Below are positions 1 to 64,000 of a stretch of DNA of 64,000 nucleotides, piece after piece. The translations under genes and the position numbers were made by a program. Origin of the DNA: Calditrichota bacterium (lineage in GTDB: Bacteria > Calditrichota > Calditrichia > RBG-13-44-9 > J042); NCBI GenBank assembly GCA_013150955.1, contig JAADJD010000019.1, positions 1-64,000 of the forward strand, in the 5' to 3' direction. The notes below the pieces were generated by a model, which had not been told where the DNA came from, did no database searches, and saw only the letters and a list, made by a program, of their open reading frames with translations. How positions within the stretch are numbered: position 1 is the first letter of the stretch; each line of letters opens with the position of its first letter.

Positions 1-64
1 CCCTGAAAAGAAGAGAATGGTTTACGGGACTTTGGCAAAAATCCAAACAGTTTAAGTTGCCAGT

Positions 65-286
65 TCAATTCTCTAATGCGTAATCTGGGTTAAAAAAGTG
101 CAACAGAATTTCCTGCTGGCTGCAAAAATCCAATAATTTTTTGTTGATGGTGACTTCCCCGAAAATCAGCAACTCGCGAACGTTTTCCACCGGTACGTAT
201 TTGCGTCCCGCTGGCCCTTCGAAATACAGGGTGTTGCCCTTGCGCCGCAATTCCCCATCGCTGAAAATGTAGATGGATTTTTCCAT
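65..286 (-). pseudogene. cas1: cas1 N-terminal fragment, truncated by a dispersed repeat end
   Basis: This is the first ~67 residues of the CRISPR integrase Cas1. The start MEKSIYIFSDGELRRKGNTL is the typical beta-strand opening of type I-B Cas1, and the fragment runs through the EILLHFF segment that normally leads into the alpha-helical catalytic domain. There the reading frame enters CCCAGATTACGC, the terminus of the 165-bp repeat family, adds NPDYALEN and stops. All metal-binding residues of Cas1 lie in the missing part, so this copy cannot catalyse spacer integration. The base string at the junction on the coding strand is TTTAA followed by the repeat end, which fits the repeat's target preference. 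I chose the ATG at 286 because the upstream TTG extension is AT-rich non-coding sequence. The remainder of cas1, cas2 and an array may lie left of the window. Confidence 0.85.
70..89 (-). repeat. Remnant end of the 165-bp dispersed repeat (inside cas1)
   Basis: About 19 bases match the left terminus of the repeat family (CCCAGATTACGCATTAG on the minus strand), after which the similarity stops. Positions 1-69 do not resemble the rest of the element and I do not recognise them. The adjoining cas1 bases 90-94 read TTTAA on the coding strand, the kind of 5-bp target seen at intact copies. Confidence 0.7.
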
Positions 287-336
287 TTTGATTTGAAAAT
301 TCAAAAATTAGAAAATTGAAAAATTCATTTAATTGG

Positions 337-609
337 TCATATAGATTGCAGGTATTTTATAAATCCGGACAATTCTTGAGAAAGTTGAATCGATTGATTT
401 CTGAGAGAAATGAATTTTAACTTAATAGTGTACTGGTTATCGAATGCCACATAAAGGTGCAAACGGAGCTTTCCATAAGATGCTTTGGAATATTCTAAGA
501 AGCGAATGAACTCTCGCGTGTTGTTTGATTTAAAGCCTTCAGCAGTATTAGCCACGATGGATACGGCCGCTCGTTGAATTTGACCACGCAATCCGAAATC
601 TCTTTTAAA
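337..609 (-). pseudogene. Four-helix-bundle (23S rRNA intervening-sequence type) protein, 5' end missing
   Basis: The readable frame gives FKRDFGLRGQIQRAAVSI followed by VANTAEGF and a four-helix pattern, the signature of the S23/IVP four-helix-bundle family whose members are usually ~115-125 aa. The family's N-terminal helix (about 30 residues, normally including the initiator) is absent. Going upstream, the frame runs straight into the end of the repeat at 610 and meets a stop at 616-618. Only a TTG at 591 could start it. The gene therefore looks broken by the repeat or by a deletion ending at it. Function of the family is unknown; members are thought to be pentameric helical bundles. Confidence 0.75.
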
Positions 610-774
610 ACCAGATTATGCATTAGCCTTCGAATTACACGAATTAACATCAATAAAAATAATAAAATGCACTGGATTCTATCTGGATGAAAATGTTTTC
701 CGGAATATATTCGCTATTTTGTTGATATTTTTCGAATTCATTCGTGTGATTCACGATTTAATGCATTATTTGGG
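610..774 (+). repeat. 165-bp dispersed inverted-repeat element, full copy
   Basis: This copy runs from (A)CCAGATTATGCATTAG to GCATTATTTGGG and is 165 bp long, matching the modal length of the family. The flanks (TTAAA left, TTCAT right) are not a matching duplication, consistent with a rearrangement that also removed the 5' end of the four-helix-bundle gene. The remaining stretch 775-915 is AT-rich and I see no gene in it. Confidence 0.85.
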
Positions 775-915
775 TTCATTCAAAACTATTAAACGTTCTC
801 ATTCATCATTACAATTTTCAAATCTTCTAATTTATTTCAATTCTTACAAAACTTTTGACATGCCTAATCGTGGCGTCTAAGGATTCTTTATGAGACAATT
901 GTAATATTTGCAAAC

Positions 916-1317
916 TTACTTCACAAATGTTTCCGGTGAAAGAGCAATCTGTGGAAATGCTTTTAGAATTTGTTTGTCAGTAGTGATCAGAGACGTGTCC
1001 AGTTCTTTTGCCAGAGCCACAAATTCGCAATCGTACGCAGAACAATTGGATTGGGCAACAAGATTCATCACTTCAAACGTTTCCACCATATATTCTTTCC
1101 CGCGCATCTGCCTTTCTGCCCGAAAAAGAATTTCCAGTGCGGTTTCCAGGGTAATTTCACACCGACGGAGATAACCGGCCAATATATTACGGAATTCTGA
1201 CCGCCATAGTACTGGGGCATGCCAATCCGGGTCGCGCAAGAAAACCTGTTCTACTACCGAGGTGTGTTCTCCTTGAATCCAGAAGTAAGCCAGGATATTA
1301 GTGTCAACAACAATCAC
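916..1317 (-). CDS. VapC/FitB-like PIN-domain toxin
   Basis: A 133-residue PIN-domain protein, a probable Mg-dependent endoribonuclease toxin. Visible acidic residues of the PIN active site are D5 in MIVVDTNILAYF, a glutamate in WRSEFRNIL, the aspartate in AYDCEFVALA and the one in LITTDKQIL. The length is standard for the family. Its start overlaps the stop of the upstream ribbon-helix-helix antitoxin gene by 4 bases (ATGA type), the usual toxin-antitoxin arrangement. The pair sits between cas4 and the cas1 remnant, so it may have entered the cas operon after the operon was formed. Specific RNA targets cannot be read from sequence. Confidence 0.88.
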   Translation of the reverse strand: MIVVDTNILAYFWIQGEHTSVVEQVFLRDPDWHAPVLWRSEFRNILAGYLRRCEITLETALEILFRAERQMRGKEYMVETFEVMNLVAQSNCSAYDCEFVALAKELDTSLITTDKQILKAFPQIALSPETFVK

Positions 1318-1553
1318 GGTCGACCATCATTTTTTAGGGATTGCAAGGTTCTGTCGGTTAAAGAAATGCCCGTTTTTTTTCGCATTTTTCGCGCGTCTGT
1401 GAGAATTTCCGATTCATCAATGGGATGAGGCGTTAAGAGTTGTTCCAGGCAATAAAGGATTTCACTATTTATGCTACGGCGATGGAGGCGTGCCCGCATT
1501 TTCAATTTTTGATAAAGATCATTTGGAATATTTTTTAACGTAATTGTCGGCAT
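1314..1553 (-). CDS. FitA/VapB-like ribbon-helix-helix antitoxin
   Basis: A 79-residue antitoxin. The opening MPTITLKNIPNDLYQKLK followed by RARLHRRSINSEIL is the Arc/FitA-type ribbon-helix-helix fold, which binds operator DNA as a dimer; the C-terminal part should wrap the PIN toxin. I use the ATG at 1553 (GGTGG upstream) rather than an earlier start, because the longer frame runs into a repeat beginning at 1614. The pair is expected to autoregulate from the region upstream of 1553, where that repeat has inserted about 60 bp away and may have altered the promoter. Confidence 0.85.
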   Translation of the reverse strand: MPTITLKNIPNDLYQKLKMRARLHRRSINSEILYCLEQLLTPHPIDESEILTDARKMRKKTGISLTDRTLQSLKNDGRP

Positions 1554-1613
1554 AATTAATACCACCATTTTGGTTCCGTATTGGAATATAATTAGTTTCT
1601 TTTTTTGTTTCAA

Positions 1614-1948
1614 CCCAGATTATGCATCAGAACAACGAATTACACGAATTAATACCAATAAAAATAATAAATTGCACTTGATTCTATCTGGATGAAAATG
1701 TTTTCCCGGATACATTCGTTATTTTGTTGATATTATCCCAGATTAAGCAATAGCCTACGAATGACACGAATTAACACAAATAAAACCAATAAAATACATT
1801 AGATTGTGTCTGGATGAAAATGTGTTCCAGGGTTTGTTCGCGATTTTGTGGATATTTTTTGGTTTTATTCGCGTGATTCGCGGTTTATTGCATAATTTGG
1901 GATTATTCGAATTCATTCGCGTGATTCGTGGTTAACGCATTATTTGGG
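1614..1948 (+). repeat. 165-bp element carrying a second copy inserted inside it
   Basis: The outer copy starts CCCAGATTATGC at 1614 and ends GCATTATTTGGG at 1948. It is flanked by the perfect 5-bp duplication TTCAA (1609-1613 and 1949-1953). Taking out the nested copy and one of its duplications leaves 165 bp, the family length. The element fills most of the 423-bp gap between the antitoxin gene and cas4; the rest of the gap shows nothing recognisable. Confidence 0.93.
1737..1901 (+). repeat. 165-bp element nested in another copy
   Basis: This copy begins CCCAGATTAAGC and ends GCATAATTTGGG, exactly 165 bp. Its flanks are the 5-bp duplication ATTAT (1732-1736 and 1902-1906), and joining the outer halves across one ATTAT restores an uninterrupted family sequence. 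That is direct evidence that the element transposed rather than spread by recombination. Confidence 0.93.
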
Positions 1949-1976
1949 TTCAATATCTAATTCTCGATATTTAGGT

Positions 1977-2492
1977 TTAACTCCAACAAAACTCCCGATA
2001 GGCGCAATTGCGGCACATGGGAATCCATTGCTCCAGTGGGGGTTTGGGCAAAGCAATGATACGACGGATGTCCGCTTCAGCATTCTGAAGTTCTTCAAGG
2101 CGATCCGGCGTTAGCTCAACCACCACGCGTTTTTTCTCTTTGGGGAAGCGCAGCTCCCCGCGAGCAGTGATGCCGTATTCCTGTAATAATTTTAAATAGA
2201 ACGCCAGTTGCATGATGGCGCTTTTCTCGAATCGGGAGGATTTCTTTACTTCCGCCACCACTATTTCCCCGTCCTGGCGTTTTATCAGGTCGATTTCCAC
2301 ATTCTCCAGGCGCACGCTTTTGCGTTCCCTCTGGTAGCTTTGCTCCTGCAAAAAACGCCCCAGTTCCAGGAAGGGGTTGTCCTGGCGCGCCTCCAATTGG
2401 TGAGCAATTAACCAGACTTCCCGGTGGCAAATGTAGTAATACCATATGAGCGTGCCGGTAACAGTAAATTTATGGTTGTCTATTAAAATCAT
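1977..2492 (-). CDS. cas4: CRISPR-associated exonuclease Cas4
   Basis: A 171-residue Cas4 of the RecB-like nuclease family, which processes prespacer ends and helps select PAM-proximal ends during adaptation. The nuclease motif is visible as the aspartate in VEIDLI (~68) and EVKKS (E81, K83), followed by the QLAFYLK helix. Four cysteines that would hold the 4Fe-4S cluster are C22 near the N terminus and C160, C163 and C169 at the C terminus. It follows cas3 in the operon with a ~115-bp gap. Because cas1 is truncated in this window, Cas4 may have no working partner here. Confidence 0.93.
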   Translation of the reverse strand: MILIDNHKFTVTGTLIWYYYICHREVWLIAHQLEARQDNPFLELGRFLQEQSYQRERKSVRLENVEIDLIKRQDGEIVVAEVKKSSRFEKSAIMQLAFYLKLLQEYGITARGELRFPKEKKRVVVELTPDRLEELQNAEADIRRIIALPKPPLEQWIPMCRNCAYREFCWS

Positions 2493-2607
2493 TATAGCTG
2501 TTAAAATTAGTATGGGATTTAAATCAATGTCGTTATTTCTGTAGCCAGTTCTTGGTAAGAAATTTGTTTAACGATATTTTAAAATCGAATTATCCCTGAA
2601 TTAAAAC

Positions 2608-4953
2608 TTACCAGATGCTCGTTTCACTAATTCGTTTATAACCGGTTGTCAAATCGTAATATTCATCCAGTTGGTTTTGGGAGACATAATACATCCCGTT
2701 CACTACCGGAGGGGGATTTTCTTTCAGATCCCGGACGCCCACACTGATAATGTAATTCTGAAGGATATATTTGATTTTCAGGTATTCTTCCCGACGTTTC
2801 CAATAATCTGGTATCTCTTTTAAAGCTCCGTAAGCTTCCCACACCTGTTTTGCCTCATCATCCAGTTCAATGAATACGTCCTGTTTTTCATAATTTTGTT
2901 CGATGAGGCGAAAATGTTCAATAGCATGTTCATCATCCGTGTAGCGCAAGTTAGCAATACTCTGGAGAAGTGCTGTACTTTCGGGGGGAGTAAATTTAGC
3001 GATCCAGTCAAAATAATGATTACACAATTCCAGAAAGGTTGTTTCCTCGTATTGGGGGTCACTTAGTGTTTTGGCAGTGACGTCCAATAGAGAGCGGTCA
3101 TAAATAAAAGAGGCAAACAAGCGCCCTTTTTCATTCACTAATCGATAAACATGGACTTCTCCGCTTTCATTTTTTTGAAAACGATTGCAACGACCAGCAA
3201 CCTGATTAATACTGTCCAAAGGTGCCCAATCCCGAAATACTATTTCGGCATCCAGATTAACGCCCGCTTCGACAATTTGTGTGGTGACCAAGAAATACCG
3301 TTCACTGGCGTTTAAACGGCGAATGCGAGCCAGGCGTTCTTTAGGTACAACATGCGAGGATAGGAATTCTGCATCTTCTACCTCAGGTTGAATTTTATAA
3401 AAAAATTCTTGGGCACTACGAATAGTGTTCAGGACTACAATCACCCGGCTTTTTTCGCTGCTCTTTTCAAGCACTTCCTCACAAAAAGCATCCAGAGTAT
3501 AGGTATTTTCCCTATGAAGAAATAAGCGGATACGATTGGTTGCCTGATAATAACGTTGGGGACTCACCAGTGCAATTTGTTCTTCCTGAGGAAAAATCCG
3601 GGGTTGCGTTGCAGTAACTAAAATAAAGTAGCTATTAAAACGTTCTGCAAATTGAATCAATAACTGATGGAGAACCTGCCAGTATTTGTACGGAATACTC
3701 TGGATTTCATCCAGAATAATTACAGCATTAGCCAAGCGATGATATTTACGCAACGTCCGATTCCGATAACCAAGCAGGGTGTGGAAAAGCTGCACAAATG
3801 TGGTAACAATCATTTGACTGTGCCAGCCTTCAATGAGTAATTCCGCTTCTGGCGTCGTGTAAGTTTCTTCTTCCGTTTCGTAAAACACATCGCTCAGGTG
3901 GTGATGTTTTAATAGCAGGGTGGAATCTACTTCATCCGGGAGTGTTTTCTCCAATACGGTTTTGAGTTCTTCGTAGTTCTGGTCAATGATGGTTGTAAAT
4001 GGCAGGCTGTAAATGACGCGGTGAAGTCCTCTGGCATGGAGTAGTTTTAATGCTGCGGATATTGCGGTCAATGTTTTCCCAAATCCAGTGGGGATTTGCA
4101 AATTGAAGATTCGCTGTCGGGTATCTGATGAAGTGGTTATTCTCTTTTGCGCTTCTTGGTATGCCTTAAATCTTAATCTATCAAAAGCAGTGTTCGGTTC
4201 ATTCCAACCTTTCAGGTTCCGAAAGCGATCGATAACGTCATCTGGAATCGGAGTGTTCATTTGAGGAAGTGTATGAATTCCCACAGCGCTCTTGTCGGAA
4301 TCGATAAGAATGGAGTAAAGTGTGTTTGTTAGAAAAAAGAAATCGAGGTCGTTCCTTTTACGAAAAAAATGAGCGATAGGCCGTTGGGGTTTAAAACTTT
4401 TGGGCAAAGATGAAATCCGTTGGTCGATTACTTCCAGGGGCAAGCTAAGTTTGCTGGCATCCCAAAACTTTTGTAACTGTTTGCGTTCAATATTTCTCCA
4501 TTGCTCTTGTAATAGTTCGCTTTGCAAACGAATAGCGTAACTGCGATTGGGACTATGCAGGTCTCCGTGATGATAGCGAATAACCAGGAAAGCAAGGAAT
4601 GCCATAATTTCCGGTGGTGGGTTGACAAAACCTGATGTTTTCAACCAGTTTTCGATTTCCCAGTAAGCGACCACAGCAGAAAGCAAAGCGTGCTGGGTCT
4701 TTTCAGTCTTTACCGGATTTTCTTGCCGGATATAATTTTGGAAAAATGATGTGGTTTTCCCCAGATCGTGAAACAGAGCAATGCGACGACATAAATCCAC
4801 AAATATATCAAATGGCAAAGGGTGTGAAGCACTTTCCGGGAGCGATTGGGCAAATGTTACTGCATATTTTGCTACCTGCTGAACGTGGTCTTCCCAGAAA
4901 GTATCCGGGTGAGAAAGCCACCTATCATTGGAAGAAATGGAGATTGACGCCAT
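2608..4953 (-). CDS. cas3: CRISPR-associated helicase-nuclease Cas3 (type I)
   Basis: A 781-residue Cas3, recruited by Cascade to unwind and degrade target DNA. The N-terminal HD nuclease has H23, the H62-D63 pair in FHDLGKT and a histidine pair in IRYHHGDLH (~128). The helicase follows with Walker A IPTGFGKT (~287-294), Walker B LDEIQS, motif III TATQP and motif VI QVAGRCNR. Both halves look complete. The start codon lies 29 bp inside the 3' end of cas5, which implies translational coupling. Length and domain order fit the type I-B form. Confidence 0.95.
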   Translation of the reverse strand: MASISISSNDRWLSHPDTFWEDHVQQVAKYAVTFAQSLPESASHPLPFDIFVDLCRRIALFHDLGKTTSFFQNYIRQENPVKTEKTQHALLSAVVAYWEIENWLKTSGFVNPPPEIMAFLAFLVIRYHHGDLHSPNRSYAIRLQSELLQEQWRNIERKQLQKFWDASKLSLPLEVIDQRISSLPKSFKPQRPIAHFFRKRNDLDFFFLTNTLYSILIDSDKSAVGIHTLPQMNTPIPDDVIDRFRNLKGWNEPNTAFDRLRFKAYQEAQKRITTSSDTRQRIFNLQIPTGFGKTLTAISAALKLLHARGLHRVIYSLPFTTIIDQNYEELKTVLEKTLPDEVDSTLLLKHHHLSDVFYETEEETYTTPEAELLIEGWHSQMIVTTFVQLFHTLLGYRNRTLRKYHRLANAVIILDEIQSIPYKYWQVLHQLLIQFAERFNSYFILVTATQPRIFPQEEQIALVSPQRYYQATNRIRLFLHRENTYTLDAFCEEVLEKSSEKSRVIVVLNTIRSAQEFFYKIQPEVEDAEFLSSHVVPKERLARIRRLNASERYFLVTTQIVEAGVNLDAEIVFRDWAPLDSINQVAGRCNRFQKNESGEVHVYRLVNEKGRLFASFIYDRSLLDVTAKTLSDPQYEETTFLELCNHYFDWIAKFTPPESTALLQSIANLRYTDDEHAIEHFRLIEQNYEKQDVFIELDDEAKQVWEAYGALKEIPDYWKRREEYLKIKYILQNYIISVGVRDLKENPPPVVNGMYYVSQNQLDEYYDLTTGYKRISETSIW

Positions 4954-5665
4954 TTCCCAGCTTCCAGTATTGTATAGGTTTCGCTTTTATTGGGTTGCCG
5001 TTCATTTCGTAAATCACGGATTCGTAACGCGTGACCATGCGTTCCGCATTCATGGCTACCGGGATACGGTCCCGTTGATATGCCCGTCCTTCTTCAATTT
5101 GCACAGCAAGCTGACCATTGTTTTGTAAATTCTCGACCGAAATAATCGAATGAATGTAGGTATAATCATTTCCACGGGTTGGCGTTGCCTCCGTCTCCTC
5201 CACGAACCGAAAATTGGCCAGGTGTTCGGAAATTCCCAGATAAGGGGTGTAAATGCACTGGTGGTGAATGAGCAGATTTTTTAGTCGGTCCATCAGCGGT
5301 TTGTTCTCCGGATGCGCTACATAAATTCGATAGTAAGGATCTTTTAGGACTTCGATAATCGTCTGATAACGGCCTTTTTCCGAGGGGATGCGCGACAGAA
5401 ATTTAGCCTTTTTCGTTTCGATCCAGTTGTACCCCATACGGGAGGTTTTAATTGGGTTTACAATTTGCACTGCACTGAACAGTCCCTCCAGTTTATTTAG
5501 ATAAAACTGTTCACCTGAAGGGTCTTTATCATAACCCAACAGAGCACCCAATATACCTTTCAGAACCGTAATGGGTGGAAAATGAAAACTTAGTGGGGAT
5601 GCGGTTGTATAGAATTTCTTAAAATGTGCCCAATCTCCCCACAGGTCAAAGACAATAGTTTTCAT
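4925..5665 (-). CDS. cas5: Cascade subunit Cas5 (type I-B)
   Basis: A 246-residue RAMP protein of the Cas5h/Cas5b type, which caps the crRNA 5' handle in Cascade. The opening KTIVFDLWGDWAHFKKFYTT and the following PITVLKGILGALLGY are characteristic. Its 3' end overlaps cas3, and it starts 13 bp after cas7, within a compact operon. No disruption is seen. Confidence 0.92.
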   Translation of the reverse strand: MKTIVFDLWGDWAHFKKFYTTASPLSFHFPPITVLKGILGALLGYDKDPSGEQFYLNKLEGLFSAVQIVNPIKTSRMGYNWIETKKAKFLSRIPSEKGRYQTIIEVLKDPYYRIYVAHPENKPLMDRLKNLLIHHQCIYTPYLGISEHLANFRFVEETEATPTRGNDYTYIHSIISVENLQNNGQLAVQIEEGRAYQRDRIPVAMNAERMVTRYESVIYEMNGNPIKAKPIQYWKLGNGVNLHFFQ

Positions 5666-5678
5666 TATCAGACCCCTT

Positions 5679-6590
5679 TTAAAATGAAAAGCTGCTTATT
5701 GATACTCCATCCAGCAGTTCCGGGAGTTGAGAAATTGAGGGTGCCATTTGTAAGCGCTCATCAACAGCATATCGAATGCGCGCAATTTTTCCTTTTTCCC
5801 GTTGCAGAGTTTCTACCAGCGGTAGAATATTCAAGGTCAGTTGGGAAATGTCTCGTAAAGCTTCATCTTCAATGCCATCCTCTTTTTTAATAGAAACCAT
5901 TTTGTCCAGATCACCAATATGGAAATTGGGTTCTTGGTATTCAATATCCAACAACAACCGGGGCATTTGTCCAAATTTGCTTCGGGAAATAAGGTTTTTG
6001 GTACCATTCCAGATGGCTTCCATCAGCAAATCTAAGTCCGAATCAGTCATCCGCGTATGCCTGGCGGCATTTTCGTTAGCAATGCCGTGGAATACAATGA
6101 GGGAATAGGGTAATGTGTAAACTTCTGTGAACGTTCCCTGTTTTCGAGCTTCTTTAGAAGGCATCACCGTTGTACCTTTGACGTAATCCAATTTTACCCT
6201 ATGTAACGACCGTCCAAATTTGAATTGTACCGGACCGGTAAAAGTAATAGTCTTGTTTTTAATGGCTGCTGTGGCCCCAAACAGACGAATGTCAATGCAG
6301 GTGTTGATTAAATCATCAGCACTGCTAATGTTTAAGTCATCCAGACGGTCTTCTTTGGTTTTTAAATTACCATCCTCTTTTTTTACTTCCCGAACAAAAA
6401 CTTCCATATTTTTGTGATCAAATAAATAGTCCCGAATGGTGCGTTTTAACCGGACATCGGTAACAATATTCACCCCGGTTTCTTCGTCAATACGCGGTTT
6501 GTTCTCATCAATGGGGTCACCGTTGGGATTGGCATCTTTGACGTCATAGATGAATAAAATTTCGTGCCGGTGGGTTAATGTTTCAGCCAT
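5679..6590 (-). CDS. cas7: Cascade backbone subunit Cas7/Csh2 (type I-B)
   Basis: A 303-residue Cas7 of the Csh2 type, which polymerises along the crRNA to form the Cascade backbone. The N-terminal segment FIYDVKDANPNGDP and the later TGVNIVTDVRLKRTIRDYL are typical of Csh2. It lies 21 bp after cas8b and 13 bp before cas5, with GGAGG-type ribosome-binding sequence upstream. The usual length of the family is matched. Confidence 0.94.
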   Translation of the reverse strand: MAETLTHRHEILFIYDVKDANPNGDPIDENKPRIDEETGVNIVTDVRLKRTIRDYLFDHKNMEVFVREVKKEDGNLKTKEDRLDDLNISSADDLINTCIDIRLFGATAAIKNKTITFTGPVQFKFGRSLHRVKLDYVKGTTVMPSKEARKQGTFTEVYTLPYSLIVFHGIANENAARHTRMTDSDLDLLMEAIWNGTKNLISRSKFGQMPRLLLDIEYQEPNFHIGDLDKMVSIKKEDGIEDEALRDISQLTLNILPLVETLQREKGKIARIRYAVDERLQMAPSISQLPELLDGVSISSFSF

Positions 6591-6611
6591 GACTCCTCCT
6601 TTATGCTGGGT

Positions 6612-8405
6612 TTAATTGTTGTTTTCTGATTCATCAATTGGTTCTTTACCCACTTTGAAAATGGGTTTGCCATCTTCGGTTGTGGCATTGGATAAATCCA
6701 TGCCCAAGAGGAAGTAAAAATTGATTTCATCATCCGTAATGTTCCAGTGGGAACCTGCCCGAACGAAATATTCGGAGATGACCTCTTCAAGCTGGGTATA
6801 ATAATTCTCGCCATACTCTTCCAGTTTGTTCTGAACTTCAGGAAAAATTTGCAAAATATCGCGCTGACGCATTTTGAGCCCTTTTAAATTTTTTCGGAAA
6901 GGCTGAGAGCCTCTATCCCGTTGTTGAATGTTTAATAAAAATTGGGTAAGCACGCCGGTCAGGAAAACAGCCCGTTTTTCCGCGGTATCGAACGTATCCG
7001 GAAACTGCTTAAAGAACTGTTCAACTTTTTCTTTGACTTCGTTTTGAATTAGGTTGTTACTCATAACCAGTTCCCCTTTTGGTTTATTGGCTAAAATGTT
7101 TAATTCCATTAATAATAAAATAATTTGAAAGGCCTGCAGTGTTTGGATTCGGGTGAATTCCTCATTGGCAAATCGCTGGCGCAAAACACCCAGAAATTGA
7201 CTTAAGAGATAGAAGTAATCCACGGGTTTGCGTTTAAAAACTTTTTCAACCACATTCAGAAAAGCCTGAGGATTAGAGATAAAGTTACGAATATTTCGGA
7301 AAGTAAATTCTATGTTTTTTAGCTCATCTTTTTCTTTATATGCTTCTTTAAAAATTGAATGGTTTTCCACAGTTTCTTTTGCAATAAACAGTTTTTTAAT
7401 CATGGATGGTAAAACATCTGGAAGATAAAGCAGAATGGTGAATTTTGCTTTAGCACTTTCGTAAAATAAAAAGTTGTAAACCAGGGCATCGCTTTGTTCG
7501 GAGGCAAAATCCAGAATGTCATCTTCTTCATCCGCTAAACGTTTTAAATCCCGAGTTTTAAGCTGTTTTTTTCTTTCCTGTTCCAGAAACACTAATGCTT
7601 CGCTCAATACTTCGGGGTTTCCTAAAATTGATTTTGGCATCAGATAATATCGGATTCCCGCAAAGCGAAAATTCAGCGCATCTTCTACATGCTGCTTGCC
7701 TTCTTCTATAAATAAACTGCATTTTTTACAAATGGGAAAATTTTTCCACCCGGTTTTTGCTGAAAATCCAGAAGCGATGAATCCGGGTTTGTCTAAGCTG
7801 TAGAAGGCCCAGGGCTTTACATTGCCCATGACAAACCCTTCCGTGCCACAAAGACTACAAACACCTTGTTCGTGGGCAATATCTTTTTTAGATTCGTAAT
7901 ACGTTTCAACAAAATAATTGCGGAATGCTTCAATCTCACCGATATGCTGATTGTTTATGCTAACGGTTAAAATAATTCCGTCGCTGCCTTCTTCAGCTTC
8001 TTTCTGTTCCAAGTGGCGTAAAATATCCTTTGCATATTTTTGTATAGCACGCGCCAGTTCACCAACGATGTTTTTATGTTCAGCATTTCCTTTTGCCCAA
8101 TTCAATATTCGATTGTTGAATGTTCCTGTTAATCCTTTTCCCGCTACCAGGGCACAGGGCGTATAATTGGCTCCGGAAGCTCCTTTTCGTTTGTAAAGGT
8201 ATTTGTCGTACTGTGTAGAAATCGGTTCATTAAAAATTCCGGAATATGATAATTCGCCATTGCCTGTTTTATCGAAATTAATTCGGATAACAGTTGAGTA
8301 ATTTTCGCTACCGGGATTTTCTAAAAGAATTGAAATTTCATCTGAAACGGATTTCCCCTGATCTTCCAGGGAAAAACGTCCAATTTCACGTAAACTTTCC
8401 AGCAT
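6612..8405 (-). CDS. cas8b: Cascade large subunit Cas8b/Csh1 (type I-B)
   Basis: A 597-residue large subunit that recognises the PAM and recruits Cas3. The Csh1-type zinc-binding site is visible as C183-x2-C186 (CSLCG) and C226-x2-C229 (CKKC). Similarity is typical for the poorly conserved Cas8b family; assignment rests on the cysteine pattern, length and position before cas7. It is separated from cas6 by an unusually long 249-bp leader that carries its own promoter-like sequence. Confidence 0.9.
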   Translation of the reverse strand: MLESLREIGRFSLEDQGKSVSDEISILLENPGSENYSTVIRINFDKTGNGELSYSGIFNEPISTQYDKYLYKRKGASGANYTPCALVAGKGLTGTFNNRILNWAKGNAEHKNIVGELARAIQKYAKDILRHLEQKEAEEGSDGIILTVSINNQHIGEIEAFRNYFVETYYESKKDIAHEQGVCSLCGTEGFVMGNVKPWAFYSLDKPGFIASGFSAKTGWKNFPICKKCSLFIEEGKQHVEDALNFRFAGIRYYLMPKSILGNPEVLSEALVFLEQERKKQLKTRDLKRLADEEDDILDFASEQSDALVYNFLFYESAKAKFTILLYLPDVLPSMIKKLFIAKETVENHSIFKEAYKEKDELKNIEFTFRNIRNFISNPQAFLNVVEKVFKRKPVDYFYLLSQFLGVLRQRFANEEFTRIQTLQAFQIILLLMELNILANKPKGELVMSNNLIQNEVKEKVEQFFKQFPDTFDTAEKRAVFLTGVLTQFLLNIQQRDRGSQPFRKNLKGLKMRQRDILQIFPEVQNKLEEYGENYYTQLEEVISEYFVRAGSHWNITDDEINFYFLLGMDLSNATTEDGKPIFKVGKEPIDESENNN

Positions 8406-8597
8406 GGTTCAAACCCAATCATTTAATTTTTTAATGTTCTAATTTTCTAAATTAAAATCCCTTTCCTCCACCCATGCTCCCGCCAGGTCAGTCCCGGAAA
8501 AAGCATTCCGGAACCAGAGCGATTAAGCGAATAATGCGGTTTGACCTACCACCGCGAAACCCCAGATAGAGTAAATGCAGTTGGAATGACTGGCGGT

Positions 8598-8626
8598 AAT
8601 TTATTATGGAGAAATTAAACTGTCAA
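8598..8626 (-). promoter_or_regulatory. Candidate sigma-70 promoter for cas8b-cas7-cas5-cas3-cas4
   Basis: On the minus strand, TTGACA (8621-8626) is followed after exactly 17 bases by TAAATT (8598-8603). It lies just beyond the cas6 stop and would give an approximately 190-nt leader before cas8b. The -35 box is perfect; the -10 is fair. The 249-bp region 8406-8654 also contains the inverted repeat CCGGAA/TTCCGG and an AT-rich tract just before cas8b. Confidence 0.6.
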
Positions 8627-8654
8627 CGGTTTCCGGTAAAGTTTGTAATTTTCC

Positions 8655-9398
8655 TTAAATGGGAGTCCACATGCCAAATCCCTGGCTGTTTTTGGATCCT
8701 AATCCACATTCATAGGTGATGCGAATTAAATCAGGATCTCCGACGAGTTCGTATTGGCCATCCCACGCTCTGATGACTGTACCCTTGTAGTAAATAATGC
8801 GTTCTCGATTGCGCTGCGATATGGGACGTATGAGAAACTGACTTTCTTTATTTTGATTGTATAGCACTTGAAATTTTTTCCGGGCATTTTCTGTCATCAG
8901 AATCGAAAAGTCTTTTTCCATAGGTGAATAATAGTGAGTGACTTTTTTCCCATCGGGTTTGCGAAAGGTACTGTAAATGGTCATTGGAGATAGCATTTTA
9001 ATTTTTACCGGGGGATGTATCTCTGGGGGAGAAAGGACTTCTATGCCAATCAACGTCAGCTGGGTTTGCCCTAACTGAAGTGTCCCTTTTCTGAGAAAAT
9101 ATTCCGCCATTTCTTGCATAATCCATTCGACCGGGGAGCTTATGTACCATTGAAAGGGAGGATGAAGCCAGATCCCTTTTTCAGGGGAAGTTTCACGCGG
9201 TGCAGCTTTTCGTCCCAGAAGGCGTGAAAAGGTGAACAGCTTAAAGGAGCGCTTTCCATGGAGAAATCCCTGATCATGCAGTTTCTGTGCATGTTCCGGG
9301 GATAAACTCTGGTAAATTGCCGCCTGAAGATATTCGTGGTATCGGAACGGAAAAAAAACAGGATCTGTCTTGCTGTCCAGTTGAAAACAAATCCTCAT
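8655..9398 (-). CDS. cas6: CRISPR RNA endoribonuclease Cas6
   Basis: A 247-residue Cas6, which cuts the pre-crRNA within each repeat and stays bound to the 3' stem in Cascade. The glycine-rich C-terminal loop GLGSKNSQGFGMW is the family hallmark, and histidines in FRYHEYLQ and KLHDQGFLHG are candidates for the catalytic residue. It is the first gene of the cas locus and has a strong promoter just upstream. Substrate repeat sequence is not in the window. Confidence 0.93.
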   Translation of the reverse strand: MRICFQLDSKTDPVFFPFRYHEYLQAAIYQSLSPEHAQKLHDQGFLHGKRSFKLFTFSRLLGRKAAPRETSPEKGIWLHPPFQWYISSPVEWIMQEMAEYFLRKGTLQLGQTQLTLIGIEVLSPPEIHPPVKIKMLSPMTIYSTFRKPDGKKVTHYYSPMEKDFSILMTENARKKFQVLYNQNKESQFLIRPISQRNRERIIYYKGTVIRAWDGQYELVGDPDLIRITYECGLGSKNSQGFGMWTPI

Positions 9399-9416
9399 AG
9401 GTAAACTTTTTCTATG

Positions 9417-9445
9417 AAAATAGTCGTTGGGATTGACTTTGTCAA
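9417..9445 (-). promoter_or_regulatory. Strong candidate sigma-70 promoter of cas6
   Basis: On the minus strand, TTGACA (9440-9445), a 17-base spacer and TATTTT (9417-9422) precede cas6 by about 19 bases. This is the best housekeeping-type promoter in the cas region. Confidence 0.7.
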
Positions 9446-9476
9446 CACAAAATCCTTCCCAACTTCTTCCCGCTAC

Positions 9477-10649
9477 TCAATTCAGCACCTGCTGGCAGAT
9501 GGATAGCATGCGCTCGATGCGATGGCGCACCAGGTGTTCTTTTTCAACGCGTGCTCTGGCTTTTTGGACAATTCGCTCTCGCTGGTCAGGGTGGGATCGA
9601 TAGTATGCAATTTTTTCTTTCATTTCCTCCACGCTATTGAAATAGGCGATTTCGGAAGTCACGTCAAACAGTTCGGCCAGGCTTTCCTTCCAGTCAGTCA
9701 ATAAAAATCCCCCGGCTGCGGGAACATCAAATATGCGGAGGCTGACCGTGCTTTCCAGTTGCTGGCTGGATAGGTTTAAATTGATCATCGACTGGGCATA
9801 TACGTGGGGCGTTTCCTTTAAAAAATGCGTTCCACGGTGAATGGTTGCCCGCACACCCAGTTCCTTCCATTTGCCGTCTCCAAAGATGTGGAAGTTCTCT
9901 TCCTGGATCTGCCGCAGCATGTATTGACGATAAATCTGCGTGGCATGGGCGATGACAAATCCGGCATACTGGTAAAAATCGTCCTCATCGGCAAAGTGGG
10001 ATTTTTGGTATGTCTCGATCTGTTCAACCAGGTTGTGGTGGAGCAGGGTAAAATCAATCTTGTGTTCCAGTTCCTGCAGGTGTTTTGAGTAGTGGGGTTT
10101 GTCCCGCATGGTTTTGGTTTTATCGAAGGTATTGCCCACAAAGGTGATGGCGGAGTGTAAAAAATTGAATTTTTTATCCCGATAGGAACGTCGGGGATCG
10201 AAGGAGCTGCCGGAGGGCAGGTAGAACACGTGCTGAAAGCCGGTTTCCAGCAAGGGATTTACCTGTTTTTTATCGAATGTAAAAATGATGCTGTTCGGTG
10301 TGGCATGCACATTGTTTTTGAAAATGATGAATCGAAAATCGTCCAGATACCACATCACGATGGGAATATCCAGCTCCGCCAGTATGCTGGCGATTTTTCC
10401 TTCGGGATCGAAGCCGCCATGATTGATGCCCATGACCGCATCCGGTTTGACCAGAACGCAGGTTTTGAGCAACTTTTCCAGCATTCGCGAAGGGTGTCGT
10501 TCGATTTGTAGGGGAACGACCTGATGTCCCAGCTGTTTGAGCGCCTCGATGGAAGTGGATTGTAAGAAATAGTCATCATTCAGGTAAATGATGCGAAAGG
10601 GTGGCGCTTGAAATTTTCTGTAATTGAAATATGCCTGTAATTTCGACAT
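9477..10649 (-). CDS. CgeB-type glycosyltransferase, possibly acting on flagellin
   Basis: A 390-residue protein with the layout of the CgeB/DUF3880 glycosyltransferase group: an N-terminal Rossmann half (FRIIYLNDDYFLQS, with VKPDAVMGINHGG) and a C-terminal half containing NLSSQQLESTVSLRIFDVPA and GGFLLTD, followed by a DQRERIV helix region. Enzymes of this group transfer sugars to proteins or surface glycans. It sits directly after the late flagellar block, so flagellin glycosylation is a reasonable inference, but a terminator-like hairpin separates it from flgM. The actual donor and acceptor cannot be read from sequence. Confidence 0.75.
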   Translation of the reverse strand: MSKLQAYFNYRKFQAPPFRIIYLNDDYFLQSTSIEALKQLGHQVVPLQIERHPSRMLEKLLKTCVLVKPDAVMGINHGGFDPEGKIASILAELDIPIVMWYLDDFRFIIFKNNVHATPNSIIFTFDKKQVNPLLETGFQHVFYLPSGSSFDPRRSYRDKKFNFLHSAITFVGNTFDKTKTMRDKPHYSKHLQELEHKIDFTLLHHNLVEQIETYQKSHFADEDDFYQYAGFVIAHATQIYRQYMLRQIQEENFHIFGDGKWKELGVRATIHRGTHFLKETPHVYAQSMINLNLSSQQLESTVSLRIFDVPAAGGFLLTDWKESLAELFDVTSEIAYFNSVEEMKEKIAYYRSHPDQRERIVQKARARVEKEHLVRHRIERMLSICQQVLN

Positions 10650-10730
10650 GGCCCTTCGCTTTATTTATTTTCGTACCCGCCGTTGTTGTTCTCGATGAAG
10701 TGGGGCTGGAAAGGGAAGGTCGGGATGGGG

Positions 10731-10777
10731 ATTAAAAGAAACGCCCAGGGCCACCCGTGTTGGGCAGGCCGGGCGTT
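10731..10777 (-). terminator. Rho-independent terminator after flgM
   Basis: On the minus strand an AACGCCC...GGGCGTT stem (10771-10777 with 10740-10746) enclosing further GC-rich pairing is followed by TTCTTTTAA. It ends the flaG-to-flgM transcript. Confidence 0.7.
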
Positions 10778-10792
10778 GAATCTTCGGCATTG

Positions 10793-11095
10793 TTAAATAT
10801 TGCGATCGATTTTTCGTGATTTCATGAATTCCTGAAAGTCTTTACTGTTCAACATCCGCTCCGCAATCTCTTTCAAAATCTCATCCCTGTCGTAATACCC
10901 TTCAGCGATCCGTCGTTTAATTTCCTGTAACCTTTCAGGAGATAATGCCTTTTGTTTTTTCGCCATTTTTTTTGCTTCCCTGGAAAATTCCGCTTTATCC
11001 GTTCGAATATCCTCCCGCTGGACTGCCCTAATTTTGTGACTCCGATCCACTCCCATTATGGAGTTCAGGGCATTGTTAATGAAGTCGATCTTCAT
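10793..11095 (-). CDS. flgM: FlgM-like anti-sigma-28 factor
   Basis: A 100-residue protein whose C-terminal half (LSPERLQEIKRRIAEGYYDRDEILKEIAERML, quoted here in part: ERLQEIKRRIAEGYY) has the helix pattern of FlgM, which holds the flagellar sigma factor FliA inactive until it is exported. The N-terminal part is charged and probably disordered, as in known FlgM proteins. It ends the flagellar transcription unit, 15 bp after a FliT-like chaperone gene. Sigma-28-like promoters in front of both flagellins make an anti-sigma-28 role sensible. Identification is from pattern only. Confidence 0.7.
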   Translation of the reverse strand: MKIDFINNALNSIMGVDRSHKIRAVQREDIRTDKAEFSREAKKMAKKQKALSPERLQEIKRRIAEGYYDRDEILKEIAERMLNSKDFQEFMKSRKIDRNI

Positions 11096-11110
11096 ATCAA
11101 CCTTCCTTAG

Positions 11111-11515
11111 TTAATAGACTCTCGAGATAATTTTCTGGCTGTTCGCCTTCCGTTTAAACCGGCTCAGGAACTCCAATCCCTTTTGCATGTGGACGATGCT
11201 CTCAATCGTTTTTTTCTTCTCACTTTCTATAATATCGCCGATATGCCTATCAACTTTAGCCACTTTTTGGAATTCCCGAACCACCCATTCGTTGATTTCG
11301 GCAATAACCTGATCCAGTTTGCTGTTGGGAAAGGTCTCTTCCATAAGCTGTTTTTTCAATGCTTCCAGTCGGGAAAAGAGTATGGCCCGTTGCTGGGCAT
11401 AATCCACAAATTGCTCCCAGTCCCGTTGTTGGGCGCTCTGGTGCAGTTTGTGGGTAATGCGCTCCACTGCCTCAATTAATTGCCCCACTTCCTGTTTTAA
11501 TTTTGCTTCGTCCAT
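11111..11515 (-). CDS. FliT-like flagellar export chaperone
   Basis: A 134-residue all-helical, heptad-rich protein (coiled-coil pattern throughout, ERITHKLHQSAQQRDWEQF then SRLEALKKQLMEE). Size, helical make-up and position right after flaG and fliD fit FliT, the chaperone of the filament cap FliD, but FliT and FlgN are too divergent to separate with confidence by eye. A distinct FlgN-like protein is encoded next to flgK at 20877-21362, which favours FliT here. Confidence 0.55.
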   Translation of the reverse strand: MDEAKLKQEVGQLIEAVERITHKLHQSAQQRDWEQFVDYAQQRAILFSRLEALKKQLMEETFPNSKLDQVIAEINEWVVREFQKVAKVDRHIGDIIESEKKKTIESIVHMQKGLEFLSRFKRKANSQKIISRVY

Positions 11516-11522
11516 AGTCTGT

Positions 11523-11942
11523 TTATTGTCTCGAATCGATTTCCCAGCCCTGAAACTCTTTTGGTTCCTGTAGCTGTTTGATATGTTCGACCATTTTCAG
11601 ATAAACATCAGGTGGAATTTCTCGAACTACCTTATCGGTTACCGGATCCTTCACGATGATCACGATTTTGCCAGCGTCTTCTTTGATTTCGAATTGAATT
11701 TTAATGCCCGCCTGTTTCAGGTGTTCCCGCACTTTGCGGGCAATCTCTCGAAGCGAGTTCGGATCATTTACAACAGCCTTTTCGATTTTTAGCTGCCGTA
11801 AGTCGGCGTTCACCTTTCGGGTTTGCTGATTGGGCCGGGGAATTTCTTTTGCCTTGGACTGCTGAACCGTTCGTCCCGCATGTTGAAAAACCGATTGGGG
11901 CTGGGCAACCCGCATTTTAATGCTTTCAATCTCCATTTTCAT
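11523..11942 (-). CDS. flaG: FlaG family protein
   Basis: A 139-residue FlaG protein. The C-terminal domain carries the family pattern: a beta segment IQFEIKEDAGKIVIIVKDP, then VREIPPDVYLKMVEHIKQL. The N-terminal ~60 residues are low-complexity and basic. FlaG proteins influence filament length in several bacteria. It starts 5 bp after fliD and precedes the FliT-like gene. Confidence 0.88.
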   Translation of the reverse strand: MKMEIESIKMRVAQPQSVFQHAGRTVQQSKAKEIPRPNQQTRKVNADLRQLKIEKAVVNDPNSLREIARKVREHLKQAGIKIQFEIKEDAGKIVIIVKDPVTDKVVREIPPDVYLKMVEHIKQLQEPKEFQGWEIDSRQ

Positions 11943-11947
11943 CCCTC

Positions 11948-13372
11948 CTATCCGGGAATAAAGAACCCGGCTTGAACAACGGATGATACATAATTAAACT
12001 GGGCCGTGTACATGGCGTAGGCCGCCTGCAAGCGCGAGAATTGATCCCGATAGTATTCCATCTTCCGGTCGATCTGTTTCTGCAGCAGTTCAATCCGATT
12101 GTTGATGCGATTGATCTGACTGGACAGCACGTCCTTTCGGCTTTCAATGACGCCTTCTCCAGAAGTCATTTCCTCCAGAATGCTGTCCAGCCGCCCCGAG
12201 TAACCATCGCTGGAATTGAACAGGGCTTCGACCTGTTCCAGGTTGTTGCGGATCATGTCTTCCAGCTTATCGCTATCGGAGATGCTCAACTTCCCGTCAC
12301 GATCGGTGGAGATCCCAATTTCCGACAGGATGGTGGGATATCCGCTGGGCAGACCGTCCACCGGCTCTGCAATCTCCTGCCGTAATTGCAACCGCAGTTG
12401 CATGACCGAAAAATCCCCACTGAAGGTCGAACGCTCGTAAGTGGTGGTGTTAACTGCCGTATTGCTCTGAATGAAATCCATTACCTCGTTGTAGGCATTG
12501 ATGAAATCCTCGATCTTTCCCTTAATCGCTTCCACATCGTTGGTAACGTTGATCGTGACCGGGGCTTCGGTAGATTCCTGCCGTTTGTGCAGGGTGATGG
12601 TCAGTCCTTCAATGGCGTCTTCGATCGTGTTGCTGTTGCTGGTAACGGTGATGCCATCGATGAGTACAATGGCATTCAGTTCGGTGCTGTCGTAAACATA
12701 ACCGCCGGATGTACCGGACATTTTAACGCTATCGTTCATTCCGATGGTGCTTAGCAGGCTGCCAGAGACATCGGCCAGGCTCATCTCGTAATCCTGTCCC
12801 GTTTCTTTGCTGGTAAATACCAGGCGTACTGTGGAGGAGGAATCTTTCACGATGGATGCCTGAATGCCAATGTCTGTGGTATTATTCACCGCCGTGACGA
12901 TGTTTTCCAGAACGGTTTGATTATCATCTCCGGATTGGATATCCACCGAGACCTGTTTGGTCGTTCCATTGACCGTTACGTTAAAGGTAAACGTTCCCGC
13001 CCCCAGTGTGGAGGAGATATCCGTTCCCGTTGCCGTGTATTGATTGGAAACGACCTGATCCGCTTTGGCCAGCTGGGAGACGAAGATGGTGTGGCTGGTC
13101 GCCACGGCGGAAGAAGTGGCACTGACGGTAACAATGCTCTCATCGCTGCTGGTGGCTGCCTTGCGGCCCCAGATGGAGGTGCTGCCGGAATATCCCAGAT
13201 CTTTTACCAGGCTCTGTAACGTGTTGAGTTTGGTCTTGAGCTGATTGAAGAGCTGAATGCGGTTATCGATGGCTTCCTTGCGCGATTCCAGCTCCCGGAT
13301 GGGCCGTTCTTCCAGAACCCGGTAGCTCTGGAGCAGCAATTCGATGTTGTTACCGCCAATGGGTGAAATCAT
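11948..13372 (-). CDS. fliD: Flagellar filament cap protein FliD
   Basis: A 474-residue FliD (hook-associated protein 2), the cap under which flagellin subunits fold into the filament. The N-terminal ISPIGGNNIELLLQSYRVLE with the EERPIRELESRKEAI helix and the C-terminal helices (NRINNRIELLQKQIDRKMEY, then LQAAYAMYTAQFNYV) are typical. The central domains are Ser/Thr-rich and variable. Its Shine-Dalgarno sequence lies in a small hairpin that looks like a CsrA-binding site. Confidence 0.93.
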   Translation of the reverse strand: MISPIGGNNIELLLQSYRVLEERPIRELESRKEAIDNRIQLFNQLKTKLNTLQSLVKDLGYSGSTSIWGRKAATSSDESIVTVSATSSAVATSHTIFVSQLAKADQVVSNQYTATGTDISSTLGAGTFTFNVTVNGTTKQVSVDIQSGDDNQTVLENIVTAVNNTTDIGIQASIVKDSSSTVRLVFTSKETGQDYEMSLADVSGSLLSTIGMNDSVKMSGTSGGYVYDSTELNAIVLIDGITVTSNSNTIEDAIEGLTITLHKRQESTEAPVTINVTNDVEAIKGKIEDFINAYNEVMDFIQSNTAVNTTTYERSTFSGDFSVMQLRLQLRQEIAEPVDGLPSGYPTILSEIGISTDRDGKLSISDSDKLEDMIRNNLEQVEALFNSSDGYSGRLDSILEEMTSGEGVIESRKDVLSSQINRINNRIELLQKQIDRKMEYYRDQFSRLQAAYAMYTAQFNYVSSVVQAGFFIPG

Positions 13373-13376
13373 AATT

Positions 13377-13390
13377 TCACCTCCATGTGA
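13377..13390 (-). promoter_or_regulatory. Candidate CsrA-binding hairpin at the fliD ribosome-binding site
   Basis: On the mRNA, TCAC-ATGGAG-GTGA forms a 4-bp stem with the Shine-Dalgarno GGAG in the loop, 4 bases before the fliD start. ACATGGAGGT is close to the CsrA consensus (ACARGGAUG). Confidence 0.55.
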
Positions 13391-13392
13391 TG

Positions 13393-13728
13393 TTAATCCA
13401 GGTTAAAAGCCTTGGCCCAGGTGTCCCGCAATTGTTGCAAAATGGTCAGGGGTTCGTGCGTGTTCCCCTGATTCAGGTGTTGCTGACAATAGCGGTACAA
13501 CCGAAAGAAACCCAGGGCCACTTCTTGATAATCAAAATTCAGTGCCGAGATCAGTTCCGTTATCGCTTGATTGGCCTTGGCAATATCATTCTTTTTAATC
13601 GAAACGATGGCCAGGTCATATAATTTCAGGATCAGCTCCGTAGGCGATGCGTTAAGAATTTCATTCTGCCGGTACTGATTTAATGCCTTTGGCTGAATTT
13701 TCTTCCGGTATCCCAGTGCTGTATTCAT
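13393..13728 (-). CDS. fliS: Flagellin export chaperone FliS
   Basis: A 111-residue FliS, which holds flagellin monomers before export. The opening sequence ends ALNQYRQNEILNASPTELIL and is followed by KLYDLAI, the standard FliS pattern, with the four-helix bundle completed by residues to 111. A terminator lies between it and flagellin, so fliS probably has its own promoter in the 100-bp gap, which I cannot identify. It reads into fliD with 20 bp between. Confidence 0.92.
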   Translation of the reverse strand: MNTALGYRKKIQPKALNQYRQNEILNASPTELILKLYDLAIVSIKKNDIAKANQAITELISALNFDYQEVALGFFRLYRYCQQHLNQGNTHEPLTILQQLRDTWAKAFNLD

Positions 13729-13783
13729 GCTTTGGTTTCTCCTACCTGTTTTGGTTGCCCATTACCCTTGGTTACCGCCAGTG

Positions 13784-13825
13784 GATAAAAAGGGCCTTTA
13801 TCAGCGTCTGGAAAGGCCCTTTATC
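13784..13825 (-). terminator. Rho-independent terminator after flagellin 1
   Basis: A long stem, GATAAAGGGCCTTT paired with AAAGGCCCTTTTTATC on the minus strand, is directly downstream of the flagellin stop at 13829 and contains the T-run in its 3' arm. Confidence 0.85.
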
Positions 13826-13828
13826 CCG

Positions 13829-14668
13829 TTAACGGAAGAGTTGTAAGATTCCCTGTGGTGCGGCGTTTGCCTGTGCCAGCTGTACCGTTGCCGTTTGCTG
13901 CAAGATCTGGAGTTTGGTTATCTCCATCTGCTCCTTGGCCATATCGGCGTCCATGATTCGGCTGGCTGCGGCTTCGGTGTTGGTAATGGCAACCAGCAAC
14001 GTGGCTTCTTTATAATCCAACCGCTGGATCAACGATCCAATGTTCTGCAGTTCCTGGGTCACCGTCTTGATCGCGTTGTCCACGCTGTTCAGGGTAACGC
14101 TCAGGCTGCTTCCTTGCAGATCGGTAGAGGCGATGTTGTTCAGACCGAAATCGGAAGAATCGATCGCTTTGGTCAGGCTGATGCTCAGCGTATCGCCACC
14201 ATCCGCACCCACCTGGAACACCTTCCCGGTGAAGTTGTTGTCCAGCAATTGGGCGTTGTTGAACTTGGTCTGAGAGATGATGTCATCGATCTCGTTCAGC
14301 AAGTCTCGGATCTGAGTCACAATCGCATCCAGCTCTTCGGAACCGTAGGATCCGTTTCCGGCCTGAATCACCTTCTCCTTAATGGTGACCAGGATGTCGT
14401 TGATGTTTTGCAGGCCACCTTCGGCGACGGAGAGAATGTTTTTCGCCTCGCCGGCATTGTTCAGGGCCTGTCCCAGTGCTCGGGAACGCGCCTTTAATTT
14501 GGTCGCCAGCGTGTAGCCTGCTGGATCGTCTGCGGCCGAGTTAATCCGCTTCCCTGTGGAAAGCCGCAGCTGAACCACCCCAATTTTGCTGTTGATGTTG
14601 CTGAGGGCGTTAAACGCGTTGAGGGCACCAACGTTGGTGTTAATCCGTGAACCTGTGTAAAACGCCAT
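13829..14668 (-). CDS. Flagellin, paralogue 1
   Basis: A 279-residue flagellin consisting only of the conserved D0/D1 ends: RINTNVGALNAFNALSNIN and SAADDPAGYTLATKL at the N terminus, and AASRIMDADMAKEQ plus QANAAPQGILQLFR at the C terminus. There is almost no variable D2/D3 domain, so it would make a thin filament surface. It is about 80% identical by eye to the tandem copy at 14886. It has its own sigma-28-like promoter, a CsrA-like hairpin at the ribosome-binding site and a terminator, so it is likely expressed independently. Confidence 0.95.
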   Translation of the reverse strand: MAFYTGSRINTNVGALNAFNALSNINSKIGVVQLRLSTGKRINSAADDPAGYTLATKLKARSRALGQALNNAGEAKNILSVAEGGLQNINDILVTIKEKVIQAGNGSYGSEELDAIVTQIRDLLNEIDDIISQTKFNNAQLLDNNFTGKVFQVGADGGDTLSISLTKAIDSSDFGLNNIASTDLQGSSLSVTLNSVDNAIKTVTQELQNIGSLIQRLDYKEATLLVAITNTEAAASRIMDADMAKEQMEITKLQILQQTATVQLAQANAAPQGILQLFR

Positions 14669-14671
14669 GAT

Positions 14672-14687
14672 AATACCTCCTTGTATT
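14672..14687 (-). promoter_or_regulatory. Candidate CsrA-binding hairpin at the flagellin 1 ribosome-binding site
   Basis: The mRNA reads AATAC-AAGGAG-GTATT: a perfect 5-bp stem presenting the Shine-Dalgarno AGGAG in the loop, three bases before the ATG. Confidence 0.65.
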
Positions 14688-14733
14688 TTGTTGATTCTTA
14701 ACTGAGCATCCTTGCCCAGATGCTGCTCTTACA

Positions 14734-14761
14734 TTATCGTCTGCTTAGATCGTTTCGTTTA
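14734..14761 (-). promoter_or_regulatory. Candidate sigma-28 promoter of flagellin 1
   Basis: On the minus strand TAAA (14758-14761), a 16-base spacer and GACGATAA (14734-14741) resemble the TAAA-N15-GCCGATAA consensus of FliA promoters. Confidence 0.5.
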
Positions 14762-14830
14762 ATCGTTTCCTCAACCCTTTTGCGGGGTACAGGCGCTGCC
14801 TCTACCCGGCGAAAAGGTTGTGTTATGGTT

Positions 14831-14865
14831 TAAAATCGGGGACCATCAACGGTGACGGTCCCCGA
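14831..14865 (-). terminator. Rho-independent terminator after flagellin 2
   Basis: TCGGGGACC pairs with GGTCCCCGA across a 12-base loop on the minus strand, followed by TTTTAAA. It lies 20 bp after the flagellin 2 stop codon. Confidence 0.88.
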
Positions 14866-14885
14866 TGGGTGGCTCGAATTTTGAA

Positions 14886-15725
14886 TTACCGGAATAGACT
14901 CAAGACGCCCTGTGGCGCCGCGTTTGCCTGCGCAAGCTGTACCGTTGACGTTTGCTGGAGAATCTGAAGTTTGGTTAACTCCAGCTGTTCCCGAGCAATA
15001 TCGGCGTCCATGATTCGGCTCTTGGCGGCTTCCGTGTTGGTAATGGCCGTCAGCAGGGTCGATTCCTTCACGTCCAGTCGACTGATCAACGAACCAATCT
15101 TCTGCAGTTCCTGAGTCACCGTCTTGATGGCAGTATCGATACTGTTCAGAGTGGTGGAAACGCTGCTTCCGGTTAAGTCTGTGGTGGACAGACTGTTCAG
15201 CCCGAAATCGGACGAATCGATGGCCTTGGTTAAGCTCACCGTCAGCGTATCGCCGCCGTCGGCGCCGATCTGGAAGATCTTGCCAGTGAAGTTGTTGTCC
15301 AGCAATTTGGACGAATTGAACTTCGTCTGGCTGATGATATCGTCCACTTCCTTCAGCATGTCGTTGATCTGCGTCAGGATGGCGTTGAGCTCTTCGTCGC
15401 CGTAAGAACCGTTTCCGGCCTGAATGACTTTCTCCTTGATACCCACGTAGATATCGTTGATGTTTTGCAAGCCACCTTCGGCCACGGAGAGCACATTCTT
15501 CAGCTCGCCGACGTTGTTGAGTGCCTGGGAAAGACTGCGAGAACGCGCTTCCAGCTTTTTGCTCAGGGTGTAACCTGCGGGGTCATCGGCAGCGGAGTTG
15601 ATCCGTTTGCCCGAGGCCAAACGCATCTGAACCGTGCCGATTCGGGAATTGATGTTGTTGAGGGCATTGAAGGCATTCAGTGCCCCAACGTTGGTGTTAA
15701 TGCGGGATCCAGAATAAAACGCCAT
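14886..15725 (-). CDS. Flagellin, paralogue 2
   Basis: A 279-residue flagellin, the tandem sister of the gene at 13829 with the same length and nearly the same ends (GSRINTNVGALNAFNAL; SRIMDADIAREQ; QANAAPQGVLSLFR). Differences are concentrated in the D1 linker helices. It too lacks a variable surface domain. The best sigma-28 promoter in the window lies upstream and overlaps the stop codon of the glycosyltransferase gene. Two separately controlled flagellins suggest a filament of mixed or staged composition. Confidence 0.95.
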   Translation of the reverse strand: MAFYSGSRINTNVGALNAFNALNNINSRIGTVQMRLASGKRINSAADDPAGYTLSKKLEARSRSLSQALNNVGELKNVLSVAEGGLQNINDIYVGIKEKVIQAGNGSYGDEELNAILTQINDMLKEVDDIISQTKFNSSKLLDNNFTGKIFQIGADGGDTLTVSLTKAIDSSDFGLNSLSTTDLTGSSVSTTLNSIDTAIKTVTQELQKIGSLISRLDVKESTLLTAITNTEAAKSRIMDADIAREQLELTKLQILQQTSTVQLAQANAAPQGVLSLFR

Positions 15726-15740
15726 AACAACCTCCTTGTT
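15726..15740 (-). promoter_or_regulatory. Candidate CsrA-binding hairpin at the flagellin 2 ribosome-binding site
   Basis: The mRNA reads AACAA-GGAGG-TTGTT immediately before the ATG: a perfect 5-bp stem with the whole Shine-Dalgarno GGAGG as loop. This is the geometry of the CsrA site that covers the hag ribosome-binding site in Bacillus subtilis. Confidence 0.7.
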
Positions 15741-15845
15741 TTTTGGTGAGAATCCCTTCTCTATGTTGCAGCCCTGGTTAATTGAGAAAGTAGAAGCGGC
15801 TGCGTTCTTCTACTTCCGCCTAAGGCGCCTTAGAAGCAACATTTA

Positions 15846-15872
15846 TTATCGGTTTTCCAAAATCATTCTTTA
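15846..15872 (-). promoter_or_regulatory. Sigma-28 promoter of flagellin 2
   Basis: On the minus strand TAAA (15869-15872), exactly 15 bases, then ACCGATAA (15846-15853) match the FliA consensus TAAA-N15-GCCGATAA in all but one base. The -35 element coincides with the TAA stop of the upstream glycosyltransferase gene. The leader to the ATG is about 115 nt. Confidence 0.78.
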
Positions 15873-17429
15873 GCCCACGGCATTTTCGACGTTCATTTGC
15901 TGTAAATATTCCATGGCTTTTTCCACCTGTCCCAGCTTGGCGTAAATGCCCGCAATCCTGCGTCGGGCTTCAGCAGCGTGCTGGGGGAAGCACCGGGCAA
16001 TTTCCTCGAACCAGCGAATGGATTCGCTCAGTCGCCCCTGTTTTAAATGGACGATTGCCAGTCCCTGGTAATTTTCGTAAACCTCGGGCTGCAGGGAACA
16101 GGCCCGTGAGAAGGCCTGTTCGGCATCGGTCCAGTGCGCGGCATTCATACAGGCATATCCCAGCAGGGTCCAGTAAAGACCGTTGTCGGGTTCTAATGCT
16201 GTTGCCTTGCGATACAGGTGGACTGAAAATTCGGGATGATTGTGTATGTCGAAAAACCGTCCCAGCACCCGGATGACCGTGGCCGGATCGGTGAATTGGT
16301 CAATGGTCTCCTGAATATAGGCAAAGGTTTCCCGGAATCGGGGAATCTGATCGGGGATGTGCTGCAGGGCTTCCAGAAATTTTTGTAACACCAGGTTGCG
16401 GTCCAGAACCTTATCGATTCCCAGTTCGGTGAATGCCTCCTGCTCGTACGTCCAGTACTGTTGCAGTCCGCGGGCAACTTCTTCCCAATTTTCCCGCTTG
16501 CCTTGAATGAGCGCATACAGGAACCACCCCAGTCGCTGACGGGGGGCAATATGCAGGGCCCGCTGGACATGGAGTAGAGCGGTATCCAGTTCGTTTTGGT
16601 CGTTATAAAAATTGGCCAGTACCAGCCGGGCAGTGGCCTCGATTTTGGAGGTCAGCTGGTTGGATTGGATGGCTGCTTCCAGAAGCTTTTGGCCCTTTTC
16701 AAACTGCCCGTCCAGGATGTAGGTTTGTCCCAGTTGATATTTGGCGTAGGCATTATCGGGCTCTTCCTGAACCTGGATTTCCAGGAATTGAATGTTGCGC
16801 TGAATTTTTTGCGCCAGCATGTCGTCGGGCAGCTGATAGCCCAGGTGTTCGATGCGGACGTTCAGATTGGCGAAACGGGCGCCGGCTCGCTGCAGGGAAG
16901 GGGTGATCTGTTCGTGGATCCGGCCTTCGAATTGAACGCCGGGCAGTTTGCGAAACAGGCGAGGATACGTCTGAATGTGAGGAACCGATCCCAGCCGCCC
17001 GTTCACCGGGCTGTAAACCTGAATGTAGTAGGCATCCGCTTTTGCAGATTGCACCGCCTGTTTAACTTTCTGGTGGTATTCGGGATGTAAACGTTCGTCG
17101 GCATCCAGATATAAAATCCAGGGGAAGCGGGCGTGTTTTAAGGCCACGTTTCGAGCTTTCGCAAAGTGGTTTTCCCACTCAATCTGAAATATGCGTGCTC
17201 CGTATTGCCGGGCGATATCCAGGGTCTGATCGGTGGATCCGGTGTCCACAATCACCACTTCCGCAACCAATCCGCGGACGCTCTCCAGGCAGCCGGGCAG
17301 GTGGTGCGCTTCGTTTTTAACAATCATGCACAGGGAAATGGGGGCATGCGTCTTGGATGAGGAATGGGAAAAAGGATGGGAAATTCGCTTCCCTGCGTGT
17401 TTCGATTTTTTCCTTTTTTTCTTTCCCAT
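15870..17429 (-). CDS. Family 2 glycosyltransferase with TPR domain
   Basis: A 519-residue protein. Residues ~30-260 form a GT2 catalytic domain: ISLCMIVKNEAHHLPGCLES, VVIVDTGSTDQTLDIA and the metal-binding WILYLDADERLHPE. The rest is a run of TPR helices (for example DNAYAKYQLGQTYILDGQFE). The N-terminal 25 residues are very basic. GT2-TPR proteins next to flagellin genes often glycosylate flagellin, and the position upstream of both flagellins makes that the leading guess. It is 2 bp after the small sigma-region-4-like gene, so the two are probably co-transcribed with csrA and fliW. Confidence 0.85.
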   Translation of the reverse strand: MGKKKRKKSKHAGKRISHPFSHSSSKTHAPISLCMIVKNEAHHLPGCLESVRGLVAEVVIVDTGSTDQTLDIARQYGARIFQIEWENHFAKARNVALKHARFPWILYLDADERLHPEYHQKVKQAVQSAKADAYYIQVYSPVNGRLGSVPHIQTYPRLFRKLPGVQFEGRIHEQITPSLQRAGARFANLNVRIEHLGYQLPDDMLAQKIQRNIQFLEIQVQEEPDNAYAKYQLGQTYILDGQFEKGQKLLEAAIQSNQLTSKIEATARLVLANFYNDQNELDTALLHVQRALHIAPRQRLGWFLYALIQGKRENWEEVARGLQQYWTYEQEAFTELGIDKVLDRNLVLQKFLEALQHIPDQIPRFRETFAYIQETIDQFTDPATVIRVLGRFFDIHNHPEFSVHLYRKATALEPDNGLYWTLLGYACMNAAHWTDAEQAFSRACSLQPEVYENYQGLAIVHLKQGRLSESIRWFEEIARCFPQHAAEARRRIAGIYAKLGQVEKAMEYLQQMNVENAVG

Positions 17430-17431
17430 CG

Positions 17432-17692
17432 TTATCCATACACTCTGGCTGTCAGTACACTGGATGCTTCTTCCACCTGTAAAAAGTGGGCAATTTTTGC
17501 GTGGATTTGATCCAGCTGTTGTTGAATGTTGCGCGCATCCTTACCCAGCAGCTCTGAAATTTCTTCGGGCGTTAATCCTTCGTAATAATACAGAGCCACC
17601 AGGATGCGTTCGTGGTTATCCAGATTTTTTAAGGCACCCATGGTAATGTCCACTTGTGTTGGTTTGGGTTGCGAACCATTTTGCCTGCTCAT
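17432..17692 (-). CDS. Small protein with a sigma-70 region 4-like helix-turn-helix
   Basis: An 86-residue protein. LDNHERILVALYYYEGLTPEEISELLGKDARNIQQQLDQI, seen here as ERILVALYYYEGLTPEEIS and the helix after it, is the layout of sigma factor region 4, but regions 2 and 3 are missing. It cannot be a full sigma factor; it might bind DNA or RNA polymerase as a regulator of the flagellar block. It lies 10 bp after csrA and 2 bp before the glycosyltransferase. I know no named homologue. Confidence 0.7.
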   Translation of the reverse strand: MSRQNGSQPKPTQVDITMGALKNLDNHERILVALYYYEGLTPEEISELLGKDARNIQQQLDQIHAKIAHFLQVEEASSVLTARVYG

Positions 17693-17702
17693 CGACTGCC
17701 CC

Positions 17703-17942
17703 CTAATAATTGATTAATCGCTTAAACACATACGCCGCTTTTTTGAGCCTCATGTGATCGGTTGCGCTGGCCAGGCGATTAAATTGTTTGATTCGGTCTA
17801 TGACTTCCTGTCGAAAAATGGGTACGTCTTCTGGTGCGGAAATACCTAAACGCACTTTGTTATGCGAAATTTTGAGAATCTTAACCGAAATCCCGTTCCC
17901 GATAACAATATTCTGACCTAACTTCCTTGTTAATACCAGCAT
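17703..17942 (-). CDS. csrA: Carbon storage regulator / translational repressor CsrA
   Basis: A 79-residue CsrA. MLVLTRKLGQNIVIGNGISV, then HNKVRLGISAPEDVPIFRQE, is the full family pattern, including the RNA-binding strands and the conserved arginine after the VRLGI strand. It follows fliW (38 bp), the protein antagonist that releases CsrA from flagellin mRNA in Bacillus and Campylobacter. Candidate target hairpins are visible at both flagellin genes, fliD and csrA itself. The C-terminal tail (MRLKKAAYVFKRLINY) is longer and more basic than in enterobacterial CsrA. Confidence 0.95.
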   Translation of the reverse strand: MLVLTRKLGQNIVIGNGISVKILKISHNKVRLGISAPEDVPIFRQEVIDRIKQFNRLASATDHMRLKKAAYVFKRLINY

Positions 17943-17947
17943 AATGC

Positions 17948-17959
17948 ACCATCCTTGGT
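17948..17959 (-). promoter_or_regulatory. Candidate CsrA autoregulatory hairpin upstream of csrA
   Basis: The mRNA reads ACCA-AGGA-TGGT, a perfect 4-bp stem with the GGA motif in the loop, 5 bases before the csrA ATG. ACCAAGGATGGT resembles the CsrA SELEX consensus RUACARGGAUGU closely. Confidence 0.65.
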
Positions 17960-17980
17960 TTTTGGTTCATGTTCCCTTCC

Positions 17981-18409
17981 TTAGGAAATGGGTAAAGCTA
18001 TGGGTAAATCGTCCGACGGCAATATGATTTGTTCGCCCTCCTTTTTTTGATAATCAATCACAATTGGGCTTTTCAGATTGATGGTCACTTTCCCTCCCTC
18101 GCCTTTCAGGGTCACCACACAGAACAGGTCCATGAGTTCGTCGGAAGAAAACAGTTTTTCCACCAGATGGTCGGGCAATTCTTTGCCGTAATCGGGAGCG
18201 ACCAGAAAGGGGTTCAGGACGGGGAACCCAATTTCTTTCATATCCACTGAAATGAGCCATCGGAATGGTTCATATTCCTCATCGTTAATGATGATAAACT
18301 GATGACAATCCTCGAACCCAATCATCCCTTTGGGGAAATGGACTATCAAGTCCTCGGTGAATTCCAGTTCTCCGAATTGTCGCGTCGCTACTTTCATTTC
18401 CTTCTCCAT
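17981..18409 (-). CDS. fliW: Flagellar assembly factor FliW
   Basis: A 142-residue FliW, which binds flagellin and, when flagellin is low, instead binds CsrA and lifts its repression. The pattern ELEFTEDLIVHFPKGMIGFE and the later FRWLISVDMKEIGFPVLNP are typical. The start may be the in-frame ATG at 18397, which has a good GGAGAAGGAA site; the ATG at 18409 is kept as the longest option. It is the first gene of the fliW-csrA unit. Confidence 0.93.
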   Translation of the reverse strand: MEKEMKVATRQFGELEFTEDLIVHFPKGMIGFEDCHQFIIINDEEYEPFRWLISVDMKEIGFPVLNPFLVAPDYGKELPDHLVEKLFSSDELMDLFCVVTLKGEGGKVTINLKSPIVIDYQKKEGEQIILPSDDLPIALPIS

Positions 18410-18561
18410 TTCGCTTGCATCCTTTGTTTTGCAATTTCAATGCCACTTTGCAAATTTTTGTTTAACATCTGTAAAAACAAGGCATTGCCTGAATCCCCTG
18501 CGAGCGGGCCTTCCGCTAACACTGCCGATTTCAACACCAGATATCGGAATTTCCAACACCG

Positions 18562-19455
18562 TTACCGGATGAAGTCCACCAGCGAGATGTTCACCGTTTG
18601 CGCCAGGGCCCGCAGGGCGGTTTCCAGTGCTGTTTGTTCCATCTGCAGATCCACGACCGTCTGGGCCAGATCGGTGTCTTCGATCTTGGATAGAAATTCC
18701 TGGATGCGCAGATCTTCGCTATCGTACTGCTGCCGTAATAGCTGGAAACGATTGATCTTGGCCCCCAGTTTGGCATTTTCCTGGAGGATCTGATCCAGGG
18801 CGGCATCCAGCTGGGGAATGAGCCGGTTGATTTCTTGCGCATCCTGATTTTTAAAGGCATCCCGAACCTGGATCACCACATCAAATACATTCACCGGGCT
18901 CAGAAACGCCTCCTGTCCCGACACGTTGTAGGCATCTACCTTGCCATTTCCCAGTTCAACCTTTAATGCGCCGGAAACGCCATCCGGATTGGTGTCTACC
19001 CGGCTTCGATCCGGCGACAAAATAAAAGGCGCCTTGTTAACATTGACCCCACCAAATAGATAGCGATCTTTGAATTTGCTATTGGCCAGTTGAACCAGTT
19101 TATCCAGCATCTCGTCGTACTGCTTCACAAAAGCGTTCCATTCGTCATCGCCAATGCTGTCCACCCCCTGAATGGCCAGTTCTTTAAGGCGTGCAATCAC
19201 ATTGGCGCTGTCGTCCAGCACCTGCGAGGTAAAGTACATGAAGTCCAGGGCATTGTCGATGTTCTGCTCGAATCGCTGGTTCAACGTCAGCATGCGCCGA
19301 TAGCGGATGACGGTTTCGATTTTCTCCGGATCGTCGGAGATTTGATTGATGCGCTTCCCGGTAGCCAGATTTCGCTGGTAAATATTGATGCGTTCGCGGG
19401 TGTAATTTACCTGCCGCAATAAACTGTTGATGCTATAATTTTGAGTGACTCTCAT
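18562..19455 (-). CDS. flgL: Flagellar hook-filament junction protein FlgL
   Basis: A 297-residue FlgL (HAP3) joining hook and filament. Flagellin-like ends are visible: MRVTQNYSINSLLRQVNYTR with RNLATGKRINQISDDPEKI at the N terminus, and IEDTDLAQTVVDLQMEQTAL with AQTVNISLVDFIR at the C terminus. It follows flgK with 21 bp between. The 152-bp gap to fliW shows no clear promoter to me. Confidence 0.93.
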   Translation of the reverse strand: MRVTQNYSINSLLRQVNYTRERINIYQRNLATGKRINQISDDPEKIETVIRYRRMLTLNQRFEQNIDNALDFMYFTSQVLDDSANVIARLKELAIQGVDSIGDDEWNAFVKQYDEMLDKLVQLANSKFKDRYLFGGVNVNKAPFILSPDRSRVDTNPDGVSGALKVELGNGKVDAYNVSGQEAFLSPVNVFDVVIQVRDAFKNQDAQEINRLIPQLDAALDQILQENAKLGAKINRFQLLRQQYDSEDLRIQEFLSKIEDTDLAQTVVDLQMEQTALETALRALAQTVNISLVDFIR

Positions 19456-19476
19456 GGTTCACGCCTTTTTCAATAA

Positions 19477-20865
19477 TTATCCCATTTGAATGACCGTTTC
19501 CAGGACTTCGTCCACCACCCGGACGATTTTCGCGGCGGCCTCCAGGGCTCGCTGATATTTGATTAAATTGGTCATTTCCTCGTCCAGCGACACACCGGAA
19601 ACCGATTCTCGCTGGTTTTCAATTTGATCGCGAAGCAGTTGCTGATTGAAGCGCGTATCCTGAGCCACCTGAATTTCCGTGCCCAGGGTGGTGACCATGG
19701 TGCTGTAAAAATCGTTCAGGGTTTCGGTGCGGCCATTAAAAATTTTCTTGTTGCGCAGGTTGGCGATGGCCAGGGCCACTTCGCCATTTCCCACCGAGCC
19801 GTCCAGCGATGCTGCAATGTTGGCCACATTGTTGGCAATGTCTGGAGAAATTTCAATGGATCGAGCATCCGTGCCGGTAAAAAAATTCAATCCGGTTGCC
19901 GATTGGGGCGGATCTCCCACCGGAAGTCCTTTCCCTTTCCGGTGAATGCGATTGACTTCGTCGATGAGATTGCGGGCCAGGGTGTTCAGGTCGTCCAGCA
20001 GTTTCTGAATGGTATTATTGTGCAGGTTTAACAATCCCCCCAGTCGCCCATTGCGGATGGTAATTTCCTGCCCCTCGTTGCTGCGGATGCGCAGTTTCAA
20101 ATTGCCGTTGTCGTTGTAGGATTCCAGTGTGAGGGGTTTGTATTTATCGCCACCCACCAGCATCATGCCCTCTACCGATACGGTCATGATGCCACGGTCG
20201 TTTTCCACGTAACGAATGTCCAGATACTCCGAAAGCTTGTCCAGAAGCAAATCCCGCTGGTCTCGCAAATCGTTGGCCTGACCGCCCGTGCCTTCGGCGC
20301 CAGAAATCTGCGCATTCAGTTCCGCAATCTGACGAATCAGTTCGTTAATTTGATTGACCATGGACTGGCCATCCTGGCGCAGGGACTTCTGGATTTCCGA
20401 CAGGCTTTCGTACTTGCCCCGGAAGGTTTCCACCAGGGTGGTGGCCTTTTGCACCAGGGTATTGCGGATGGTGGTGTTTTCCGGTTCGCTGGAGAGTCGG
20501 CTGAATTCGGAGAAAAATTCGGTGATCAGGTTGCCGATGCTGTTTTCAGCCGGTTCCTGGATGACGGTTTCCACCTGCAGGAGGACGTTTTCCTCAATTT
20601 CGGCCCGACCAAAGGTGTGGCTGGCGCGTCGGTATTGTAAATCCAGTAACTGGCTGCGAATGCGTTCAATCTGATCGGCCTTCACCCCCAGCCCCAGTTG
20701 CCCTTTGACCAGATTCAGTGGACGGGCCGATTGCAATTGCACCCGTTGGCGACTGTAACCGGGAGTGTTAACGTTGGCAATGTTGTGGCTGGCAACATCC
20801 AGACCCAATCGATTGGCCCAGATTGCCCGCCGTGCAATATCCAGACTTTGAAATATTCCTGGCAT
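19477..20865 (-). CDS. flgK: Flagellar hook-associated protein FlgK
   Basis: A 462-residue FlgK (HAP1). The rod/hook-type N terminus is SLDIARRAIWANRLGLDVA followed by SHNIANVNTPGYSRQRV, and the C terminus (SVSGVSLDEEMTNLIKYQRA, then LEAAAKIVRVVDEVLETVIQM) is the usual coiled-coil end. It is shorter than enteric FlgK, so the variable middle domain is reduced. It starts 11 bp after the FlgN-like gene. Confidence 0.94.
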   Translation of the reverse strand: MPGIFQSLDIARRAIWANRLGLDVASHNIANVNTPGYSRQRVQLQSARPLNLVKGQLGLGVKADQIERIRSQLLDLQYRRASHTFGRAEIEENVLLQVETVIQEPAENSIGNLITEFFSEFSRLSSEPENTTIRNTLVQKATTLVETFRGKYESLSEIQKSLRQDGQSMVNQINELIRQIAELNAQISGAEGTGGQANDLRDQRDLLLDKLSEYLDIRYVENDRGIMTVSVEGMMLVGGDKYKPLTLESYNDNGNLKLRIRSNEGQEITIRNGRLGGLLNLHNNTIQKLLDDLNTLARNLIDEVNRIHRKGKGLPVGDPPQSATGLNFFTGTDARSIEISPDIANNVANIAASLDGSVGNGEVALAIANLRNKKIFNGRTETLNDFYSTMVTTLGTEIQVAQDTRFNQQLLRDQIENQRESVSGVSLDEEMTNLIKYQRALEAAAKIVRVVDEVLETVIQMG

Positions 20866-20876
20866 CGGTTAAACCC

Positions 20877-21362
20877 TTATAGCGTTTTGTCCACCCAGAG
20901 ATTCCGCTGAGGCAGTGTGCGACCCGGTTTATAACCGGCACTCTTTTCTCCGGTCGACAGAATCGAGCGCAGCATGGTCTGGACAAATCCCAGCGAGTTT
21001 TCCAGCAACGCCTGATTGTTCTGCTTCAGCTGATCAATATCTTCCCGCAGCGCCCGCAACTGAGTGTTCCAGTTTTCAAATTCCATCAGTTCCTGATCGT
21101 TGAGGAGCTTTAAAACCGGGTAGTTTGGGGCAATGGAGGCGTGGGTGGCACCGGCGGACAATCGGTTAAGTATGGATTGCCAGTTGCTTTCAACTTCCTG
21201 AAGTTGCTCCAGACACTGAAATTGCCGCTCATTCAGCTCGTCCAGGGAATCCAGCTGATTCCTTAACAGGAGGGTCTGCTGTTCCTGGAGTAAACGCTTC
21301 AAATCCTTTAGTAAAGCGACACGCTTTTTAAGAAGATCGAGAATCAATCGTCCATGACTCAT
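20877..21362 (-). CDS. flgN: FlgN-like export chaperone
   Basis: A 161-residue helical protein with the FlgN pattern: LLKDLKRLLQEQQTLLLRNQ then LDELNERQFQCLEQLQEVES. FlgN is the chaperone for the hook-associated proteins FlgK and FlgL, and this gene directly precedes both. The last ~25 residues (GEKSAGYKPGRTLPQRN) are polar and probably bind the export substrate or gate. Confidence 0.78.
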   Translation of the reverse strand: MSHGRLILDLLKKRVALLKDLKRLLQEQQTLLLRNQLDSLDELNERQFQCLEQLQEVESNWQSILNRLSAGATHASIAPNYPVLKLLNDQELMEFENWNTQLRALREDIDQLKQNNQALLENSLGFVQTMLRSILSTGEKSAGYKPGRTLPQRNLWVDKTL

Positions 21363-21394
21363 CTTCTGTCCACCTTCCTTGATTTCCTATGCTA

Positions 21395-21422
21395 TATTCG
21401 GAAACGCAGGAAAGATTCTTTA
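21395..21422 (-). promoter_or_regulatory. Possible sigma-28 promoter of flgN-flgK-flgL
   Basis: On the minus strand TAAA (21419-21422), 16 bases, then TCCGAATA (21395-21402) resemble a FliA promoter weakly. It sits ~35 bp before the flgN start. Confidence 0.35.
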
Positions 21423-21540
21423 CCGGGAAATTTGGAGAAAGGTGGAATGGATGCGGCTGTGGAGGGAGAATCTTCTCGAATACATGGATTGTCGGTACGG
21501 CAATCTGAACAAAACTGAATGCAATTTTGTATGCTTTAAC

Positions 21541-21785
21541 TCAGATTTTGCCTCAGACCACGAATGACGCCAATGAACACAAGTAAAATGCATTAAACCG
21601 CGAATCGCAGGAATGAACCTAAGAATTTCAACAAAATAGCGAATAAATCCCGGAACACATTTTCATCCAGATATCATCAAACGGATTTTATTTTTTGTTC
21701 GTGTTAATTCGTGTCATTCGTGGGCTATTGCGTAATCCGGGTTTAGATGAATTCGTGTGATTCCCGGTTTGATACATAACTTAAG
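21541..21785 (+). repeat. Composite of dispersed 165-bp-family elements at the end of the ABC exporter operon
   Basis: The block starts TCAGATTTTGCC and ends CATAACTTAAG, degenerate forms of the family termini, and is flanked by the 5-bp duplication TTAAC (21536-21540, 21786-21790). Inside, a second partial copy ending GCGTAATCCGGG is recognisable. The right-hand duplication contains the stop codon of the permease gene (21786-21788), so the insertion left that gene intact. The other bases of the 423-bp gap hold only the possible flgN promoter. Confidence 0.85.
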
Positions 21786-22910
21786 TTAACCAATCCGCTT
21801 GCTGAATTTAAGTATGCTGGCCAGGAAGATGAGCAGACCGAATCCCGTCAGGGCCCCGATGTCTGGCAATAAGTAAACCCAGCTGCTCCCCTTCTGGAAA
21901 ATGTCGCGAATGACGAACATCATGTATCGCATGGGATTCAGGTAAGTGAGTGTTTGCAGAAGTTCTGGCATGTTGGGGATGGGGATGAAGAAGCCGCTCA
22001 TCAAAATCATGAACACCATGAAAAACCAGGCCACAAACATGGCCTGCTGCTGGGTCTGGGTGAAGGTGGAGATGAAAATGCCCAGTCCCAGGGTGGTGAA
22101 CAGGTAAATGAAGGCGATGGCCCCCAGCAGGGGATAGCTGCCATGCATCTGCACCCGGAAAATCCACTGGGCCACTTTCATTACCAAAACCAGCTCCGCA
22201 AAGGAGAGGATGAGAAACGGGATGAGCTTACCGGCAAGCAACTGCAGTTTACCCATCGGGGTGACCAGCAATTGCTCCAGGGTACCGATTTCGCGTTCAC
22301 GCACCAGGCTCATCGCGGTTAACATCATGGGAATGATGGTGAGCAGGACGACCACGATGCCGGGAATCATAAACTGCGCCGAATCCAGGTTCAGATTGTA
22401 CCACATACGTTCCTGCAGATGCAGGCGAGGAGCTGTTGGCCTGTAGCTGACGGGATGCCCGGCCGGAGAAAGCTGTGTGGCAGTTTGTTGCAGAATGCCC
22501 CGGGCATAACCCAGCGCCACGCCGGCGGTGTTGCCATCCACCCCATCGACGATGAGCTGCACATCCGGTTGCAGTCCCCGGCGCAGCAGGCGCCCAAAAT
22601 CGCGAGGAATGACCAGAGCCATCTGGGCTTTCCACCCCTGAAGGTATTCCCCGATGTGGGTCAGGAGGATATCCCTGGCCTGGACGTCAAACCGATCCGT
22701 GTGTTGAAAAGCGCGCACCAGCTCCCGACTGATCCGACTGTTGTCCAGATCCACGATGATTAAGCGAACGTGCTTGACCTCCGTGGTAATGGCATAGCCC
22801 AGCACCAGCATCTGGATCAGGGGAAACATAAACAAAAGGGCCAGCATCTCCCGCGTGCGTTTGACCTGCAGGAATTCTTTTTTAATCATGGCCAGTACGG
22901 GACGCATCAC
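21786..22910 (-). CDS. ABC-2 type exporter permease (YbhR-like)
   Basis: A 374-residue integral membrane protein with the ABC-2 permease plan: one N-terminal transmembrane helix (LALLFMFPLIQMLVLGYAI), a ~150-residue periplasmic domain, then five helices including the TAMSLVREREIGTLEQLLVT motif that contacts the ATPase. It overlaps the other permease gene by 4 bases. By arrangement it is the last gene of a TetR-TolC-HlyD-ATPase-ATPase-permease-permease operon, like the YbhGFSR system of E. coli, which exports drugs or other hydrophobic compounds. Confidence 0.92.
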   Translation of the reverse strand: MMRPVLAMIKKEFLQVKRTREMLALLFMFPLIQMLVLGYAITTEVKHVRLIIVDLDNSRISRELVRAFQHTDRFDVQARDILLTHIGEYLQGWKAQMALVIPRDFGRLLRRGLQPDVQLIVDGVDGNTAGVALGYARGILQQTATQLSPAGHPVSYRPTAPRLHLQERMWYNLNLDSAQFMIPGIVVVLLTIIPMMLTAMSLVREREIGTLEQLLVTPMGKLQLLAGKLIPFLILSFAELVLVMKVAQWIFRVQMHGSYPLLGAIAFIYLFTTLGLGIFISTFTQTQQQAMFVAWFFMVFMILMSGFFIPIPNMPELLQTLTYLNPMRYMMFVIRDIFQKGSSWVYLLPDIGALTGFGLLIFLASILKFSKRIG

Positions 22911-24025
22911 GCCTCCAGTGTGGTTTTGAACCGTTTACCCGCGATGATTAAAAGCACCGTGGACAATCCCATTAAAAACAGTGCCGGGGTGATCAACTGG
23001 GGCAGGGTATTGCCTTTTAACATAATTCCCCGCACAATAACCAGGTAATAGCGAGCCGGCACAATATAGCTGATGAGTTGAAGTATCCAGGGTAACGAGC
23101 GCAGCGGAAAAATAAATCCCGAAAGAAACAGGGTTGGCAACAGGGTGGCGCTTTGGGCTGCCATCATGGCCACCTGTTGCGTGGAGGTGACGGTGGAAAT
23201 CATCAACCCCAGGGATAGTGCGGTAATGATGTAAAGCAGTGTCAGAAAGGCCAGGAGCACAGCGCTCCCCGTGAAGGGAACTTGAAACACAAATACCCCG
23301 ATCAGCAAAATCCCCACTCCATCCAGAAAGGCCAGGAGTACGTAGGGGATGACTTTGCCAAGGATGATTTCCACCGGGGTCACCGGCGAGACCAGCAGCT
23401 GTTCCAGGGTACCGGTTTCCTTTTCGCGCGTGATGGCCACCGATGTGAGCAAGGCCGAAATCATCACCAGCAGCAGGGCCAGCAAACCGGGCACAAAAAA
23501 ATAGGCACTTTTCATGTCGGGATTAAACCAGATGGTGCTTTTCACCTCGAATGGGGCGGGGGGTGGGGCCAGTCGGGTTGTGGGCACCGCTTCTACAATC
23601 TGCTGGCAATAGTTGGAAATGTTTATGGCGGCATTGGGATCGCTGGCATCGATGATGAGCTGGAGATCAACCGTTGTTCCCTGCTGCCGCTGGCGGGAGT
23701 AGTCCGCCGGGATGATCAGCACCGCCCGCGCCTTTCGCCGAAGAAACAATGTTTCGATCTGCGATATGGGGGCGCGAAAGGCCATGACTTCGAAAAACGG
23801 GCTCCCTTCGAAATGCTGGATGAGTTCCCGGGATGCCGGGGTGCGATCCAGATCGATGATGGCCAGTTCCACCTTCTGGATTTCCAGGTTCAGCGCGTAG
23901 CCAAACATGATGAGCTGGATGACCGGCAGGAGAAAGATGATGGTCAGGCTCCGCGGATCGTGCAGGATGTGCCAGAATTCCTTTAAAGCAATGGCCGCAA
24001 TGCGGGAACGGGGTCTGCGCATCAT
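22907..24025 (-). CDS. ABC-2 type exporter permease (YbhS-like)
   Basis: A 372-residue ABC-2 permease, paralogous to its downstream neighbour. Features are the N-terminal helix IFLLPVIQLIMFGYALNLEI, a periplasmic domain, the coupling motif SVAITREKETGTLEQLLVSP and four to five C-terminal helices. The two permeases probably form a heterodimer. Start is 12 bp after the second ATPase gene. Confidence 0.93.
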   Translation of the reverse strand: MMRRPRSRIAAIALKEFWHILHDPRSLTIIFLLPVIQLIMFGYALNLEIQKVELAIIDLDRTPASRELIQHFEGSPFFEVMAFRAPISQIETLFLRRKARAVLIIPADYSRQRQQGTTVDLQLIIDASDPNAAINISNYCQQIVEAVPTTRLAPPPAPFEVKSTIWFNPDMKSAYFFVPGLLALLLVMISALLTSVAITREKETGTLEQLLVSPVTPVEIILGKVIPYVLLAFLDGVGILLIGVFVFQVPFTGSAVLLAFLTLLYIITALSLGLMISTVTSTQQVAMMAAQSATLLPTLFLSGFIFPLRSLPWILQLISYIVPARYYLVIVRGIMLKGNTLPQLITPALFLMGLSTVLLIIAGKRFKTTLEA

Positions 24026-24037
24026 CGATCATCCCAT

Positions 24038-24784
24038 TTAAGATTCAGTTAGCTGTTGTTGAATAAGGGAAACGAATACCTGTTGCATGCTGGATTTCCT
24101 GGAACGGGCTTTCAGGGTTTCTGGAGTGTCCATGGCAACGATTTTACCTTCGTGCATAATGGCCACCCGATGGCAATATTCCGCCTCTTCCATGAAATGG
24201 GTGGTGACAAAGATGGTTTTACCGCTTCGTGCCAGAGATTGAATGAGCCCCCAGAAGTCGCGTCGGGCACGGGGATCTACACCGGAGGTGGGCTCATCCA
24301 GAAATAAAACCGGCGGATCGTGCAACAGGGCGCAACTCAGGGCCAGCCTTTGTTTAAAACCCAGGGGCAAATCGCGGGCAAGCGTGGTTTCGAAGGCGGC
24401 CAGTTCCAATTGTTGAAAAAGTTGCTGTTTTTTCTGCTGGATCTGATCGCGGCGGAGGTGGTACAATCCGCCGTAGAATGCCAGATTTTCCCGAACTGTT
24501 AAGTCCTCGTACAACGAGAATTTCTGACTCATGTAGCCAATGTGTTGCTTGATCTGTTCCACCTGCGTCCGTACGTTAAAGCCGGCTGTCCAGGCGTTGC
24601 CATCGGAAGGGGCAAGCAGCCCACACAACATGCGAATAACGGTGGTTTTACCCGCACCGTTGGCACCCAGGAATCCAAAAATCTCCCCTTCATAAACCCG
24701 AAAACTTACCCGATCCACGGCCAGGAAGGTGCCAAAACGCCGGGTTAAGTGTTCGGCTACAATCGCCGGTTTTCGCTGGTTCAT
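24038..24784 (-). CDS. ABC transporter ATP-binding protein (second of pair)
   Basis: A 248-residue ATPase. Walker A is FLGANGAGKTTVIRML, the signature is the variant LPLGFKQRLALSCAL, and Walker B plus catalytic glutamate is VLFLDEPTSGVDP, with the switch histidine in IFVTTHFMEEAEY. The signature LGFKQ departs from the canonical LSGGQ, as is common in one ATPase of the YbhF type. In E. coli YbhF the two ATPase halves are fused; here they are separate genes overlapping by 4 bases. Confidence 0.93.
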   Translation of the reverse strand: MNQRKPAIVAEHLTRRFGTFLAVDRVSFRVYEGEIFGFLGANGAGKTTVIRMLCGLLAPSDGNAWTAGFNVRTQVEQIKQHIGYMSQKFSLYEDLTVRENLAFYGGLYHLRRDQIQQKKQQLFQQLELAAFETTLARDLPLGFKQRLALSCALLHDPPVLFLDEPTSGVDPRARRDFWGLIQSLARSGKTIFVTTHFMEEAEYCHRVAIMHEGKIVAMDTPETLKARSRKSSMQQVFVSLIQQQLTES

Positions 24785-25722
24785 GAATGGGCCTCCATCA
24801 TTTCCAGGAAGACATCTTCCACGCTGGCTTCAATGGGTTGCCAGCGAATAATCTGCTGATGGCTGGTTAACTGCCAGTGTTTCCAGTCCGAGGGAACCGG
24901 TGGTTGCGTGAAGGCCACATGCAACGCATCGCCAAAAAGATGCACGGAATGCACCGTCTCCAGGTTCTGAAAAAATTCTCGTAAGGCGTACGTGTCCTGT
25001 CCCCACACCCGGTACAGGGGATAGGGGAATCGCTGCCGCACCCGTTGAGGGGTATCCACCACGATCAATTTTCCGCGATACATCAATCCCACCCGATCGC
25101 ACTGGTCGGCTTCTTCCATATAGGGGGTAGAAACCAGAACGGTGGTGCCCCCTTCCCGGATCTGATGCAGGATGTGCCAGAATTCCTGACGGGAGAGGGG
25201 ATCCACCCCGGTGGTGGGTTCATCCAGGATCAGGATTTTGGGCGTGTGAATCATGGCGCAGGAAAGTGCCAGTTTTTGTTTCATGCCGCCAGAAAGGGCC
25301 CGTGTGGGTCGGTTTTTAAAGGGCTCCAGACGGGAAAAGTGGTAAAGCTGTTGAATCCGCTGCTGGCGAATGGACGGCGGTACCTGGAACAGATCGGCAA
25401 AAAAATTCAGGTTTTGTTCGACGGTCAGATCGGGGTAAAGGGAAAAGCGCTGGGGCATGTAGCCCAGAAACCGACGGATGGATTGCACATCGTGTACGAC
25501 ATCGTGTTGCAGGAGCTGCACCCGACCCGCATCCGGTAACAGCAGGGTGCACAAAATGCGAATCAGGGTGGTCTTGCCTGCGCCATCCGGGCCAATCAGG
25601 CCAAAAATTTCGCCAGGATAAATGTGGAGGTCAATCCCGTCCAGTGCGGTGATGGTACCGAAGCGTTTCTTTAGCTGCTGGATCTCGATGATTGGCAGGG
25701 TGTTTTCCCCGGAAGCCATCAT
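24781..25722 (-). CDS. ABC transporter ATP-binding protein (first of pair)
   Basis: A 313-residue ATPase with Walker A GLIGPDGAGKTTLIRIL, signature ALSGGMKQKLALSCAMI, Walker B ILILDEPTTGVDPLSR, and a switch region VLVSTPYMEEAD in which the usual histidine is proline. The C-terminal ~70 residues form the small regulatory domain found in DrrA-like exporters. It lies 6 bp after the HlyD gene. Canonical signature in one ATPase and degenerate in the other suggests asymmetric ATP sites. Confidence 0.92.
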   Translation of the reverse strand: MMASGENTLPIIEIQQLKKRFGTITALDGIDLHIYPGEIFGLIGPDGAGKTTLIRILCTLLLPDAGRVQLLQHDVVHDVQSIRRFLGYMPQRFSLYPDLTVEQNLNFFADLFQVPPSIRQQRIQQLYHFSRLEPFKNRPTRALSGGMKQKLALSCAMIHTPKILILDEPTTGVDPLSRQEFWHILHQIREGGTTVLVSTPYMEEADQCDRVGLMYRGKLIVVDTPQRVRQRFPYPLYRVWGQDTYALREFFQNLETVHSVHLFGDALHVAFTQPPVPSDWKHWQLTSHQQIIRWQPIEASVEDVFLEMMEAHS

Positions 25723-25728
25723 TATGGG

Positions 25729-26613
25729 TTACTCCTCCAGTTCAATTTCGACGGGCATGCCGTGTTTTAGAATTCTTTCGGGATTGGGAATAAGCACTCG
25801 CACGGCATAAACCAGCGAGGTTCGGGTTTCCGGTGTCAGGATGTTTTTGGGAGTAAACTCGGCGCGTGCACTGATCCATTCCACCGAAGCGGACAGGGGG
25901 GTGTCGATGCCGTCCACAAAAACGCGGGCACGCTGACCGGTTCGGATACCGGGCAGCTGGCGGACGGATACGTAAATTTTAGCGCGCATCATCGACAGGT
26001 CAATAATTTCGACGATGGGTTGCATGGGAGCAACGGCCTCGCCCTGCTCAAAATAGCGGGTGACGATGGTGCCCGAAACGGGTGCGCGGATGATGGCGTC
26101 CCGAAGTTTCTTTTCCAGAATGGCCAGCCTGGCCATCAGTCGCTGGCGTTCCGCCTGGATGCGTTGCAGGTTCTGGCGTGCCGTCTGGAAAGCCGATTCT
26201 GCCCCCTGAAGCCGATTGTAAGCATCATCCAGCTGCTGGCGGGGCACGCTTTCGTTTTGGAATAGTGCCTGGATGCGCTCAAACCGCTGCCGGACGTAAT
26301 CGTAGTCGGTTTTCCGGGCGCGCACGGTGGTACGGGCAATTTGTTCCCGAATGTCCAGTTCGGCCAGAGCCGCCTGCAGTTCCCGGCGATTCAAATGGAG
26401 GTCGGTGGTGTCAATGATCGCCAATGTATCCCCGGCCTTAACATCCTCCCCGGTCTGAACCGCCATGGCAGCGATGCGGCCCCCGATCATGGCCGGTACC
26501 TGAATGGCCGTTCCTTCTACCACGCTGATGTACCGCTGACCCCGGTTGCCGGTCTGGCAGTTGATTAGAAACAGCAACAAACCGACAACGGCGGTGATCC
26601 GAAAAATGTTCAT
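25729..26613 (-). CDS. HlyD-family membrane fusion lipoprotein of the ABC exporter
   Basis: A 294-residue periplasmic adaptor. The start MNIFRITAVVGLLLFLINCQ carries a lipobox (LINC), so it is a lipoprotein. A split biotinyl-lipoyl domain (IGGRIAAMAVQTGEDVKAGD and APVSGTIVTRYFEQGEAV) flanks a long coiled-coil hairpin. I use the ATG at 26613 with GGAG upstream; a much longer in-frame extension only reads through tolC in the wrong frame. The ATG overlaps the tolC stop codon (ATGA). Confidence 0.92.
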   Translation of the reverse strand: MNIFRITAVVGLLLFLINCQTGNRGQRYISVVEGTAIQVPAMIGGRIAAMAVQTGEDVKAGDTLAIIDTTDLHLNRRELQAALAELDIREQIARTTVRARKTDYDYVRQRFERIQALFQNESVPRQQLDDAYNRLQGAESAFQTARQNLQRIQAERQRLMARLAILEKKLRDAIIRAPVSGTIVTRYFEQGEAVAPMQPIVEIIDLSMMRAKIYVSVRQLPGIRTGQRARVFVDGIDTPLSASVEWISARAEFTPKNILTPETRTSLVYAVRVLIPNPERILKHGMPVEIELEE

Positions 26614-27935
26614 GACGACTCCTTCACCCTTTTGGCGATGGTTCCGGTAACATACTCCAATTGGAGTGATAACGTCTTCCATTGAATGTATAATTCCTGC
26701 AGCTGAAATTCCGCGGCCAGTAGCCCGTTTTCGCTTTCGGACAGATCCCGGGATGTGGCCAATCCCTCCTGAAATTTCTGCCGGGTGAGCCGGTAACGCA
26801 GCTTTTCCTGCTGAACTCGCTGCCGTTGAAAGCGGATCTTGTCCCGCAGGCTTTTTAATTGTTGATAGGTTTCCACAACTACCTGGCGAATGGTTAGCCA
26901 GAGCTGCCGTTCCTTTAACCGAAGTATTTTCTGTTGCAGGTGGGCTTTTTGAACCCGATAGCGATGCCGATGGCCACTCCACAAGTTCCAGCGCAGTTGA
27001 ATGCCGGCGGTGTAATAGGTCATCCATTCATCCTGAAAGAAGTTGACACCGGGACGGGCGTAATGGTAACTGGCCCGGGCAAATATCTGGGGCAGGTAAG
27101 CTGCCCGGACGGTTTTTTGCTGGAAAACGGCCGCTGCCAGTAAATGCTGAACGTGTTGCAACTCCGGCCGGTGGGTGCGGGCCTGTTCCAGATAAACCAG
27201 GGAATCTTCCAGAACCAGCGCAGACTGTGCCACCGGCTCCGCAGTTAACGGAGGCAATTGCTCCATTCCCAGAAGTTGCGCCAGTCGGGTGCGGGCCATT
27301 ATTTCCCGATGCTTTAATTCCTGAAGCATCTGTTGCAGCTCCAGCAGGCGGGTGGCCACCTGCAGCGTGTCCAGAGCCGTGGCCTGTCCCTGCCTGTAAA
27401 ACTGTTTTACCGTTTGCAGGTGCGATTGAACCCGGAGCTCATTCTGCTGCAGCACCGATTGCTGCAACCTCAGCTGCTGGATGTGTAAGTACAACTGCCC
27501 GGTACGAAACAACAGGCGATGCAGCTGTTGCTGGTACTGGATTTGTGCCGCCTGGAGTTCTTCCTCTGCCAGCCGAATAGCATTGCGGATGCGGAAGCCA
27601 GTAAACAACGGTTGCTGGATTTGCAGCGCCACGTCGTATTGATGATAGACCCCGGCCTGAATCACCTGTGGGGATTGGCCGGGAATGGGAAATGGTAACT
27701 GAAATTCGGCCACCTCAGAAATGTACTGGTAACCGGCTTGCAACTGAATTTGAGGCCGGCGCTGTGCCCGCTGAATCCGCAATTCCTTTTCCAGTTGCTG
27801 CAGTTGAATGCTCTGCTGTTGAAGGGACAGATTCGATTTCAGTACCTGCTGCAAAGTTCCTTTTAGTGTCATGGATTGGGCAAACAATACGGTAGGGATC
27901 CATAAAATGGTGGTGATCAGGATTCGGGTAATCAT
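26610..27935 (-). CDS. TolC-family outer membrane efflux protein
   Basis: A 441-residue outer membrane factor. A signal peptide (MITRILITTILWIPTVLFAQ) is followed by two repeats of the long helical pair typical of TolC (LQQVLKSNLSLQQQSIQLQ; GYQYISEVAEFQLP). The second half repeats the pattern after SALVLEDSLVYLEQ. Start at 27935 is preferred because of the signal peptide and the G-rich site before it. It is co-transcribed with tetR (19 bp upstream) and hlyD. Confidence 0.9.
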   Translation of the reverse strand: MITRILITTILWIPTVLFAQSMTLKGTLQQVLKSNLSLQQQSIQLQQLEKELRIQRAQRRPQIQLQAGYQYISEVAEFQLPFPIPGQSPQVIQAGVYHQYDVALQIQQPLFTGFRIRNAIRLAEEELQAAQIQYQQQLHRLLFRTGQLYLHIQQLRLQQSVLQQNELRVQSHLQTVKQFYRQGQATALDTLQVATRLLELQQMLQELKHREIMARTRLAQLLGMEQLPPLTAEPVAQSALVLEDSLVYLEQARTHRPELQHVQHLLAAAVFQQKTVRAAYLPQIFARASYHYARPGVNFFQDEWMTYYTAGIQLRWNLWSGHRHRYRVQKAHLQQKILRLKERQLWLTIRQVVVETYQQLKSLRDKIRFQRQRVQQEKLRYRLTRQKFQEGLATSRDLSESENGLLAAEFQLQELYIQWKTLSLQLEYVTGTIAKRVKESS

Positions 27936-27954
27936 GGGGGTCCCCCTTTTCGAT

Positions 27955-28608
27955 CTAATCCGGTTTATCCCGATTGGCATCGGGGGATGGATCGGGTTGG
28001 ATGCCCTTCCAGATTAGTTCCAGAATGGCCTGCTTGCGGCGTTCCAGAAAGTCGGGTGACGTCGGGTTGAGCGAGGGGAACACCATGGAAAGAATGGGAC
28101 GGGCCAGAAAAGGGTACAGGCACATGCCGATCAGGCTGAGTACCAACTGGAGCGGATCCACCGAACGGATTTCACCCTGCTGAATGGCCTGTTCAATGCG
28201 CGCGAGTAAAAAGAATTTGCCGGAGACCGCGGTTTGCTGCAATTCTTCCCGGAAAAGGGTTCCCACACGTTCGCCACCGGATTCCAGCTCCCACAATAGA
28301 AAGCGGATAACTTCCGGTTTGCGAGCAATGTGCTGTAAATAATGGTGGACGAATTGATTCAGGAATTCCCGAAAGGTGTTTTCTTCGGGAATGGAACGGG
28401 TAAATCCCTGGATAAAGCTGCGAATTTCTTCCCGCAGGACGGTGGCGTACAATTTTTCTTTATTGCGGAAGTAGTAGTGCAGCAGGGCTTTGTTAATGCC
28501 TGCACGATTGGCAATTTCTTGCATCCGAGCGCCATCGCGGCCTTTTTCCAGAAACACCTGGCGGGCAGCGGATAGGATTCGTTTTTCCTGCTCGGTAAGG
28601 TGATCCAT
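27955..28608 (-). CDS. TetR-family repressor of the exporter operon
   Basis: A 217-residue TetR regulator. The DNA-binding domain spans ~1-60 (RILSAARQVFLEKGRDGARM with EIANRAGINKALLHYYFRN), followed by a helical ligand-binding domain. By analogy with YbiH/CecR, it likely represses its own exporter operon. A perfect palindrome resembling its operator lies upstream at 28802, but a 165-bp-family element has inserted between operator and gene. Confidence 0.92.
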   Translation of the reverse strand: MDHLTEQEKRILSAARQVFLEKGRDGARMQEIANRAGINKALLHYYFRNKEKLYATVLREEIRSFIQGFTRSIPEENTFREFLNQFVHHYLQHIARKPEVIRFLLWELESGGERVGTLFREELQQTAVSGKFFLLARIEQAIQQGEIRSVDPLQLVLSLIGMCLYPFLARPILSMVFPSLNPTSPDFLERRKQAILELIWKGIQPDPSPDANRDKPD

Positions 28609-28628
28609 AAAATCCCCGTGGGCTTAAT

Positions 28629-28789
28629 CCCGGATTATGCATTAGCCTACGAATTACACGAATCAACACCAATAAAAATAGAATGCACTTGATCTATCTG
28701 GATGAAAATGCTTTCCCGGATATATTCGCTGTTTTGTTGATTTTTTTCGAATACATTCGCGTAATACGTGGTTACCTGCATCATTTGGG
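28629..28789 (+). repeat. 165-bp-family element between tetR and its operator
   Basis: A 161-bp copy from CCCGGATTATGC to GCATCATTTGGG with a perfect 5-bp duplication TTAAT (28624-28628, 28790-28794). Removing it and one TTAAT would place the palindrome at 28802 about 28 bp before the tetR start. The exporter transcript now starts beyond the element and must carry it as a structured leader. Confidence 0.93.
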
Positions 28790-28801
28790 TTAATTTACTG
28801 G

Positions 28802-28819
28802 TTTAACCAGTTGGTTAAA
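28802..28819. promoter_or_regulatory. Palindromic operator, probably for the TetR regulator
   Basis: TTTAACCA-GT-TGGTTAAA is a perfect 8+2+8 palindrome. It lies 10 bp after a promoter-like pair, in the place where a TetR repressor would block transcription. Confidence 0.65.
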
Positions 28820-28829
28820 TCCGATGGTT

Positions 28830-28858
28830 AACATACGCCTTTCCCGGTTCAAATTCAA
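28830..28858 (-). promoter_or_regulatory. Candidate promoter of the tetR-exporter operon
   Basis: On the minus strand TTGAAT (28853-28858), 17 bases, then TATGTT (28830-28835) form a fair sigma-70 promoter immediately upstream of the palindrome. Confidence 0.5.
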
Positions 28859-28942
28859 GGGAAAAATGGGTTTTGCCTTCAGAAAGGTTGTCCTCACCGG
28901 CCCGGGAGGGGGTGCCAGCAGATCAATCAGCGACAACTTAAC

Positions 28943-28985
28943 TCAGATGATGCCATGGCCTACAAATGACACGAATAAAAATAAT
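28943..28985 (+). repeat. Truncated 165-bp-family element (left half)
   Basis: TCAGATGATGCC through ACACGAATAAAAATAAT follows TTAAC (28938-28942) and matches the left 43 bases of the family. It stops where the next copy begins; ATAATCCGGG at 29151-29160 may be its right terminus after an internal deletion. Confidence 0.7.
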
Positions 28986-29150
28986 TCCAGATTATGCATT
29001 AAGCCACGAATTGCACGAATTAACACCAATAAAAATAACGAAATGCACTTGATTCTACCTGGATGAAAATATTTTCCCGGACATATTCGCTATTTTGTTG
29101 ATTTTATTCGAATTCATTCGCGTGATTCGTGGTTCTTTGCATGATTTGGG
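28986..29150 (+). repeat. 165-bp element nested in a truncated copy
   Basis: Exactly 165 bp, TCCAGATTATGC to GCATGATTTGGG, with the perfect duplication ATAAT (28981-28985, 29151-29155). Between 28609 and 29290 (682 bp) I find only these repeats, the operator/promoter, and unassigned sequence at 28860-28940 and 29161-29290. Confidence 0.92.
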
Positions 29151-29290
29151 ATAATCCGGGTGAAAATGCGGCGAACTGTTCGGTGTTCCCGCATGGCACA
29201 AAGCCCGTTTTCTGATTCCCGGAAAAGATCGGATGCCACCTTCGCTGCAGGGAATTTTCCCGGGGTGTGGCTCACCTTCATGAAAGGGGC

Positions 29291-31036
29291 TTATCCAAAC
29301 AATCGCCGTACCAGGGCCCGTCCAATGAACCGCAGTTTCACCGACGGGGAAAATCGGTTCAGGTTGGTCTTCACCACCCCTTTGGTAAATCGGGTGCGTC
29401 GGGAATAATCGATGTTTACATCCACCACAACCGGTTTCCCCTGTTCTGCCAGTTCCAGTGCCTGCTGAATGACCCTGGGGACGTCCCGGTTGTCTTTCAT
29501 GGGCAGATAGGCCGCACCGGTGGCCATGGCCATTCCTTCAATCTGCACGTTGCCCAGCACGGTGGCCGTTTTCCGATTGTAGGGAATCTCCTGCGCCTGA
29601 GCAATCTGGGACAGTTCCCCATCGTGAAACACAAAGACGACCACCCCCAGCTGATGGGTGGCCGCGGTTAACAATTCCATGCCGTTCATCAAAAAGGCAC
29701 CGTCGCCCACAATTCCCACCACTTGATGGTTGCGGTGGATCAGCTTGATCCCGATGGTTGCCGGCACGCAATATCCCATGCAGTTAAAATCCGTTGGCGA
29801 AAGGAAATGCCGCGACTGGTAAACCGGAAATAATTCCGCGGTAAGGAAGGTGTGGTTCCCATCGTCCACCACAACGTAAGCATCCGGAGGAAGCTGGCGC
29901 CGCAGTTCGGTAAAAAATACGGCCGGATTGACCCGATCCCCGCTGTCGTGCTGCAACCATTCGTTAAGGTAGGCCTGCTTATCGGCCTGAATTTGAGCTT
30001 TGAGCGCCTCGACATCGTGAGACGGTTGGTAGGGCTGCTCTCGGAGTTTTCGGAGCAGTTTTTCCAGGACTTCCCGTGCATCGCCCACAATGGGGACTTT
30101 AGCGGGGTAATTCTGGTTAAAAACAGCGGGATTGATATCGATATGAATCAGATTTTCTGGAATGGGTGTGCCGTAGCTACCGGTGGCGATTTCTCCCAGA
30201 CGGTTTCCAATGGCCAGCACGCAGTCGCAGTCCTTGAATGCGCGTTCGGCTGCCGGAACGGCATGGCGACCAAACGACATGCCGGTATGCAGGGGATGAT
30301 TGGCCGGAAACACGCTCAGTCCCTGCAGCGTGGTGGCCACCGGGGCTCCCAGCAATTCCGCCAGCTGGATTAACAGATCGGTGGCCTCCCGGGCGCCCCA
30401 GCCAACAAACAATCCCACCTTTTTGCTGGAACGGATGAGTTGTACCGCGGCATCGATGGCCGAATCCTCCACCGCGGGACGGGTAATGCGCGCTTCAAAG
30501 GCCGGAAGATGGGATACGTCTCCGGGAAACAGCAAAATATTCACAGGAATCTCGATGAACACCGGGCCGGGTTCATCGCTGTAGGCCAGATTGTACGCCT
30601 CGTAAATGGTGGGGACAATTTCCTCATGCCGGGTTACCCGAATGGCCTTTTTGCTAAGGTGTTGCATGATTTGAATCTGGTCGATCTGATGAATTTGATA
30701 GGCCTTGCCACTGTCCGTGCGCACGCCCCCGGAAATGATCAGCATCGGGATGCCGTCCAGATAGGCTTCGCCGATCCCGCTGAATGCGTAAGCAATGCCT
30801 GCTGCCGGAACAATGGCCAGGGTGCCAATGGTGTCCGAAACGCGGCTGATGGCATCGGCCATGAAGGCCCCACCCCCTTCGTGGGTGACCAGAATGGGGG
30901 TGATCCGGGAGGAATTGTTCAGCTCGTCATACAGCTCGGTGACGTGAACCCCGGGAATGCCAAAGGTAAATCGCACGCCAATTTGTTCCAGTGCGTGGAC
31001 AACCAGCCAGGCGCCTGTCTTTTTCATGAGTCCCAC
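29291..31036 (-). CDS. Thiamine-diphosphate-dependent enzyme, acetolactate synthase-like
   Basis: A 581-residue ThDP enzyme with the three-domain plan of the acetolactate synthase/benzoylformate decarboxylase group. The catalytic glutamate is in VTHEGGGAFMADA (~53), and the ThDP-Mg motif starts at GDGAFLMNGMELLTAATHQL. In that motif the usual NDG/NNG that ends the metal site reads HDG (VFVFHDGELSQ). It is downstream of an FAD dehydrogenase with a possible small ORF between, so a linked pathway of 2-oxo acid decarboxylation or C-C lyase chemistry is likely. No regulatory small subunit is nearby, so an ilvB role is doubtful. Confidence 0.82.
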   Translation of the reverse strand: MGLMKKTGAWLVVHALEQIGVRFTFGIPGVHVTELYDELNNSSRITPILVTHEGGGAFMADAISRVSDTIGTLAIVPAAGIAYAFSGIGEAYLDGIPMLIISGGVRTDSGKAYQIHQIDQIQIMQHLSKKAIRVTRHEEIVPTIYEAYNLAYSDEPGPVFIEIPVNILLFPGDVSHLPAFEARITRPAVEDSAIDAAVQLIRSSKKVGLFVGWGAREATDLLIQLAELLGAPVATTLQGLSVFPANHPLHTGMSFGRHAVPAAERAFKDCDCVLAIGNRLGEIATGSYGTPIPENLIHIDINPAVFNQNYPAKVPIVGDAREVLEKLLRKLREQPYQPSHDVEALKAQIQADKQAYLNEWLQHDSGDRVNPAVFFTELRRQLPPDAYVVVDDGNHTFLTAELFPVYQSRHFLSPTDFNCMGYCVPATIGIKLIHRNHQVVGIVGDGAFLMNGMELLTAATHQLGVVVFVFHDGELSQIAQAQEIPYNRKTATVLGNVQIEGMAMATGAAYLPMKDNRDVPRVIQQALELAEQGKPVVVDVNIDYSRRTRFTKGVVKTNLNRFSPSVKLRFIGRALVRRLFG

Positions 31037-31043
31037 CCTCTAT

Positions 31044-31178
31044 TTAAATGTCTTCAAGATGTTCTTTCATTGAGTGATGGTGACCTGCAATCGCCAAGGT
31101 TAAAGCGGCGGTGAAAATATCCCGGTACCTTTCCCGCGTGGCTCCGGGGTGTTCCGTTGCTGGCAGTGTGTTTTTCAA
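31044..31178 (-). CDS. Possible 44-residue small protein coupled to the FAD dehydrogenase
   Basis: A short frame starting with TTG and overlapping the FAD dehydrogenase stop (GGTTGA). It reads KNTLPATEHPGATRERYRD, then IFTAALTLAIAGHHHS and KEHLEDI, and stops 7 bp before the ThDP enzyme start. The amphipathic, codon-like composition is suggestive, but there is no clear ribosome-binding site and the start is non-standard. It fills an otherwise unexplained 138-bp gap inside a tight gene pair. I do not recognise it. Confidence 0.3.
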   Translation of the reverse strand: MKNTLPATEHPGATRERYRDIFTAALTLAIAGHHHSMKEHLEDI

Positions 31179-32797
31179 CCCCGGACAATGGCCTGCGCGG
31201 CCACCCGACCGGTCAGGATACAGTTCCCCAGAAAGGTGCCCTCCAGAGCCCGCCATCCGTGAATGCCACCACCACCAAAACCGGCGGCCTCGCCCACTGC
31301 AAATAGATTGGAAATGGGATTTCCCTCTCGATCCAGGACGCGGCTTTGCAGGTCGGTCTGAATACCTCCCAGGCTTTTTCGGCTTAAAATAAACTCGCGA
31401 ATGGCAATCAGGGGACGGGCCCGGGGATCCAGAATTTTTTGAAACTTGCACGTTCGCACCCGATCCCCCCGGTATTGCCGCAGGTGTGCGATGCGCCGAA
31501 GCTGATCGTCGTTGAAGAATTTCGGGCCACGCTCAATCTGATCATCATATTCTGTGATGGTTCTTTCCAGCGTGGCCAGATCCACATCCTGGGTGCCGGT
31601 CAGCGCATTCATCTTTTCCACCAGCTCCACAAGGGTGTCGGCCACCACAAAATCCGGACAGTGTTCGATCAGATAACGCACCAGGGCCGGGTTGCCCATC
31701 ACTAAATGTTTCAGGAAGGGGAGCCATTTCCGCTCCCGGATGCTGTCGTTAAATTCGGCACCGGATATGGCCAGTTCCTTACAGGCAATCTTCCAGTTTA
31801 AGATTTGCCAGGAATATTTTTTCGGCTGGCGGCAGATCTGATACACCAGGTACCGCGTGTCGTAACCGGAGACCAGTGGTGGGGGGCCCAGTCGTTCACC
31901 CCGGTAATTGACCCACAACGCCGATTTGGGGGGCACCAGGCTCAATCCATGATGCGGACGCAGGGGATGAGGCCGGGGGTGATGCACGCCCGCTGCATAA
32001 TTCCACATTCTGTCCAGGTGGGTAACCTGCCCACCCAGTTTTTCGACCAGCTGGTGCAATTCCCCGCGGGCAAAATGATGGGAGCCATTCAAGATTGTTT
32101 CCGGGGGATCGCCCCATTCGCGGAACCAGTGGCGACGCACCAGATCCAGATCGCCATTGATTCCCCCGGAAGCGACCACCACGGCGTCGGCTTCCATTTC
32201 AAAGGGGACACCATCCGGTTCCACCTCGCCCGCGCATCCGGTGATTTGTCCGCCATTTTTCATCAATTGGGTGACGTGGTGTCGGAAGTGCAGGGTAAGC
32301 CGCTGACGATTGGGATGATTTTCGATGGCCTGGATAAGCTTCTGGATCAGCCAGTATCCCGTGCCCCAGACCATGTGGAAGCGAGGGACTGAATTGCCCG
32401 GGGTATACAGGCCCCGCTCCACCCAGTGGACGACCGGGAAAAAGCGCACGCCCTTCTGGCGTACCCAGGCGTAGACGTCATCCCGGCAGCGGTGAACGTA
32501 TTGCTCGGCCCAGCGCCTGGGCCACTCGTCTTCCGGGCCGAATTCGGCAAACGCCAGCCAGTCCCGTAATGCCAGTTCTGGACTGTCTTTAATCCCCAGA
32601 CGCCGCTGCTGAGGGGAGTCCACTACAAAAATACCGCCAAAGGATTCCCGCGCCAGTCCCCCAAAGCGACTTTCTTCATCCCGATCCAGCAGGGCCACCG
32701 GGATGTTGGCATCCAGCAATTCCAGGGCGGTGGCAATTCCCGCCAGACCACCCCCAATAATGGCCACACCCGTGCGATGTTTCTTCGCTGAAGTCAT
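31175..32797 (-). CDS. FAD-binding dehydrogenase (fumarate reductase / ketosteroid dehydrogenase family)
   Basis: A 540-residue flavoprotein. The FAD dinucleotide fold is VAIIGGGLAGIATALELLDA with the acidic ribose contact VALLDRDEE, and the C-terminal FAD motif is NLFAVGEAAGFGGGGIHG. It has the mid-protein capping domain of the FAD-binding dehydrogenase group annotated as ketosteroid-dehydrogenase-like. Substrate is unknown. It is the upstream gene of a pair with the ThDP enzyme, all on the minus strand. Confidence 0.83.
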   Translation of the reverse strand: MTSAKKHRTGVAIIGGGLAGIATALELLDANIPVALLDRDEESRFGGLARESFGGIFVVDSPQQRRLGIKDSPELALRDWLAFAEFGPEDEWPRRWAEQYVHRCRDDVYAWVRQKGVRFFPVVHWVERGLYTPGNSVPRFHMVWGTGYWLIQKLIQAIENHPNRQRLTLHFRHHVTQLMKNGGQITGCAGEVEPDGVPFEMEADAVVVASGGINGDLDLVRRHWFREWGDPPETILNGSHHFARGELHQLVEKLGGQVTHLDRMWNYAAGVHHPRPHPLRPHHGLSLVPPKSALWVNYRGERLGPPPLVSGYDTRYLVYQICRQPKKYSWQILNWKIACKELAISGAEFNDSIRERKWLPFLKHLVMGNPALVRYLIEHCPDFVVADTLVELVEKMNALTGTQDVDLATLERTITEYDDQIERGPKFFNDDQLRRIAHLRQYRGDRVRTCKFQKILDPRARPLIAIREFILSRKSLGGIQTDLQSRVLDREGNPISNLFAVGEAAGFGGGGIHGWRALEGTFLGNCILTGRVAAQAIVRG

Positions 32798-32903
32798 GGT
32801 CGGTCTCCCTGTTGGCGTATCTGAACATACGGCAGCCGGTGGAAAAATTCAATAGGGAGACGCGGGAAATCCTTTAACGCCCCTTTTCCCCCTGGCATGA
32901 ACC

Positions 32904-32927
32904 GCCGTGCCTGAAAACGGGCACGGC
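32904..32927 (-). terminator. Hairpin after the MDR oxidoreductase gene
   Basis: GCCGTGCC and GGCACGGC pair across an 8-base loop. No strong T-run follows on the minus strand, so termination strength is uncertain. A short decayed piece of the 165-bp family (CCCGGTTTGTACATTGAATTG) lies at about 32934-32970. Confidence 0.45.
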
Positions 32928-32968
32928 ATTTATCCCGGTTTGTACATTGAATTGCGAATTCCTGCGAA

Positions 32969-33994
32969 TTATTGGTCTTCCATGGTCAGAACGATTTTCC
33001 CGAATTGTTCCCCTTTAAGCATCCGTTCGTAAGCGGAACGATAATTTTCCAGGGGGATGGTGGTGTCCACAATGGGCTTAATTTTATGGGTATCGAACAG
33101 GCGAATCATTTCGTAAAAATCCTGTTCGGTTCCCATGGTGGTACCCTGAAGGGTGATTTGTTTCCAGAAGATTCGGCGCAAGTCCAGGCGCGAGGGGTTA
33201 CCCGCGGTGGCGCCAAAAAAGACGATGCGACCTCCGGGGTTGATCAGCTGGATCAGATCGGCAAAGCTATCGCCACCGGCGCTGTCTACAATCAGGTCAA
33301 TGCCCTGAGGGGCGGTGAGTTTTTGCAGGTGATTGACCCACCCATCCTCACGGTAATTGGCGCCACCAAATGCCCCGGAATTGACCGCTTTCTTGATTTT
33401 CTCGTCGGAGCTGGAGGTGACCACCACCCGGGCACCTGCGGCCAGTGCCATCTTTAACATCAGCGCGGCGACACCCCCACCGATTCCGGTGAGGAGCACA
33501 GTTTCGCCCGCGGTTAATCGGCCCTGGGTAAAAAGCGCCCGGTATCCGGTCAGGCCCGCCAGCGGAATGGCTGCCGCCTCGGCAAAACTTAAATAATCCG
33601 GCTTGGGTACCACCTGGTTCACGGCAATGGTGATCCATTCTGCATGAGTGCCGTTGTCGGGCATGCCGAGTATGCGATAATCTCTCCCCTGCGCACGGGG
33701 ATTTCGTCCCCAATTCAGGCTGGGATTAATCATAACGGCCTTGCCTATCCAGGAGGGATCCACTCCTTTTCCCACCTGATCCACCACGCCGGCACCATCC
33801 GACCCCAGAATGACCGGGAGTTGAATGTTGGCGTACAGTCCCTGCACAATCCACACATCCCGATGATTCAGGGCGGCCGCTTTTATGCGCACCCGTACCT
33901 CGCCGGGAGCCGGCTCCGGGATGGGGACGGTATCCAGTTTTAAATAATCCAGATCTTTGGTCTGGTGTAATACAACCGCTCGCATCTTGTTCAT
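32969..33994 (-). CDS. Medium-chain dehydrogenase/reductase (zinc-type alcohol dehydrogenase-like)
   Basis: A 341-residue MDR oxidoreductase. The GroES-like domain (MRAVVLHQTKDLDYLKLDTV, AAALNHRDVWIVQG, VILGSDGAGVVDQVGKG) is followed by a Rossmann domain with GIGGGVAALMLKMALAAGA. The catalytic-zinc cysteine that usually follows ALN is replaced (ALNHRD), and the structural four-cysteine lobe is absent, so it is more like quinone-oxidoreductase or acyl-CoA-reductase MDRs than a true zinc enzyme. Start at 33994 has GGGAG upstream. Confidence 0.87.
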   Translation of the reverse strand: MNKMRAVVLHQTKDLDYLKLDTVPIPEPAPGEVRVRIKAAALNHRDVWIVQGLYANIQLPVILGSDGAGVVDQVGKGVDPSWIGKAVMINPSLNWGRNPRAQGRDYRILGMPDNGTHAEWITIAVNQVVPKPDYLSFAEAAAIPLAGLTGYRALFTQGRLTAGETVLLTGIGGGVAALMLKMALAAGARVVVTSSSDEKIKKAVNSGAFGGANYREDGWVNHLQKLTAPQGIDLIVDSAGGDSFADLIQLINPGGRIVFFGATAGNPSRLDLRRIFWKQITLQGTTMGTEQDFYEMIRLFDTHKIKPIVDTTIPLENYRSAYERMLKGEQFGKIVLTMEDQ

Positions 33995-34127
33995 TTTTGT
34001 TCTCCCACAACGTTTTTTCATAAAATACATTCGGGATGGTAAAGAATCAAATCCCCTGGATTTTCCCGGCTCCAGAGCCAGCGTCGCTACCGGATGCGTC
34101 CTGGCAGGTTCTGACAATTCCGTTAAA

Positions 34128-34294
34128 CTTAGATGATGCATTAGAACCACGAATTACACGAATGAACACAAATAAAAATAAAAAAAATGCATTTGATTCT
34201 ATCTGGATGAAAAAATTTTCCCAGATATGTTAGCTATTTTGTTGATTTTTTTCGAATACATTCGCGTGATTCGTGGTTTCACGCATTATTTGGG
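34128..34294 (+). repeat. 165-bp-family element, inverted twin of the copy at 36526
   Basis: A 167-bp copy (CTTAGATGATGC to GCATTATTTGGG) with perfect duplication TTAAA (34123-34127, 34295-34299). Its interior, including GATGAAAAAATTTTCCCAGA, is nearly identical to the reverse complement of 36526-36692, more so than to any other copy. Confidence 0.93.
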
Positions 34295-34416
34295 TTAAAG
34301 GGTGGCGATGCATGGGGATTTTCCCTATATTGAATGCGATTCACAATCTGATGGGGCGTGCTACTAATAAAACCGCTTTACCGGGGTGTGGAAAACGTTC
34401 ATCGAGGTCAATCATC

Positions 34417-35079
34417 ATGAATTGTTGCCATCAACAGTGTGCGGGGATTCGAGAGATTTTTAACGAAAAGACCGCGCGCAAAAATTTAAAGCAGTATCTG
34501 AAAAAGGGGGCGGCCAAAACCACCCGCATGTTGCTTCAGGCCATTGAGGAAGCCAATGGCACCGCGGAAAGTCTGCTGGACATCGGTGGCGGGGTGGGCG
34601 CCATTCAGCTGGAACTCCTTCAGCAGGGTATACAGAGGGTTTACAGCGTGGATGCCTCTCCGGCTTATCAGGCGGTTGCCCGCGCTGAAGCAGAACGCCG
34701 GGGATACTGCGATCGCATCATTTACCTGATGGGCGATTTTGTGGAGCTGGCCCCTCAGGTTCCCGAAGTCGATATCGTTACCCTGGATCGGGTCATTTGT
34801 TGCTACCCGGATGTGGAACATCTGGTTGGCCTGTCTGCCCGGCGGGCCCGGCGATTGTATGGACTGGTATTTCCCAGAGAGCGCTGGTGGGTCAAGCTGG
34901 GGGTCAGGGGGTTGAACACGGTCATGTGGGTGTTGCGTCGGCCATTTCGCACCTATGTCCATTCCACCCAGGTAGTGAACAATATTTTGCATCGTGAGGG
35001 ATTTGTCCGTCGGTACCACCGCACCCGGGGAATGTGGCAGGTTATGCTTTACGTTCGGGAACATTCCCGGGAAGCTTAA
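34417..35079 (+). CDS. SAM-dependent methyltransferase
   Basis: A 220-residue class I methyltransferase. Motif I is SLLDIGGGVGAIQLELLQ, the acidic residue at the end of strand 2 is in VYSVDASPAY, and motif IV is VTLDRVICCYPD. Size and motif order are like small-molecule methyltransferases of the UbiE/BchM type; the substrate is not readable. ATG at 34417 has GAGG upstream. It stands alone between two repeat elements, and its stop codon lies inside the target duplication of the second. Confidence 0.8.
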   Translation: MNCCHQQCAGIREIFNEKTARKNLKQYLKKGAAKTTRMLLQAIEEANGTAESLLDIGGGVGAIQLELLQQGIQRVYSVDASPAYQAVARAEAERRGYCDRIIYLMGDFVELAPQVPEVDIVTLDRVICCYPDVEHLVGLSARRARRLYGLVFPRERWWVKLGVRGLNTVMWVLRRPFRTYVHSTQVVNNILHREGFVRRYHRTRGMWQVMLYVREHSREA

Positions 35080-35080
35080 T

Positions 35081-35473
35081 CCCAGATTGTGCATTAGACC
35101 ATGAATTACACGAGTGAACACAAATAAAATAAACCCGTTGTGCGAATTAGACAATCCAAACCGTTAAAACGGTTCTATAACTTATTGTTACTACAGGAGT
35201 TGCCCACCCAGATAAATCTGGGTTCTGGGTGTTAATGAATGAGAAATTCTATTAACTCCTGGCTTTAGCCGGGAGAAAATGGATAACGTAACCGATTGAT
35301 TCTTAACCGTTTTAACGGTTTTTCTAAACACCTGCTTTATCCTGAATTAGCACAACGGGTAAAATAAATTGAATTGTATCTGGATGAAAAACTTGTTTTC
35401 GTGATTTATTCGCAATTTTGTGGATGTATTTTGGTTTCATTCGTGTGATTCGCGCTTGAATACATTTTTGGGG
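35081..35473 (+). repeat. 165-bp-family element interrupted by a second element family
   Basis: The copy runs CCCAGATTGTGC to TTTTTGGGG, flanked by the perfect duplication TTAAT (35076-35080, 35474-35478). Net of the 226-bp insert and its 9-bp duplication it is 158 bp. The left TTAAT contains the TAA stop of the methyltransferase gene. With its insert it accounts for nearly all of the 437-bp gap. Confidence 0.92.
35134..35359 (+). repeat. 226-bp second-family insertion element with hairpins
   Basis: Ends are CCCGTTGTGC and GCACAACGGG (perfect 10-bp inverted repeats, extending imperfectly to GAATTAG/CTGAATTA). It is flanked by the perfect 9-bp duplication TAAAATAAA (35125-35133, 35360-35368). 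Inside are four hairpin palindromes: AACCGTTAAAACGGTT, CCCAGATAAATCTGGG, CCTGGCTTTAGCCGGG and AACCGTTTTAACGGTT. No protein is encoded. A fragment of the same family occurs at 44762-44810. Confidence 0.92.
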
Positions 35474-35516
35474 TTAATCGCCGACCGGTGGATTTCTTCG
35501 GGGATGGCGCCGCGTC

Positions 35517-36398
35517 TCAAAAGAAAATGATCCCTTCCTTCAGGTAGGTTGCATTTGTCAGGGGATTGGCCACCTTCCCCTCCCGGAGGGCCTGAAAGGT
35601 GATCCACAGGGCCAGAAAACTGTCCAGAGCATTCCCCTTTGCATCTGCAATCATTGATTGGAACAACGAGGGGGAATCCAGCTGGATGATGCCCTGATGC
35701 AGGAAATGCTCTACAATTGCCTCGCGATGGGTGCGATGCTCCCGAGATTTCCCCTTGTACGGCTGGTAAAGATTTTCCTTCTTCAGCAGGGAGGCGGGAC
35801 AGACTTCCAGCAGCCAGCCAAGTTGCGGAATTGCCGGTTGAATGGGTGGAAGGCAAAAGCGGCCGGTTTTTAATAGGGGTGAAAGCAAATCCCGGATCCC
35901 GAAATATGTCTGGCGGTAAACCCGAAGATTCAGGGGGGAGAAAGGGGCACGCGCTTCACGATCGGTAAGCCGTTTGGGCTCCCCCCACTGGCAATGCTGC
36001 TTCCGAAAACGTTCGAAGGCGATGAGGTCGGGAAAGTACCGGGAAAAGTTCTGGATGAGCGCGATGAGCGAATGTTCCGGGTTCAGGGATTCCGGAAGGC
36101 CAAAGGGGAAGTCCAGTCCAATGGCCCGTGGCCGGTGCTGGATCAGGTACTGGACTAAAGCCGGTAAGGCCTCCTGCCGCTGGATTGCCGGAGGATCTGT
36201 CAGCTGAGCCGCCGGGAAAATCGATTGCACCCGGAGACGGTCTCCATTTAGCAGACCGCAGGCCAGCCAGATGTCGGAACCCGCACGGTTAGCCGCACTA
36301 AAATCAATCCCAATCAGTAAAAACGAAGACTCTTTGCGGTCAAGCATCATCGTGACCCCTGCCTGGACGTCCGCCCATTGTGGATGAATGATACGCAT
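35517..36398 (-). CDS. DUF429-family protein
   Basis: A ~293-residue protein with the DUF429 pattern: an N-terminal FLLIGIDFSAANRAGSDIWL, a middle RAIGLDFPFGLP, and a C-terminal DAKGNALDSFLALW. The three acidic motifs resemble an RNase H-like or actin-like fold, but no activity is known to me. It is the only minus-strand gene right of 34 kb and is bracketed by repeats. The start is uncertain: ATG at 36398, or MMLDRKESS further in. A 9-bp inverted repeat TTGAACCCA/TGGGTTCAA lies just upstream. Confidence 0.75.
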   Translation of the reverse strand: MRIIHPQWADVQAGVTMMLDRKESSFLLIGIDFSAANRAGSDIWLACGLLNGDRLRVQSIFPAAQLTDPPAIQRQEALPALVQYLIQHRPRAIGLDFPFGLPESLNPEHSLIALIQNFSRYFPDLIAFERFRKQHCQWGEPKRLTDREARAPFSPLNLRVYRQTYFGIRDLLSPLLKTGRFCLPPIQPAIPQLGWLLEVCPASLLKKENLYQPYKGKSREHRTHREAIVEHFLHQGIIQLDSPSLFQSMIADAKGNALDSFLALWITFQALREGKVANPLTNATYLKEGIIFF

Positions 36399-36525
36399 TG
36401 TTGAACCCAATTCAAGGCGTGTGGGTTCAATTCGGTGAACCGATTCTCCGGCAATTCGGGTGAATTGCAGAGGATTGGGTTTCGGGTTTTGGGATGACGA
36501 ATCGATGCCTTATTTTTGAATAAAA

Positions 36526-36692
36526 CCCAAATAATGCGATAAACCACGAATCACGCGAATGAATTCGAAAAAAATCAACAAAATAGCTAACATATCTGGG
36601 AAAATTTTTTCATCCAGATAGAATCAAATGCATTTTTATTATTTTTATTTGTGTTCATTCGTGTAATTCGTGGTTCCAATGCATAATCTGGA
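36526..36692 (-). repeat. 165-bp-family element, reverse orientation
   Basis: A 167-bp copy in the opposite orientation (CCCAAATAATGC to GCATAATCTGGA on the plus strand). Flanks TAAAA (36521-36525) and TTAAA (36693-36697) match in four of five bases. With its twin at 34128 it brackets the methyltransferase and DUF429 genes. The gap 36399-36837 otherwise shows only the inverted repeat noted for DUF429. Confidence 0.88.
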
Positions 36693-36837
36693 TTAAATTT
36701 TGCGGGAATGGGGCGTGACCGGCAGATGCGGAAATTGACGTCCGGCGGTAAAGAACCGGTTGACCAAAAAGTAATTTGAGAACGCAAAGGGTATTCTCTG
36801 CGTTAAGGGATCAAAGGAATGGGGTGGTAAAAAGCAA

Positions 36838-37680
36838 ATGAAGCAGGTGATTTCGGCATCCCGGCGAACGGATATTCCCGCATTTTACTTGAAGTGGTTG
36901 ATGGAGCGCATCAAACAGGGCCGGGTGGAGGTGCGCAATCCCTTTTATCGGGATCAGGTCAGGGTGGTCGATCTGACCCCGGAAAAGGTTGAATGGCTGG
37001 TTTTCTGGTCGCGCAACTACGGGGTGTTTTTAAAGCATCCGGAATGTTTTCGGAATTATCAGTTGTTCTTTCATTTTACCATTGTAAGTCACCATCCCTG
37101 GCTGGAAAAACATCATTTGCCGGTTGCGCGGGCCGTTCAACAACTGGCCGAACTGGCGCACCGATACGGTCCGGAAAGGATCACCTGGCGGTACGACCCG
37201 CTGGTCTTCTGGCAGGTGGATGGTACCCTGTTCACCAACTGGAATCGGGAGGAGTTTGAACGGTTATGTCGGGAAGTTGCCCGCTGTGGGGTGCAGCGCT
37301 GTTACTTCAGTTTTGTCACCCCATATCCCAAGTTTTTACGTCGATTTCGCAAGAAATACCCGCAGGCAAAGGTGCATCTTCCGGATGAATCCCATCAATT
37401 TCAACTGCTGGAAGAAATGGTGAACATTGCGCGGAAGCACCACATACAGCTGTTTAGCTGCTGTAATGATCGCCTGCTTCGGGTACCGGGGGTGCAAAAG
37501 GGCCACTGCATTGATGGTAATTTGCTGAATCAATTATCCCGCGGGGGGATGGTCACGGTGGCCAAAGCCCCCACCCGAACCGACTGCGGCTGCACCCGCT
37601 CCATCGATATTGGGGATTATCTGCAACAACCCTGTTCCTTCGGGTGCATTTATTGCTACGCCAATCCCAGATGGCAATAG
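36838..37680 (+). CDS. DUF1848-family protein with C-terminal cysteine cluster
   Basis: A 280-residue protein of the DUF1848 family: KQVISASRRTDIPAFYLKWL, VFWSRNYGVFLKH, ERITWRYDPLVFWQ, and a C terminus DCGCTRSIDIGDY followed by CSFGCIYCYANP. The CxxxCxxCYA arrangement resembles a radical-SAM-type iron-sulfur site placed at the C terminus, so a metal-dependent enzyme is possible. The overall fold looks TIM-barrel-like. Function unknown to me. ATG follows AAGCAA without a strong ribosome-binding site. Confidence 0.82.
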   Translation: MKQVISASRRTDIPAFYLKWLMERIKQGRVEVRNPFYRDQVRVVDLTPEKVEWLVFWSRNYGVFLKHPECFRNYQLFFHFTIVSHHPWLEKHHLPVARAVQQLAELAHRYGPERITWRYDPLVFWQVDGTLFTNWNREEFERLCREVARCGVQRCYFSFVTPYPKFLRRFRKKYPQAKVHLPDESHQFQLLEEMVNIARKHHIQLFSCCNDRLLRVPGVQKGHCIDGNLLNQLSRGGMVTVAKAPTRTDCGCTRSIDIGDYLQQPCSFGCIYCYANPRWQ

Positions 37681-37825
37681 CGCGAGGGGTTGAGGTCGGT
37701 TCGTTCGGCAGGTTCCCATCCGCTGCGCTTTTTCGGTTGCATCCGGGCAGGAAATTTACCATACTATCGCCAATTGGTGGATCAAGAACAAATTCCAGCG
37801 TTCAATTTAACGATAAGGAATCCCT

Positions 37826-38509
37826 ATGCCGGTTGACCATTTGGCCTTTGATATCGAAACCGTCCCCAATGCACCTCTGGAAAGCTACAGTGCCAGCATC
37901 CGGGAAAACATCCGGAAAAAGATAGAGCGAATGCAGGATCGCAACCCGGATTACGATTTTGATTATTTTGCCAGCACCCACGGTGATTTCGGGAAAATCA
38001 TTTGCATATCCATGGGATACATTCAGGATGGTCAATACATCCGGTTAAAATCCATTTACGGGGAGGACGAGTACGGCATCCTGGAAGAATTCAATGCGGT
38101 GCTGGCGGGATTCCGGGGCCTCTTCATTCATTATAATGGGATCCATTTCGATGTTCCCTTCATTTTGCAGCGGATGGCCCACCATGGGATAGCGCCTGCA
38201 AATCCGTCTTTCACCAATTTGCGGCGCTATCAAACCCAGCCCCATTTTGACCTCATGATGGTTTATTACAACTGGGATATGCAGCGGGCGCTGCCGTTGG
38301 GAATTTTAGCCGAGTTGTACCACATTCCCAGTCCCAAAGAAGATCTAAGCGGTAGCGATGTACTGAAGGCTTACCGGCATGGGGAATGGGAACGCATTGT
38401 GCGCTATTGTGAATTCGATGTGGCCACCACACTGAATCTGTGGCAGAAAATTTTTCAGCAGGGCCCGGTTATTCCTCTGGAAAACTACCTATTTAGCAAG
38501 GGAACATAG
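37826..38509 (+). CDS. PolB-like 3'-5' exonuclease
   Basis: A 227-residue DnaQ-fold exonuclease of the group related to the proofreading domain of DNA polymerase B. Exo I is LAFDIETVPNAP (DxE), Exo II is LFIHYNGIHFDVPFI (D), and Exo III is VRYCEFDVATTLNLW (YxxxD). Length fits a stand-alone exonuclease with no polymerase domain. It may trim DNA in repair. The PAP2 gene follows 3 bp later, so they share a transcript although their functions seem unrelated. Confidence 0.85.
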   Translation: MPVDHLAFDIETVPNAPLESYSASIRENIRKKIERMQDRNPDYDFDYFASTHGDFGKIICISMGYIQDGQYIRLKSIYGEDEYGILEEFNAVLAGFRGLFIHYNGIHFDVPFILQRMAHHGIAPANPSFTNLRRYQTQPHFDLMMVYYNWDMQRALPLGILAELYHIPSPKEDLSGSDVLKAYRHGEWERIVRYCEFDVATTLNLWQKIFQQGPVIPLENYLFSKGT

Positions 38510-38512
38510 CCC

Positions 38513-39376
38513 GTGTGCCCGTGGATTCGTAGGAAAATGTTCGCCGTCCGCTTGTGTTGGCCATGGTTCGGCAGTTGGCTGCTTTGGCTGATGGTGATTT
38601 CCGGGGCGGGATTTTCGTCTCCTCCCGATGAGGTAAGCCGGCTGGATACCCTGCGTCAGGATGCGGTACATTTTCTGGAAACGGGAGCGGATATTTTTTC
38701 TGCTCCCATGCGATTTGAATCCCGGGATTGGGGATGGGTGGCCGCCTGGATGGGTGGCACGCTGGTACTGTCCACTCAGGATCTTCGGGTGAAGCGCTTT
38801 GTCCTGGCGCATCAGTCCCGCACAGCCGACGCCCTCTTTGCCTTCGATGATTACTACGGGAGCAAGTACACTCCGATTTATTTAATGGGAACCTATGCCG
38901 CAGGCCTCCTGTTCGATCTCCCCCGCATGCGAAGGACGGCCCTTTATGCGTCCGAAGCCCTTTTCTACGTGGGTGTCATTTCCGCAATCATTAAAGTTGG
39001 GGTGGGGCGGCAACGTCCCTACGGTGGCGACGATCCGTACGTGTTCCGTCCCTTTAATGGCACCATTCGTTATCGCTCGTTCCCCTCGGGGCATACGGTT
39101 ATCGCCTTTGCCACTTCCACGGTCATTGCGGAACAAATCCATCATTCCCTGTGGAAATGGGGCTGGTATGGGGCGGCGGCTCTGGTTGCGGCCGCTCGCA
39201 TTTATCACAATGTACACTGGCTTTCCGACGTGGTGCCCAGCGCCGTGCTGGGATACGTGATCGCCCGGCGCGTCATGACCCGCGAACGCTCAGATACCCC
39301 TCCACGGGTGAGGCTCACCCCGATCTGGAATCCCACCTTGTCCAGTGTGGGCATGGGGCTTCGGATTCGGTTTTAG
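38513..39376 (+). CDS. PAP2-superfamily phosphatase, membrane or exported
   Basis: A 287-residue PAP2 protein starting at GTG, 3 bp after the exonuclease stop. A hydrophobic N-terminal segment (WLLWLMVISGAGF) acts as signal or anchor. The phosphatase motifs are KVGVGRQRPYGG, YRSFPSGHTVIAF and RIYHNVHWLSDVV, all complete. Likely substrates are lipid phosphates such as undecaprenyl pyrophosphate or phosphatidic acid. Its TAG stop is in the 5-bp target site of the next repeat. Confidence 0.87.
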   Translation: MCPWIRRKMFAVRLCWPWFGSWLLWLMVISGAGFSSPPDEVSRLDTLRQDAVHFLETGADIFSAPMRFESRDWGWVAAWMGGTLVLSTQDLRVKRFVLAHQSRTADALFAFDDYYGSKYTPIYLMGTYAAGLLFDLPRMRRTALYASEALFYVGVISAIIKVGVGRQRPYGGDDPYVFRPFNGTIRYRSFPSGHTVIAFATSTVIAEQIHHSLWKWGWYGAAALVAAARIYHNVHWLSDVVPSAVLGYVIARRVMTRERSDTPPRVRLTPIWNPTLSSVGMGLRIRF

Positions 39377-39579
39377 CCCCAATTATGATCTAAACCACGA
39401 ATGACGCGAATGAACCCCGATTATGCAATAGACCACGAATTGTACGAATGAACACGAATAAAATTAACAAAATACATTGGGTTGGATCTGGATGGAAATG
39501 TGTTTCGAGGTTTATTCGCGATTTTGTGGATATAGCTTGGTTTCATTCGTGTGATTCGCGGTTTACTGCATTGTTTGGG
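39377..39579 (+). repeat. 165-bp-family element with a nested or tandem partial copy
   Basis: A partial left end (CCCCAATTATGATC..., 39377-39415) is followed by a nearly full copy (CCCGATTATGCAATAG to GCATTGTTTGGG, 39416-39579). Flanks TTTAG (39372-39376) and TTTAA (39580-39584) match in four of five bases; the former contains the PAP2 stop. The rest of the gap to 39782 holds no gene I can recognise. Confidence 0.85.
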
Positions 39580-39782
39580 TTTAAGTTGAGCACAATCCAT
39601 GGCCTTATCCGTGACCGGTGGTGAGCAGACCCGTTTTTGTCCCCTGTTCCGGGGGATTGGCCAGAATACCCCTGAAAACGGAAAAAATCCTTTCCATTGC
39701 TAAACCGCTTCTCAATTTTTTAATTTCGATCAGCTCAAAATACAGGTTTGAATCAATTAATGATCAGGAAAGGAGGCCAGCC

Positions 39783-41276
39783 ATGGCTGAAAAGTATTAC
39801 AATTTCATCAATGGGGAGTGGTGCGAAGCGTCCACCGGGGAGACGTTTGAAAATCGCAATCCAGCCAACTGGGACGAAGTGATTGGCGTTTTCCCCAAAT
39901 CCAGTAAAGAAGATGTGGATAAGGCGGTTCGCGCGGCACGGGAGGCCTATGAAGAATGGCGGTTGGTGCCCGCACCCAAGCGGGGGATGATCATCAAAAA
40001 AGTTGGCGATCTGCTAACCGAACGCAAAGAAGAGATTGCGCGCCTGATGACCCGGGAGATGGGAAAAGTACTGGCCGAAACCCGGGGCGATGTGCAGGAG
40101 GGAATCGACACGGCCTATTATGCGGTCTCCGAAGCCCGACGATTGTTTGGCCATACCGCACCATCGGAATTGCCCAATAAAATGAACATCTCCTTCCGCA
40201 TGCCGATTGGGGTGGCGGGGATCATCACGCCCTGGAACTTCCCCATGGCCATTCCTACCTGGAAAATCTTTCCGGCGCTGGTTTCGGGCAACACCGTTGT
40301 TTTTAAACCCGCCAGCGATACGCCCGCCACGGCGACCAAGCTGGTGGAAATTTTGCTGGAAGCCGGATTGCCGCCCAAGGTGATTAACTTGGTGCACGGT
40401 ACGGGCAATCAGGTGGGGATCCCCATCGTGGAGCATCCCGATGTGGATTTAATCAGTTTTACCGGCTCTTCGGCCGTGGGTCGCATCATAAATTCCAAAG
40501 CGGGGAAGGATTTGAAGCGGGTGTCCCTGGAACTTGGCGGTAAGAATGGCCAGATCGTGATGCCGGACGCACGTCTGGATCTGGCACTGGATGGTGTTCT
40601 CTGGGGCGCGTTTGGTACCACCGGCCAGCGCTGTACGGCAACCAGTCGATTGATTTTGCATAAGGACATTCATGACAAATTTGTGGATATGCTGGCCGAA
40701 CGGGTCAGTCAGCTGCGCCTGGGCGATGGGCTGAAACCCGACACCGATGTGGGGCCGGTCATTAACGAAGGTGCCCGGGAAAAGATTCATTCCTATGTGG
40801 AAATCGGTAAAAAGGAAGGGGCCACCCTGCTCATTGGCGGGGAACCGGCCACCGATGGCGAGCTGGCCAGAGGCTGGTTCTACAAACCCACCATTTTTGT
40901 GGATGTTAAACCTGGCATGCGCATCGAACAGGAAGAAATTTTTGGCCCGGTGCTTTCCGTCATTAAGGTCAACGATTTTGATGAGGCCATTAAAGTCATC
41001 AACGATACCGAATATGGGTTGTCTTCGTCCATTTACACCCAGGATGTGAATCTGGCTTTTCGGGCCATGCGAGATATTAATGCGGGCATTACCTACATTA
41101 ATGGGCCCACGATTGGTGCCGAAGCCCATATGCCATTTGGCGGAACCAAACACACGGGCAATGGGCATCGGGAAGGTGGCTGGGAAGTGTACGATTTTTA
41201 CACCGAAACCAAAGTGGTTTATGTGGACTTTTCGGGCCGTTTACAACGCGCCCAGATTGATGTGGATTATGACTAA
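39783..41276 (+). CDS. NAD(P)-dependent aldehyde dehydrogenase
   Basis: A 497-residue aldehyde dehydrogenase. The start MAEKYYNFINGEWCEASTGE has a strong AGGAAAGGAGG site and rules out a longer frame. Cofactor and catalytic residues are PWNFPMAIPTWK, GSSAVGRII, the general base in LELGGKNGQIV (~249) and the nucleophile in TTGQRCTATSR (~283). The sequence is closest by pattern to the semialdehyde or ALDH7-like groups; the substrate is uncertain. It stands alone. Confidence 0.9.
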   Translation: MAEKYYNFINGEWCEASTGETFENRNPANWDEVIGVFPKSSKEDVDKAVRAAREAYEEWRLVPAPKRGMIIKKVGDLLTERKEEIARLMTREMGKVLAETRGDVQEGIDTAYYAVSEARRLFGHTAPSELPNKMNISFRMPIGVAGIITPWNFPMAIPTWKIFPALVSGNTVVFKPASDTPATATKLVEILLEAGLPPKVINLVHGTGNQVGIPIVEHPDVDLISFTGSSAVGRIINSKAGKDLKRVSLELGGKNGQIVMPDARLDLALDGVLWGAFGTTGQRCTATSRLILHKDIHDKFVDMLAERVSQLRLGDGLKPDTDVGPVINEGAREKIHSYVEIGKKEGATLLIGGEPATDGELARGWFYKPTIFVDVKPGMRIEQEEIFGPVLSVIKVNDFDEAIKVINDTEYGLSSSIYTQDVNLAFRAMRDINAGITYINGPTIGAEAHMPFGGTKHTGNGHREGGWEVYDFYTETKVVYVDFSGRLQRAQIDVDYD

Positions 41277-41405
41277 GTTAATATTTTATCCACGAAAAAC
41301 ACGAATTGGAACGAATGATAATAAAAAGCATCTTGAAACATTGAATCGAAAGGTGTGTTGTAATTCAACAAATGGATGTTTTGTTTATTATCTAAAAAAT
41401 TTGCA

Positions 41406-41433
41406 GTTGGGCCATCGAATATGATGGCCCAAC
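41406..41433. terminator. Perfect 11-bp stem hairpin downstream of the aldehyde dehydrogenase
   Basis: GTTGGGCCATC pairs with GATGGCCCAAC across a 6-base loop. On the minus strand a run of T follows after 8 bases; on the plus strand no T-run follows. It may end the aldehyde dehydrogenase transcript. The 41277-41405 stretch contains faint similarity (CCACGAAAAACACGAATTGG) to the dispersed repeat. Confidence 0.55.
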
Positions 41434-41461
41434 TGGGCCTTCAAAATCCCCTGAAATCATC

Positions 41462-41490
41462 TTGAAAACGCCTACCTTTGATTATATATT
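41462..41490 (+). promoter_or_regulatory. Sigma-70-type promoter of the TPR lipoprotein operon
   Basis: TTGAAA (41462-41467), 17 bases, then TATATT (41485-41490), 28 bases before the ATG with AAAGGGAG between. Confidence 0.68.
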
Positions 41491-41517
41491 AAAATCAGTT
41501 CAAACAAAGGGAGCTTC

Positions 41518-42474
41518 ATGGTTAAGCATTTCCTGATTGTTGCCGTTACGGTATCTCTATTTTCGGGATGTGCTGTGTTTATGAAAAAACCGGCTCCGCC
41601 TCCGCCCACGCCTGAGGAAATCGAAATTGAAATGGAAAATTATGTGTCGAACGGAATCGATTATTTTAAGCGGCAAAACTTTCGTAAGGCCATTGAACAA
41701 TGGAAGAAGGCCCTGCAACTGATCCCTGAAGATGCGGAAGTGCATAATTTTCTGGGCATTGCCTATCACCGGGTGGGAGAACTGGATAGTGCCATCCTGG
41801 CCTTCCAAACGGCAACCCGATTGGATCCCGAATATTATCAGGCGTGGAATAATATCGGATATATGTATTTCCTGAAGGGCGATTATAAAGGCGCCCTGGT
41901 CTACTTCGACAGGGCCATTGAAATCAATCCCTATTACGAACAGGCGCTTTTGAACCGGGAAAAATGTCAGGAAATCATCGAAGGGAAGTTGCCCATTCAG
42001 GCGCTGGAGATTTATGAGAGTGCCGCCCGGCTGGACAGTCTGGAGTTAAAAATCCGAAATTACAAGAAAGCCCTGGCCATCGATTCCAATTATGTGGATG
42101 CCTGGAATAATCTGGGCGTGGCTTATTACTATTACGGTTATGTGGATTCCGCCATCATATGTTTTAAAAAGGCCCTGGCGTTAAATCCCGATCACCCCGA
42201 AGTCCACAATAACATTGCGTTTATCCTGGACGCCAGTGGCCGGTATGAGGACGCAATCTCCCATTATCAAAAGGCCATCAAGTTGCGGCCAACCTATGTG
42301 ACGGCCATGATCAATCTGGGCGACACCTATTTCCACATGAAAGATTTTGAGTCTGCCCGCAAAATCTGGGAACTGGCCCGCCAGATCGATCCCAATGATC
42401 CCGATATTGATCAACGTCTGGCACGAATCCTTGAAAAATCGTCTGGAACGGAACCTGAAGGAGGACAGGAATGA
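41518..42474 (+). CDS. TPR-repeat lipoprotein
   Basis: A 318-residue lipoprotein. Signal peptide and lipobox are in HFLIVAVTVSLFSGCAVFM (cleavage before the cysteine at ~19), followed by a proline-rich linker and about seven TPRs (such as NFRKAIEQWKKALQLIPEDA, YKGALVYFDRAIEINPYYEQ). It is a scaffold for protein contacts in the envelope, without enzymatic motifs. Its stop overlaps the next gene's start by 4 bases, tying it to mannose-1-phosphate metabolism and thus possibly to surface polysaccharide assembly. Confidence 0.88.
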   Translation: MVKHFLIVAVTVSLFSGCAVFMKKPAPPPPTPEEIEIEMENYVSNGIDYFKRQNFRKAIEQWKKALQLIPEDAEVHNFLGIAYHRVGELDSAILAFQTATRLDPEYYQAWNNIGYMYFLKGDYKGALVYFDRAIEINPYYEQALLNREKCQEIIEGKLPIQALEIYESAARLDSLELKIRNYKKALAIDSNYVDAWNNLGVAYYYYGYVDSAIICFKKALALNPDHPEVHNNIAFILDASGRYEDAISHYQKAIKLRPTYVTAMINLGDTYFHMKDFESARKIWELARQIDPNDPDIDQRLARILEKSSGTEPEGGQE

Positions 42475-43550
42475 ATATTTACGCGGTTTTAATGGCTGGT
42501 GGAGTGGGAACGCGATTCTGGCCCCGGAGTCGCAGCCGGAATCCGAAACAGGTCCTGAACATTGTCGATCACGACACCATGATTCAGGCCACTTATAAAC
42601 GCCTGAATGGCTTAATCGATAAACAGCATCTTTTAATTGTAACCAATTACGACCAGAAGGAAATCATTCAGGACCAGTTGCCCGATCTGGAGGAGGACAA
42701 TTTCATTCTGGAGCCCATGGGGCGCAATACGGCCCCCTGCATCGGGTTGGCGGCAATCCAGATAGTGGTTCAGGATCCCGATGGGATTATGGTGGTCTTG
42801 CCCGCAGACCACCTGGTGAAAAACGTATCTGAATTTCAGCAGGTGGTAAAGCTGGCCGCCCGATTCGTGGCCGAAAACGATGGACTGGTCACGCTGGGAA
42901 TTCAACCCACGGAACCGGCTACCGGATACGGGTACATTCAGCGCAGCGATAAGGTGAAAGATCTGGATGGCCACAGCATTTACCGGGTCAAAACCTTTGC
43001 TGAAAAGCCCAATTACGAAACCGCCGTGCGATTCCTGGAGAGCGGCGATTTTTACTGGAACAGCGGCATGTTCATCTGGAAAGCTTCCACCATTTTGCAG
43101 GAAATCAACGAAAAGCTTCCCGAAATCTACGAAGGCCTGATGGAAATTAAAGATCACCTGGGCAAACCGGATTATTTCGACAAGGTTGCCGATGTGTATC
43201 GGCGCATCCGTAGCATTTCCATTGATTATGGGGTGATGCAATCGGCAGAAAATGTTTACGTTATTCCTACAGACATGGGCTGGAGCGATGTGGGTAGCTG
43301 GGAGACAGTGTACGAAATTTCACCTAAGGACAAAAATAAAAATGCCGCGTTCTGCAAGGAACTGGTTGTGGTAGATAGCGCCAAAAGCTACATTTATTCT
43401 CCGGACAAGGTGGTGGCTCTGGTGGGCGTGGAGAATTTGATCATCGTCGATACCGGGGATGCGCTCTTGATCTGCAAGCGTTCTCGAGCCCAGGATGTGC
43501 GGGAAGTGGTGGAACAATTGAAGAAAAAGGGACTGGATGAATATTTATAG
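42471..43550 (+). CDS. Mannose-1-phosphate guanylyltransferase
   Basis: A 359-residue nucleotidyltransferase making GDP-mannose from mannose-1-phosphate and GTP. The nucleotide loop is MAGGVGTRFWPRSRSRNPKQ, with later ILEPMGRNTAPCIGLAAIQI, VLPADHLV and FYWNSGMFIWKA. Length fits the single-domain enzyme (no isomerase domain fused). GDP-mannose feeds glycans such as O-antigen or flagellar glycosylation sugars. It overlaps the TPR lipoprotein gene. Confidence 0.93.
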   Translation: MNIYAVLMAGGVGTRFWPRSRSRNPKQVLNIVDHDTMIQATYKRLNGLIDKQHLLIVTNYDQKEIIQDQLPDLEEDNFILEPMGRNTAPCIGLAAIQIVVQDPDGIMVVLPADHLVKNVSEFQQVVKLAARFVAENDGLVTLGIQPTEPATGYGYIQRSDKVKDLDGHSIYRVKTFAEKPNYETAVRFLESGDFYWNSGMFIWKASTILQEINEKLPEIYEGLMEIKDHLGKPDYFDKVADVYRRIRSISIDYGVMQSAENVYVIPTDMGWSDVGSWETVYEISPKDKNKNAAFCKELVVVDSAKSYIYSPDKVVALVGVENLIIVDTGDALLICKRSRAQDVREVVEQLKKKGLDEYL

Positions 43551-43562
43551 CCGGAGCGAAGC

Positions 43563-43889
43563 GTGAAGCGATCGTTGCGCATAAGGAAGGTTAAAAAGCG
43601 AAAACGAAATACACAGCCACCGGCCTCGCCGGAAGAGCTGGAACTGCTGGAACAACTGTGCCAGGCGGTGCGCAAACTGGGAGTCGAAGTGCGCCTGGAA
43701 GCCGGGAATTTTAAAGGGGGGATTTGTAAAATTAAGGGTGAGAAAGACGTGCTATTTATCAACAAGAAATTGTCCATCGATCGGCAACTTTCTACTGCAC
43801 TGGATGCGTTACGAACGCTGGATCACCAGCAGATTTATTTGCCCCCGGCTGTCCGGGAATTGCTCCTCCCGTCCGGAATGGGGGATTGA
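43563..43889 (+). CDS. Small conserved-looking protein of unknown function
   Basis: A 108-residue protein starting at GTG, 12 bp after the guanylyltransferase. The first 15 residues are very basic; the rest has an alpha-beta pattern (EELELLEQLCQAVRKLGVEV, GNFKGGICKIKGEKDVLFIN, LSTALDALRTLDHQQIYLPP). The C-terminal half fits a short ferredoxin-like fold. It is likely part of the same transcript. I do not recognise it. Confidence 0.6.
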   Translation: MKRSLRIRKVKKRKRNTQPPASPEELELLEQLCQAVRKLGVEVRLEAGNFKGGICKIKGEKDVLFINKKLSIDRQLSTALDALRTLDHQQIYLPPAVRELLLPSGMGD

Positions 43890-43928
43890 AAATAATGGGT
43901 GAAGGATCATTAACGAAGGTGAGATTCC

Positions 43929-44282
43929 ATGAAAGATTCAGGTAACCGAAGATCGCCGCGGGTAGAGGCGGAGCATTTTGTCTCTTTTCATTTGTTTGAC
44001 GATCAGGGAAACGTGACCTTCGAAGGCATGGCTTTGAGCCTGGATTTGAGCCGGGAAGGGATTTTAATAGAGAACCGTGAGGAAATCCCGGTCGGTGCCA
44101 AAGTGAAAATCATTGTGGCGGTGGGAGACGATGTGGTGCCGGTTATGGGAACCGTCAAGCACACCGAGAAGGTGGATGACCGAAAATTCCACATGGGCAT
44201 CCATTTCGAAGACATGACCGACGAAAAGCTGAAAAAAATCGCGGAATATCACCCCGAGATCCTCCAGGGAGGCACCAGATAG
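43929..44282 (+). CDS. PilZ-domain protein (c-di-GMP binding)
   Basis: A 117-residue single PilZ domain. The RRSPR motif (residues ~7-11) and DLSREGILIENREEI (D/NxSxxG motif) match c-di-GMP binding sites. Such stand-alone PilZ proteins control motility, secretion or polysaccharide synthesis. It follows the small unknown protein by 39 bp. The region from 44283 to 44409 shows nothing I can assign. Confidence 0.9.
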   Translation: MKDSGNRRSPRVEAEHFVSFHLFDDQGNVTFEGMALSLDLSREGILIENREEIPVGAKVKIIVAVGDDVVPVMGTVKHTEKVDDRKFHMGIHFEDMTDEKLKKIAEYHPEILQGGTR

Positions 44283-44409
44283 CCCGGATTTGCCCCGTTT
44301 GAACAAAACCGAAATATTCTGCACCCTTTCCGAAACGGATCGTGCCCTTTCACCGGAGCATTCCCTGTTCACGATAGAGCACGAACTTCCAGGGAAATCT
44401 CTCCTTAAT

Positions 44410-44869
44410 CCCAGATGATGCATTCAACCCAAATCATGTATTGAACCACGGATCACGCGCATGAAACCAAAACATATCCCCAAAACCGCGAATCAGCAAC
44501 GAAACCCATTTTCATCCTGATACAATCCAGTGTATTTTGTCCCAAATTATGCTTTAGACCACGAATTGCACGAATTAACACTAATAAAAACAAAAAAATC
44601 CGTCGGATTGGATCTGGAAGAAAATTCGCTTCATGGTTTATTCGTGGTTTATTGATATGATTCGAATTCATTCGCGTGATTCGTAGTTTAACGCATTATT
44701 TGGGTTTATTGGTTTTATTTGTGTTCATTCGTGTCATTCGTAGGCTAATGCATAATCTGGGTTTAACGGTTTTTCTAAGTACCTGCTTTATCCTGAATTA
44801 GCACAACGGGTTATTTTGATTGGTGTTTATTCGTGTAATTCGTGGTCTAAGGCGAATGCAAAATATGGG
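44410..44869 (+). repeat. Composite hot spot of at least three nested repeats
   Basis: An outer copy (44410-44427 and 44811-44869, reverse half) flanked by TTAAT and TTTAT holds a reverse copy at 44428-44761 (net 165 bp), which itself holds a forward copy at 44541-44704 (164 bp). Flanks match in four of five bases each. The remaining part of the 722-bp gap (44870-45004) has no visible gene. Confidence 0.85.
44762..44810 (+). repeat. Fragment of the 226-bp second element family
   Basis: TTTAACGGTTTTTCTAAG to CTGAATTAGCACAACGGG matches the right-hand 49 bases of the element at 35134-35359, differing at two positions. It proves the second family is dispersed, and its left side was removed by the adjoining 165-bp element. 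Confidence 0.88.
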
Positions 44870-45004
44870 TTTATTTGTGCTGTTCACCTCCCTCTAAGCG
44901 AACCACTCAACCGGATTGAAAAAAATAAGTGGCCATCCGAAAAAGGTTTTTCTGTTGTCATAAACGATTTATTTTTATGGTTTACATCCGATGCTTGATG
45001 TAAC

Positions 45005-47290
45005 ATGAAGGGGATGGTACGTGAAAAAGCAGGCGGTGAAAAGGTGAATCAATTGATGATCAGGGTCGGTTTCTGGCAGCGAATCTTTCCTGTGATGTGG
45101 GCAGTGCTGTTGGTCTACGCACAGGAGGCGGGTGCGGTAGAAAATCCATTCGATCAGGCCAATCGCTGGTATCAGCAGGGTCGGTACGAAGAGGCCCTGC
45201 AGGCATACACCCGAGCCGTGCAGCAATTTCCTCACCTGGGAAAAAATTCGCTGATGATCTCTTCAAAAATCGGCATCTGTTTCTTTGAAACCGGGCAATA
45301 CGGGAAGGCTCACCGACTTTTCGCCTTGTTATCCCGGAAACCATCCTCTATCCGCGATTTCTTGCGATTTTATCAGATTCAGTCGCACCTGAAAGCCGAT
45401 CCCGATGGCATGCCCATCGGCACTTTGCGCGATTTTGAATCGCGTTTTCCGGAGAGTCCGCTGGCCCCGGTTGCCGATTCGTTGTTAGGGGCCTATTATC
45501 TGGAGAAGGGGATGCTGGATTCTTCGGTCTATTATTATCGGCGGGTGCTGATGCGGGCATTACGTCCCCATCCAGCCATTTACGCCCGACTGTTTCGAAT
45601 ATCCCTCCAGCAGGGAGCATTTGCGGCCGCCGAGTCTTATGCCAAAACGGTGTTACAAAAATTTCCGCAGGATACCTCAGCGCGCGCGATGTATGCGTGG
45701 TTGAGCGAACGATTTTTTCAAACGGGGAATGCCTCCCTATTTCGGCTGTTGTTTGATTATTTGCTCCGGAGCGGTCAGTTGTCCCGTGCATCCGATTTGC
45801 TGGAACGTTATGCCTCCCGTTGGGGCAAGACGGAAATGTTTTATGGCTATCGATTACGCTGGTTGTACCAATCCCGCCAGTACAGGGCAGTGGTTCAAAT
45901 GGTGCACCAGAAAAGGCGGTATTTTCGTCAGCAACGGTACCTGCGGGATGCCGATCTGTATCTGGCACGGGCTTACCTGCGCCTGGGGCAACGAAAGCAG
46001 TCAATTCAGGCTTACCTGCAATTTCAAAAGCGATATCCGCGAGATAAACTGGCGGCAGAAGTGCTCTGGAAGGTGGCCTGGTTGTATGAGGAACAGTGGG
46101 CGTTTGACAGGGCTCAGAAAATTTATCGGCAGCTGGCCCGGCAGTACCCTCGTTCCCGGTACGGCACCGAGGCCCGTTTTCGTGAGGGGTTGATCGCCTA
46201 CCGCAAAATGGCCTATCGGAAGGCGCGCACACTCTGGGAACATCATCTGAAGCGGGAGCGGGATGCCGATGCACAAATGCGTTTGCGATACTGGATTGCC
46301 AAAACCTACTTGAAGGAAGGGGATTATCTGACTTATCTGGAACGCCTGGGCGAGCTGGCGCGCCATCCGTTTCAAACCTATTACAATCTAAAAGCTTATC
46401 TGCTAACCCGCGATGGTCAGGGCGTTCATCAGCGGATCGATTCCATTTTATGGAACATTCATCGGGAACAGCTTTCGGTATTGCCCCACTATTTAACGGA
46501 ACTGGAGCGGTGCATTTACATTCAGGAAATTTTCGGTCCCCGATTTCTGGAACTGGAATATCGGTATCTGTTGCGTAATGGTCCCACGGAGGACTGGCAA
46601 TTTCTTTACGCGCTGGGGGAATTGCAGGAACGCTGGGGAAATTATGGACGGGCGTTTCGGCTTTTTCGGCGGGTATTTTTTCAGGAATTTGTGAAGCAGG
46701 ATTGGGAAGATCAGCTTTTTCTATTCAAACGGTTGTATCCCCTGTATTATTACGATTTGATCATGGAAAATGCCCGCCGCTGGGAGCTTTCCCCGGCCTT
46801 ATTGCTGGCCATCATGAAAAAAGAGAGCGCATTCGAAACACGCATCACCTCGTATGCCAATGCCTATGGACTGATGCAGCTGATCCCACCAACGGCAGAA
46901 CAGGTTAGCCGGCAATTGGGAGAACCTTTAAAGAATAATTTTCAGTTATTTGATCCAGCACGCAATATTCTGCTGGGAAGTTACTATTTTAAGTCCCTGT
47001 TAAAACGGTATAAAGGCAATGTTTACTATGCGCTGGCGGCCTATAATGCCGGTCCCAATCGGGTGGATCGCTGGAGTAAAGTTCTATCTACCGAAGACGA
47101 TGATTTTTTCATGGAAAATATTGAATTCGAGCAGACACGCCGGTATGTCCGGGTCGTGATGCGTTACTACTGGACCTATTCTCTGCTGCTTCATCCCGGA
47201 CGAGTACCGGCAGAATTGTTGGTGTTTCCGGAGAAAATCGTAAACCAAATGGAATCCAATTCCGGTGAAGAATTGGACGAGACATTTTAA
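45005..47290 (+). CDS. Soluble lytic murein transglycosylase with TPR-like repeats
   Basis: A 761-residue exported lytic transglycosylase. A signal peptide (WQRIFPVMWAVLLVYAQEAG) precedes ~570 residues of helical TPR-like repeats, and the catalytic domain is at the C terminus: AIMKKESAFETRITSYANA (catalytic Glu ~608), GLMQLIPPTAEQV, and ALAAYNAGPNRVDRW. The start may be an internal ATG or GTG (45014-45056) because the ATG at 45005 has no clear ribosome site. It may trim peptidoglycan for envelope machines, for example during flagellar assembly. A related MltD-type enzyme follows 23 bp later. Confidence 0.9.
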   Translation: MKGMVREKAGGEKVNQLMIRVGFWQRIFPVMWAVLLVYAQEAGAVENPFDQANRWYQQGRYEEALQAYTRAVQQFPHLGKNSLMISSKIGICFFETGQYGKAHRLFALLSRKPSSIRDFLRFYQIQSHLKADPDGMPIGTLRDFESRFPESPLAPVADSLLGAYYLEKGMLDSSVYYYRRVLMRALRPHPAIYARLFRISLQQGAFAAAESYAKTVLQKFPQDTSARAMYAWLSERFFQTGNASLFRLLFDYLLRSGQLSRASDLLERYASRWGKTEMFYGYRLRWLYQSRQYRAVVQMVHQKRRYFRQQRYLRDADLYLARAYLRLGQRKQSIQAYLQFQKRYPRDKLAAEVLWKVAWLYEEQWAFDRAQKIYRQLARQYPRSRYGTEARFREGLIAYRKMAYRKARTLWEHHLKRERDADAQMRLRYWIAKTYLKEGDYLTYLERLGELARHPFQTYYNLKAYLLTRDGQGVHQRIDSILWNIHREQLSVLPHYLTELERCIYIQEIFGPRFLELEYRYLLRNGPTEDWQFLYALGELQERWGNYGRAFRLFRRVFFQEFVKQDWEDQLFLFKRLYPLYYYDLIMENARRWELSPALLLAIMKKESAFETRITSYANAYGLMQLIPPTAEQVSRQLGEPLKNNFQLFDPARNILLGSYYFKSLLKRYKGNVYYALAAYNAGPNRVDRWSKVLSTEDDDFFMENIEFEQTRRYVRVVMRYYWTYSLLLHPGRVPAELLVFPEKIVNQMESNSGEELDETF

Positions 47291-47313
47291 ACCGGATGGT
47301 AGTGGAGAGAATC

Positions 47314-49740
47314 ATGGAAGGATTCGTCAGGCGTTTCATAGGGATGGTTATACTCCTGATCCTTGTGGGGGAAAGTCTGGCCAACCCGCATCGCTTTCCA
47401 TACCGGAAAGAACTGGCGGGGGAAATTCAGTTCTGGAAGCGCATTTTTACGGAATTTTCCAGAAATCAATATGTCCTGCACGATTCCGAATATCCCTACA
47501 TCATTTATAAAGTGGTAACGCTGGACTCCACTTTGAGTCGGCGCCAGCGTGCCCGTATTTTACGATCCGTCAAACAGGAGATTCGCACCACCCTGGAGCG
47601 GATTCACCGGTTGCAGCACACGCCCGATTCACTGACCGCCTGGGAACGGGAGATTTGGGAACAATTTCAGCCCATCACCGAACCCAATAAATTTTTAGCG
47701 GCCAGCCGGCGGGTGCGTGCACAGCAGGGAATTCGGGAAAACTTCTACCAGGGTGTTCTGCGCTCTCAGGCTTATCTGGATTACATTCGCAACGTATTTA
47801 CCCGCATGGGATTGCCCGAAGAGCTCTGTTATCTGCCTCATATGGAATCCTCGTTTAATCCCCGGGCGGTGTCGAAAGTGGGGGCCGTGGGCATGTGGCA
47901 GTTCATGCGCTCCACCGCCCGCTGGTACATGAAAGTCAATCGCATCATCGATCAGCGCTGGGATCCGTTTGCCTCAACTCATGCGGCAGCACAATTGCTG
48001 AAACGGAATTATGAAGAGCTGGAAGACTGGGCGTTGGCCATTACGGCTTACAATTACGGCCTGGCCGGAATGAAAAAAGCAAAGCGCAAGCATGGAAAAG
48101 ATTATTTGAAGATTCGTCAAAATTATTTAAGCCGGCGATTTGGATTCGCTTCCCGAAATTTCTATCCGGAATTTCTGGCGGTGGTAGAGATAATGGACAG
48201 TTTACACTATTACTATCCCAATCTGGTGGAAGTCCCTTCGTTTGCCTTTCATGAAATTTCTCTGCCAGAACGGGTGAACCTGAAGCAGATGATCCAGGAT
48301 TTGAATCTGGATCCGGATCGGATGAAAGTACTCAATGCGGGTTATCGAAAGAAGGTCTGGATGGGACGGGTGGACATTCCGGCGGGATATCCGCTGCGGC
48401 TGCCCCTGGAGGTGTCTCCCGAAGTGGTGTTTGCGTATCTGGAACGGCAGAAGGGTCAGCGCGAACGAATTATGCTGGCCCAATCCGCGGTTCCCGAAAC
48501 GAAAATTTCGGAACGATTACAGGCCCTGTCCCGGGTGGATTTTACGGCGCATAAGATTGGCGTCGCGGGAGATGCATCCGGGGATATCAGCACCCGCTTG
48601 CTGGATCGACTGGAAGACCAGCTCGCCATTCGCGCGTCTGCACAAAGAAAGCGATCGATAGAAACGACCATTTCAACGTCAACCCATGCGGAAGCGAACT
48701 CCGGGGCAAGTCCGGCACTCATTGCGTATCTGGAAACCCTGGATCGATGGAATAAACCGGCTACTTCTTCGGGCCCATCCTTCCAGGAACGTTTCTTGGT
48801 GGACTGGTCGGAAGAATATCCCATCACAGGGCGAGCCCGGACTATTCGCCGGATGGAAACCGTGGATATGGCGGCTTACGCTCAGGCGATGCGGATGGCG
48901 GATCAACGGATCCCGCGGGAACCTCAGCATACCCGTTTGCTGGCTCAGGAGCAGCTGCCCACTCTGGCGTCTGCTACCTTCAAACATCCGCAACCTTCCG
49001 TTCCCGAGGCACCCATCGAACCGGTTTATCGATACTTTGCGTTTCTGGAGCAACAGCGGGTTCCCTCAACGCCGGCCAGCCTGGTCGCCGGTACCCGTCA
49101 GCAAGACCTGGCGGTCAGGACCCCACCGGCGGCTGCCGCCAGTGCGCCCCTATTTCGTCAGCGAGCCTCGTTTACCGTGGTGTCCAGCGACGTCATGGGA
49201 CCGGTCTTTGGGCCCAATACAAATGTGGAGACGGCGCCCATTGCCTTACCCACGCGTGGCACAACCACCGATGCACCGGCCTATTCCGAAGTCCTTCGCT
49301 GGGAGGATGTCCAGCGCCAGTTGCGAATCCGGTTGCGCGTAAAGGGCGATTTCATTTACGTCTTTCCGGAAGAAACACTGGGGCATTATGCCGAATGGTT
49401 ACAGATTCCAATCCAGCGGTTGCGAGCAATCAATGGATTGCAGGGCCGCTCCCGAATATTTGTGGGACAGCAATTGCGATTGGATTTCTCCCGCGTCAGT
49501 CGGGAACAATTTTTAAGCAAACGGGTGGCCTATCATGCAAAATTGTTGCGGAAATACCTCTCTCCCAATGTTCAATACCGGCTGGTGGAGCACCAGATTC
49601 AGGAGGGCGAAACGCTCTGGTCGCTGGCTCACAAAAAGTATAAATTTCCGGTAAATCTTTTGCTTTATTTTAATGATTTAAATAAATTAAAGCCGTTGTA
49701 TCCGGGAGAGAGGATAAAGTTACTGGTTCGTGTTCGTTGA
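47314..49740 (+). CDS. MltD-like lytic transglycosylase with LysM domains
   Basis: An 808-residue enzyme. A signal peptide (RRFIGMVILLILVGESLA) precedes a transglycosylase domain: EELCYLPHMESSFNPRAVSK (catalytic Glu ~176), GAVGMWQFMRSTARW and AITAYNYGLAGM. A long Pro/Ser/Ala-rich linker (~430-680) leads to C-terminal LysM modules (IYVFPEETLGHYAEWLQIPI; QIQEGETLWSLAHKKYKFPV). The ATG at 47314 has GTGGAGAG five bases upstream and is preferred to the one at 47296. With the Slt gene it forms a pair of murein hydrolases. Confidence 0.9.
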   Translation: MEGFVRRFIGMVILLILVGESLANPHRFPYRKELAGEIQFWKRIFTEFSRNQYVLHDSEYPYIIYKVVTLDSTLSRRQRARILRSVKQEIRTTLERIHRLQHTPDSLTAWEREIWEQFQPITEPNKFLAASRRVRAQQGIRENFYQGVLRSQAYLDYIRNVFTRMGLPEELCYLPHMESSFNPRAVSKVGAVGMWQFMRSTARWYMKVNRIIDQRWDPFASTHAAAQLLKRNYEELEDWALAITAYNYGLAGMKKAKRKHGKDYLKIRQNYLSRRFGFASRNFYPEFLAVVEIMDSLHYYYPNLVEVPSFAFHEISLPERVNLKQMIQDLNLDPDRMKVLNAGYRKKVWMGRVDIPAGYPLRLPLEVSPEVVFAYLERQKGQRERIMLAQSAVPETKISERLQALSRVDFTAHKIGVAGDASGDISTRLLDRLEDQLAIRASAQRKRSIETTISTSTHAEANSGASPALIAYLETLDRWNKPATSSGPSFQERFLVDWSEEYPITGRARTIRRMETVDMAAYAQAMRMADQRIPREPQHTRLLAQEQLPTLASATFKHPQPSVPEAPIEPVYRYFAFLEQQRVPSTPASLVAGTRQQDLAVRTPPAAAASAPLFRQRASFTVVSSDVMGPVFGPNTNVETAPIALPTRGTTTDAPAYSEVLRWEDVQRQLRIRLRVKGDFIYVFPEETLGHYAEWLQIPIQRLRAINGLQGRSRIFVGQQLRLDFSRVSREQFLSKRVAYHAKLLRKYLSPNVQYRLVEHQIQEGETLWSLAHKKYKFPVNLLLYFNDLNKLKPLYPGERIKLLVRVR

Positions 49741-49765
49741 AAAAATTTAGGAGGAGAGCCGATTT

Positions 49766-50134
49766 ATGAAAATTAAGGAAAAAATTGAAGGTGATATTGC
49801 CGTATTGACCATTTCCGGGAATATGATGGGAGGACCGGAGACCACCGCATTACACGATAAAGTGAAAAGCCTGATTGCCGATGGCATTAAGCGGGTGGTT
49901 ATTGATTTAAAAGGCGTAAAGTGGATTAATAGTTCGGGGTTGGGAACGTTGATGGCCTGTATGAGTTCGTTGAAGAATGCGGGTGGGAAGCTGAAATTGG
50001 CCAGCGTGACCGACAAAGTTCAGAGTGTATTGATGATCACCAAATTGATTCAGATTTTTGAAACCTATGAAAATGCCGAGCGGGCCGTGGCCAGTTTTGT
50101 AGAAGAAGAGCGCCTGGGCACCGCATCGGAATAA
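49766..50134 (+). CDS. STAS-domain anti-sigma factor antagonist
   Basis: A 122-residue STAS protein of the SpoIIAA/RsbV type. The phosphorylatable serine lies in VKWINSSGLGTLMACMSSLK, after the strand IKRVVIDLKG. Such proteins are dephosphorylated to release a sigma factor from its anti-sigma kinase. No cognate anti-sigma kinase or sigma factor is adjacent; the GAF histidine kinase at 50960 is a different class. It follows the transglycosylase by 25 bp. Confidence 0.9.
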   Translation: MKIKEKIEGDIAVLTISGNMMGGPETTALHDKVKSLIADGIKRVVIDLKGVKWINSSGLGTLMACMSSLKNAGGKLKLASVTDKVQSVLMITKLIQIFETYENAERAVASFVEEERLGTASE

Positions 50135-50264
50135 TTCAGGTCGGGGAACCATACCGAGAAAAGGGGTGGCTTCGAAGCAACATTGTTAACATGCCCGTCA
50201 TTGTGACACGTTCTGCGAACGATTCAGAACCCCGGAGTTTGCTCAGGGGCACCCCTTCTGGCAT

Positions 50265-50963
50265 ATGAAATTGGCAATCCAACATAAATGGGATTTAACC
50301 TTCCAGGAAGCTCAGCACCTTCAAAAGGAGTTGCAATCCCGGGTCGATTTGTCCACCACCCTGGAGTTACCTCAAATTCACATTGTCGCGGCAGCCGATA
50401 TTTCCTATTCCCGGAAAAGCCAGTGGCTGTTTGGCGTGGTGGTTCTGGTTCGTTTTCCGGAAATGACCCTCTTAGCCACCTATGCTAATCGGATGAAAAC
50501 CCATTTCCCTTACGTGCCCGGTTACCTCAGTTTTCGGGAAGTCCCCGTATTAATCCCCATTTTTGAAAAGATCGAAACCGAATTTGATGTTATTCTGTGT
50601 GATGGTCAGGGCATTGCGCATCCCCGACGTTTCGGCCTGGCGTCCCATGTGGGTGTTTTACTGGATAAACCTGCTATTGGATGTGCCAAATCCCGCCTGA
50701 TTGGTACTTACCAGGAACCCGGTCCACTGAAAGGCGACTTTTCCGATCTAATGGATGGTGCCGAACGCATTGGCATGGTGCTGCGAACCCGGGATCGGGT
50801 GAAGCCCCTGTTCATCTCCCCGGGGCACAAAATGGATTTTGATACCGCTCGCAAAATCACCCTGGCCTGCGTGCAACGCTATCGCATACCCGAGCCATTG
50901 CGGTTGGCTCATCAAATTGTGAATAAAATTCGAGCCCAGGAAACAGAGGGAATTGTTTCATGA
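50265..50963 (+). CDS. nfi: Endonuclease V
   Basis: A 232-residue endonuclease V, which cuts near deaminated bases such as inosine. The family's motifs are AAADISYSRKSQWLFGVVVL, TYANRMKTHFPYVPGYLSFR with the YVPG loop, ILCDGQGIAHPRRFGLASH and PLFISPGHKMDFDTA. The catalytic aspartates in AAADIS and CDGQG are present. It overlaps the histidine kinase gene by 4 bases (ATGA). Confidence 0.93.
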   Translation: MKLAIQHKWDLTFQEAQHLQKELQSRVDLSTTLELPQIHIVAAADISYSRKSQWLFGVVVLVRFPEMTLLATYANRMKTHFPYVPGYLSFREVPVLIPIFEKIETEFDVILCDGQGIAHPRRFGLASHVGVLLDKPAIGCAKSRLIGTYQEPGPLKGDFSDLMDGAERIGMVLRTRDRVKPLFISPGHKMDFDTARKITLACVQRYRIPEPLRLAHQIVNKIRAQETEGIVS

Positions 50964-52720
50964 CTGCCAAAAAGGATGACCAGAATCTTCAACAGCAACT
51001 TCAGGCGTTACAAACGGCCCTGAAGCAAAAGGAAAAAGAGATTTATTCGATTCAGCGGATTGGGCGGGCATTAAGCTCCACCCTGAAGCTGGATGATTTG
51101 CTGCGGTTGATCATGCAGGAAATTACGGTATTGATGGATGCGGATCGCAGCACGCTGTTTCTGGTCGACAGGAATCGCGGGGAGATCTGGTCGAAAATTG
51201 CGTTAAAGGCCGAGGTCAAGGAGATTCGCCAGAAGCTGGGGAAGGGCATTTCCGGGTACGTTGCTCAAACCGGGGAGACCATCAACATTCCCGATGCATA
51301 TAATGATGAGCGCTTCGATCCCAGTACGGACAAACGAACGGGCTACCGCACCCGTTCCATTCTTTGCATGCCTGTCTGGGAACCCCTGAGCAGTGGAGAG
51401 CGGCGAGAAATCATGGGGGTGATCCAGGTACTGAACAAAAAAGATGGGCACTTTACCGCTGAGGATGAAGCGCTGCTGGAAACCCTGGCATCGCAGGTGG
51501 CCATTTCCATTGCCAACTCCAGGCTCTACCATCAGCTGGAGAAAAAATATCAGGAAATTGATCTGCTGTACGAATTTGAGCAGCAATTGAGCGAAGTTTA
51601 TGAGCTTCCGCGATTGTTACAGCAGCTGTTGAGCAAAACGCTGGTGCATTTGCAGGCGCGCTGGGTACTGGCGGCCTTTCCCGTGGAGAATCAGGTGGTT
51701 TTTGTGGGGGTGGGGCCCGATCAGCAAAGTGTTTATGAAACTCGCAGTCAGGTCAGTCCCGACTGGGATGCCTTCATGCGTGCCCCATCGGTAACGGCGT
51801 TACAATCCCATCTGGATTTACTGAAGGATTATTTTCAGCTGGGTAAAGAGGTGGCATTGGCGGATGTGACGGCGCTGATTTCTCCACTTCCCATGGGGGA
51901 AGATCGTGCCGGGGTGCTCATGGCTTTGGGCATCGAAACCGGGGATCTGGAGCAGCTGGACGATCGGCAGAAAATGGTGGATCTGGTGGCGCAGAAGATC
52001 ATCCGGGCGGTAGAACTGCACAATCTGCGGGAAAGCCTGATCAAACGGGAGCGCCTGTCGGCGATCGGGCAAATGCTGAGCACGATCGTCCATGACATTC
52101 GTGGGCCGGTCAATACTATCTATGGTTTCATGGATTTGATGGCCGATGAAACGACGACCGCTGAGGAACGCAAGGAATTTTCCGAGATTATCCGTCAGGA
52201 GATCCAATCGTTGATGAATATGGTAACCGAGGTGCTGGATTTTGCCAAAGGCAAAACCAGTATTTTGCCACGGAAGACCAGTGTTAAAAAATTGCTGGAT
52301 CGGTTTAAACCCCGGCTGGATCAGATGTGCCAGCGGTACCGGACACGCCTGCATCTGGATGTGAAGAGCCAGCAAATCCTTTACGCCGACGAAGAAAAAC
52401 TGGTGCGGGTATTTTACAACATCACCAAAAACGCCATCGAAGCGATGGGTGAAGGTGGCGAGATGTTTATTCGTGTGCAAGATGTGAACGGCCATGTGGT
52501 GTTTGAGTTTCAGGATACCGGGCCGGGAATACCACCGGAAATTCAGGAAAAATTGTTCGAATCCTTTGTGACCAGTGGAAAGAAGAGTGGTACCGGTCTG
52601 GGATTGGCCATCGTGAAAAAAATTGTGGACGAGCATAAAGGCGAAATTGAACTGGAAAGCGAAGTGGGCAAAGGGGCCACCTTCCGCATTAAAATTCCGG
52701 TAATGAGTAAAGAATCGTGA
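50960..52720 (+). CDS. GAF-domain sensor histidine kinase
   Basis: A 586-residue cytoplasmic kinase with no membrane helices. Order: a short coiled coil (QLQALQTALKQKEKEIYSIQ), a GAF domain (~40-195), a second degenerate GAF-like region, the dimerisation helix with the phosphorylated histidine in LSTIVHDIRGPVNTIYGFMD (~378), and the ATP lid residues KNAIEAMGEGG, FQDTGPGIP and GTGLGLAIVKK. No response regulator is nearby. It overlaps endonuclease V and the deacetylase genes by 4 bases on each side, so the three are translated together. Confidence 0.9.
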   Translation: MTAKKDDQNLQQQLQALQTALKQKEKEIYSIQRIGRALSSTLKLDDLLRLIMQEITVLMDADRSTLFLVDRNRGEIWSKIALKAEVKEIRQKLGKGISGYVAQTGETINIPDAYNDERFDPSTDKRTGYRTRSILCMPVWEPLSSGERREIMGVIQVLNKKDGHFTAEDEALLETLASQVAISIANSRLYHQLEKKYQEIDLLYEFEQQLSEVYELPRLLQQLLSKTLVHLQARWVLAAFPVENQVVFVGVGPDQQSVYETRSQVSPDWDAFMRAPSVTALQSHLDLLKDYFQLGKEVALADVTALISPLPMGEDRAGVLMALGIETGDLEQLDDRQKMVDLVAQKIIRAVELHNLRESLIKRERLSAIGQMLSTIVHDIRGPVNTIYGFMDLMADETTTAEERKEFSEIIRQEIQSLMNMVTEVLDFAKGKTSILPRKTSVKKLLDRFKPRLDQMCQRYRTRLHLDVKSQQILYADEEKLVRVFYNITKNAIEAMGEGGEMFIRVQDVNGHVVFEFQDTGPGIPPEIQEKLFESFVTSGKKSGTGLGLAIVKKIVDEHKGEIELESEVGKGATFRIKIPVMSKES

Positions 52721-53694
52721 CCATGCAGGCAACGCCATTGCAAAACGTTTATTTTTTTTACCATCCCCTGTTCGAAAAGCATCTGGAAGGCGTGCAGCAT
52801 CCGGAATGTCCGGATCGCCTGCGGGCCATTCGCGAATATTTTATCCAGAAAGGGGCATGGGAGCAGATAAAGCGCCTGGAGCCGCAAGCAGCCGATGTCC
52901 GCTGGATTACCACCAATCATGCTCCTCAGTATGTGCAGGCAGTGGAGCAGGCGTGTCGAAGGGCTCCTGCACTACTGGATGAGGCGGATACGGTTGTTAC
53001 CGCGGAATCGTATTCGGCGGCGCTACGGGCGGTGGGGGCTGGGCTGGCAGCGGTGGATGCTATTTTTAGCGGAAAGACCCGTGCTGCCTTTTGCGCCGTA
53101 CGGCCACCGGGCCATCATGCCGAATACGACCATGCCATGGGATTTTGCCTGTTCAATAATGTGGCCATTGCGGCCAATTATGCCATCCAGCAACATGGGA
53201 TCAATCGGGTATTTATTCTGGACTGGGATGTCCATCATGGGAATGGCACCCAGCACAGTTTCGAGGATCGGGCGGACGTCTTTTTCTGCAGCATTCACCA
53301 ATGGCCGCTTTATCCCGGTACGGGCGCTGCATCCGAGATCGGCTTCGGGGAAGGCAAAGGTTATACCCTGAACATTCCCCTGCCGGCCGGGAACGGAGAT
53401 GAGGTTTATTTTAAAGTGATGCGGGAAAAGGTGCTGCCCAGATTGGAGGCGTATGCTCCCGATCTTATTCTGATTTCGGCCGGATTTGATGCGCATGTTG
53501 GCGATCCACTGGCGGACATGCGCCTGACAACCGCCGCCTATGCCGAAATGACCCGCATGATCGGAGAGGTGGCCGCCCGGATTTCGGTTCGGGGGATCGT
53601 ATCTTTTCTGGAGGGCGGCTATCATCTCAATAACCTGGCCGAAAGTGTCTGGGTGCATCTGCTGGCGCTGGATGAAATCGCAAGGGAACTTTAA
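52717..53694 (+). CDS. Histone-deacetylase-like amidohydrolase
   Basis: A 325-residue class II deacetylase-family protein. Zn and charge-relay residues are in AVRPPGHHAEYDHAMGFCLF, FILDWDVHHGNGTQHSF, and LISAGFDAHVGDPLADM, with the C-terminal FLEGGYHLNNLA. Bacterial members remove acyl groups from amines such as acetylpolyamines. GTG at 52717 overlaps the kinase stop; ATG at 52723 is the alternative start. Substrate is unknown. Confidence 0.9.
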   Translation: MTMQATPLQNVYFFYHPLFEKHLEGVQHPECPDRLRAIREYFIQKGAWEQIKRLEPQAADVRWITTNHAPQYVQAVEQACRRAPALLDEADTVVTAESYSAALRAVGAGLAAVDAIFSGKTRAAFCAVRPPGHHAEYDHAMGFCLFNNVAIAANYAIQQHGINRVFILDWDVHHGNGTQHSFEDRADVFFCSIHQWPLYPGTGAASEIGFGEGKGYTLNIPLPAGNGDEVYFKVMREKVLPRLEAYAPDLILISAGFDAHVGDPLADMRLTTAAYAEMTRMIGEVAARISVRGIVSFLEGGYHLNNLAESVWVHLLALDEIAREL

Positions 53695-53796
53695 TTATTT
53701 CGGGAGGTTGTCAATTACGACAAAACCGGGTACGAATGCGTGAACATTCCTTTTCCAAAACCCGACAAAACCCTTGCGAGTGGGAGGAGGTGAACG

Positions 53797-54519
53797 ATGC
53801 GAGCCATGGTTTGGATTTGGATAAGTCTATTGATCGGGATAAGTGTGGGGAAAATGAGCGAAGCACAGAAATCAAAAACGGATGATGCATTTCAGGAAGC
53901 GCGGAAGCGGATGGTAGAGACCCAGATTCGCGCCCGTGGGGTGAAAGACGCGCGCGTTTTAAAGGCCATGGAAAAAGTACCCCGGCACCGCTTCGTCCCC
54001 GAACACCTGTGGGATGAAGCCTATTTCGATGAACCATTGCCCATTGGCTATGGACAAACCATCTCTCAGCCGTATGTGGTGGCCTATATGACCGAGCAAC
54101 TGGGACTGACCGGTGATGAGAAGGTACTGGAAATTGGAACCGGTTCGGGATACCAGGCGGCGATTCTGGCGGAGCTGGCTAAGGAAGTGTACACCATCGA
54201 GATTATTCCCGAACTGGGGAAGCGAGCCGCCGAAGTGTTGAAAGAATTGGGCTACGAAAATGTCCATGTGCGCATCGGGGATGGGTATCGCGGTTGGCCA
54301 GAAGCCGCCCCATTTGATGCCATTATTCTGACCGCTGCACCCGATCATGTACCGCAGCCATTGCTGGATCAGCTAAAAGTGGGGGGACGCATGATTCTAC
54401 CTCTGGGAGATTTTTATCAGGATCTGGTGCTTATTACCAAGACGGAAAAGGGGATTAAGAAGGAGCGCAAAATACCGGTGCGATTTGTTCCCATGACCGG
54501 GGAGGCCGAAAAACACTAA
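53797..54519 (+). CDS. pcm: Exported protein-L-isoaspartate O-methyltransferase
   Basis: A 240-residue PIMT with an N-terminal signal segment ([20 protein letters not shown]). Catalytic and SAM residues are in [56 protein letters not shown] and [15 protein letters not shown]. It repairs isoaspartyl residues using SAM. A periplasmic location would need SAM supply, so the signal may instead be an anchor; signal-bearing PIMTs of this type do exist. Confidence 0.87.
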
Positions 54520-54737
54520 GTCGGATCCGGTGGCCGGGTCATTTTTTATCCCGACACCGATAAATTGCAACAGATTTTTCATCAATATCAGGGTATTGGC
54601 ATTTCCGGTATTATCCCCGACCCAGAATGTCCGATTGAAAATCCATTAAGGATTTCCCCGGTTTTATTTTAAATTAAACCCATCCCGGGATACCGAGGGA
54701 TTGGGGTTGTTCATGTAAGCGATTGGATGTGTAACAA

Positions 54738-55865
54738 ATGGATGGTTTTCGAAGCGAAGAACTGGATCAGTTATTAGCGCCCTATTTTGAGCCCGATTTC
54801 TGGGCGCGCCTGCAGGGGAAAATTATGTATCGGGCGCGGGAAACCGATGTTCCCCCCGAACGGCTGGAACTGATCATCCAGAGTTTACTGGAACTGGGCT
54901 ACGTACCCCACCTGGAAAAACGCAACGGGGAGTTGTTCCTTTTCATCCTGTCCCGCCGTAAAACGCAAAAGTCCAGTCGGGTGTGGGTAAATCTCTTGCT
55001 GTTTGTCCTGACCGTTTTTAGCACCATGGCCGCGGGTGCCATGTTGATTGGCCAGGACGTATTCGCGGATCTGGGACTGATTTTTACCGGATGGCGATAT
55101 GCATTTGCGGTATTACTTATCCTGACCAGTCACGAGATGGGGCATTACATTGCGGCCCGCTTGCATAAAATTGATGTGACCCTTCCTTATTACATTCCCA
55201 TTTTCCTGCCCGGTTTTAACCTGGGAACCATGGGGGCGTTTATCAAAATTAAATCCCCCATTCCCAATCGGAAAGCCTTGTTAGATGTGGGAGTGGCCGG
55301 GCCTATCGCTGGCTTTGTGGTGAGCCTATTCTTTCTGGCGTATGGTTACGCCACCCTGCCGGACTACGAGGGCATTGTGGCATATATTGAACAGATCCAC
55401 CCCTGGCAGGTAAATACGGGAGTGAATCTGGCGTTAGGGAAATCCATCCTGTTCGCTTTTTTTAACGATTGGATTGGAGGCGGCCGGCTGCCCATGAACG
55501 AGGTCTATCATTTCCCCTACATCTTTGCCGGCTGGATTGGCCTGCTGGTGACGGCCATTAACCTCATCCCCATTGGCCAGCTGGATGGGGGGCATATTCT
55601 GTATTCCCTGTTGGGGCAACGGTCGCGCACCATCGGGGTGCTGGCGTTTTTCGGGCTCTTTATCCTGAACATTTTTCTGCTGGTGGAATATGCTACCCCG
55701 ACCTGGTTGCTGTGGATCATTTTGATTATCATATTAATTGGATTTCGACATCCTCCCACGTTAAACGATTTTGTGGAATTGTCTCCCGCACGGCGCATTC
55801 TGGGCTGGTTATGTTTAATTATTTTTGGAGTCAGTTTTATTCCCATGCCGATATATATACAATAA
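54738..55865 (+). CDS. Site-2 protease family membrane metalloprotease (M50)
   Basis: A 375-residue intramembrane protease. The zinc motif LILTSHEMGHYIAARL (HExxH, ~132-136) and the distal ligand motif LIPIGQLDGGHILYSLLG are intact, separated by several transmembrane helices. The N-terminal ~85 residues form a cytosolic alpha-beta domain (ERLELIIQSLLELGYVPHLE). Such enzymes cleave membrane-bound anti-sigma factors or signal peptides. Its targets are not visible here. The 218-bp gap before it has no clear promoter. Confidence 0.88.
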   Translation: MDGFRSEELDQLLAPYFEPDFWARLQGKIMYRARETDVPPERLELIIQSLLELGYVPHLEKRNGELFLFILSRRKTQKSSRVWVNLLLFVLTVFSTMAAGAMLIGQDVFADLGLIFTGWRYAFAVLLILTSHEMGHYIAARLHKIDVTLPYYIPIFLPGFNLGTMGAFIKIKSPIPNRKALLDVGVAGPIAGFVVSLFFLAYGYATLPDYEGIVAYIEQIHPWQVNTGVNLALGKSILFAFFNDWIGGGRLPMNEVYHFPYIFAGWIGLLVTAINLIPIGQLDGGHILYSLLGQRSRTIGVLAFFGLFILNIFLLVEYATPTWLLWIILIIILIGFRHPPTLNDFVELSPARRILGWLCLIIFGVSFIPMPIYIQ

Positions 55866-55895
55866 GGGATTCAGCTTAAATCGAAAGGATGGTGT

Positions 55896-56486
55896 ATGGT
55901 CTTATATGTCACCGCTGTGGTCATTTTGCTGTTGCTGATCGTTATTCTGATCATGGTCTGGCTGCGGAAAGTGCAGTTTGACGCCGTTCACCGAAATTTT
56001 CTGGATCTGGTCGATCATTTTGGGGGACGGGTCATTCGAGGGGGATTTGCGGTACGGCCTCGCTATTCGGGAAGTTTTAAAAACCAGCGCGTGTCCATCT
56101 CCATTTCGTCGGAAAACTGGCAAAAGGAACGCCGCTTTTACATTGCGGTGACCATGCAATCGCGGGCGAAAATCAATTTCAGCATTATTTCTCGGGACTG
56201 GCTGGAAAGCCGGGAAGCCGAAGACCGAAAAAAGCGCCACGCGGTTGATCTGATGGACGGCCGGTACCTGCTGGAGGTCTCCAACCCCAATCAATTAAAA
56301 AAGCTGAACATTTCATCGTTGAATAAAATTGTGGAAAAGTTGCACCCATTTGCCTACGTGCTGATCGCCAAAACGGGCATCATTCTGGAACGGATCTCCA
56401 CCAATCTGATTAAGGATACGGAATTCCCCACCCTGAATAAGCTGCTGGAGAATGTTTATCATTTAAAGGCGGTGGTGGAAAAGTGA
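55896..56486 (+). CDS. Membrane-anchored protein of unknown function
   Basis: A 196-residue protein with one N-terminal helix (YVTAVVILLLLIVILIMVWL), then a soluble alpha-beta domain (RGGFAVRPRYSGSFKNQRVS; EKLHPFAYVLIAKTGIILER). It would sit at the cytoplasmic membrane. It follows the site-2 protease by 30 bp and may be its partner or substrate, but no family is recognised. Confidence 0.6.
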   Translation: MVLYVTAVVILLLLIVILIMVWLRKVQFDAVHRNFLDLVDHFGGRVIRGGFAVRPRYSGSFKNQRVSISISSENWQKERRFYIAVTMQSRAKINFSIISRDWLESREAEDRKKRHAVDLMDGRYLLEVSNPNQLKKLNISSLNKIVEKLHPFAYVLIAKTGIILERISTNLIKDTEFPTLNKLLENVYHLKAVVEK

Positions 56487-56577
56487 GAGGCGAAGCACCG
56501 CGAGCGGGGCAAGGCAATCATGGTAGAAATTTCTTCCCCGCTGGGGAAGGGCATTCACCAAAGTCGAGAGGATCAGG

Positions 56578-57477
56578 ATGATGGATACGGATGCGTTTAA
56601 AGATTTTAAGGCGGGTTATGTGGCCATACTGGGGCGCCCTAATGTGGGCAAATCGACCCTGTTGAATCAGATTCTAAAGTTCAAGCTGTCTATTGTGACC
56701 CCCAAGCCGCAAACCACCCGGAAACGCGTGCTGGGGATATTGAATGGAGAAAACTACCAGATTATTTTTATCGATACGCCCGGAATCATCGAGCCCCGGT
56801 ACAATCTGCAAAAGGTGATGATGAAATACGTGCGCAATGCCATGGAGGATGCGGACGTGCTGCTGTACATGGTGGATGCCTCGCGTCCCACGGAAGATCT
56901 GGAGGCGGTGAAAGAACGCATCGAGCCCGTGGGGAAGCCGGTCATCCTGGCATTGAACAAAGTGGATCTGGTGCGCAAGGACACTCTGCTGCCCATGATC
57001 GATCAGTATCGCAAAATTTATCCCTTCGAGGCTATTGTGCCCATTTCGGCCCTGAAGAATGACGGAGTCGATCGATTGCTTCGGGAAATTGTGCGCTTAT
57101 TGCCTCAAAGTCCGCCTTATTATCCGTCGGATTACATCACCCCTGAGCAGGAGCGTTTTTTTGTGGCCGAAATTATTCGAGAAAAAATTTTCCTGTTATA
57201 TGGCGAAGAGATCCCATATTCCACCCATGTGGAAATCGAAGAATTTAAGGAACGACCGGAACAGAAGGATTACATCCGGGCGATTATTTATGTGGAGAAG
57301 CCATCTCAAAAGGGCATTTTGATTGGGAAGCAGGGACAGGCGTTGAAGAAGGTGGGACAATATGCCCGTGAGGAAATTGAGGCGTTTCTGGGGCGACCGG
57401 TGTTTCTGGAGCTGTTTGTAAAGGTGAATGAAGATTGGCGGAAAAAAGATACCAAATTGCGTCGGCTGGGATTCTAA
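56578..57477 (+). CDS. era: GTPase Era
   Basis: A 299-residue Era, required for 16S rRNA processing and small-subunit maturation. GTPase motifs: GRPNVGKSTLLNQIL (G1), the G2 region PQTTRKRV, DTPG in IFIDTPGIIEP (G3), ALNKVDLV (G4) and PISALKNDG (G5). A C-terminal KH domain carries GKQGQALKKVGQYAREEIEA. ATG at 56578 or 56581. Confidence 0.95.
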   Translation: MMDTDAFKDFKAGYVAILGRPNVGKSTLLNQILKFKLSIVTPKPQTTRKRVLGILNGENYQIIFIDTPGIIEPRYNLQKVMMKYVRNAMEDADVLLYMVDASRPTEDLEAVKERIEPVGKPVILALNKVDLVRKDTLLPMIDQYRKIYPFEAIVPISALKNDGVDRLLREIVRLLPQSPPYYPSDYITPEQERFFVAEIIREKIFLLYGEEIPYSTHVEIEEFKERPEQKDYIRAIIYVEKPSQKGILIGKQGQALKKVGQYAREEIEAFLGRPVFLELFVKVNEDWRKKDTKLRRLGF

Positions 57478-57478
57478 A

Positions 57479-58210
57479 ATGACAAAGAGCGATCGCAAAT
57501 TACTGCTTTTTGATATCGACGGTACCCTGATTTTGACGGGTGGACGGGCGGGTCGGCTCATGTTGCGCTGTGTGGAACAGGAGGTAAATCAGCGGCTGGT
57601 CTACTCGGTGCGCGATTTTGTGGGCTTCACGGATCGCTATATTATTCGCAATTTGTTGCTGCGGGCAGGCGTGTCTGAGGATCAGGTCGAAGCGGCCATC
57701 GATCGGGTCATTGCCTGCTACCTTGATCAACTGGCCGGTAAACTGGCCGCACCGAATGCCATCCGCGTGCTGCCGGGCGTGCGGGAACTGCTGGATCGGC
57801 TTTCCCGGAACGGCCAGTATGCGCTGGGATTGGTGACCGGCAACGTGAAGGAAGGGGCGCGGATAAAACTGTCGCCCGTGGGATTGTTCAAATACTTCCC
57901 GGTGGGCGCTTTTGGAGACGATGCCATGGAGCGCAGCTTATTGCCACCAATTGCCATTTCCCGTGCCGAAGCCCATTTTGGTACTCAATTCCGCCCGGAA
58001 AACATCTGGATTATTGGGGACAGTCCCAACGATGTGCGCTGTGCAAAGGCCAATGGTTTGCGCAGCCTGGCCGTGGCCAGTGGGGTTATCCCCGCAGACG
58101 AATTGGCTGCCATGCAACCAGACGCCTTGCTCACCGATTTGTCCTGCGTAGAGACCGTATTAGACATTGTTAATGATTCCCGGCCTTTTCACCATTCCCA
58201 AATAAAGTAA
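57479..58210 (+). CDS. HAD-superfamily phosphatase (phosphoglycolate phosphatase-like)
   Basis: A 243-residue hydrolase with HAD motif I LLFDIDGTLILTGGRAG, motif II LVTGN, a lysine in NVKEGARIKL, and motif IV IIGDSPNDVRCAKANG. A cap domain of the C1 type lies between motifs I and II. The ATG is one base after the era stop, so the two are co-transcribed. Substrate is not determined. Confidence 0.85.
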   Translation: MTKSDRKLLLFDIDGTLILTGGRAGRLMLRCVEQEVNQRLVYSVRDFVGFTDRYIIRNLLLRAGVSEDQVEAAIDRVIACYLDQLAGKLAAPNAIRVLPGVRELLDRLSRNGQYALGLVTGNVKEGARIKLSPVGLFKYFPVGAFGDDAMERSLLPPIAISRAEAHFGTQFRPENIWIIGDSPNDVRCAKANGLRSLAVASGVIPADELAAMQPDALLTDLSCVETVLDIVNDSRPFHHSQIK

Positions 58211-58293
58211 GTGTTTTCAAGAGTTTTCCAAATTTTGTAGCACTGATCCGTGCCTGGAAAGTGCTTTTCTCCTTTATTGCACTGATTTTAGGT

Positions 58294-58321
58294 TAAAGTT
58301 TTCCCCCTCCGGGTTCGATTA
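58294..58321 (+). promoter_or_regulatory. Possible sigma-28 promoter of the chemotaxis operon
   Basis: TAAAGTTT (58294-58301) is followed after 12 bases by TTCGATTA (58314-58321), a partial match to the FliA consensus (TAAAGTTT-N11-GCCGATAA). It lies ~30 bp before the first gene. Confidence 0.45.
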
Positions 58322-58349
58322 CATCATTGAATGAACAAGGAGGTTAACC

Positions 58350-58898
58350 ATGCGGCGTATAGGGATGTATGTCTATAGCCTGGTGTTACTTTTTGCCATT
58401 TCCACTCATCCCGGTGAAAGCAACATTACCCCGAAGCAGTATTTATTCATGATCAAGGAGCTGGTACCGGGCATTCAGACGGTTGGAATCCTGTGGAAGG
58501 CCCCACCCGAATCGGAGGAGTGGGTGGAGAAAATAGAACGAGCCGCGGCTGTGATGCAGGTGAAGGTCGTCATCGCCGGGGTGGCCGATTTGAAGGATGT
58601 GGCCAAGCAGTTTAAGAATCTGGTGGATTCGCACAATATCCAGGCACTCTGGATTTTTAATGAGGGGCAGGTATTAAACAGCAATGTGAGCCGGAAGTAT
58701 TTGATTAAAAATGCCAATCTGTCCAAAATCCCGCTTTTTGCCCCCAGTCTGGAATGGATTAATGAAGGTGCCTGCGTGTATTTAACAAAAGAAGGCGGGA
58801 AAGTAAAGCTGCGGGTGAATGAAAAAACCGCCCGTATTCTGAATCTTTCTGTACCCGAAAAATATTTACCCAATACCGAGTTTCTGGCACAAAAATAA
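58350..58898 (+). CDS. Short periplasmic ABC substrate-binding-like protein
   Basis: A 182-residue exported protein with a signal peptide (MYVYSLVLLFAISTHPGES). The body resembles one lobe of the ABC_sub_bind family: YLFMIKELVPGIQTVGILWK, VADLKDVAKQFKNLV and IPLFAPSLEWINEGACVYL, then KVKLRVNEKTARILNLSVPE. Family members are usually ~300 aa, so this is a half-size form. Directly upstream of the MCP gene it may present a ligand to that receptor. It has an AAGGAGG site. Confidence 0.7.
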   Translation: MRRIGMYVYSLVLLFAISTHPGESNITPKQYLFMIKELVPGIQTVGILWKAPPESEEWVEKIERAAAVMQVKVVIAGVADLKDVAKQFKNLVDSHNIQALWIFNEGQVLNSNVSRKYLIKNANLSKIPLFAPSLEWINEGACVYLTKEGGKVKLRVNEKTARILNLSVPEKYLPNTEFLAQK

Positions 58899-58916
58899 AG
58901 GGAAGAGGCGAACCAT

Positions 58917-60773
58917 ATGTCCATTCGATTTTCCAGGGAAAGTTTGCGCTCCAGGTTTATCATCCTCCTTGGCGGAATTGTTTTGGTGTGTTTTTTGATC
59001 TTCTTCTTCTATTCCCGGCAAACCACAAACACCTATGAAAAGAAGTTTGTGGAGTGGAGTGCCAAATTAACCGAAGCAGTGGGCTCGCAGGCGGTGTATA
59101 GCCTGTTGATGGAAGACGTGGACGAACTGAAAAATCAGCTGGAGGCATTGCTGGCGGCTCGGAGCATCGTTTCCGGGGGATTTTACAATGCGGATGGCCA
59201 GTTGCTGGTCTCGGTGAATGCCGGAGAACTGGATTGGTTTCCGCGGCAGGTGAGTGGCGATGCCCTGTCCTACCGCTGGGTGGAAACCAACTCCGGGCGT
59301 CTGGCGCTGGCCGTCACCCGAAAGGTGCTCAACTACCACAATGGGGATCTGGTGGGCTACGATCTGATGGTGCTGCCAGCGGATCAGTTGCAGCAGCAGA
59401 AGAAGGTGCGCTCCTGGTTGCTGGTGGTGATGTTTCTGGGATTTTCCTTCTTTGGATTGCTCGTCTATTTGATCATGGATCGCAAGATATTGCAGCGGGT
59501 GGATCGATTGCGCAAGGCGTTGCAAGAAGTGGCGCGGGGGAATTTTGATCTTTCCCTGAAAATGGATCACCGCGATGAGATTGGGGAGTTGTACGAGTCG
59601 TTTAACTACATGCTGGAAAAGAACCGGGCGTTTATGAAGGAGATTCAGACCCAGAAAGAGGAAGCCGAAAAAGCCCGCAAAACGGCCGAGGAGCTGAAAG
59701 ATCATTCCCTGGTACAACAGGCCTATCTGGAAGGCCAGTTCAAACGCATTTGTGATGTGATTACAGCGGTGACCAACGGGGATCTCTCGGTGGAGCTGCA
59801 CGCGGAGCAGAACGACGCTGTTGGGGATCTGATGCGCAAAACCAATCAAATGATTAATGATCTGCGAAAGATCATCCGGGAAGTGCAGATTGCCGGCGAA
59901 TCCGTGGCCGAGGCCAGTCAACTGATCAACAACTCCACCGTGGAAATTTCACACAGCGCCGAAGAACAGGCGCAGCAAACGGCGGAGATTGCCCAGTCCA
60001 TCGAGCAGGTAACGCGTACTATTGCGGATTCGTCTCATCATGCCACCCAGGCCGCCGAGATGGTGAAGCGTGCCTCGGAACTGGCAACTGAGGGTGAAAA
60101 GGTTTTCCGGGAAACCCTGGAAGGCATGAGCAAGATTGCCCAGGTGGTCACCCGCGCGGCGGAAACGGTTCAGGCGCTGGGGAATTCCAGTACTCAGATT
60201 GGGGAAATTGTGGAGGTGATCAATGAGATCGCCGATCAGACCAATCTGCTGGCATTGAATGCCGCCATCGAAGCGGCCCGTGCCGGGGAACAGGGACGCG
60301 GTTTTGCAGTGGTCGCCGACGAAGTTCGCAAATTGGCGGAGCGAACGACTTCGGCCACCACGGAGATTTCGGAGATGATCCGGCGCATTCAGGCGGATAC
60401 GGAGCAGGTGGTGGTCTCCATGAACGAGGGCAGTAAGGAAGTCCAGGTGGGCATGCAGCTGGCGGATCAGGCCACCAAGGCCCTGAATGAAATCATTGAA
60501 TCGGTGAATCAGATTAATCATCGCATTACCCAGTTTGCCGGGATCATTCATGAACAGTCTGCCGCCAGTGAACAGATTTCCCGGAACATCGATGAGATTT
60601 CTCAGGCGGCCTCCACGGTCTCCCGGGCGACCTCGGAGCTGGCGCATACGGCCTATCAGTTGAATGAATTGACCAACAAATTGAATCAATTGATCTCACG
60701 GTTCCGCACCGATGATGGGGCAACCCCGAAACCCGCATTCGATTCAGCGGCACCCATGGCGGAACCGGCTTAG
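58917..60773 (+). CDS. Methyl-accepting chemotaxis protein
   Basis: A 618-residue chemoreceptor. TM1 is ~16-36 ([20 protein letters not shown]), then a short periplasmic domain (~40-160) and TM2 (~170-190, [20 protein letters not shown]), a HAMP region and a long coiled coil with the conserved hairpin tip [20 protein letters not shown], with [20 protein letters not shown] after it. No C-terminal CheR-binding pentapeptide is present. It is preceded by a binding-protein-like gene and followed by cheW, cheY and cheB. Confidence 0.95.
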
Positions 60774-60783
60774 TGAGCGAAAA

Positions 60784-60797
60784 ATCCAAGGAGGGAT
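60784..60797 (+). promoter_or_regulatory. Possible CsrA-type hairpin at the cheW ribosome-binding site
   Basis: ATCC-AAGGAG-GGAT is a 4-bp stem with the Shine-Dalgarno in the loop, four bases before the GTG start. It resembles the flagellin sites but is weaker. Confidence 0.4.
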
Positions 60798-60801
60798 CGC
60801 T

Positions 60802-61305
60802 GTGGAACAGGTTCAAATGGACGAAGAAATCTACCAGATGGTGAGTTTCATTCTCAACGAAGAGGAGTTTGGGGTCGATATCCTCAAAGTGCAGGAAATT
60901 ATTAAAATGGTGGAATTGACCCGTGTACCCAATGCGCCCGATTTTGTGGAAGGGGTGATCAATCTGCGTGGCCGCATTGTGCCCGTTATTGATCTGCGTA
61001 AACGTTTTGGGTTGCCATCAGGCGAGGTAGATAAAAATACGCGCATCGTGATCGCCTCGGTAAACGATCTGGTGGTGGGATTTCTGGTCGATAAGGTGCG
61101 GGAAGTGTTGCGCGTACCCAAGGCGGTCATCGAGCCACCACCGGATTTAACCACTTCCATTCATACCGATTACATTACCGGGGTGGCAAAATTGGACGAT
61201 CGGCTGCTCATTATTCTGGATCTGGAGCGAATTTTAATGGCTTCGGAAAAGCAGGAGCTGGCCCACGTGGATCGTGAATCGAAAGAAATTTTGATAGAAA
61301 ATTAA
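60802..61305 (+). CDS. cheW: Chemotaxis coupling protein CheW
   Basis: A 167-residue CheW linking receptors to CheA. Typical segments are VSFILNEEEFGVDILKVQEI, VPNAPDFVEGVINLRGRIVP and TGVAKLDDRLLIILDLERIL. GTG at 60802 with AAGGAGGG upstream is the likely start; a longer frame would overlap the MCP gene. CheA itself is not in the window. Confidence 0.93.
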   Translation: MEQVQMDEEIYQMVSFILNEEEFGVDILKVQEIIKMVELTRVPNAPDFVEGVINLRGRIVPVIDLRKRFGLPSGEVDKNTRIVIASVNDLVVGFLVDKVREVLRVPKAVIEPPPDLTTSIHTDYITGVAKLDDRLLIILDLERILMASEKQELAHVDRESKEILIEN

Positions 61306-61323
61306 TAAACCAAGGAGGGTGAT

Positions 61324-61695
61324 ATGAAATTCCTGGTTGTTGATGATTCGCCCACCATGCGCCGCATTGTGATCAATGCGTTGAAACGGCTGGGCTACAC
61401 CGAATTTATCGAGGCGGAAGATGGAAAGGACGCCCTGGCAAAATTGCATGTGGAACCGGTGGATTTTGTCATCACCGATTGGAATATGCCGAACATGTCC
61501 GGGCTGGACTTTGTGAAAGCGGTGCGCAGTAACGATCGGTTCAGCAATTTGCCCATTTTAATGGTAACCACCCGGGGCATGAAAGAAGATGTGCTGGATG
61601 CCCTGAAAGCACGGGTCAACAATTACGTGATCAAACCCTTTACACCGCAGGTATTAAAAGAAAAGATCGAGCAGGTTTTAGAAGCCATCTCGTAA
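61324..61695 (+). CDS. cheY: Chemotaxis response regulator CheY
   Basis: A 123-residue receiver. The acidic pocket is in LVVDDSPTMRRIV, the phosphorylated aspartate in DFVITDWNMPNMSGLDFVKA (~54), the Thr/Ser switch in ILMVTTRGMKED and the lysine in NYVIKPFTPQVL. No effector domain is present, consistent with CheY binding the motor switch. An AAGGAGGGTG site precedes it. Confidence 0.95.
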   Translation: MKFLVVDDSPTMRRIVINALKRLGYTEFIEAEDGKDALAKLHVEPVDFVITDWNMPNMSGLDFVKAVRSNDRFSNLPILMVTTRGMKEDVLDALKARVNNYVIKPFTPQVLKEKIEQVLEAIS

Positions 61696-61722
61696 TCTGC
61701 ACGTCAAATTCAGGAGAATTGA

Positions 61723-62784
61723 ATGTCCATTCGCCTATTAATTGTTGATGATTCCGCATTTATGCGGAAAGCGATTTCGATGATCCTGGAAGAGGAAGCG
61801 GATATTGAAGTTGTGGGCACGGCAAAGGATGGGCTGGAGGCGATTGAAAAGGTCAAGCGGCTGCGGCCCGATGTGGTGACCCTGGATATCGAAATGCCCC
61901 GGATGGATGGGCTGACGGCCTTGCGGCGGATCATGCAGGAGCATCCGGTGCCGGTGATCATGATCAGCTCCCTCACGTACGAAGGGGCCCGGGAAACGAT
62001 CCAGGCACTGGAACTTGGGGCCATTGATTTCATTCCCAAGCAGTTTTCCTTTGTGTCCATCGGGCAGGTGGAAATTAAGGAGCAATTGATTCAGAAGATT
62101 CGGGCGGCGGCCCAATCTCGGTTTCGCCTGCTCAGGCGGCGGATTTCCCGACCGGCGGCATCCAGTGGCCGCCGAATTCATTTTCCCCGCCTGCCTTCCG
62201 TCAAGATCATTGTGATCGGCATATCAACCGGTGGGCCTCTCTCGCTTCAAAAAGTCATTCCCCGCCTGCCGGCAGAATTCTCGGTGCCCATCGCCATTGT
62301 GCAGCACATGCCCCCGAATTTCACCCGCCTGTTGGCCGAGCGACTGGATAATCTAAGTGCCTTACGGGTGGTCGAGGCTCAGGACAATATGCCCATTGCT
62401 CCGGGAACCGTTTACGTGGCACCGGGAGGATGGCATTTGTGTATCCGGAAACGCCTGAATGGTACCACCTGTTGCCTGTCCCAGGAACCGAAAAATTTGC
62501 TCTTCCGCCCCTCGGCGGATGTGTTGTTCGAATCGGCCAGCCGGGTGTTTGGCAAGGATGTTTTAGCCATTGTCATGACCGGAATGGGCAAGGACGGACT
62601 GAAGGGGGCGCAAATAATCAAAGCCGCCGGGGGAAAAGTGATTGCCCAGGATGAAGAGACCAGTGTGGTTTATGGGATGCCCCGGGTGGTGGTGGAGGCG
62701 GGACTGGCGGATGCGGTGTTACCCCTGGAAAAAATTCCCGAGGCCCTGAGTCAGGCCGTGGGGCTGCAGGTGGTGCCCGCCTGA
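61723..62784 (+). CDS. cheB: Chemotaxis methylesterase CheB
   Basis: A 353-residue CheB. The receiver has LLIVDDSAFMRKAISMILEE and the phosphoacceptor in VTLDIEMPRMDGLTALR (~56). The esterase has the catalytic serine in VIGISTGGPLSLQKV (~165), histidine in AIVQHMPPNFTRLLAERL (~190) and aspartate in AIVMTGMGKDGLKGA (~286). It removes methyl groups from the receptor for adaptation; CheR is not in the window. Confidence 0.95.
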   Translation: MSIRLLIVDDSAFMRKAISMILEEEADIEVVGTAKDGLEAIEKVKRLRPDVVTLDIEMPRMDGLTALRRIMQEHPVPVIMISSLTYEGARETIQALELGAIDFIPKQFSFVSIGQVEIKEQLIQKIRAAAQSRFRLLRRRISRPAASSGRRIHFPRLPSVKIIVIGISTGGPLSLQKVIPRLPAEFSVPIAIVQHMPPNFTRLLAERLDNLSALRVVEAQDNMPIAPGTVYVAPGGWHLCIRKRLNGTTCCLSQEPKNLLFRPSADVLFESASRVFGKDVLAIVMTGMGKDGLKGAQIIKAAGGKVIAQDEETSVVYGMPRVVVEAGLADAVLPLEKIPEALSQAVGLQVVPA

Positions 62785-62802
62785 TTTTCCCCCAACTCCC
62801 TG

Positions 62803-62821
62803 CAAATCCCATGGGGATTTG
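62803..62821 (+). terminator. Possible terminator after cheB
   Basis: CAAATCCC pairs with GGGATTTG around a 3-base loop, 19 bp after the cheB stop. The following sequence (ATATTCCTTTTC) is only moderately T-rich. Confidence 0.45.
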
Positions 62822-62865
62822 ATATTCCTTTTCATTCCTTGGCAAACCGATCGATTGGTTTTAAA

Positions 62866-63307
62866 CCCAAATAATTCAGGCAACCACGAATCCCGCGAAT
62901 GAACCCAAAAAATATCAATAAAATCGCGAATAAACCTTTAACCCAAATAATGCATCAAACCACGAATCACACAAATAAACCCAAATAATGCAATAAACCG
63001 CGAATCCCGCGAATGAACCTAAAAAATATCAATAAAATCACGAATAAACCTCGAAGCGAATTTTCATACAGATTTAAACCAATAGATTTTATTGTTTTTA
63101 TCTGTGTTCATTCGTGAAATTCGTGGTTTAAAGCATAATTTGGGATAATTCCTAAAAATATCAACAAAATAGCGATTAAATCCCGGAACACATTTTTATC
63201 CGGATATAATCAAACGGATTTTATTATTTTTGTTCGCGTTAATTCGTGTCATTATTATTTTTGTTCGCGTTAATTCGTGTCATTCGTAGGCTAATGCATA
63301 ATCTGGG
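62866..63307 (+). repeat. Composite of nested 165-bp-family elements
   Basis: A 442-bp block flanked by the perfect duplication TTAAA (62861-62865, 63308-63312). It contains partial copies starting at 62866 and 62942, one exactly 165-bp copy at 62980-63144 in reverse orientation, and a right-end segment with a 31-bp tandem duplication (~63222-63283). The outer halves on both sides belong to one original insertion. The rest of the 656-bp gap (62822-62860 and 63313-63440) is unassigned. Confidence 0.88.
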
Positions 63308-63440
63308 TTAAAAACGATTCGTTTCCTTGCAAATTCCGGCCGGAATTTGCAGCCGAAGCAGAATTATACTTGAATTTTATTCGAAACCTTCTTACCATCC
63401 AGTTAAGTAAAGGCCGGTCTCAATGACAAAGGAGGGTACG

Positions 63441-64000
63441 ATGCATCATCGAAAGGAAAGAGATCGTTTTGGCTATTCTCGTGGGAAAAAGTGGGAAATT
63501 TTCTGGGTGTTGCTATTGTTGGTGGGGGGTATGGTCTCCTGTTCTCAGCAACCTGTTGCACCCGACGCTGATCGCGCGATCTCGGGGCCTGGCGTCCTGG
63601 AAGTCGCCGCCAGTGGCTACACCTGTGAAGAAGGGGTACAGCGCAGTGGCGCGTTGTATCGGATTTGCATGCCAGAAGAAGGATGGAATGGCGATCTGTT
63701 TGTATTTGCCCACGGGTATGTGGCTCCCAATAAGCCTTTGGAACTGGGCGATGATAGCGAACTGGTGGAGTTGGTTACCGGAATGGGATATGCCTATGCC
63801 ACCACCACATACAGTAAGAATGGTCTGGCGGTAAAACAGGGGGTGGAGGATGTAACCGATCTGGTGGCTGTATTTACCGCCCGCCACGGCGAACCCCGAT
63901 ATACCTATCTGGTGGGGGGATCGGAAGGCGGGATCATTACCACTCTGGCGGTGGAGAAATACCCCGATGTGTTTGATGGGGGCATGTCCCTTTGTGGCCC
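63441..64000 (+). CDS. Lipoprotein alpha/beta hydrolase, partial at window end
   Basis: An open frame of 186 codons running off the window, starting at ATG 63441 with AAAGGAGGG upstream. A signal peptide with lipobox (VLLLLVGGMVSCSQQPVAPD) is followed by a hydrolase fold: LFVFAHGYVAP (oxyanion-hole loop) and YLVGGSEGGIITTLAVEKYP, in which the serine of GGSEGG is the probable nucleophile, then VFDGGMSLCGP. It is an outer- or inner-membrane-anchored esterase or peptidase of the tannase/alpha-beta type. Catalytic acid and histidine would be beyond the window. Confidence 0.85.
   Translation, partial: MHHRKERDRFGYSRGKKWEIFWVLLLLVGGMVSCSQQPVAPDADRAISGPGVLEVAASGYTCEEGVQRSGALYRICMPEEGWNGDLFVFAHGYVAPNKPLELGDDSELVELVTGMGYAYATTTYSKNGLAVKQGVEDVTDLVAVFTARHGEPRYTYLVGGSEGGIITTLAVEKYPDVFDGGMSLCG

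Follow-up and report, generated by a model that had tools for sequence, protein, structure and literature searches.

In the 64,000-nucleotide stretch of DNA analyzed here (the window), an IS1380-family insertion sequence interrupts the cas1 gene of a type I-B CRISPR-Cas operon after its codon 65, at a TTTAA-type target. The I-B interference genes all look intact. Elsewhere in the genome, a second repeat family persists in two arrays, which we infer to be those of the I-B system. The sole other adaptation module, a type III Cas6-RT-Cas1 fusion with Cas2, is split by an in-frame stop within the reverse transcriptase (RT) region. With the I-B cas1 cut, the type III fusion split and the interference genes complete, the cell most likely runs I-B interference on stored spacers, while spacer capture is probably reduced or lost. 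We give this reading as a whole a probability of roughly 70%; the spacer repertoire may then be frozen. The features on which the reading draws are listed in Table 1.

Table 1. Features at the left end of the window, with positions, strands and supporting matches.
Feature	Position	Strand	Evidence
IS1380-family right end, including last transposase codons	1..89	+	identity to other contig ends, C18 overlap
IS1380 transposase stop TAA (81-83); right terminal inverted repeat (73-89)	within 1..89	+	
cas1 (I-B, Cas1b), truncated	65..286	-	65 native codons + 8-residue IS-completed tail; PF01867, TIGR03641
presumed 5-bp target TTAAA	90..94	.	AT-rich 5-mers adjoin same terminus in other copies; partner copy absent from assembly
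23S rRNA-intervening-sequence protein fragment, between cas1 and cas4	337..591	-	PF05635 positions 32-105/106
MITE-like repeat, ends resemble IS1380 terminal repeats	605..785	.	at least 40 genome places, mostly 79-92% identical
PIN-domain toxin (VapC-like)	916..1317	-	PF01850
ribbon-helix-helix antitoxin (FitA-like)	1314..1613	-	PF22513
cas4	1977..2492	-	PF01930 positions 1-160/160; TIGR00372 above cut-off
cas3 (HD nuclease + helicase)	2608..4953	-	TIGR01587, TIGR01596 above cut-off
cas5b	4925..5665	-	TIGR02592 above cut-off
cas7 / csh2	5679..6590	-	TIGR02590 above cut-off
cas8b (TM1802/Csh1 type)	6612..8405	-	PF09484 E 9.5e-143; TIGR02556, TIGR02591 above cut-off
cas6	8655..9398	-	PF01881; TIGR01877 above cut-off

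The truncated cas1 was identified from its N-terminus. Its open reading frame (286..65, minus strand) matched the Pfam Cas_Cas1 family (PF01867; E = 3.3e-14, model positions 1-66 of 283) and the NCBIfam model of type I-B Cas1b (TIGR03641; model positions 1-65 of 324), and its product was 53% identical to residues 1-66 of the intact Cas1 encoded by the L090 operon of a Sulfurihydrogenibium MAG. The frame is open up to the exact terminus of the insertion sequence: 65 native codons are complete (286..92), the last base of codon 66 (AAC) is supplied by the repeat, and the repeat then adds seven residues (PDYALEN) and a stop. A preliminary description of this DNA had stated that cas1 is cut at a repeat terminus on a TTTAA-type target, and this was borne out, with the terminus at base 89 followed by TTAAA at 90-94; it had rightly placed the end of Cas1 at the repeat, but after about 67 native residues, two more than the 65 that we count. 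The active site of Cas1 is carried by its C-terminal domain. This entire domain is missing from the fragment, and the I-B locus as assembled therefore cannot make its own integrase.

Genes were named with Pfam and NCBIfam, and the curated cut-offs were exceeded for all operon genes except, in NCBIfam, the truncated cas1. Cas8b/Csh1, Cas7/Csh2 and Cas5b are encoded together with Cas3 and Cas6 in one operon, which places the system in type I-B. The earlier claim that cas6, cas8b, cas7, cas5, cas3 and cas4 are intact also held: each is of full length, matches its family, and is similar in length to its counterpart in the L090 operon. The two operons are alike in gene order (cas8b-cas7-cas5-cas3-cas4-cas1-cas2 in L090) and gene families. 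An intact cas1 and cas2 beside cas4 are usual in complete I-B loci, although not required for the subtype; here, unlike in L090, cas1 is cut by the insertion sequence, neither cas2 nor an array lies alongside in the assembly, and the far side is unassembled. A further difference is that a toxin-antitoxin pair, a 23S rRNA-intervening-sequence protein fragment and a MITE separate cas4 from cas1, leaving a gap of approximately 1.7 kb between cas4 and the cas1 start at 286. The toxin-antitoxin pair is VapBC-like (916-1613); the Sulfurihydrogenibium operon has cas1 next to cas4. Cas8b was used to look for operons closely related to this one, which gave one match at 35% in GTDB genomes and, among the near relatives, G024 at 36% and G015 weakly; none were found in viral contigs.

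The interrupter of cas1 is an ordinary insertion sequence. Window bases 1-89 recur, at 98-99% identity, as the ends of four other contigs (C44, C35, C14 and C19), at all of which the identical terminus is followed by an AT-rich 5-mer (TTTAA, TTTAA, ATAAT and TTTAA, respectively). The start of contig C18 overlaps bases 1-89 by 31 exact bases and supplies the element body, with the transposase (219 bits to NF033539 against a cut-off of 180, plus a PF13701 match) and the left end. Joined through this overlap, the element measures 1459 bp, slightly short for the IS1380 family, and its inverted ends match at 17 of 20 bases. At another copy, C13 and C44 rejoin one open reading frame in frame across a 5-bp TTTAA duplication, which identifies both flanks of that copy; the copy inserted in cas1 shows one flank only. 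The element thus resembles the IS1380 family in its DDE transposase, its terminal inverted repeats and its 5-bp AT-rich target duplication. Unlike the family, its only assembled transposase (L022:3-1266, on C18) lies in two overlapping frames, and this copy may therefore be inactive or its consensus collapsed; a single uninterrupted transposase reading frame is needed for activity, not for membership of the family. Neither the sister species nor any of 11 further relatives yielded the element, which is therefore probably a recent arrival in this genome.

The same element accounts for the position of the contig edge. The sequence to the left of the window had been suggested as the place to look for the rest of the locus, but contig C12 itself begins at window base 1, and therefore no assembled sequence lies further left. 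C12 ends at bases 1-89 because the element is repeated, its terminus being common to five contig ends; as the contig ends indicate, the assembler was unable to resolve about five near-identical copies, leaving C12 to end inside the element. We rejected a random assembly chimera at the start of C12, given that the junction falls at the exact terminus of the insertion sequence and on an AT-rich 5-mer, as in the other copies. By analogy with the gene order of L090, cas1 and cas2 would be expected beyond the insertion. Neither the cas1 remainder nor a I-B cas2 was found in the assembly (4.07 Mb, 66 contigs, 99.7% complete) by searches with the Cas1 profile, the Cas2 profile, and tblastn with residues 61 onward of the intact relative's Cas1; these searches returned only the type III copies, a single additional Cas1 and a single additional Cas2. 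It is improbable that only some of the sampled cells have the insertion, or that the contig end is a wrong join, with most cells carrying an uninterrupted I-B cas1-cas2 in sequence outside the bin. The break does lie 89 bases from a contig end, within a repeated element, and one left junction of the insertion sequence is absent from the assembly; however, an exact terminus on an AT-rich 5-mer is unlike a random join, and so complete an assembly contains neither the I-B cas1 remainder nor its cas2.

To account for the far side of cas1, we compared the assembled ends of the element. There were five right ends versus four left ends, and C8 holds an additional left-end remnant that is 95% identical and degenerate. 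Three of the left ends have flanks that suit the three right ends followed by TTTAA. By this 5-mer, the partners of C27 and C21 are necessarily C35 and C19, and either pairing fits. C12 and C14 compete for C18, the left end of which is obscured by the insertion of a second element, and synteny with the sister genome G001 linked C18 to no right flank. None of the assembled left ends has a flank with the target duplication required by the copy in cas1, and at least one left junction is therefore missing from the assembly. Given this imbalance of right and left ends, the far side of cas1 may be unassembled rather than deleted. As a variant of the insertion reading, a deletion next to the insertion sequence, or recombination between its copies, may instead have removed the 3' portion of cas1 along with cas2 and any neighboring array, which would then not lie in a gap; we regard this as a possibility somewhat short of even. 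It fits with the failure to find any of the remainder in the assembly and with the state of the C18 copy, at the left end of which the second element is inserted with an 8-bp duplication of AATCTGGG, the sequence further out being rearranged. Against it, a short unassembled contig explains the unaccounted left junction equally well, and the sister-genome synteny yielded no linkage. The earlier view that adaptation may be lost is supported in that the assembly contains no intact I-B cas1 or cas2, but needs correction in that the far side is an assembly gap, where the cas1 remainder may lie. The second element on C18 is a fragment with IS256/Mutator-like ends (L022:1402-1660), and is itself cut by a MITE.

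A genome search for a second cas1, likewise suggested beforehand, located one on contig C5, in a type III locus that encodes Cas10, RAMP proteins, Cas2 and a Cas6-RT-Cas1 fusion and contains arrays. The frame of the fusion (L021:5896-8829) is split by an in-frame TAA (L021:7510-7512, at C5:56509-56511) inside the RT. With the stop at the 13th codon beyond the FADD motif, the RT catalytic motif is cut off from the remaining RT and Cas1. The sister species G001 has the same gene as one intact frame of 983 residues, the Cas1 parts being 66% identical, and in G036 it is also intact (943 residues). The TAA may be a single-base consensus error; no compensating frameshifts were seen in the divergent RT fingers region. 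The locus resembles published type III Cas6-RT-Cas1 fusions in domain order, in the adjacent cas2 and arrays, and in the FADD motif (PMC8102632, PMC5513706); it is unlike them in being split. Downstream of the stop, the Cas1 domain is complete (PF01867 positions 2-282 of 283) within a 423-amino-acid reading frame that has its own ATG, 15 codons past the stop, and the adjoining cas2 is likewise intact. Use of the internal ATG could therefore let DNA spacer capture survive. The loss of adaptation raised in the preliminary description is plausible, and the TAA in the second cas1 gene, which that description did not foresee, strengthens it; adaptation may nevertheless persist, since the Cas1 domain after the TAA is whole and could start internally.

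The arrays fall into two repeat families. One repeat, of 36 nt (GTCTGAAAAGCCCCGTTATTCAGAGGGGATTGAGAC), makes up an array on C27 (23 copies) and another on C18 (21 copies), and a similar leader-like flank borders each of the two; the arrays on C5 have a 34-nt repeat. By elimination, the 36-nt family would belong to the I-B system. Profile searches detected no recognizable cas1 or cas2 adjacent to the C27 and C18 arrays, and the neighboring reading frames were not cas-like by eye. An exact repeat search found no array within the window, the side beyond the insertion sequence being outside the assembled sequence. Because a second cas1 and cas2 are present on C5, adaptation in trans is possible in principle, and this is the main rival to reduced or lost capture: the type III Cas1, translated from its internal ATG, and Cas2 would also serve the I-B-type arrays. 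Besides the complete Cas1 domain and its intact cas2, such a role is favored by the 3' end common to both repeat families (ATTGAGAC), by the demonstrated use of Cas1 across types in Flavobacterium columnare (PMC8092290), and by the occurrence elsewhere of RT and Cas1 as adjacent separate genes (PMC5513706). We nevertheless consider it rather unlikely: no good ribosome-binding site is evident upstream of the internal ATG, outside the common 3' end the repeats of the two families differ, as do their leader flanks, and the RT, Cas6 and Cas1 parts are coupled in a Cas6-RT-Cas1 structure (PMC8102632).

Interference from stored spacers with poor capture has a partial precedent in the type III-A system of Lactococcus lactis pKLM, in which cas2 is absent, a vestigial insertion sequence flanks the array, and attempts to obtain spacer gain failed (PMC3519859). 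Both systems have kept interference, have apparently defective adaptation, and show remodeling of the locus related to insertion sequences. They differ in that cas1 itself is interrupted here and the Cas6-RT-Cas1 of the second system also has a stop. Decay of cas genes through insertion sequences is known; what is mildly unusual here is that both adaptation modules are damaged. The stronger proposal that the I-B and type III modules were lost independently, through a burst of IS1380 and a nonsense mutation, leaving the arrays as read-only memory, is in our judgment unlikely. If both modules are truly broken, the genome would offer a natural example of CRISPR immunity that does not learn, and the arrays of different strains should differ only by spacer loss. 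In practical terms, a cas gene cut by a contig edge is to be read alongside the insertion sequence copies at the ends of other contigs and the remaining cas loci of the genome.

A further observation concerns the MITE-like repeat between cas4 and cas1, which is approximately 175 bp long. Its 17-bp end motif occurred 727 times genome-wide with up to two mismatches, versus 90 times for a reversed control.

Follow-up and report, generated by a model that had tools for sequence, protein, structure and literature searches.

The DNA analysed here (the window) consists of the first 64,000 bases of a contig of 66,293 bp, taken from the 66-contig draft of a 4.07-Mb genome. At its left edge, a minus-strand cas1 gene (1-304) is matched over positions 1-66 of a 283-position profile and no further, being cut there by an IS1380-family insertion sequence (IS), of which the right end is present. 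The rest of this gene was not found in the assembly, and a second Cas1, a 438-aa open frame, is encoded on another contig (C5). Further inward, the minus strand carries a CRISPR-cas operon (1977-9398) with cas6, a TM1802-type large subunit, cas7, cas5, cas3 and cas4; no CRISPR repeat array was found in 8400-15900. Between the cut cas1 and cas4 lie the genes of a PIN-domain toxin and its FitA-like ribbon-helix-helix antitoxin (916-1613), which adjoin the nested element that is our main subject, as well as a 23S_rRNA_IVP (four-helix bundle) gene (337-774). The latter is without its N-terminal third (profile positions 32-105 are matched), and a MITE of the family described below sits in its place. 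This MITE, whose flanks TTAAA and TTCAT give no exact match, may have disrupted the gene.

Next to the toxin-antitoxin pair, a short element interrupts another copy of itself (1609-1953; Table 1). The original prediction had described this as a clean insertion, in which an inner copy is flanked by ATTAT on both sides; once it and one ATTAT are deleted, a continuous 165-bp outer element bordered by TTCAA is left. All of this is borne out by the sequence, down to the exact coordinates. The inner and the reconstructed outer copy, both 165 bp long and in the same orientation, can be aligned with each other over their whole length. Scored against a family profile modelled from 136 full copies, the restored outer element covers model positions 1-165 with 132.4 bits, and in the alignment with full family copies that had been proposed as a check, it runs from end to end and is gap-free at the junction. 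Neither a gap nor extra bases relative to the family consensus, which had been named as evidence against nesting, were seen there; the restored copy does differ from the profile by a 1-bp insertion and a 1-bp deletion, and these lie well away from the junction at model position ~123. Removing 0, 4, 5 or 6 bases in addition to the inner copy gave outer scores of 125.7, 126.8, 132.4 and 125.2 bits, that is, an optimum at exactly 5. The inner copy has a best relative of 96% within the same genome, and its identity to its nearest relatives is 95.5%, versus 91.7% for the outer one.

Table 1. Family copies, target duplications and IS1380-family end in the window (WTNAW is the target consensus given in the text).
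Feature	Coordinates	Strand	Remarks
IS1380-family right end (transposase gene end + terminal repeat TCTAATGCGTAATCTGGG)	1-89	+	remainder lost at contig edge
Target-side flank of window-edge IS, TTAAA	90-94	.	fits WTNAW
Full family copy	610-774	+	
Outer left target duplication TTCAA	1609-1613	.	fits WTNAW
Outer element, left part, 123 bp	1614-1736	+	model positions 1 to ~123; starts CCCAGATTATGCA
Inner left target duplication ATTAT	1732-1736		last five bases of outer left part
Inner element, full 165-bp copy	1737-1901	+	younger subfamily
Inner right target duplication ATTAT	1902-1906	.	
Outer element, right part, 42 bp	1907-1948	+	terminates in CGCATTATTTGGG
Outer right target duplication TTCAA	1949-1953	.	
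Nearly full family copy	21587-21741	-	model positions 1-158
Full family copy	28629-28789	+	duplication TTAAT/TTAAT
Full family copy	28986-29150	+	duplication ATAAT/ATAAT
Full family copy	34128-34294	+	duplication TTAAA/TTAAA
Full family copy	36526-36692	-	
Full family copy	39415-39579	+	
Second nested case, outer interrupted by inner	44428-44761	-	outer complete (model positions 1-165) after excision, with an optimum at exactly 5 extra bases
Inner of second nested case	44541-44704	+ (opposite to outer)	flanks TTTGT/TTTAT, one mismatch
Inner of third, partial nested case	62980-63144	-	model positions 24-165 of outer regained by excision; flanks ATAAA/ATAAT

The 165-bp element is a non-autonomous, quasi-palindromic MITE with no genes of its own. 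At 165 bp, it falls below the ~600 bp of a short element and is bounded by terminal inverted repeats (CCCARATNATGCA...TGCATNATYTGGG), with CCCAGATTATGCATTA / CCCAAATAATGCATTAA as the consensus of the two ends. The longest open frame over the inner copy has 53 aa and extends beyond its end, leaving this multicopy element without a transposase of its own. Being nearly palindromic, the MITE folds as a long hairpin, with z-scores of -3.6 as DNA and -5.9 as RNA. An Rfam scan of the window matched no family, so the MITE is not a described RNA. A profile search of 1.258 Mb, made up of the window and stretches of eleven other contigs, returned 412 non-redundant family stretches, 203 of them full-length, which together occupy 3.9% of the bases; as this is 31% of the genome, extrapolation gives about 650 full-length copies among some 1,300 stretches. 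A strict end-to-end pattern, run over the whole genome, retrieved 63 copies, and the same pattern reversed retrieved 0. Most copies are old, with a median identity of 89% to their three nearest copies.

The claim that the element transposes with a 5-bp target duplication is supported at the focal locus and throughout the family. Of 202 full copies, 70 have an exact 5-bp repeat on either side, while any other length is found in at most 5; when flanks were shuffled among copies (200 shuffles), 5-bp matches averaged 15.9/202 (~8%) and never exceeded 28. The target duplication thus has a fixed length of 5 bp. In all 70 duplications, position 2 is T and position 4 is A, and the outer positions are nearly all A or T (WTNAW); TTCAA and ATTAT, the two focal duplications, both fit. 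The original prediction had regarded the two duplications as strong internal proof. Transposition itself is borne out, yet the single 5-bp matches are weaker evidence than that and carry only moderate weight, each being expected by chance at ~8%. Because the uniformity of WTNAW targets weakens such single matches, it is the gap-free restoration of the outer element and the family-wide excess of duplications that carry the proof. The focal event is a nested transposition of a non-autonomous element, a textbook case and ordinary in kind.

As for the enzyme, the same genome harbors an IS1380-family IS whose ends (CCCAGATTAYGCAWTAG) are nearly those of the MITE. Its right end lies at the edges of contigs C12 (that of the window), C14, C19, C35 and C44, and its left end at the edges of contigs C13, C21 and C27. 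Since five contigs begin or end in the right end, the assembly must have collapsed at least five copies, and the assembled ends are nearly identical to one another. Genome-wide, a single IS1380-type (DDE_Tnp_1_4) transposase was matched, at the edge of contig C18; it scores 138.3 bits to PF13701 and 219.4 bits to NCBIfam NF033539 (cut-off 180), which marks it as IS1380-type; positions 1-31 of the window match it at 100%. Note that the assembled transposase gene (L127:1034-1266 and 3-1085) has a frameshift near its start, possibly a mutation or an effect of collapsed-repeat assembly.

MITE and IS share terminal repeats, a likeness established at the ends only. With CCCAGATTACGCA(A/T)TAGA in the IS against CCCAGATTATGCATTAG and CCCAAATAATGCATTAA in the MITE, the first 18 end bases are identical at ~15-16 positions, among them the CCC and a GATTA.GCA.TAG core, and position 10 is C in the resident IS and T in most MITE copies. 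The IS is flanked by TTTAA at 6 of 9 ends and also by TTAAA and ATAAT, all of the WTNAW type, with left and right ends unpaired across contigs; all three targets are also used by the MITE. One left flank, AGATT, falls outside WTNAW and follows a repeat of the first 8 end bases. Among the IS1380-family elements ISEcp1, IS1247 and ISPme1, similar ends are known from ISEcp1 (IRL CCTAGATTCTACGT, IRR ACGTGGAATTTAGG; PMC7864471) and 5-bp duplications from IS1247 (PMC3281130), as in the MITE here. In addition, beside TTTAT on an Aliarcobacter plasmid lies what appears to be the right end, CCCGGATTTTGCAATAG, of a distant, independent IS1380 element whose protein is 45% identical. While these IS encode a transposase, the MITE is gene-free and almost palindromic.

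Mobilization by this family is the best explanation, given that a multicopy IS1380 element resides in the genome whose ends are nearly those of the MITE and whose targets appear to be of the same type; that is, judging by ends and targets, an IS1380-family transposase most likely moves the MITE in trans. At the focal locus, an older copy entered TTCAA between cas4 and the toxin-antitoxin pair, and a copy of the younger subfamily later entered ATTAT inside the older one. The transposase, most likely of the IS1380 family and acting in trans, would bind the MITE ends (CCCAGATTATGCATTA / CCCAAATAATGCATTAA), cut W-T-N-A-W targets with a 5-bp stagger and join the element to them, after which gap repair would produce the 5-bp duplications. 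We hold this combination, nested MITE insertion by an IS1380-type enzyme provided in trans, to be the best explanation overall with considerable confidence. The candidate enzyme is that of the resident IS or of a lost relative. Both end position 10 and the flanks of the resident IS (mainly TTTAA) differ slightly from those of the MITEs, whose spread may therefore be owed to a related IS1380 element that has since been lost.

The same differences (position 10, and a preference for TTTAA as opposed to WTNAW) would also be accommodated if a different transposase, now lost or unassembled, had spread the MITE, with the resident IS1380 as a later arrival whose ends are convergent or only distantly related. 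Such a history would suit the age of the MITE copies (median 89%) next to near-identical IS ends, as well as a same-genus genome (G001) in which a related element is present and the transposase went unmatched. We nevertheless consider it rather unlikely, given how closely the ends agree, core included, and how the targets overlap (TTTAA, TTAAA, ATAAT). Moreover, the genome offers a single DDE_Tnp_1_4 match, and the 1.26-Mb sample contained no IS-sized element bearing MITE-like ends and matching flanks.

Nesting itself recurs across the genome. No fewer than 37 of 201 full copies (~18%) are nested in another one, and in 22 cases a full-length outer element reappears on excision, as compared to none of 200 equally long control excisions placed nearby. 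The focal nesting is therefore typical of the family and not special. Relative orientation varies among the nested cases, with both kinds represented, and so do the insertion points; two further cases lie in the window itself (Table 1). Removal of exactly 5 extra bases gave the best outer score in 17 of the 22 cases. Since clean nesting recurs 22 times in a third of the genome, the length of the duplication can be measured in this way independently of the duplicated letters. The inner copy is closer than the outer one to its nearest relatives in 16 of the 22 pairs, as expected if inner copies are younger.

It is highly improbable that this pattern arose through homologous recombination or gene conversion between neighbouring copies, or through tandem duplication. 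Although the copies are numerous and similar, and the focal pair has the same orientation, an exchange at homologous positions would not result in a complete element enclosed by a precise 5-bp duplication within an otherwise intact outer copy; nor does it fit the mixed orientations, the varied insertion points and the 5-bp optimum in 17/22 cases elsewhere. Just as improbable is an assembly artefact by which short repeat reads were misjoined inside one contig: the draft is in 66 contigs and does break at IS copies, but 22 clean nested cases respect both the element boundaries and the 5-bp rule, and target duplications would not be created by misassembly.

The frequency of nested insertions does not reflect a preference of the element for itself. 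The number of insertions per WTNAW site was 0.030 in intergenic DNA outside the MITEs, 0.012 within MITE DNA and 0.0015 in coding sequence (with simple ORFs as a proxy for gene calls). As self-insertion is rarer per site than insertion into other intergenic DNA, self-targeting was ruled out; nesting is common because MITEs form much of the non-coding DNA.

Among known elements, TIMEs are Tn3-derived miniature elements of small size, with inverted repeats and a 5-bp target duplication, and in these properties they resemble the MITE here. Tn3 ends are 38 bp long and start with GGGG, for example in Tn2/Tn3 (PMC7864471), whereas the MITE ends start with CCCA and are not of this ~38-bp type; a Tn3-derived TIME was therefore rejected. 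Correia, ERIC and other bacterial MITEs are likewise short, intergenic and hairpin-forming, with inverted repeats, a duplicated target and no transposase, yet the MITE here differs from these in its ends and target (IS1380-type ends, WTNAW, 5 bp). ERIC reaches 711 copies in Photorhabdus luminescens, according to a review of prokaryotic MITEs that makes no mention of IS1380 (PMC10969869). The genome share found in our sample (3.9%) exceeds the "up to 2%" quoted elsewhere (PMC3281130). For the pneumococcal BOX, RUP and SPRITE repeats, insertions of one repeat into another have been resolved by realigning the joined flanks (PMC3049150), which follows the same excision logic in different families and hosts.

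The kind of element is thus a known one, a high-copy bacterial MITE with IS1380-type ends; what is notable is its copy number and its tie to the IS1380 family. Nesting offers direct proof, in the sequence, of element boundaries, of the 5-bp duplication and of the order of insertion. It does so for a very abundant bacterial MITE family with a tie to the IS1380 family. To the latter also belongs ISEcp1, a mover of resistance genes; how ISEcp1 transposes has been described as unresolved (PMC9330008).

The burst appears to be specific to this species among 40 genomes of the phylum. The strict end pattern was found in 0 of the 39 others, MITE copies were absent from the viral contigs and plasmids searched, and none of 15 other genomes of the order gave a match to the IS1380 protein. 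At the focal locus, the neighbouring Cas4 was without a match in the three nearest genomes (same genus or family). The same-genus G001 contains a single 307-bp element (L117:1243-1549) with MITE-like ends and with arms that are related to those of the MITE but enclose an unrelated middle; it has the duplication ATAAT/ATAAT and is possibly a relative of the family with a different core. We think it somewhat probable that this IS1380-type MITE, expanded in one species to ~650 full copies and ~1,300 stretches in total (~4% of the genome, with about a fifth nested) and absent or single-copy in relatives, ranks among the largest bacterial MITE bursts known. If true, such a burst would constitute an internal record of target choice and insertion order. 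Weak matches in other relatives concern only the ACGAATTACACGAATT arm motif and not the ends. The arm motif ACGAATNACACGAATT occurs in the related genomes G007, G012, G016 and G026 (L120, L125 and others) without CCC...GGG ends, and in G012 it forms arrays of direct and inverted copies.

Follow-up and report, generated by a model that had tools for sequence, protein, structure and literature searches.

Our analysis points to a chimera of two transposition systems: a short MITE whose IS982-type ends enclose a REPIN-like hairpin core from a subclass-1.2 Y1 system, a reading to which we give a probability of roughly two in three. The element lies in the window, by which we mean the whole stretch of 64,000 nucleotides that was analysed. 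An IS982 transposase supplied in trans would move it, the core would represent a REP/REPIN-like single-stranded substrate of a subclass-1.2 Y1 system, and capture of this core between IS982-type ends would have produced the chimera. If true, a single-strand and a double-strand transposition system have merged in one element, a candidate substrate is given to a transposase subclass described as being without REPs and IS properties, and MITE-like elements with different ends carry one and the same Y1-linked hairpin core.

The element (Table 1) is a non-autonomous DDE transposon, dispersed in the genome, with inverted ends and duplications at insertion. Most of what had been predicted from the letters alone holds: 10-bp inverted ends bound 226 bp with the 9-bp sequence repeated on both sides, the insertion splits a 165-bp repeat, and the element belongs to a second mobile family distinct from that repeat. 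It occupies at least 41 places in its own genome at E ≤ 0.001 (4,068,269 bases, 66 contigs), at least 22 of them near full length, both counts being lower bounds with 40 of 69 first-look candidates scored. The right-end fragment that had been taken as a sign of dispersal shares 47 of its 49 bases with the MITE right end, and the further copies with both ends and a duplication, on whose existence the original prediction depended, are present. Identity among the 40 main places is 78 to 100%, the usual full copy measures ~217 bp (alignment of 39 copies and pieces), and the window copy alone has ~9 extra bases beside hairpin H2 (35224-35232). The element is thus short (about 217-226 bp), present in many copies and without a transposase gene, as is expected of an IS982-family MITE; viral contigs gave no match. 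The assembly is uncertain around this repeat, since many contigs end inside copies (C7, C16, C28, C31, C34, C46, C55, C59, and C65) and the flanks of some copies may be mosaics (L007/L059 and L009/L013).

Table 1. Features of the element, its insertion site and its dispersed fragment (positions within the window)
Feature	Position	Strand	Remark
Interrupted 165-bp palindromic repeat (target), left part	35079..35133	+	
Left target duplication TAAAATAAA	35125..35133	.	
Whole MITE, 226 bp	35134..35359	+	no coding gene proposed
Left terminal inverted repeat CCCGTTGTGC	35134..35143	+	end common to IS982-family element on C14/C4
Four-hairpin REPIN-like core	35159..35322	+	model R1 match, 114.3 bits
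Hairpin H1 AACCGTT-AA-AACGGTT	35159..35174	+	
Hairpin H2 ACCCAGAT-AA-ATCTGGGT	35206..35223	+	
Hairpin H3 CTCCTGGC-TTTA-GCCGGGAG	35256..35275	+	
Hairpin H4 AACCGTT-TT-AACGGTT	35305..35320	+	then TTTT
Right terminal inverted repeat GCACAACGGG	35350..35359	-	
Right target duplication TAAAATAAA	35360..35368	.	
Interrupted 165-bp palindromic repeat, right part	35360..35475	+	
MITE right-end fragment	44762..44810	+	adjoining end of another 165-bp repeat

Insertion of the MITE duplicates its target. An exact 9-bp duplication was found in 5 of the 19 full copies with both flanks, and one with at most a single mismatch in 8 of 19, compared with 5/342 and 23/342 for cross-paired flanks; since the base at −1 beside intact ends is nearly always A and that at +1 always T, a 9-bp T...A duplication is indistinguishable from a 7-bp one with A...T inside the element. 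The 165-bp repeat, which makes up 4.2% of the window (2,684 of 64,000 bases), is the preferred target, with a strong preference for one AT-rich site: 41 of the 48 evaluable copies or pieces adjoin it (at most 8 nt away), in both orientations, and in 33 of these 41 cases the junction falls at positions 46-62 of the repeat profile. Further members of the 165-bp family (~165-170 bp, near-palindromic, and often clustered) lie in the window at 606-779, 1733-1906, 28625-29155, 34126-34299, 36524-36694, 39411-39584, 44426-44871, and 62862-63309. At one locus (L022 ~1694-1876; G000:C15:17161-17559) the nesting is reversed, and a MITE copy is interrupted by a 165-bp repeat with a TTTAT-like stretch duplicated; each family can thus insert into the other, and the 165-bp repeats are mobile as well.

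The ends of the MITE match those of an IS982-family element that the genome also contains; it was located by means of solitary CCCGTTGTGC ends and lies on contig C14 at ~32469-33480 (L061 ~1070-2081), with a part on C4 (1-794). Its ends are CCCGTTGTGCTAATTAAATC (right) and CCCGTTGTGCTAATAAAAAAG (left), with a mismatch in the left end on C14, against CCCGTTGTGCGAATTAGACA and CCCGTTGTGCTAATTCAGG in the MITE. The IS ends are CCCGTTGTGC(T/C)AATTAA and the MITE left end is CCCGTTGTGCGAATTA, so that CCCGTTGTGC + N + AATTA is common to both. The transposase encoded between these ends scores 181.7 bits with NF033520 (cut-off 130) and 17.5 bits with the IS4 model (cut-off 115), and on these scores an IS1/IS4 origin was discarded. 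With ends that match those of an IS982-family element, the MITE lends no support to the IS1/IS4-like mechanism originally read from the duplication length. The MITE is probably moved by an IS982-type transposase, which would putatively cut and paste it in trans. As assembled, both IS982 copies of the genome are incomplete (that on C14 is frameshifted, that on C4 is cut by the contig end). IS982 was detected in two of the six genomes searched, the own genome and G062, and it was not found in G007, although G007 has a MITE of the same family. IS982-derived MITEs are already known from Cardinium: MITECca01 of Cardinium cOegib is likewise non-coding, ~240 bp long and present in many copies, with ends like those of the IS982-family element ISCca4, whereas a four-hairpin core, a link to Y1 and repeat-targeted insertion are all absent from its description in the accessible part of that paper (PMC9769881).

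What sets the element apart is its interior. In the core, a two-hairpin unit (AACCGTT hairpin, ~30 nt, CCC..GGG hairpin) is present twice in opposite orientations, so that two palindromic units stand inverted to each other, as in REPINs and BIMEs. That the second half repeats the first in inverted form is seen from the two central loop bases, which are RA in H1 (19/20) and H2 (18/20) and YY in H3 (19/20) and H4 (19/20) of alignment A2, which holds 20 units (4 from the own genome and 16 from others) picked by eye from pattern matches and in which conservation of H1 and H4 is partly imposed, as the search pattern fixes them. A DNA match is present in 4 of 60 genomes, the own one included; the same hairpin order is found in G007 and also in G040, where the stem sequences are different. 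The pattern, which fixes only H1...H4, matched 66 stretches in genome contigs, and at least two interior hairpins were present in 19 of these, one in 20 and none in 27, against two in 0.08% and one in 2.4% of dinucleotide shuffles. Several of the 66 (from Methanolinea, Streptomyces, Paraburkholderia, and others) are apparently unrelated. In A2, 97.0% of the cells are paired and 14 pairs have changes on both sides; the cells changed on both sides number 92, compared with 27.6 after shuffling (0/500) and 5-16 in slid controls. Judged by these aligned sequences, the core recurs across phyla with compensatory changes in its stems.

Such pairing raises the question of an RNA. A functional RNA, or a bidirectional terminator that makes intergenic insertions tolerable or useful, would agree with the strong predicted fold of the element strand (−79.4 kcal/mol versus −47.1 in shuffles, z −7.8). 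It would also agree with the TTTT after H4 and the A before H1 in many relatives (TTTT being part of the search pattern) and with the gene context of 22 copies, 10 of which lie between convergent, 10 between tandem, and 2 between divergent genes in a crude gene scan. However, a terminator scan calls none at H1 or H4, Rfam has no match in the window at gathering score (the best weak one is iscRS with 19.2 bits against a cut-off of 40), and the pairing is equally expected of single-stranded DNA. Single-stranded DNA hairpins for a HuH transposase also explain the covariation across phyla equally well. We consider an RNA or terminator function unlikely. Of the two roles first suggested for the interior, the captured REP-type cassette was largely right, and the RNA role gained neither an Rfam match at gathering score nor covariation beyond shuffles within the genome.

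A second alternative is a plain IS982 MITE, in which the hairpins are the accidental interior of a master copy and have no link to Y1. MITEs with interiors that differ from those of their IS are common. Furthermore, covariation among the own-genome copies is no higher than in shuffles (2 both-side cells versus 1.1; 155/500), as is expected of young copies, and divergence in their stems (0.057) is only a little below that of unpaired positions (0.071). But the order and spacing of the four hairpins and the orientation of their loops are found again in other phyla, accompanied by compensatory changes, which strains an accidental origin, and the core is also found beside Y1 genes. Hence, we regard a plain IS982 MITE as quite improbable.

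The connection of the core to HuH/Y1 transposases, on which the chimeric reading depends, was seen in several lineages. A gene of ~146-165 aa is surrounded by direct arrays of the two-hairpin half unit at Bacteroidota loci, and whole cores flank a Y1 gene on both sides in a Deferribacteres MAG (L090), KSB1 (L164; G040), Neomarinimicrobiota (L166), Sphingobacteriales (L167), and G013 (L192). All six proteins tested have the Y1_Tnp domain; they also score above the cut-off of the IS200 model but not above that of the REP-associated (REP_Tyr) model. The proteins adjoining cores are ~150 aa long and have a WQ motif and the Y-x3-Q-x2-HH (Y---Q--HH) signature, which characterizes TnpA-Y1 of subclass 1.2 (PMC6006769, accessible part). 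Signature, WQ motifs and length (about 148 aa in that subclass) therefore agree with the subclass as presented there; the same part of the source gives REP "no" for it and says that IS200 terminal structures are generally lacking, whereas many of the genes found here are flanked by hairpins. The arrangement at L192 (1283-2080) is a clear case of core-Y1-core in a genome of the same order as the window genome.

For an unbiased set, Y1 genes were collected by protein search without regard to hairpins in 40 genomes of the phylum, 31 of which have the protein. The R1 core was found at 5 of 30 such loci at E ≤ 0.001 and at 8 of 30 at E ≤ 0.01, and in 1 of 19 control loci, which holds the MITE itself. 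Hairpins of any sequence reach a density of 4.74/kb within 350 bp of the Y1 gene versus 0.54/kb at 700-1400 bp (29 loci), and an identical hairpin on both sides was seen at 13 of 27 loci versus 1 of 22 far windows; by the both-sides measure, 9 of the 30 unselected loci are without hairpins.

The own genome has a subclass-1.2-like Y1 of 149 aa on contig C35 (motif YVQNQEQHH). No Y1 gene flanked by the MITE core was found in this genome; the C35 gene is flanked by CCCCACGC and TTTTGTCC hairpins instead, and a same-genome cognate Y1 with the core at its sides, as in REPIN/BIME systems, was therefore seen in other genomes only. Around the C35 gene, CCCCACGC..GCGTGGGG and TTTTGTCC..GGACAAAA hairpins alternate in an array (L151/L186; G000:C35 ~3400-6700), possibly a second, different REP system. 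Weak core-like matches outside the MITE occur at L173 (G000:C66 ~4326-5057), L178 (C47), and L179 (C17), in a longer repeated array where AACCGCTAAAGCGGTT precedes CACCGGCTTGAAAGCCGGTG and other hairpins. That a recent move by the Y1 system itself brought the core into an IS982-type MITE, and that this system is still mobilizing cores here, with IS982 being incidental, is very unlikely: the Y1 gene on C35 and the few weak places on C66, C47, and C17 would fit it, but all strong core matches of the genome coincide with MITE places, the C35 gene has other hairpins at its sides, and the MITE copies have target duplications, which HuH/Y1 transposition is not known to make.

The core is also found inside other elements. 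In Desulfococcaceae HSG8 it is enclosed by GGGCGTATCC...GGATACGCCC, and 8 of 10 copies show an exact 9-bp duplication (against 1/90 for cross-paired flanks); in G062 it is enclosed by C(G/A)ACCTGTGCAATC...TTGCACAGCTCG, and 5 of 8 copies show an exact duplication of 8 bp (control, 2/56). These carriers are MITE-like and have ends that differ from those of the own MITE. Further candidate ends surround the core in KSB1 (G040) and in Neomarinimicrobiota NIOZ-UU68; neither inverted ends nor duplications were seen around the cores of G072 and G071. An assignment of the G062 MITE ends to IS982 is not supported by the G062 IS982 halves, which end in ...CTTGTGCTAG and ...CATTGTGCTAG, unlike CGACCTGTGCAATC. 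That elements with other ends contain comparable cores suggests more than one capture. Whether the finding extends to a general rule, namely, that subclass-1.2 Y1 transposases have a REPIN-like substrate of inverted two-hairpin units, whose architecture is kept from Bacteroidota to Calditrichota and Desulfobacterota while the stems co-vary, and that DDE-type MITEs with at least three end types captured this core repeatedly and spread it, is in our estimate evenly balanced.

Like REPINs and BIMEs (PMC3116915, PMC6006769, and PMC8266576), the core consists of two inverted palindromic units and, outside its own genome, is linked to a HuH/Y1 gene. It differs in that each half has two hairpins, a GTAG tag is not evident, and the unit is enclosed, in its own genome, by DDE-type ends with duplications. 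Immediately 5′ of H1-H4, the window copy and the consensus show neither GTAG nor GTGG (feet on this strand).

Among the papers searched for six spellings of the hairpins, only the genome paper of Caldithrix abyssi gave a match, and its accessible part describes 38 exact intergenic copies of AACCGTTNNAACGGTT, strand-specific by a central GA/TC, unconserved beyond 18 nt and with no function assigned (PMC5317091). Titles and abstract openings, mostly without subscription papers and preprints, contained no DDE-type MITE with such a core. The C. abyssi 18-mer aAACCGTTgaAACGGTTt, intergenic and strand-specific by its central GA/TC, equals H1/H4 of the MITE; the palindromes are described there as isolated 18-mers, in contrast to the multi-hairpin core found here (PMC5317091, same part). 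G017, which is probably C. abyssi (one contig, 4,978,541 bp), has six exact cores in 1.2 Mb, and two of the six are followed by a CCC..GGG hairpin, CCCACCGTTGAAACGGTGGG or CCCGCCGTTGAAACGGCGGG, giving two half units with co-varying stems. That the Caldithrix palindromes are whole four-hairpin modules was rejected, as R1 matched three places in 1.2 Mb (E ≤ 0.01) and two of the six cores resemble half units. Capture of a Y1-linked hairpin core may explain such orphan palindromes of the Caldithrix type.

Elsewhere in the window, two minus-strand ORFs of 279 aa each (13829-14668 and 14886-15725) lie ~1 kb apart and are 76% identical over a 300-base stretch, which marks a gene duplication.
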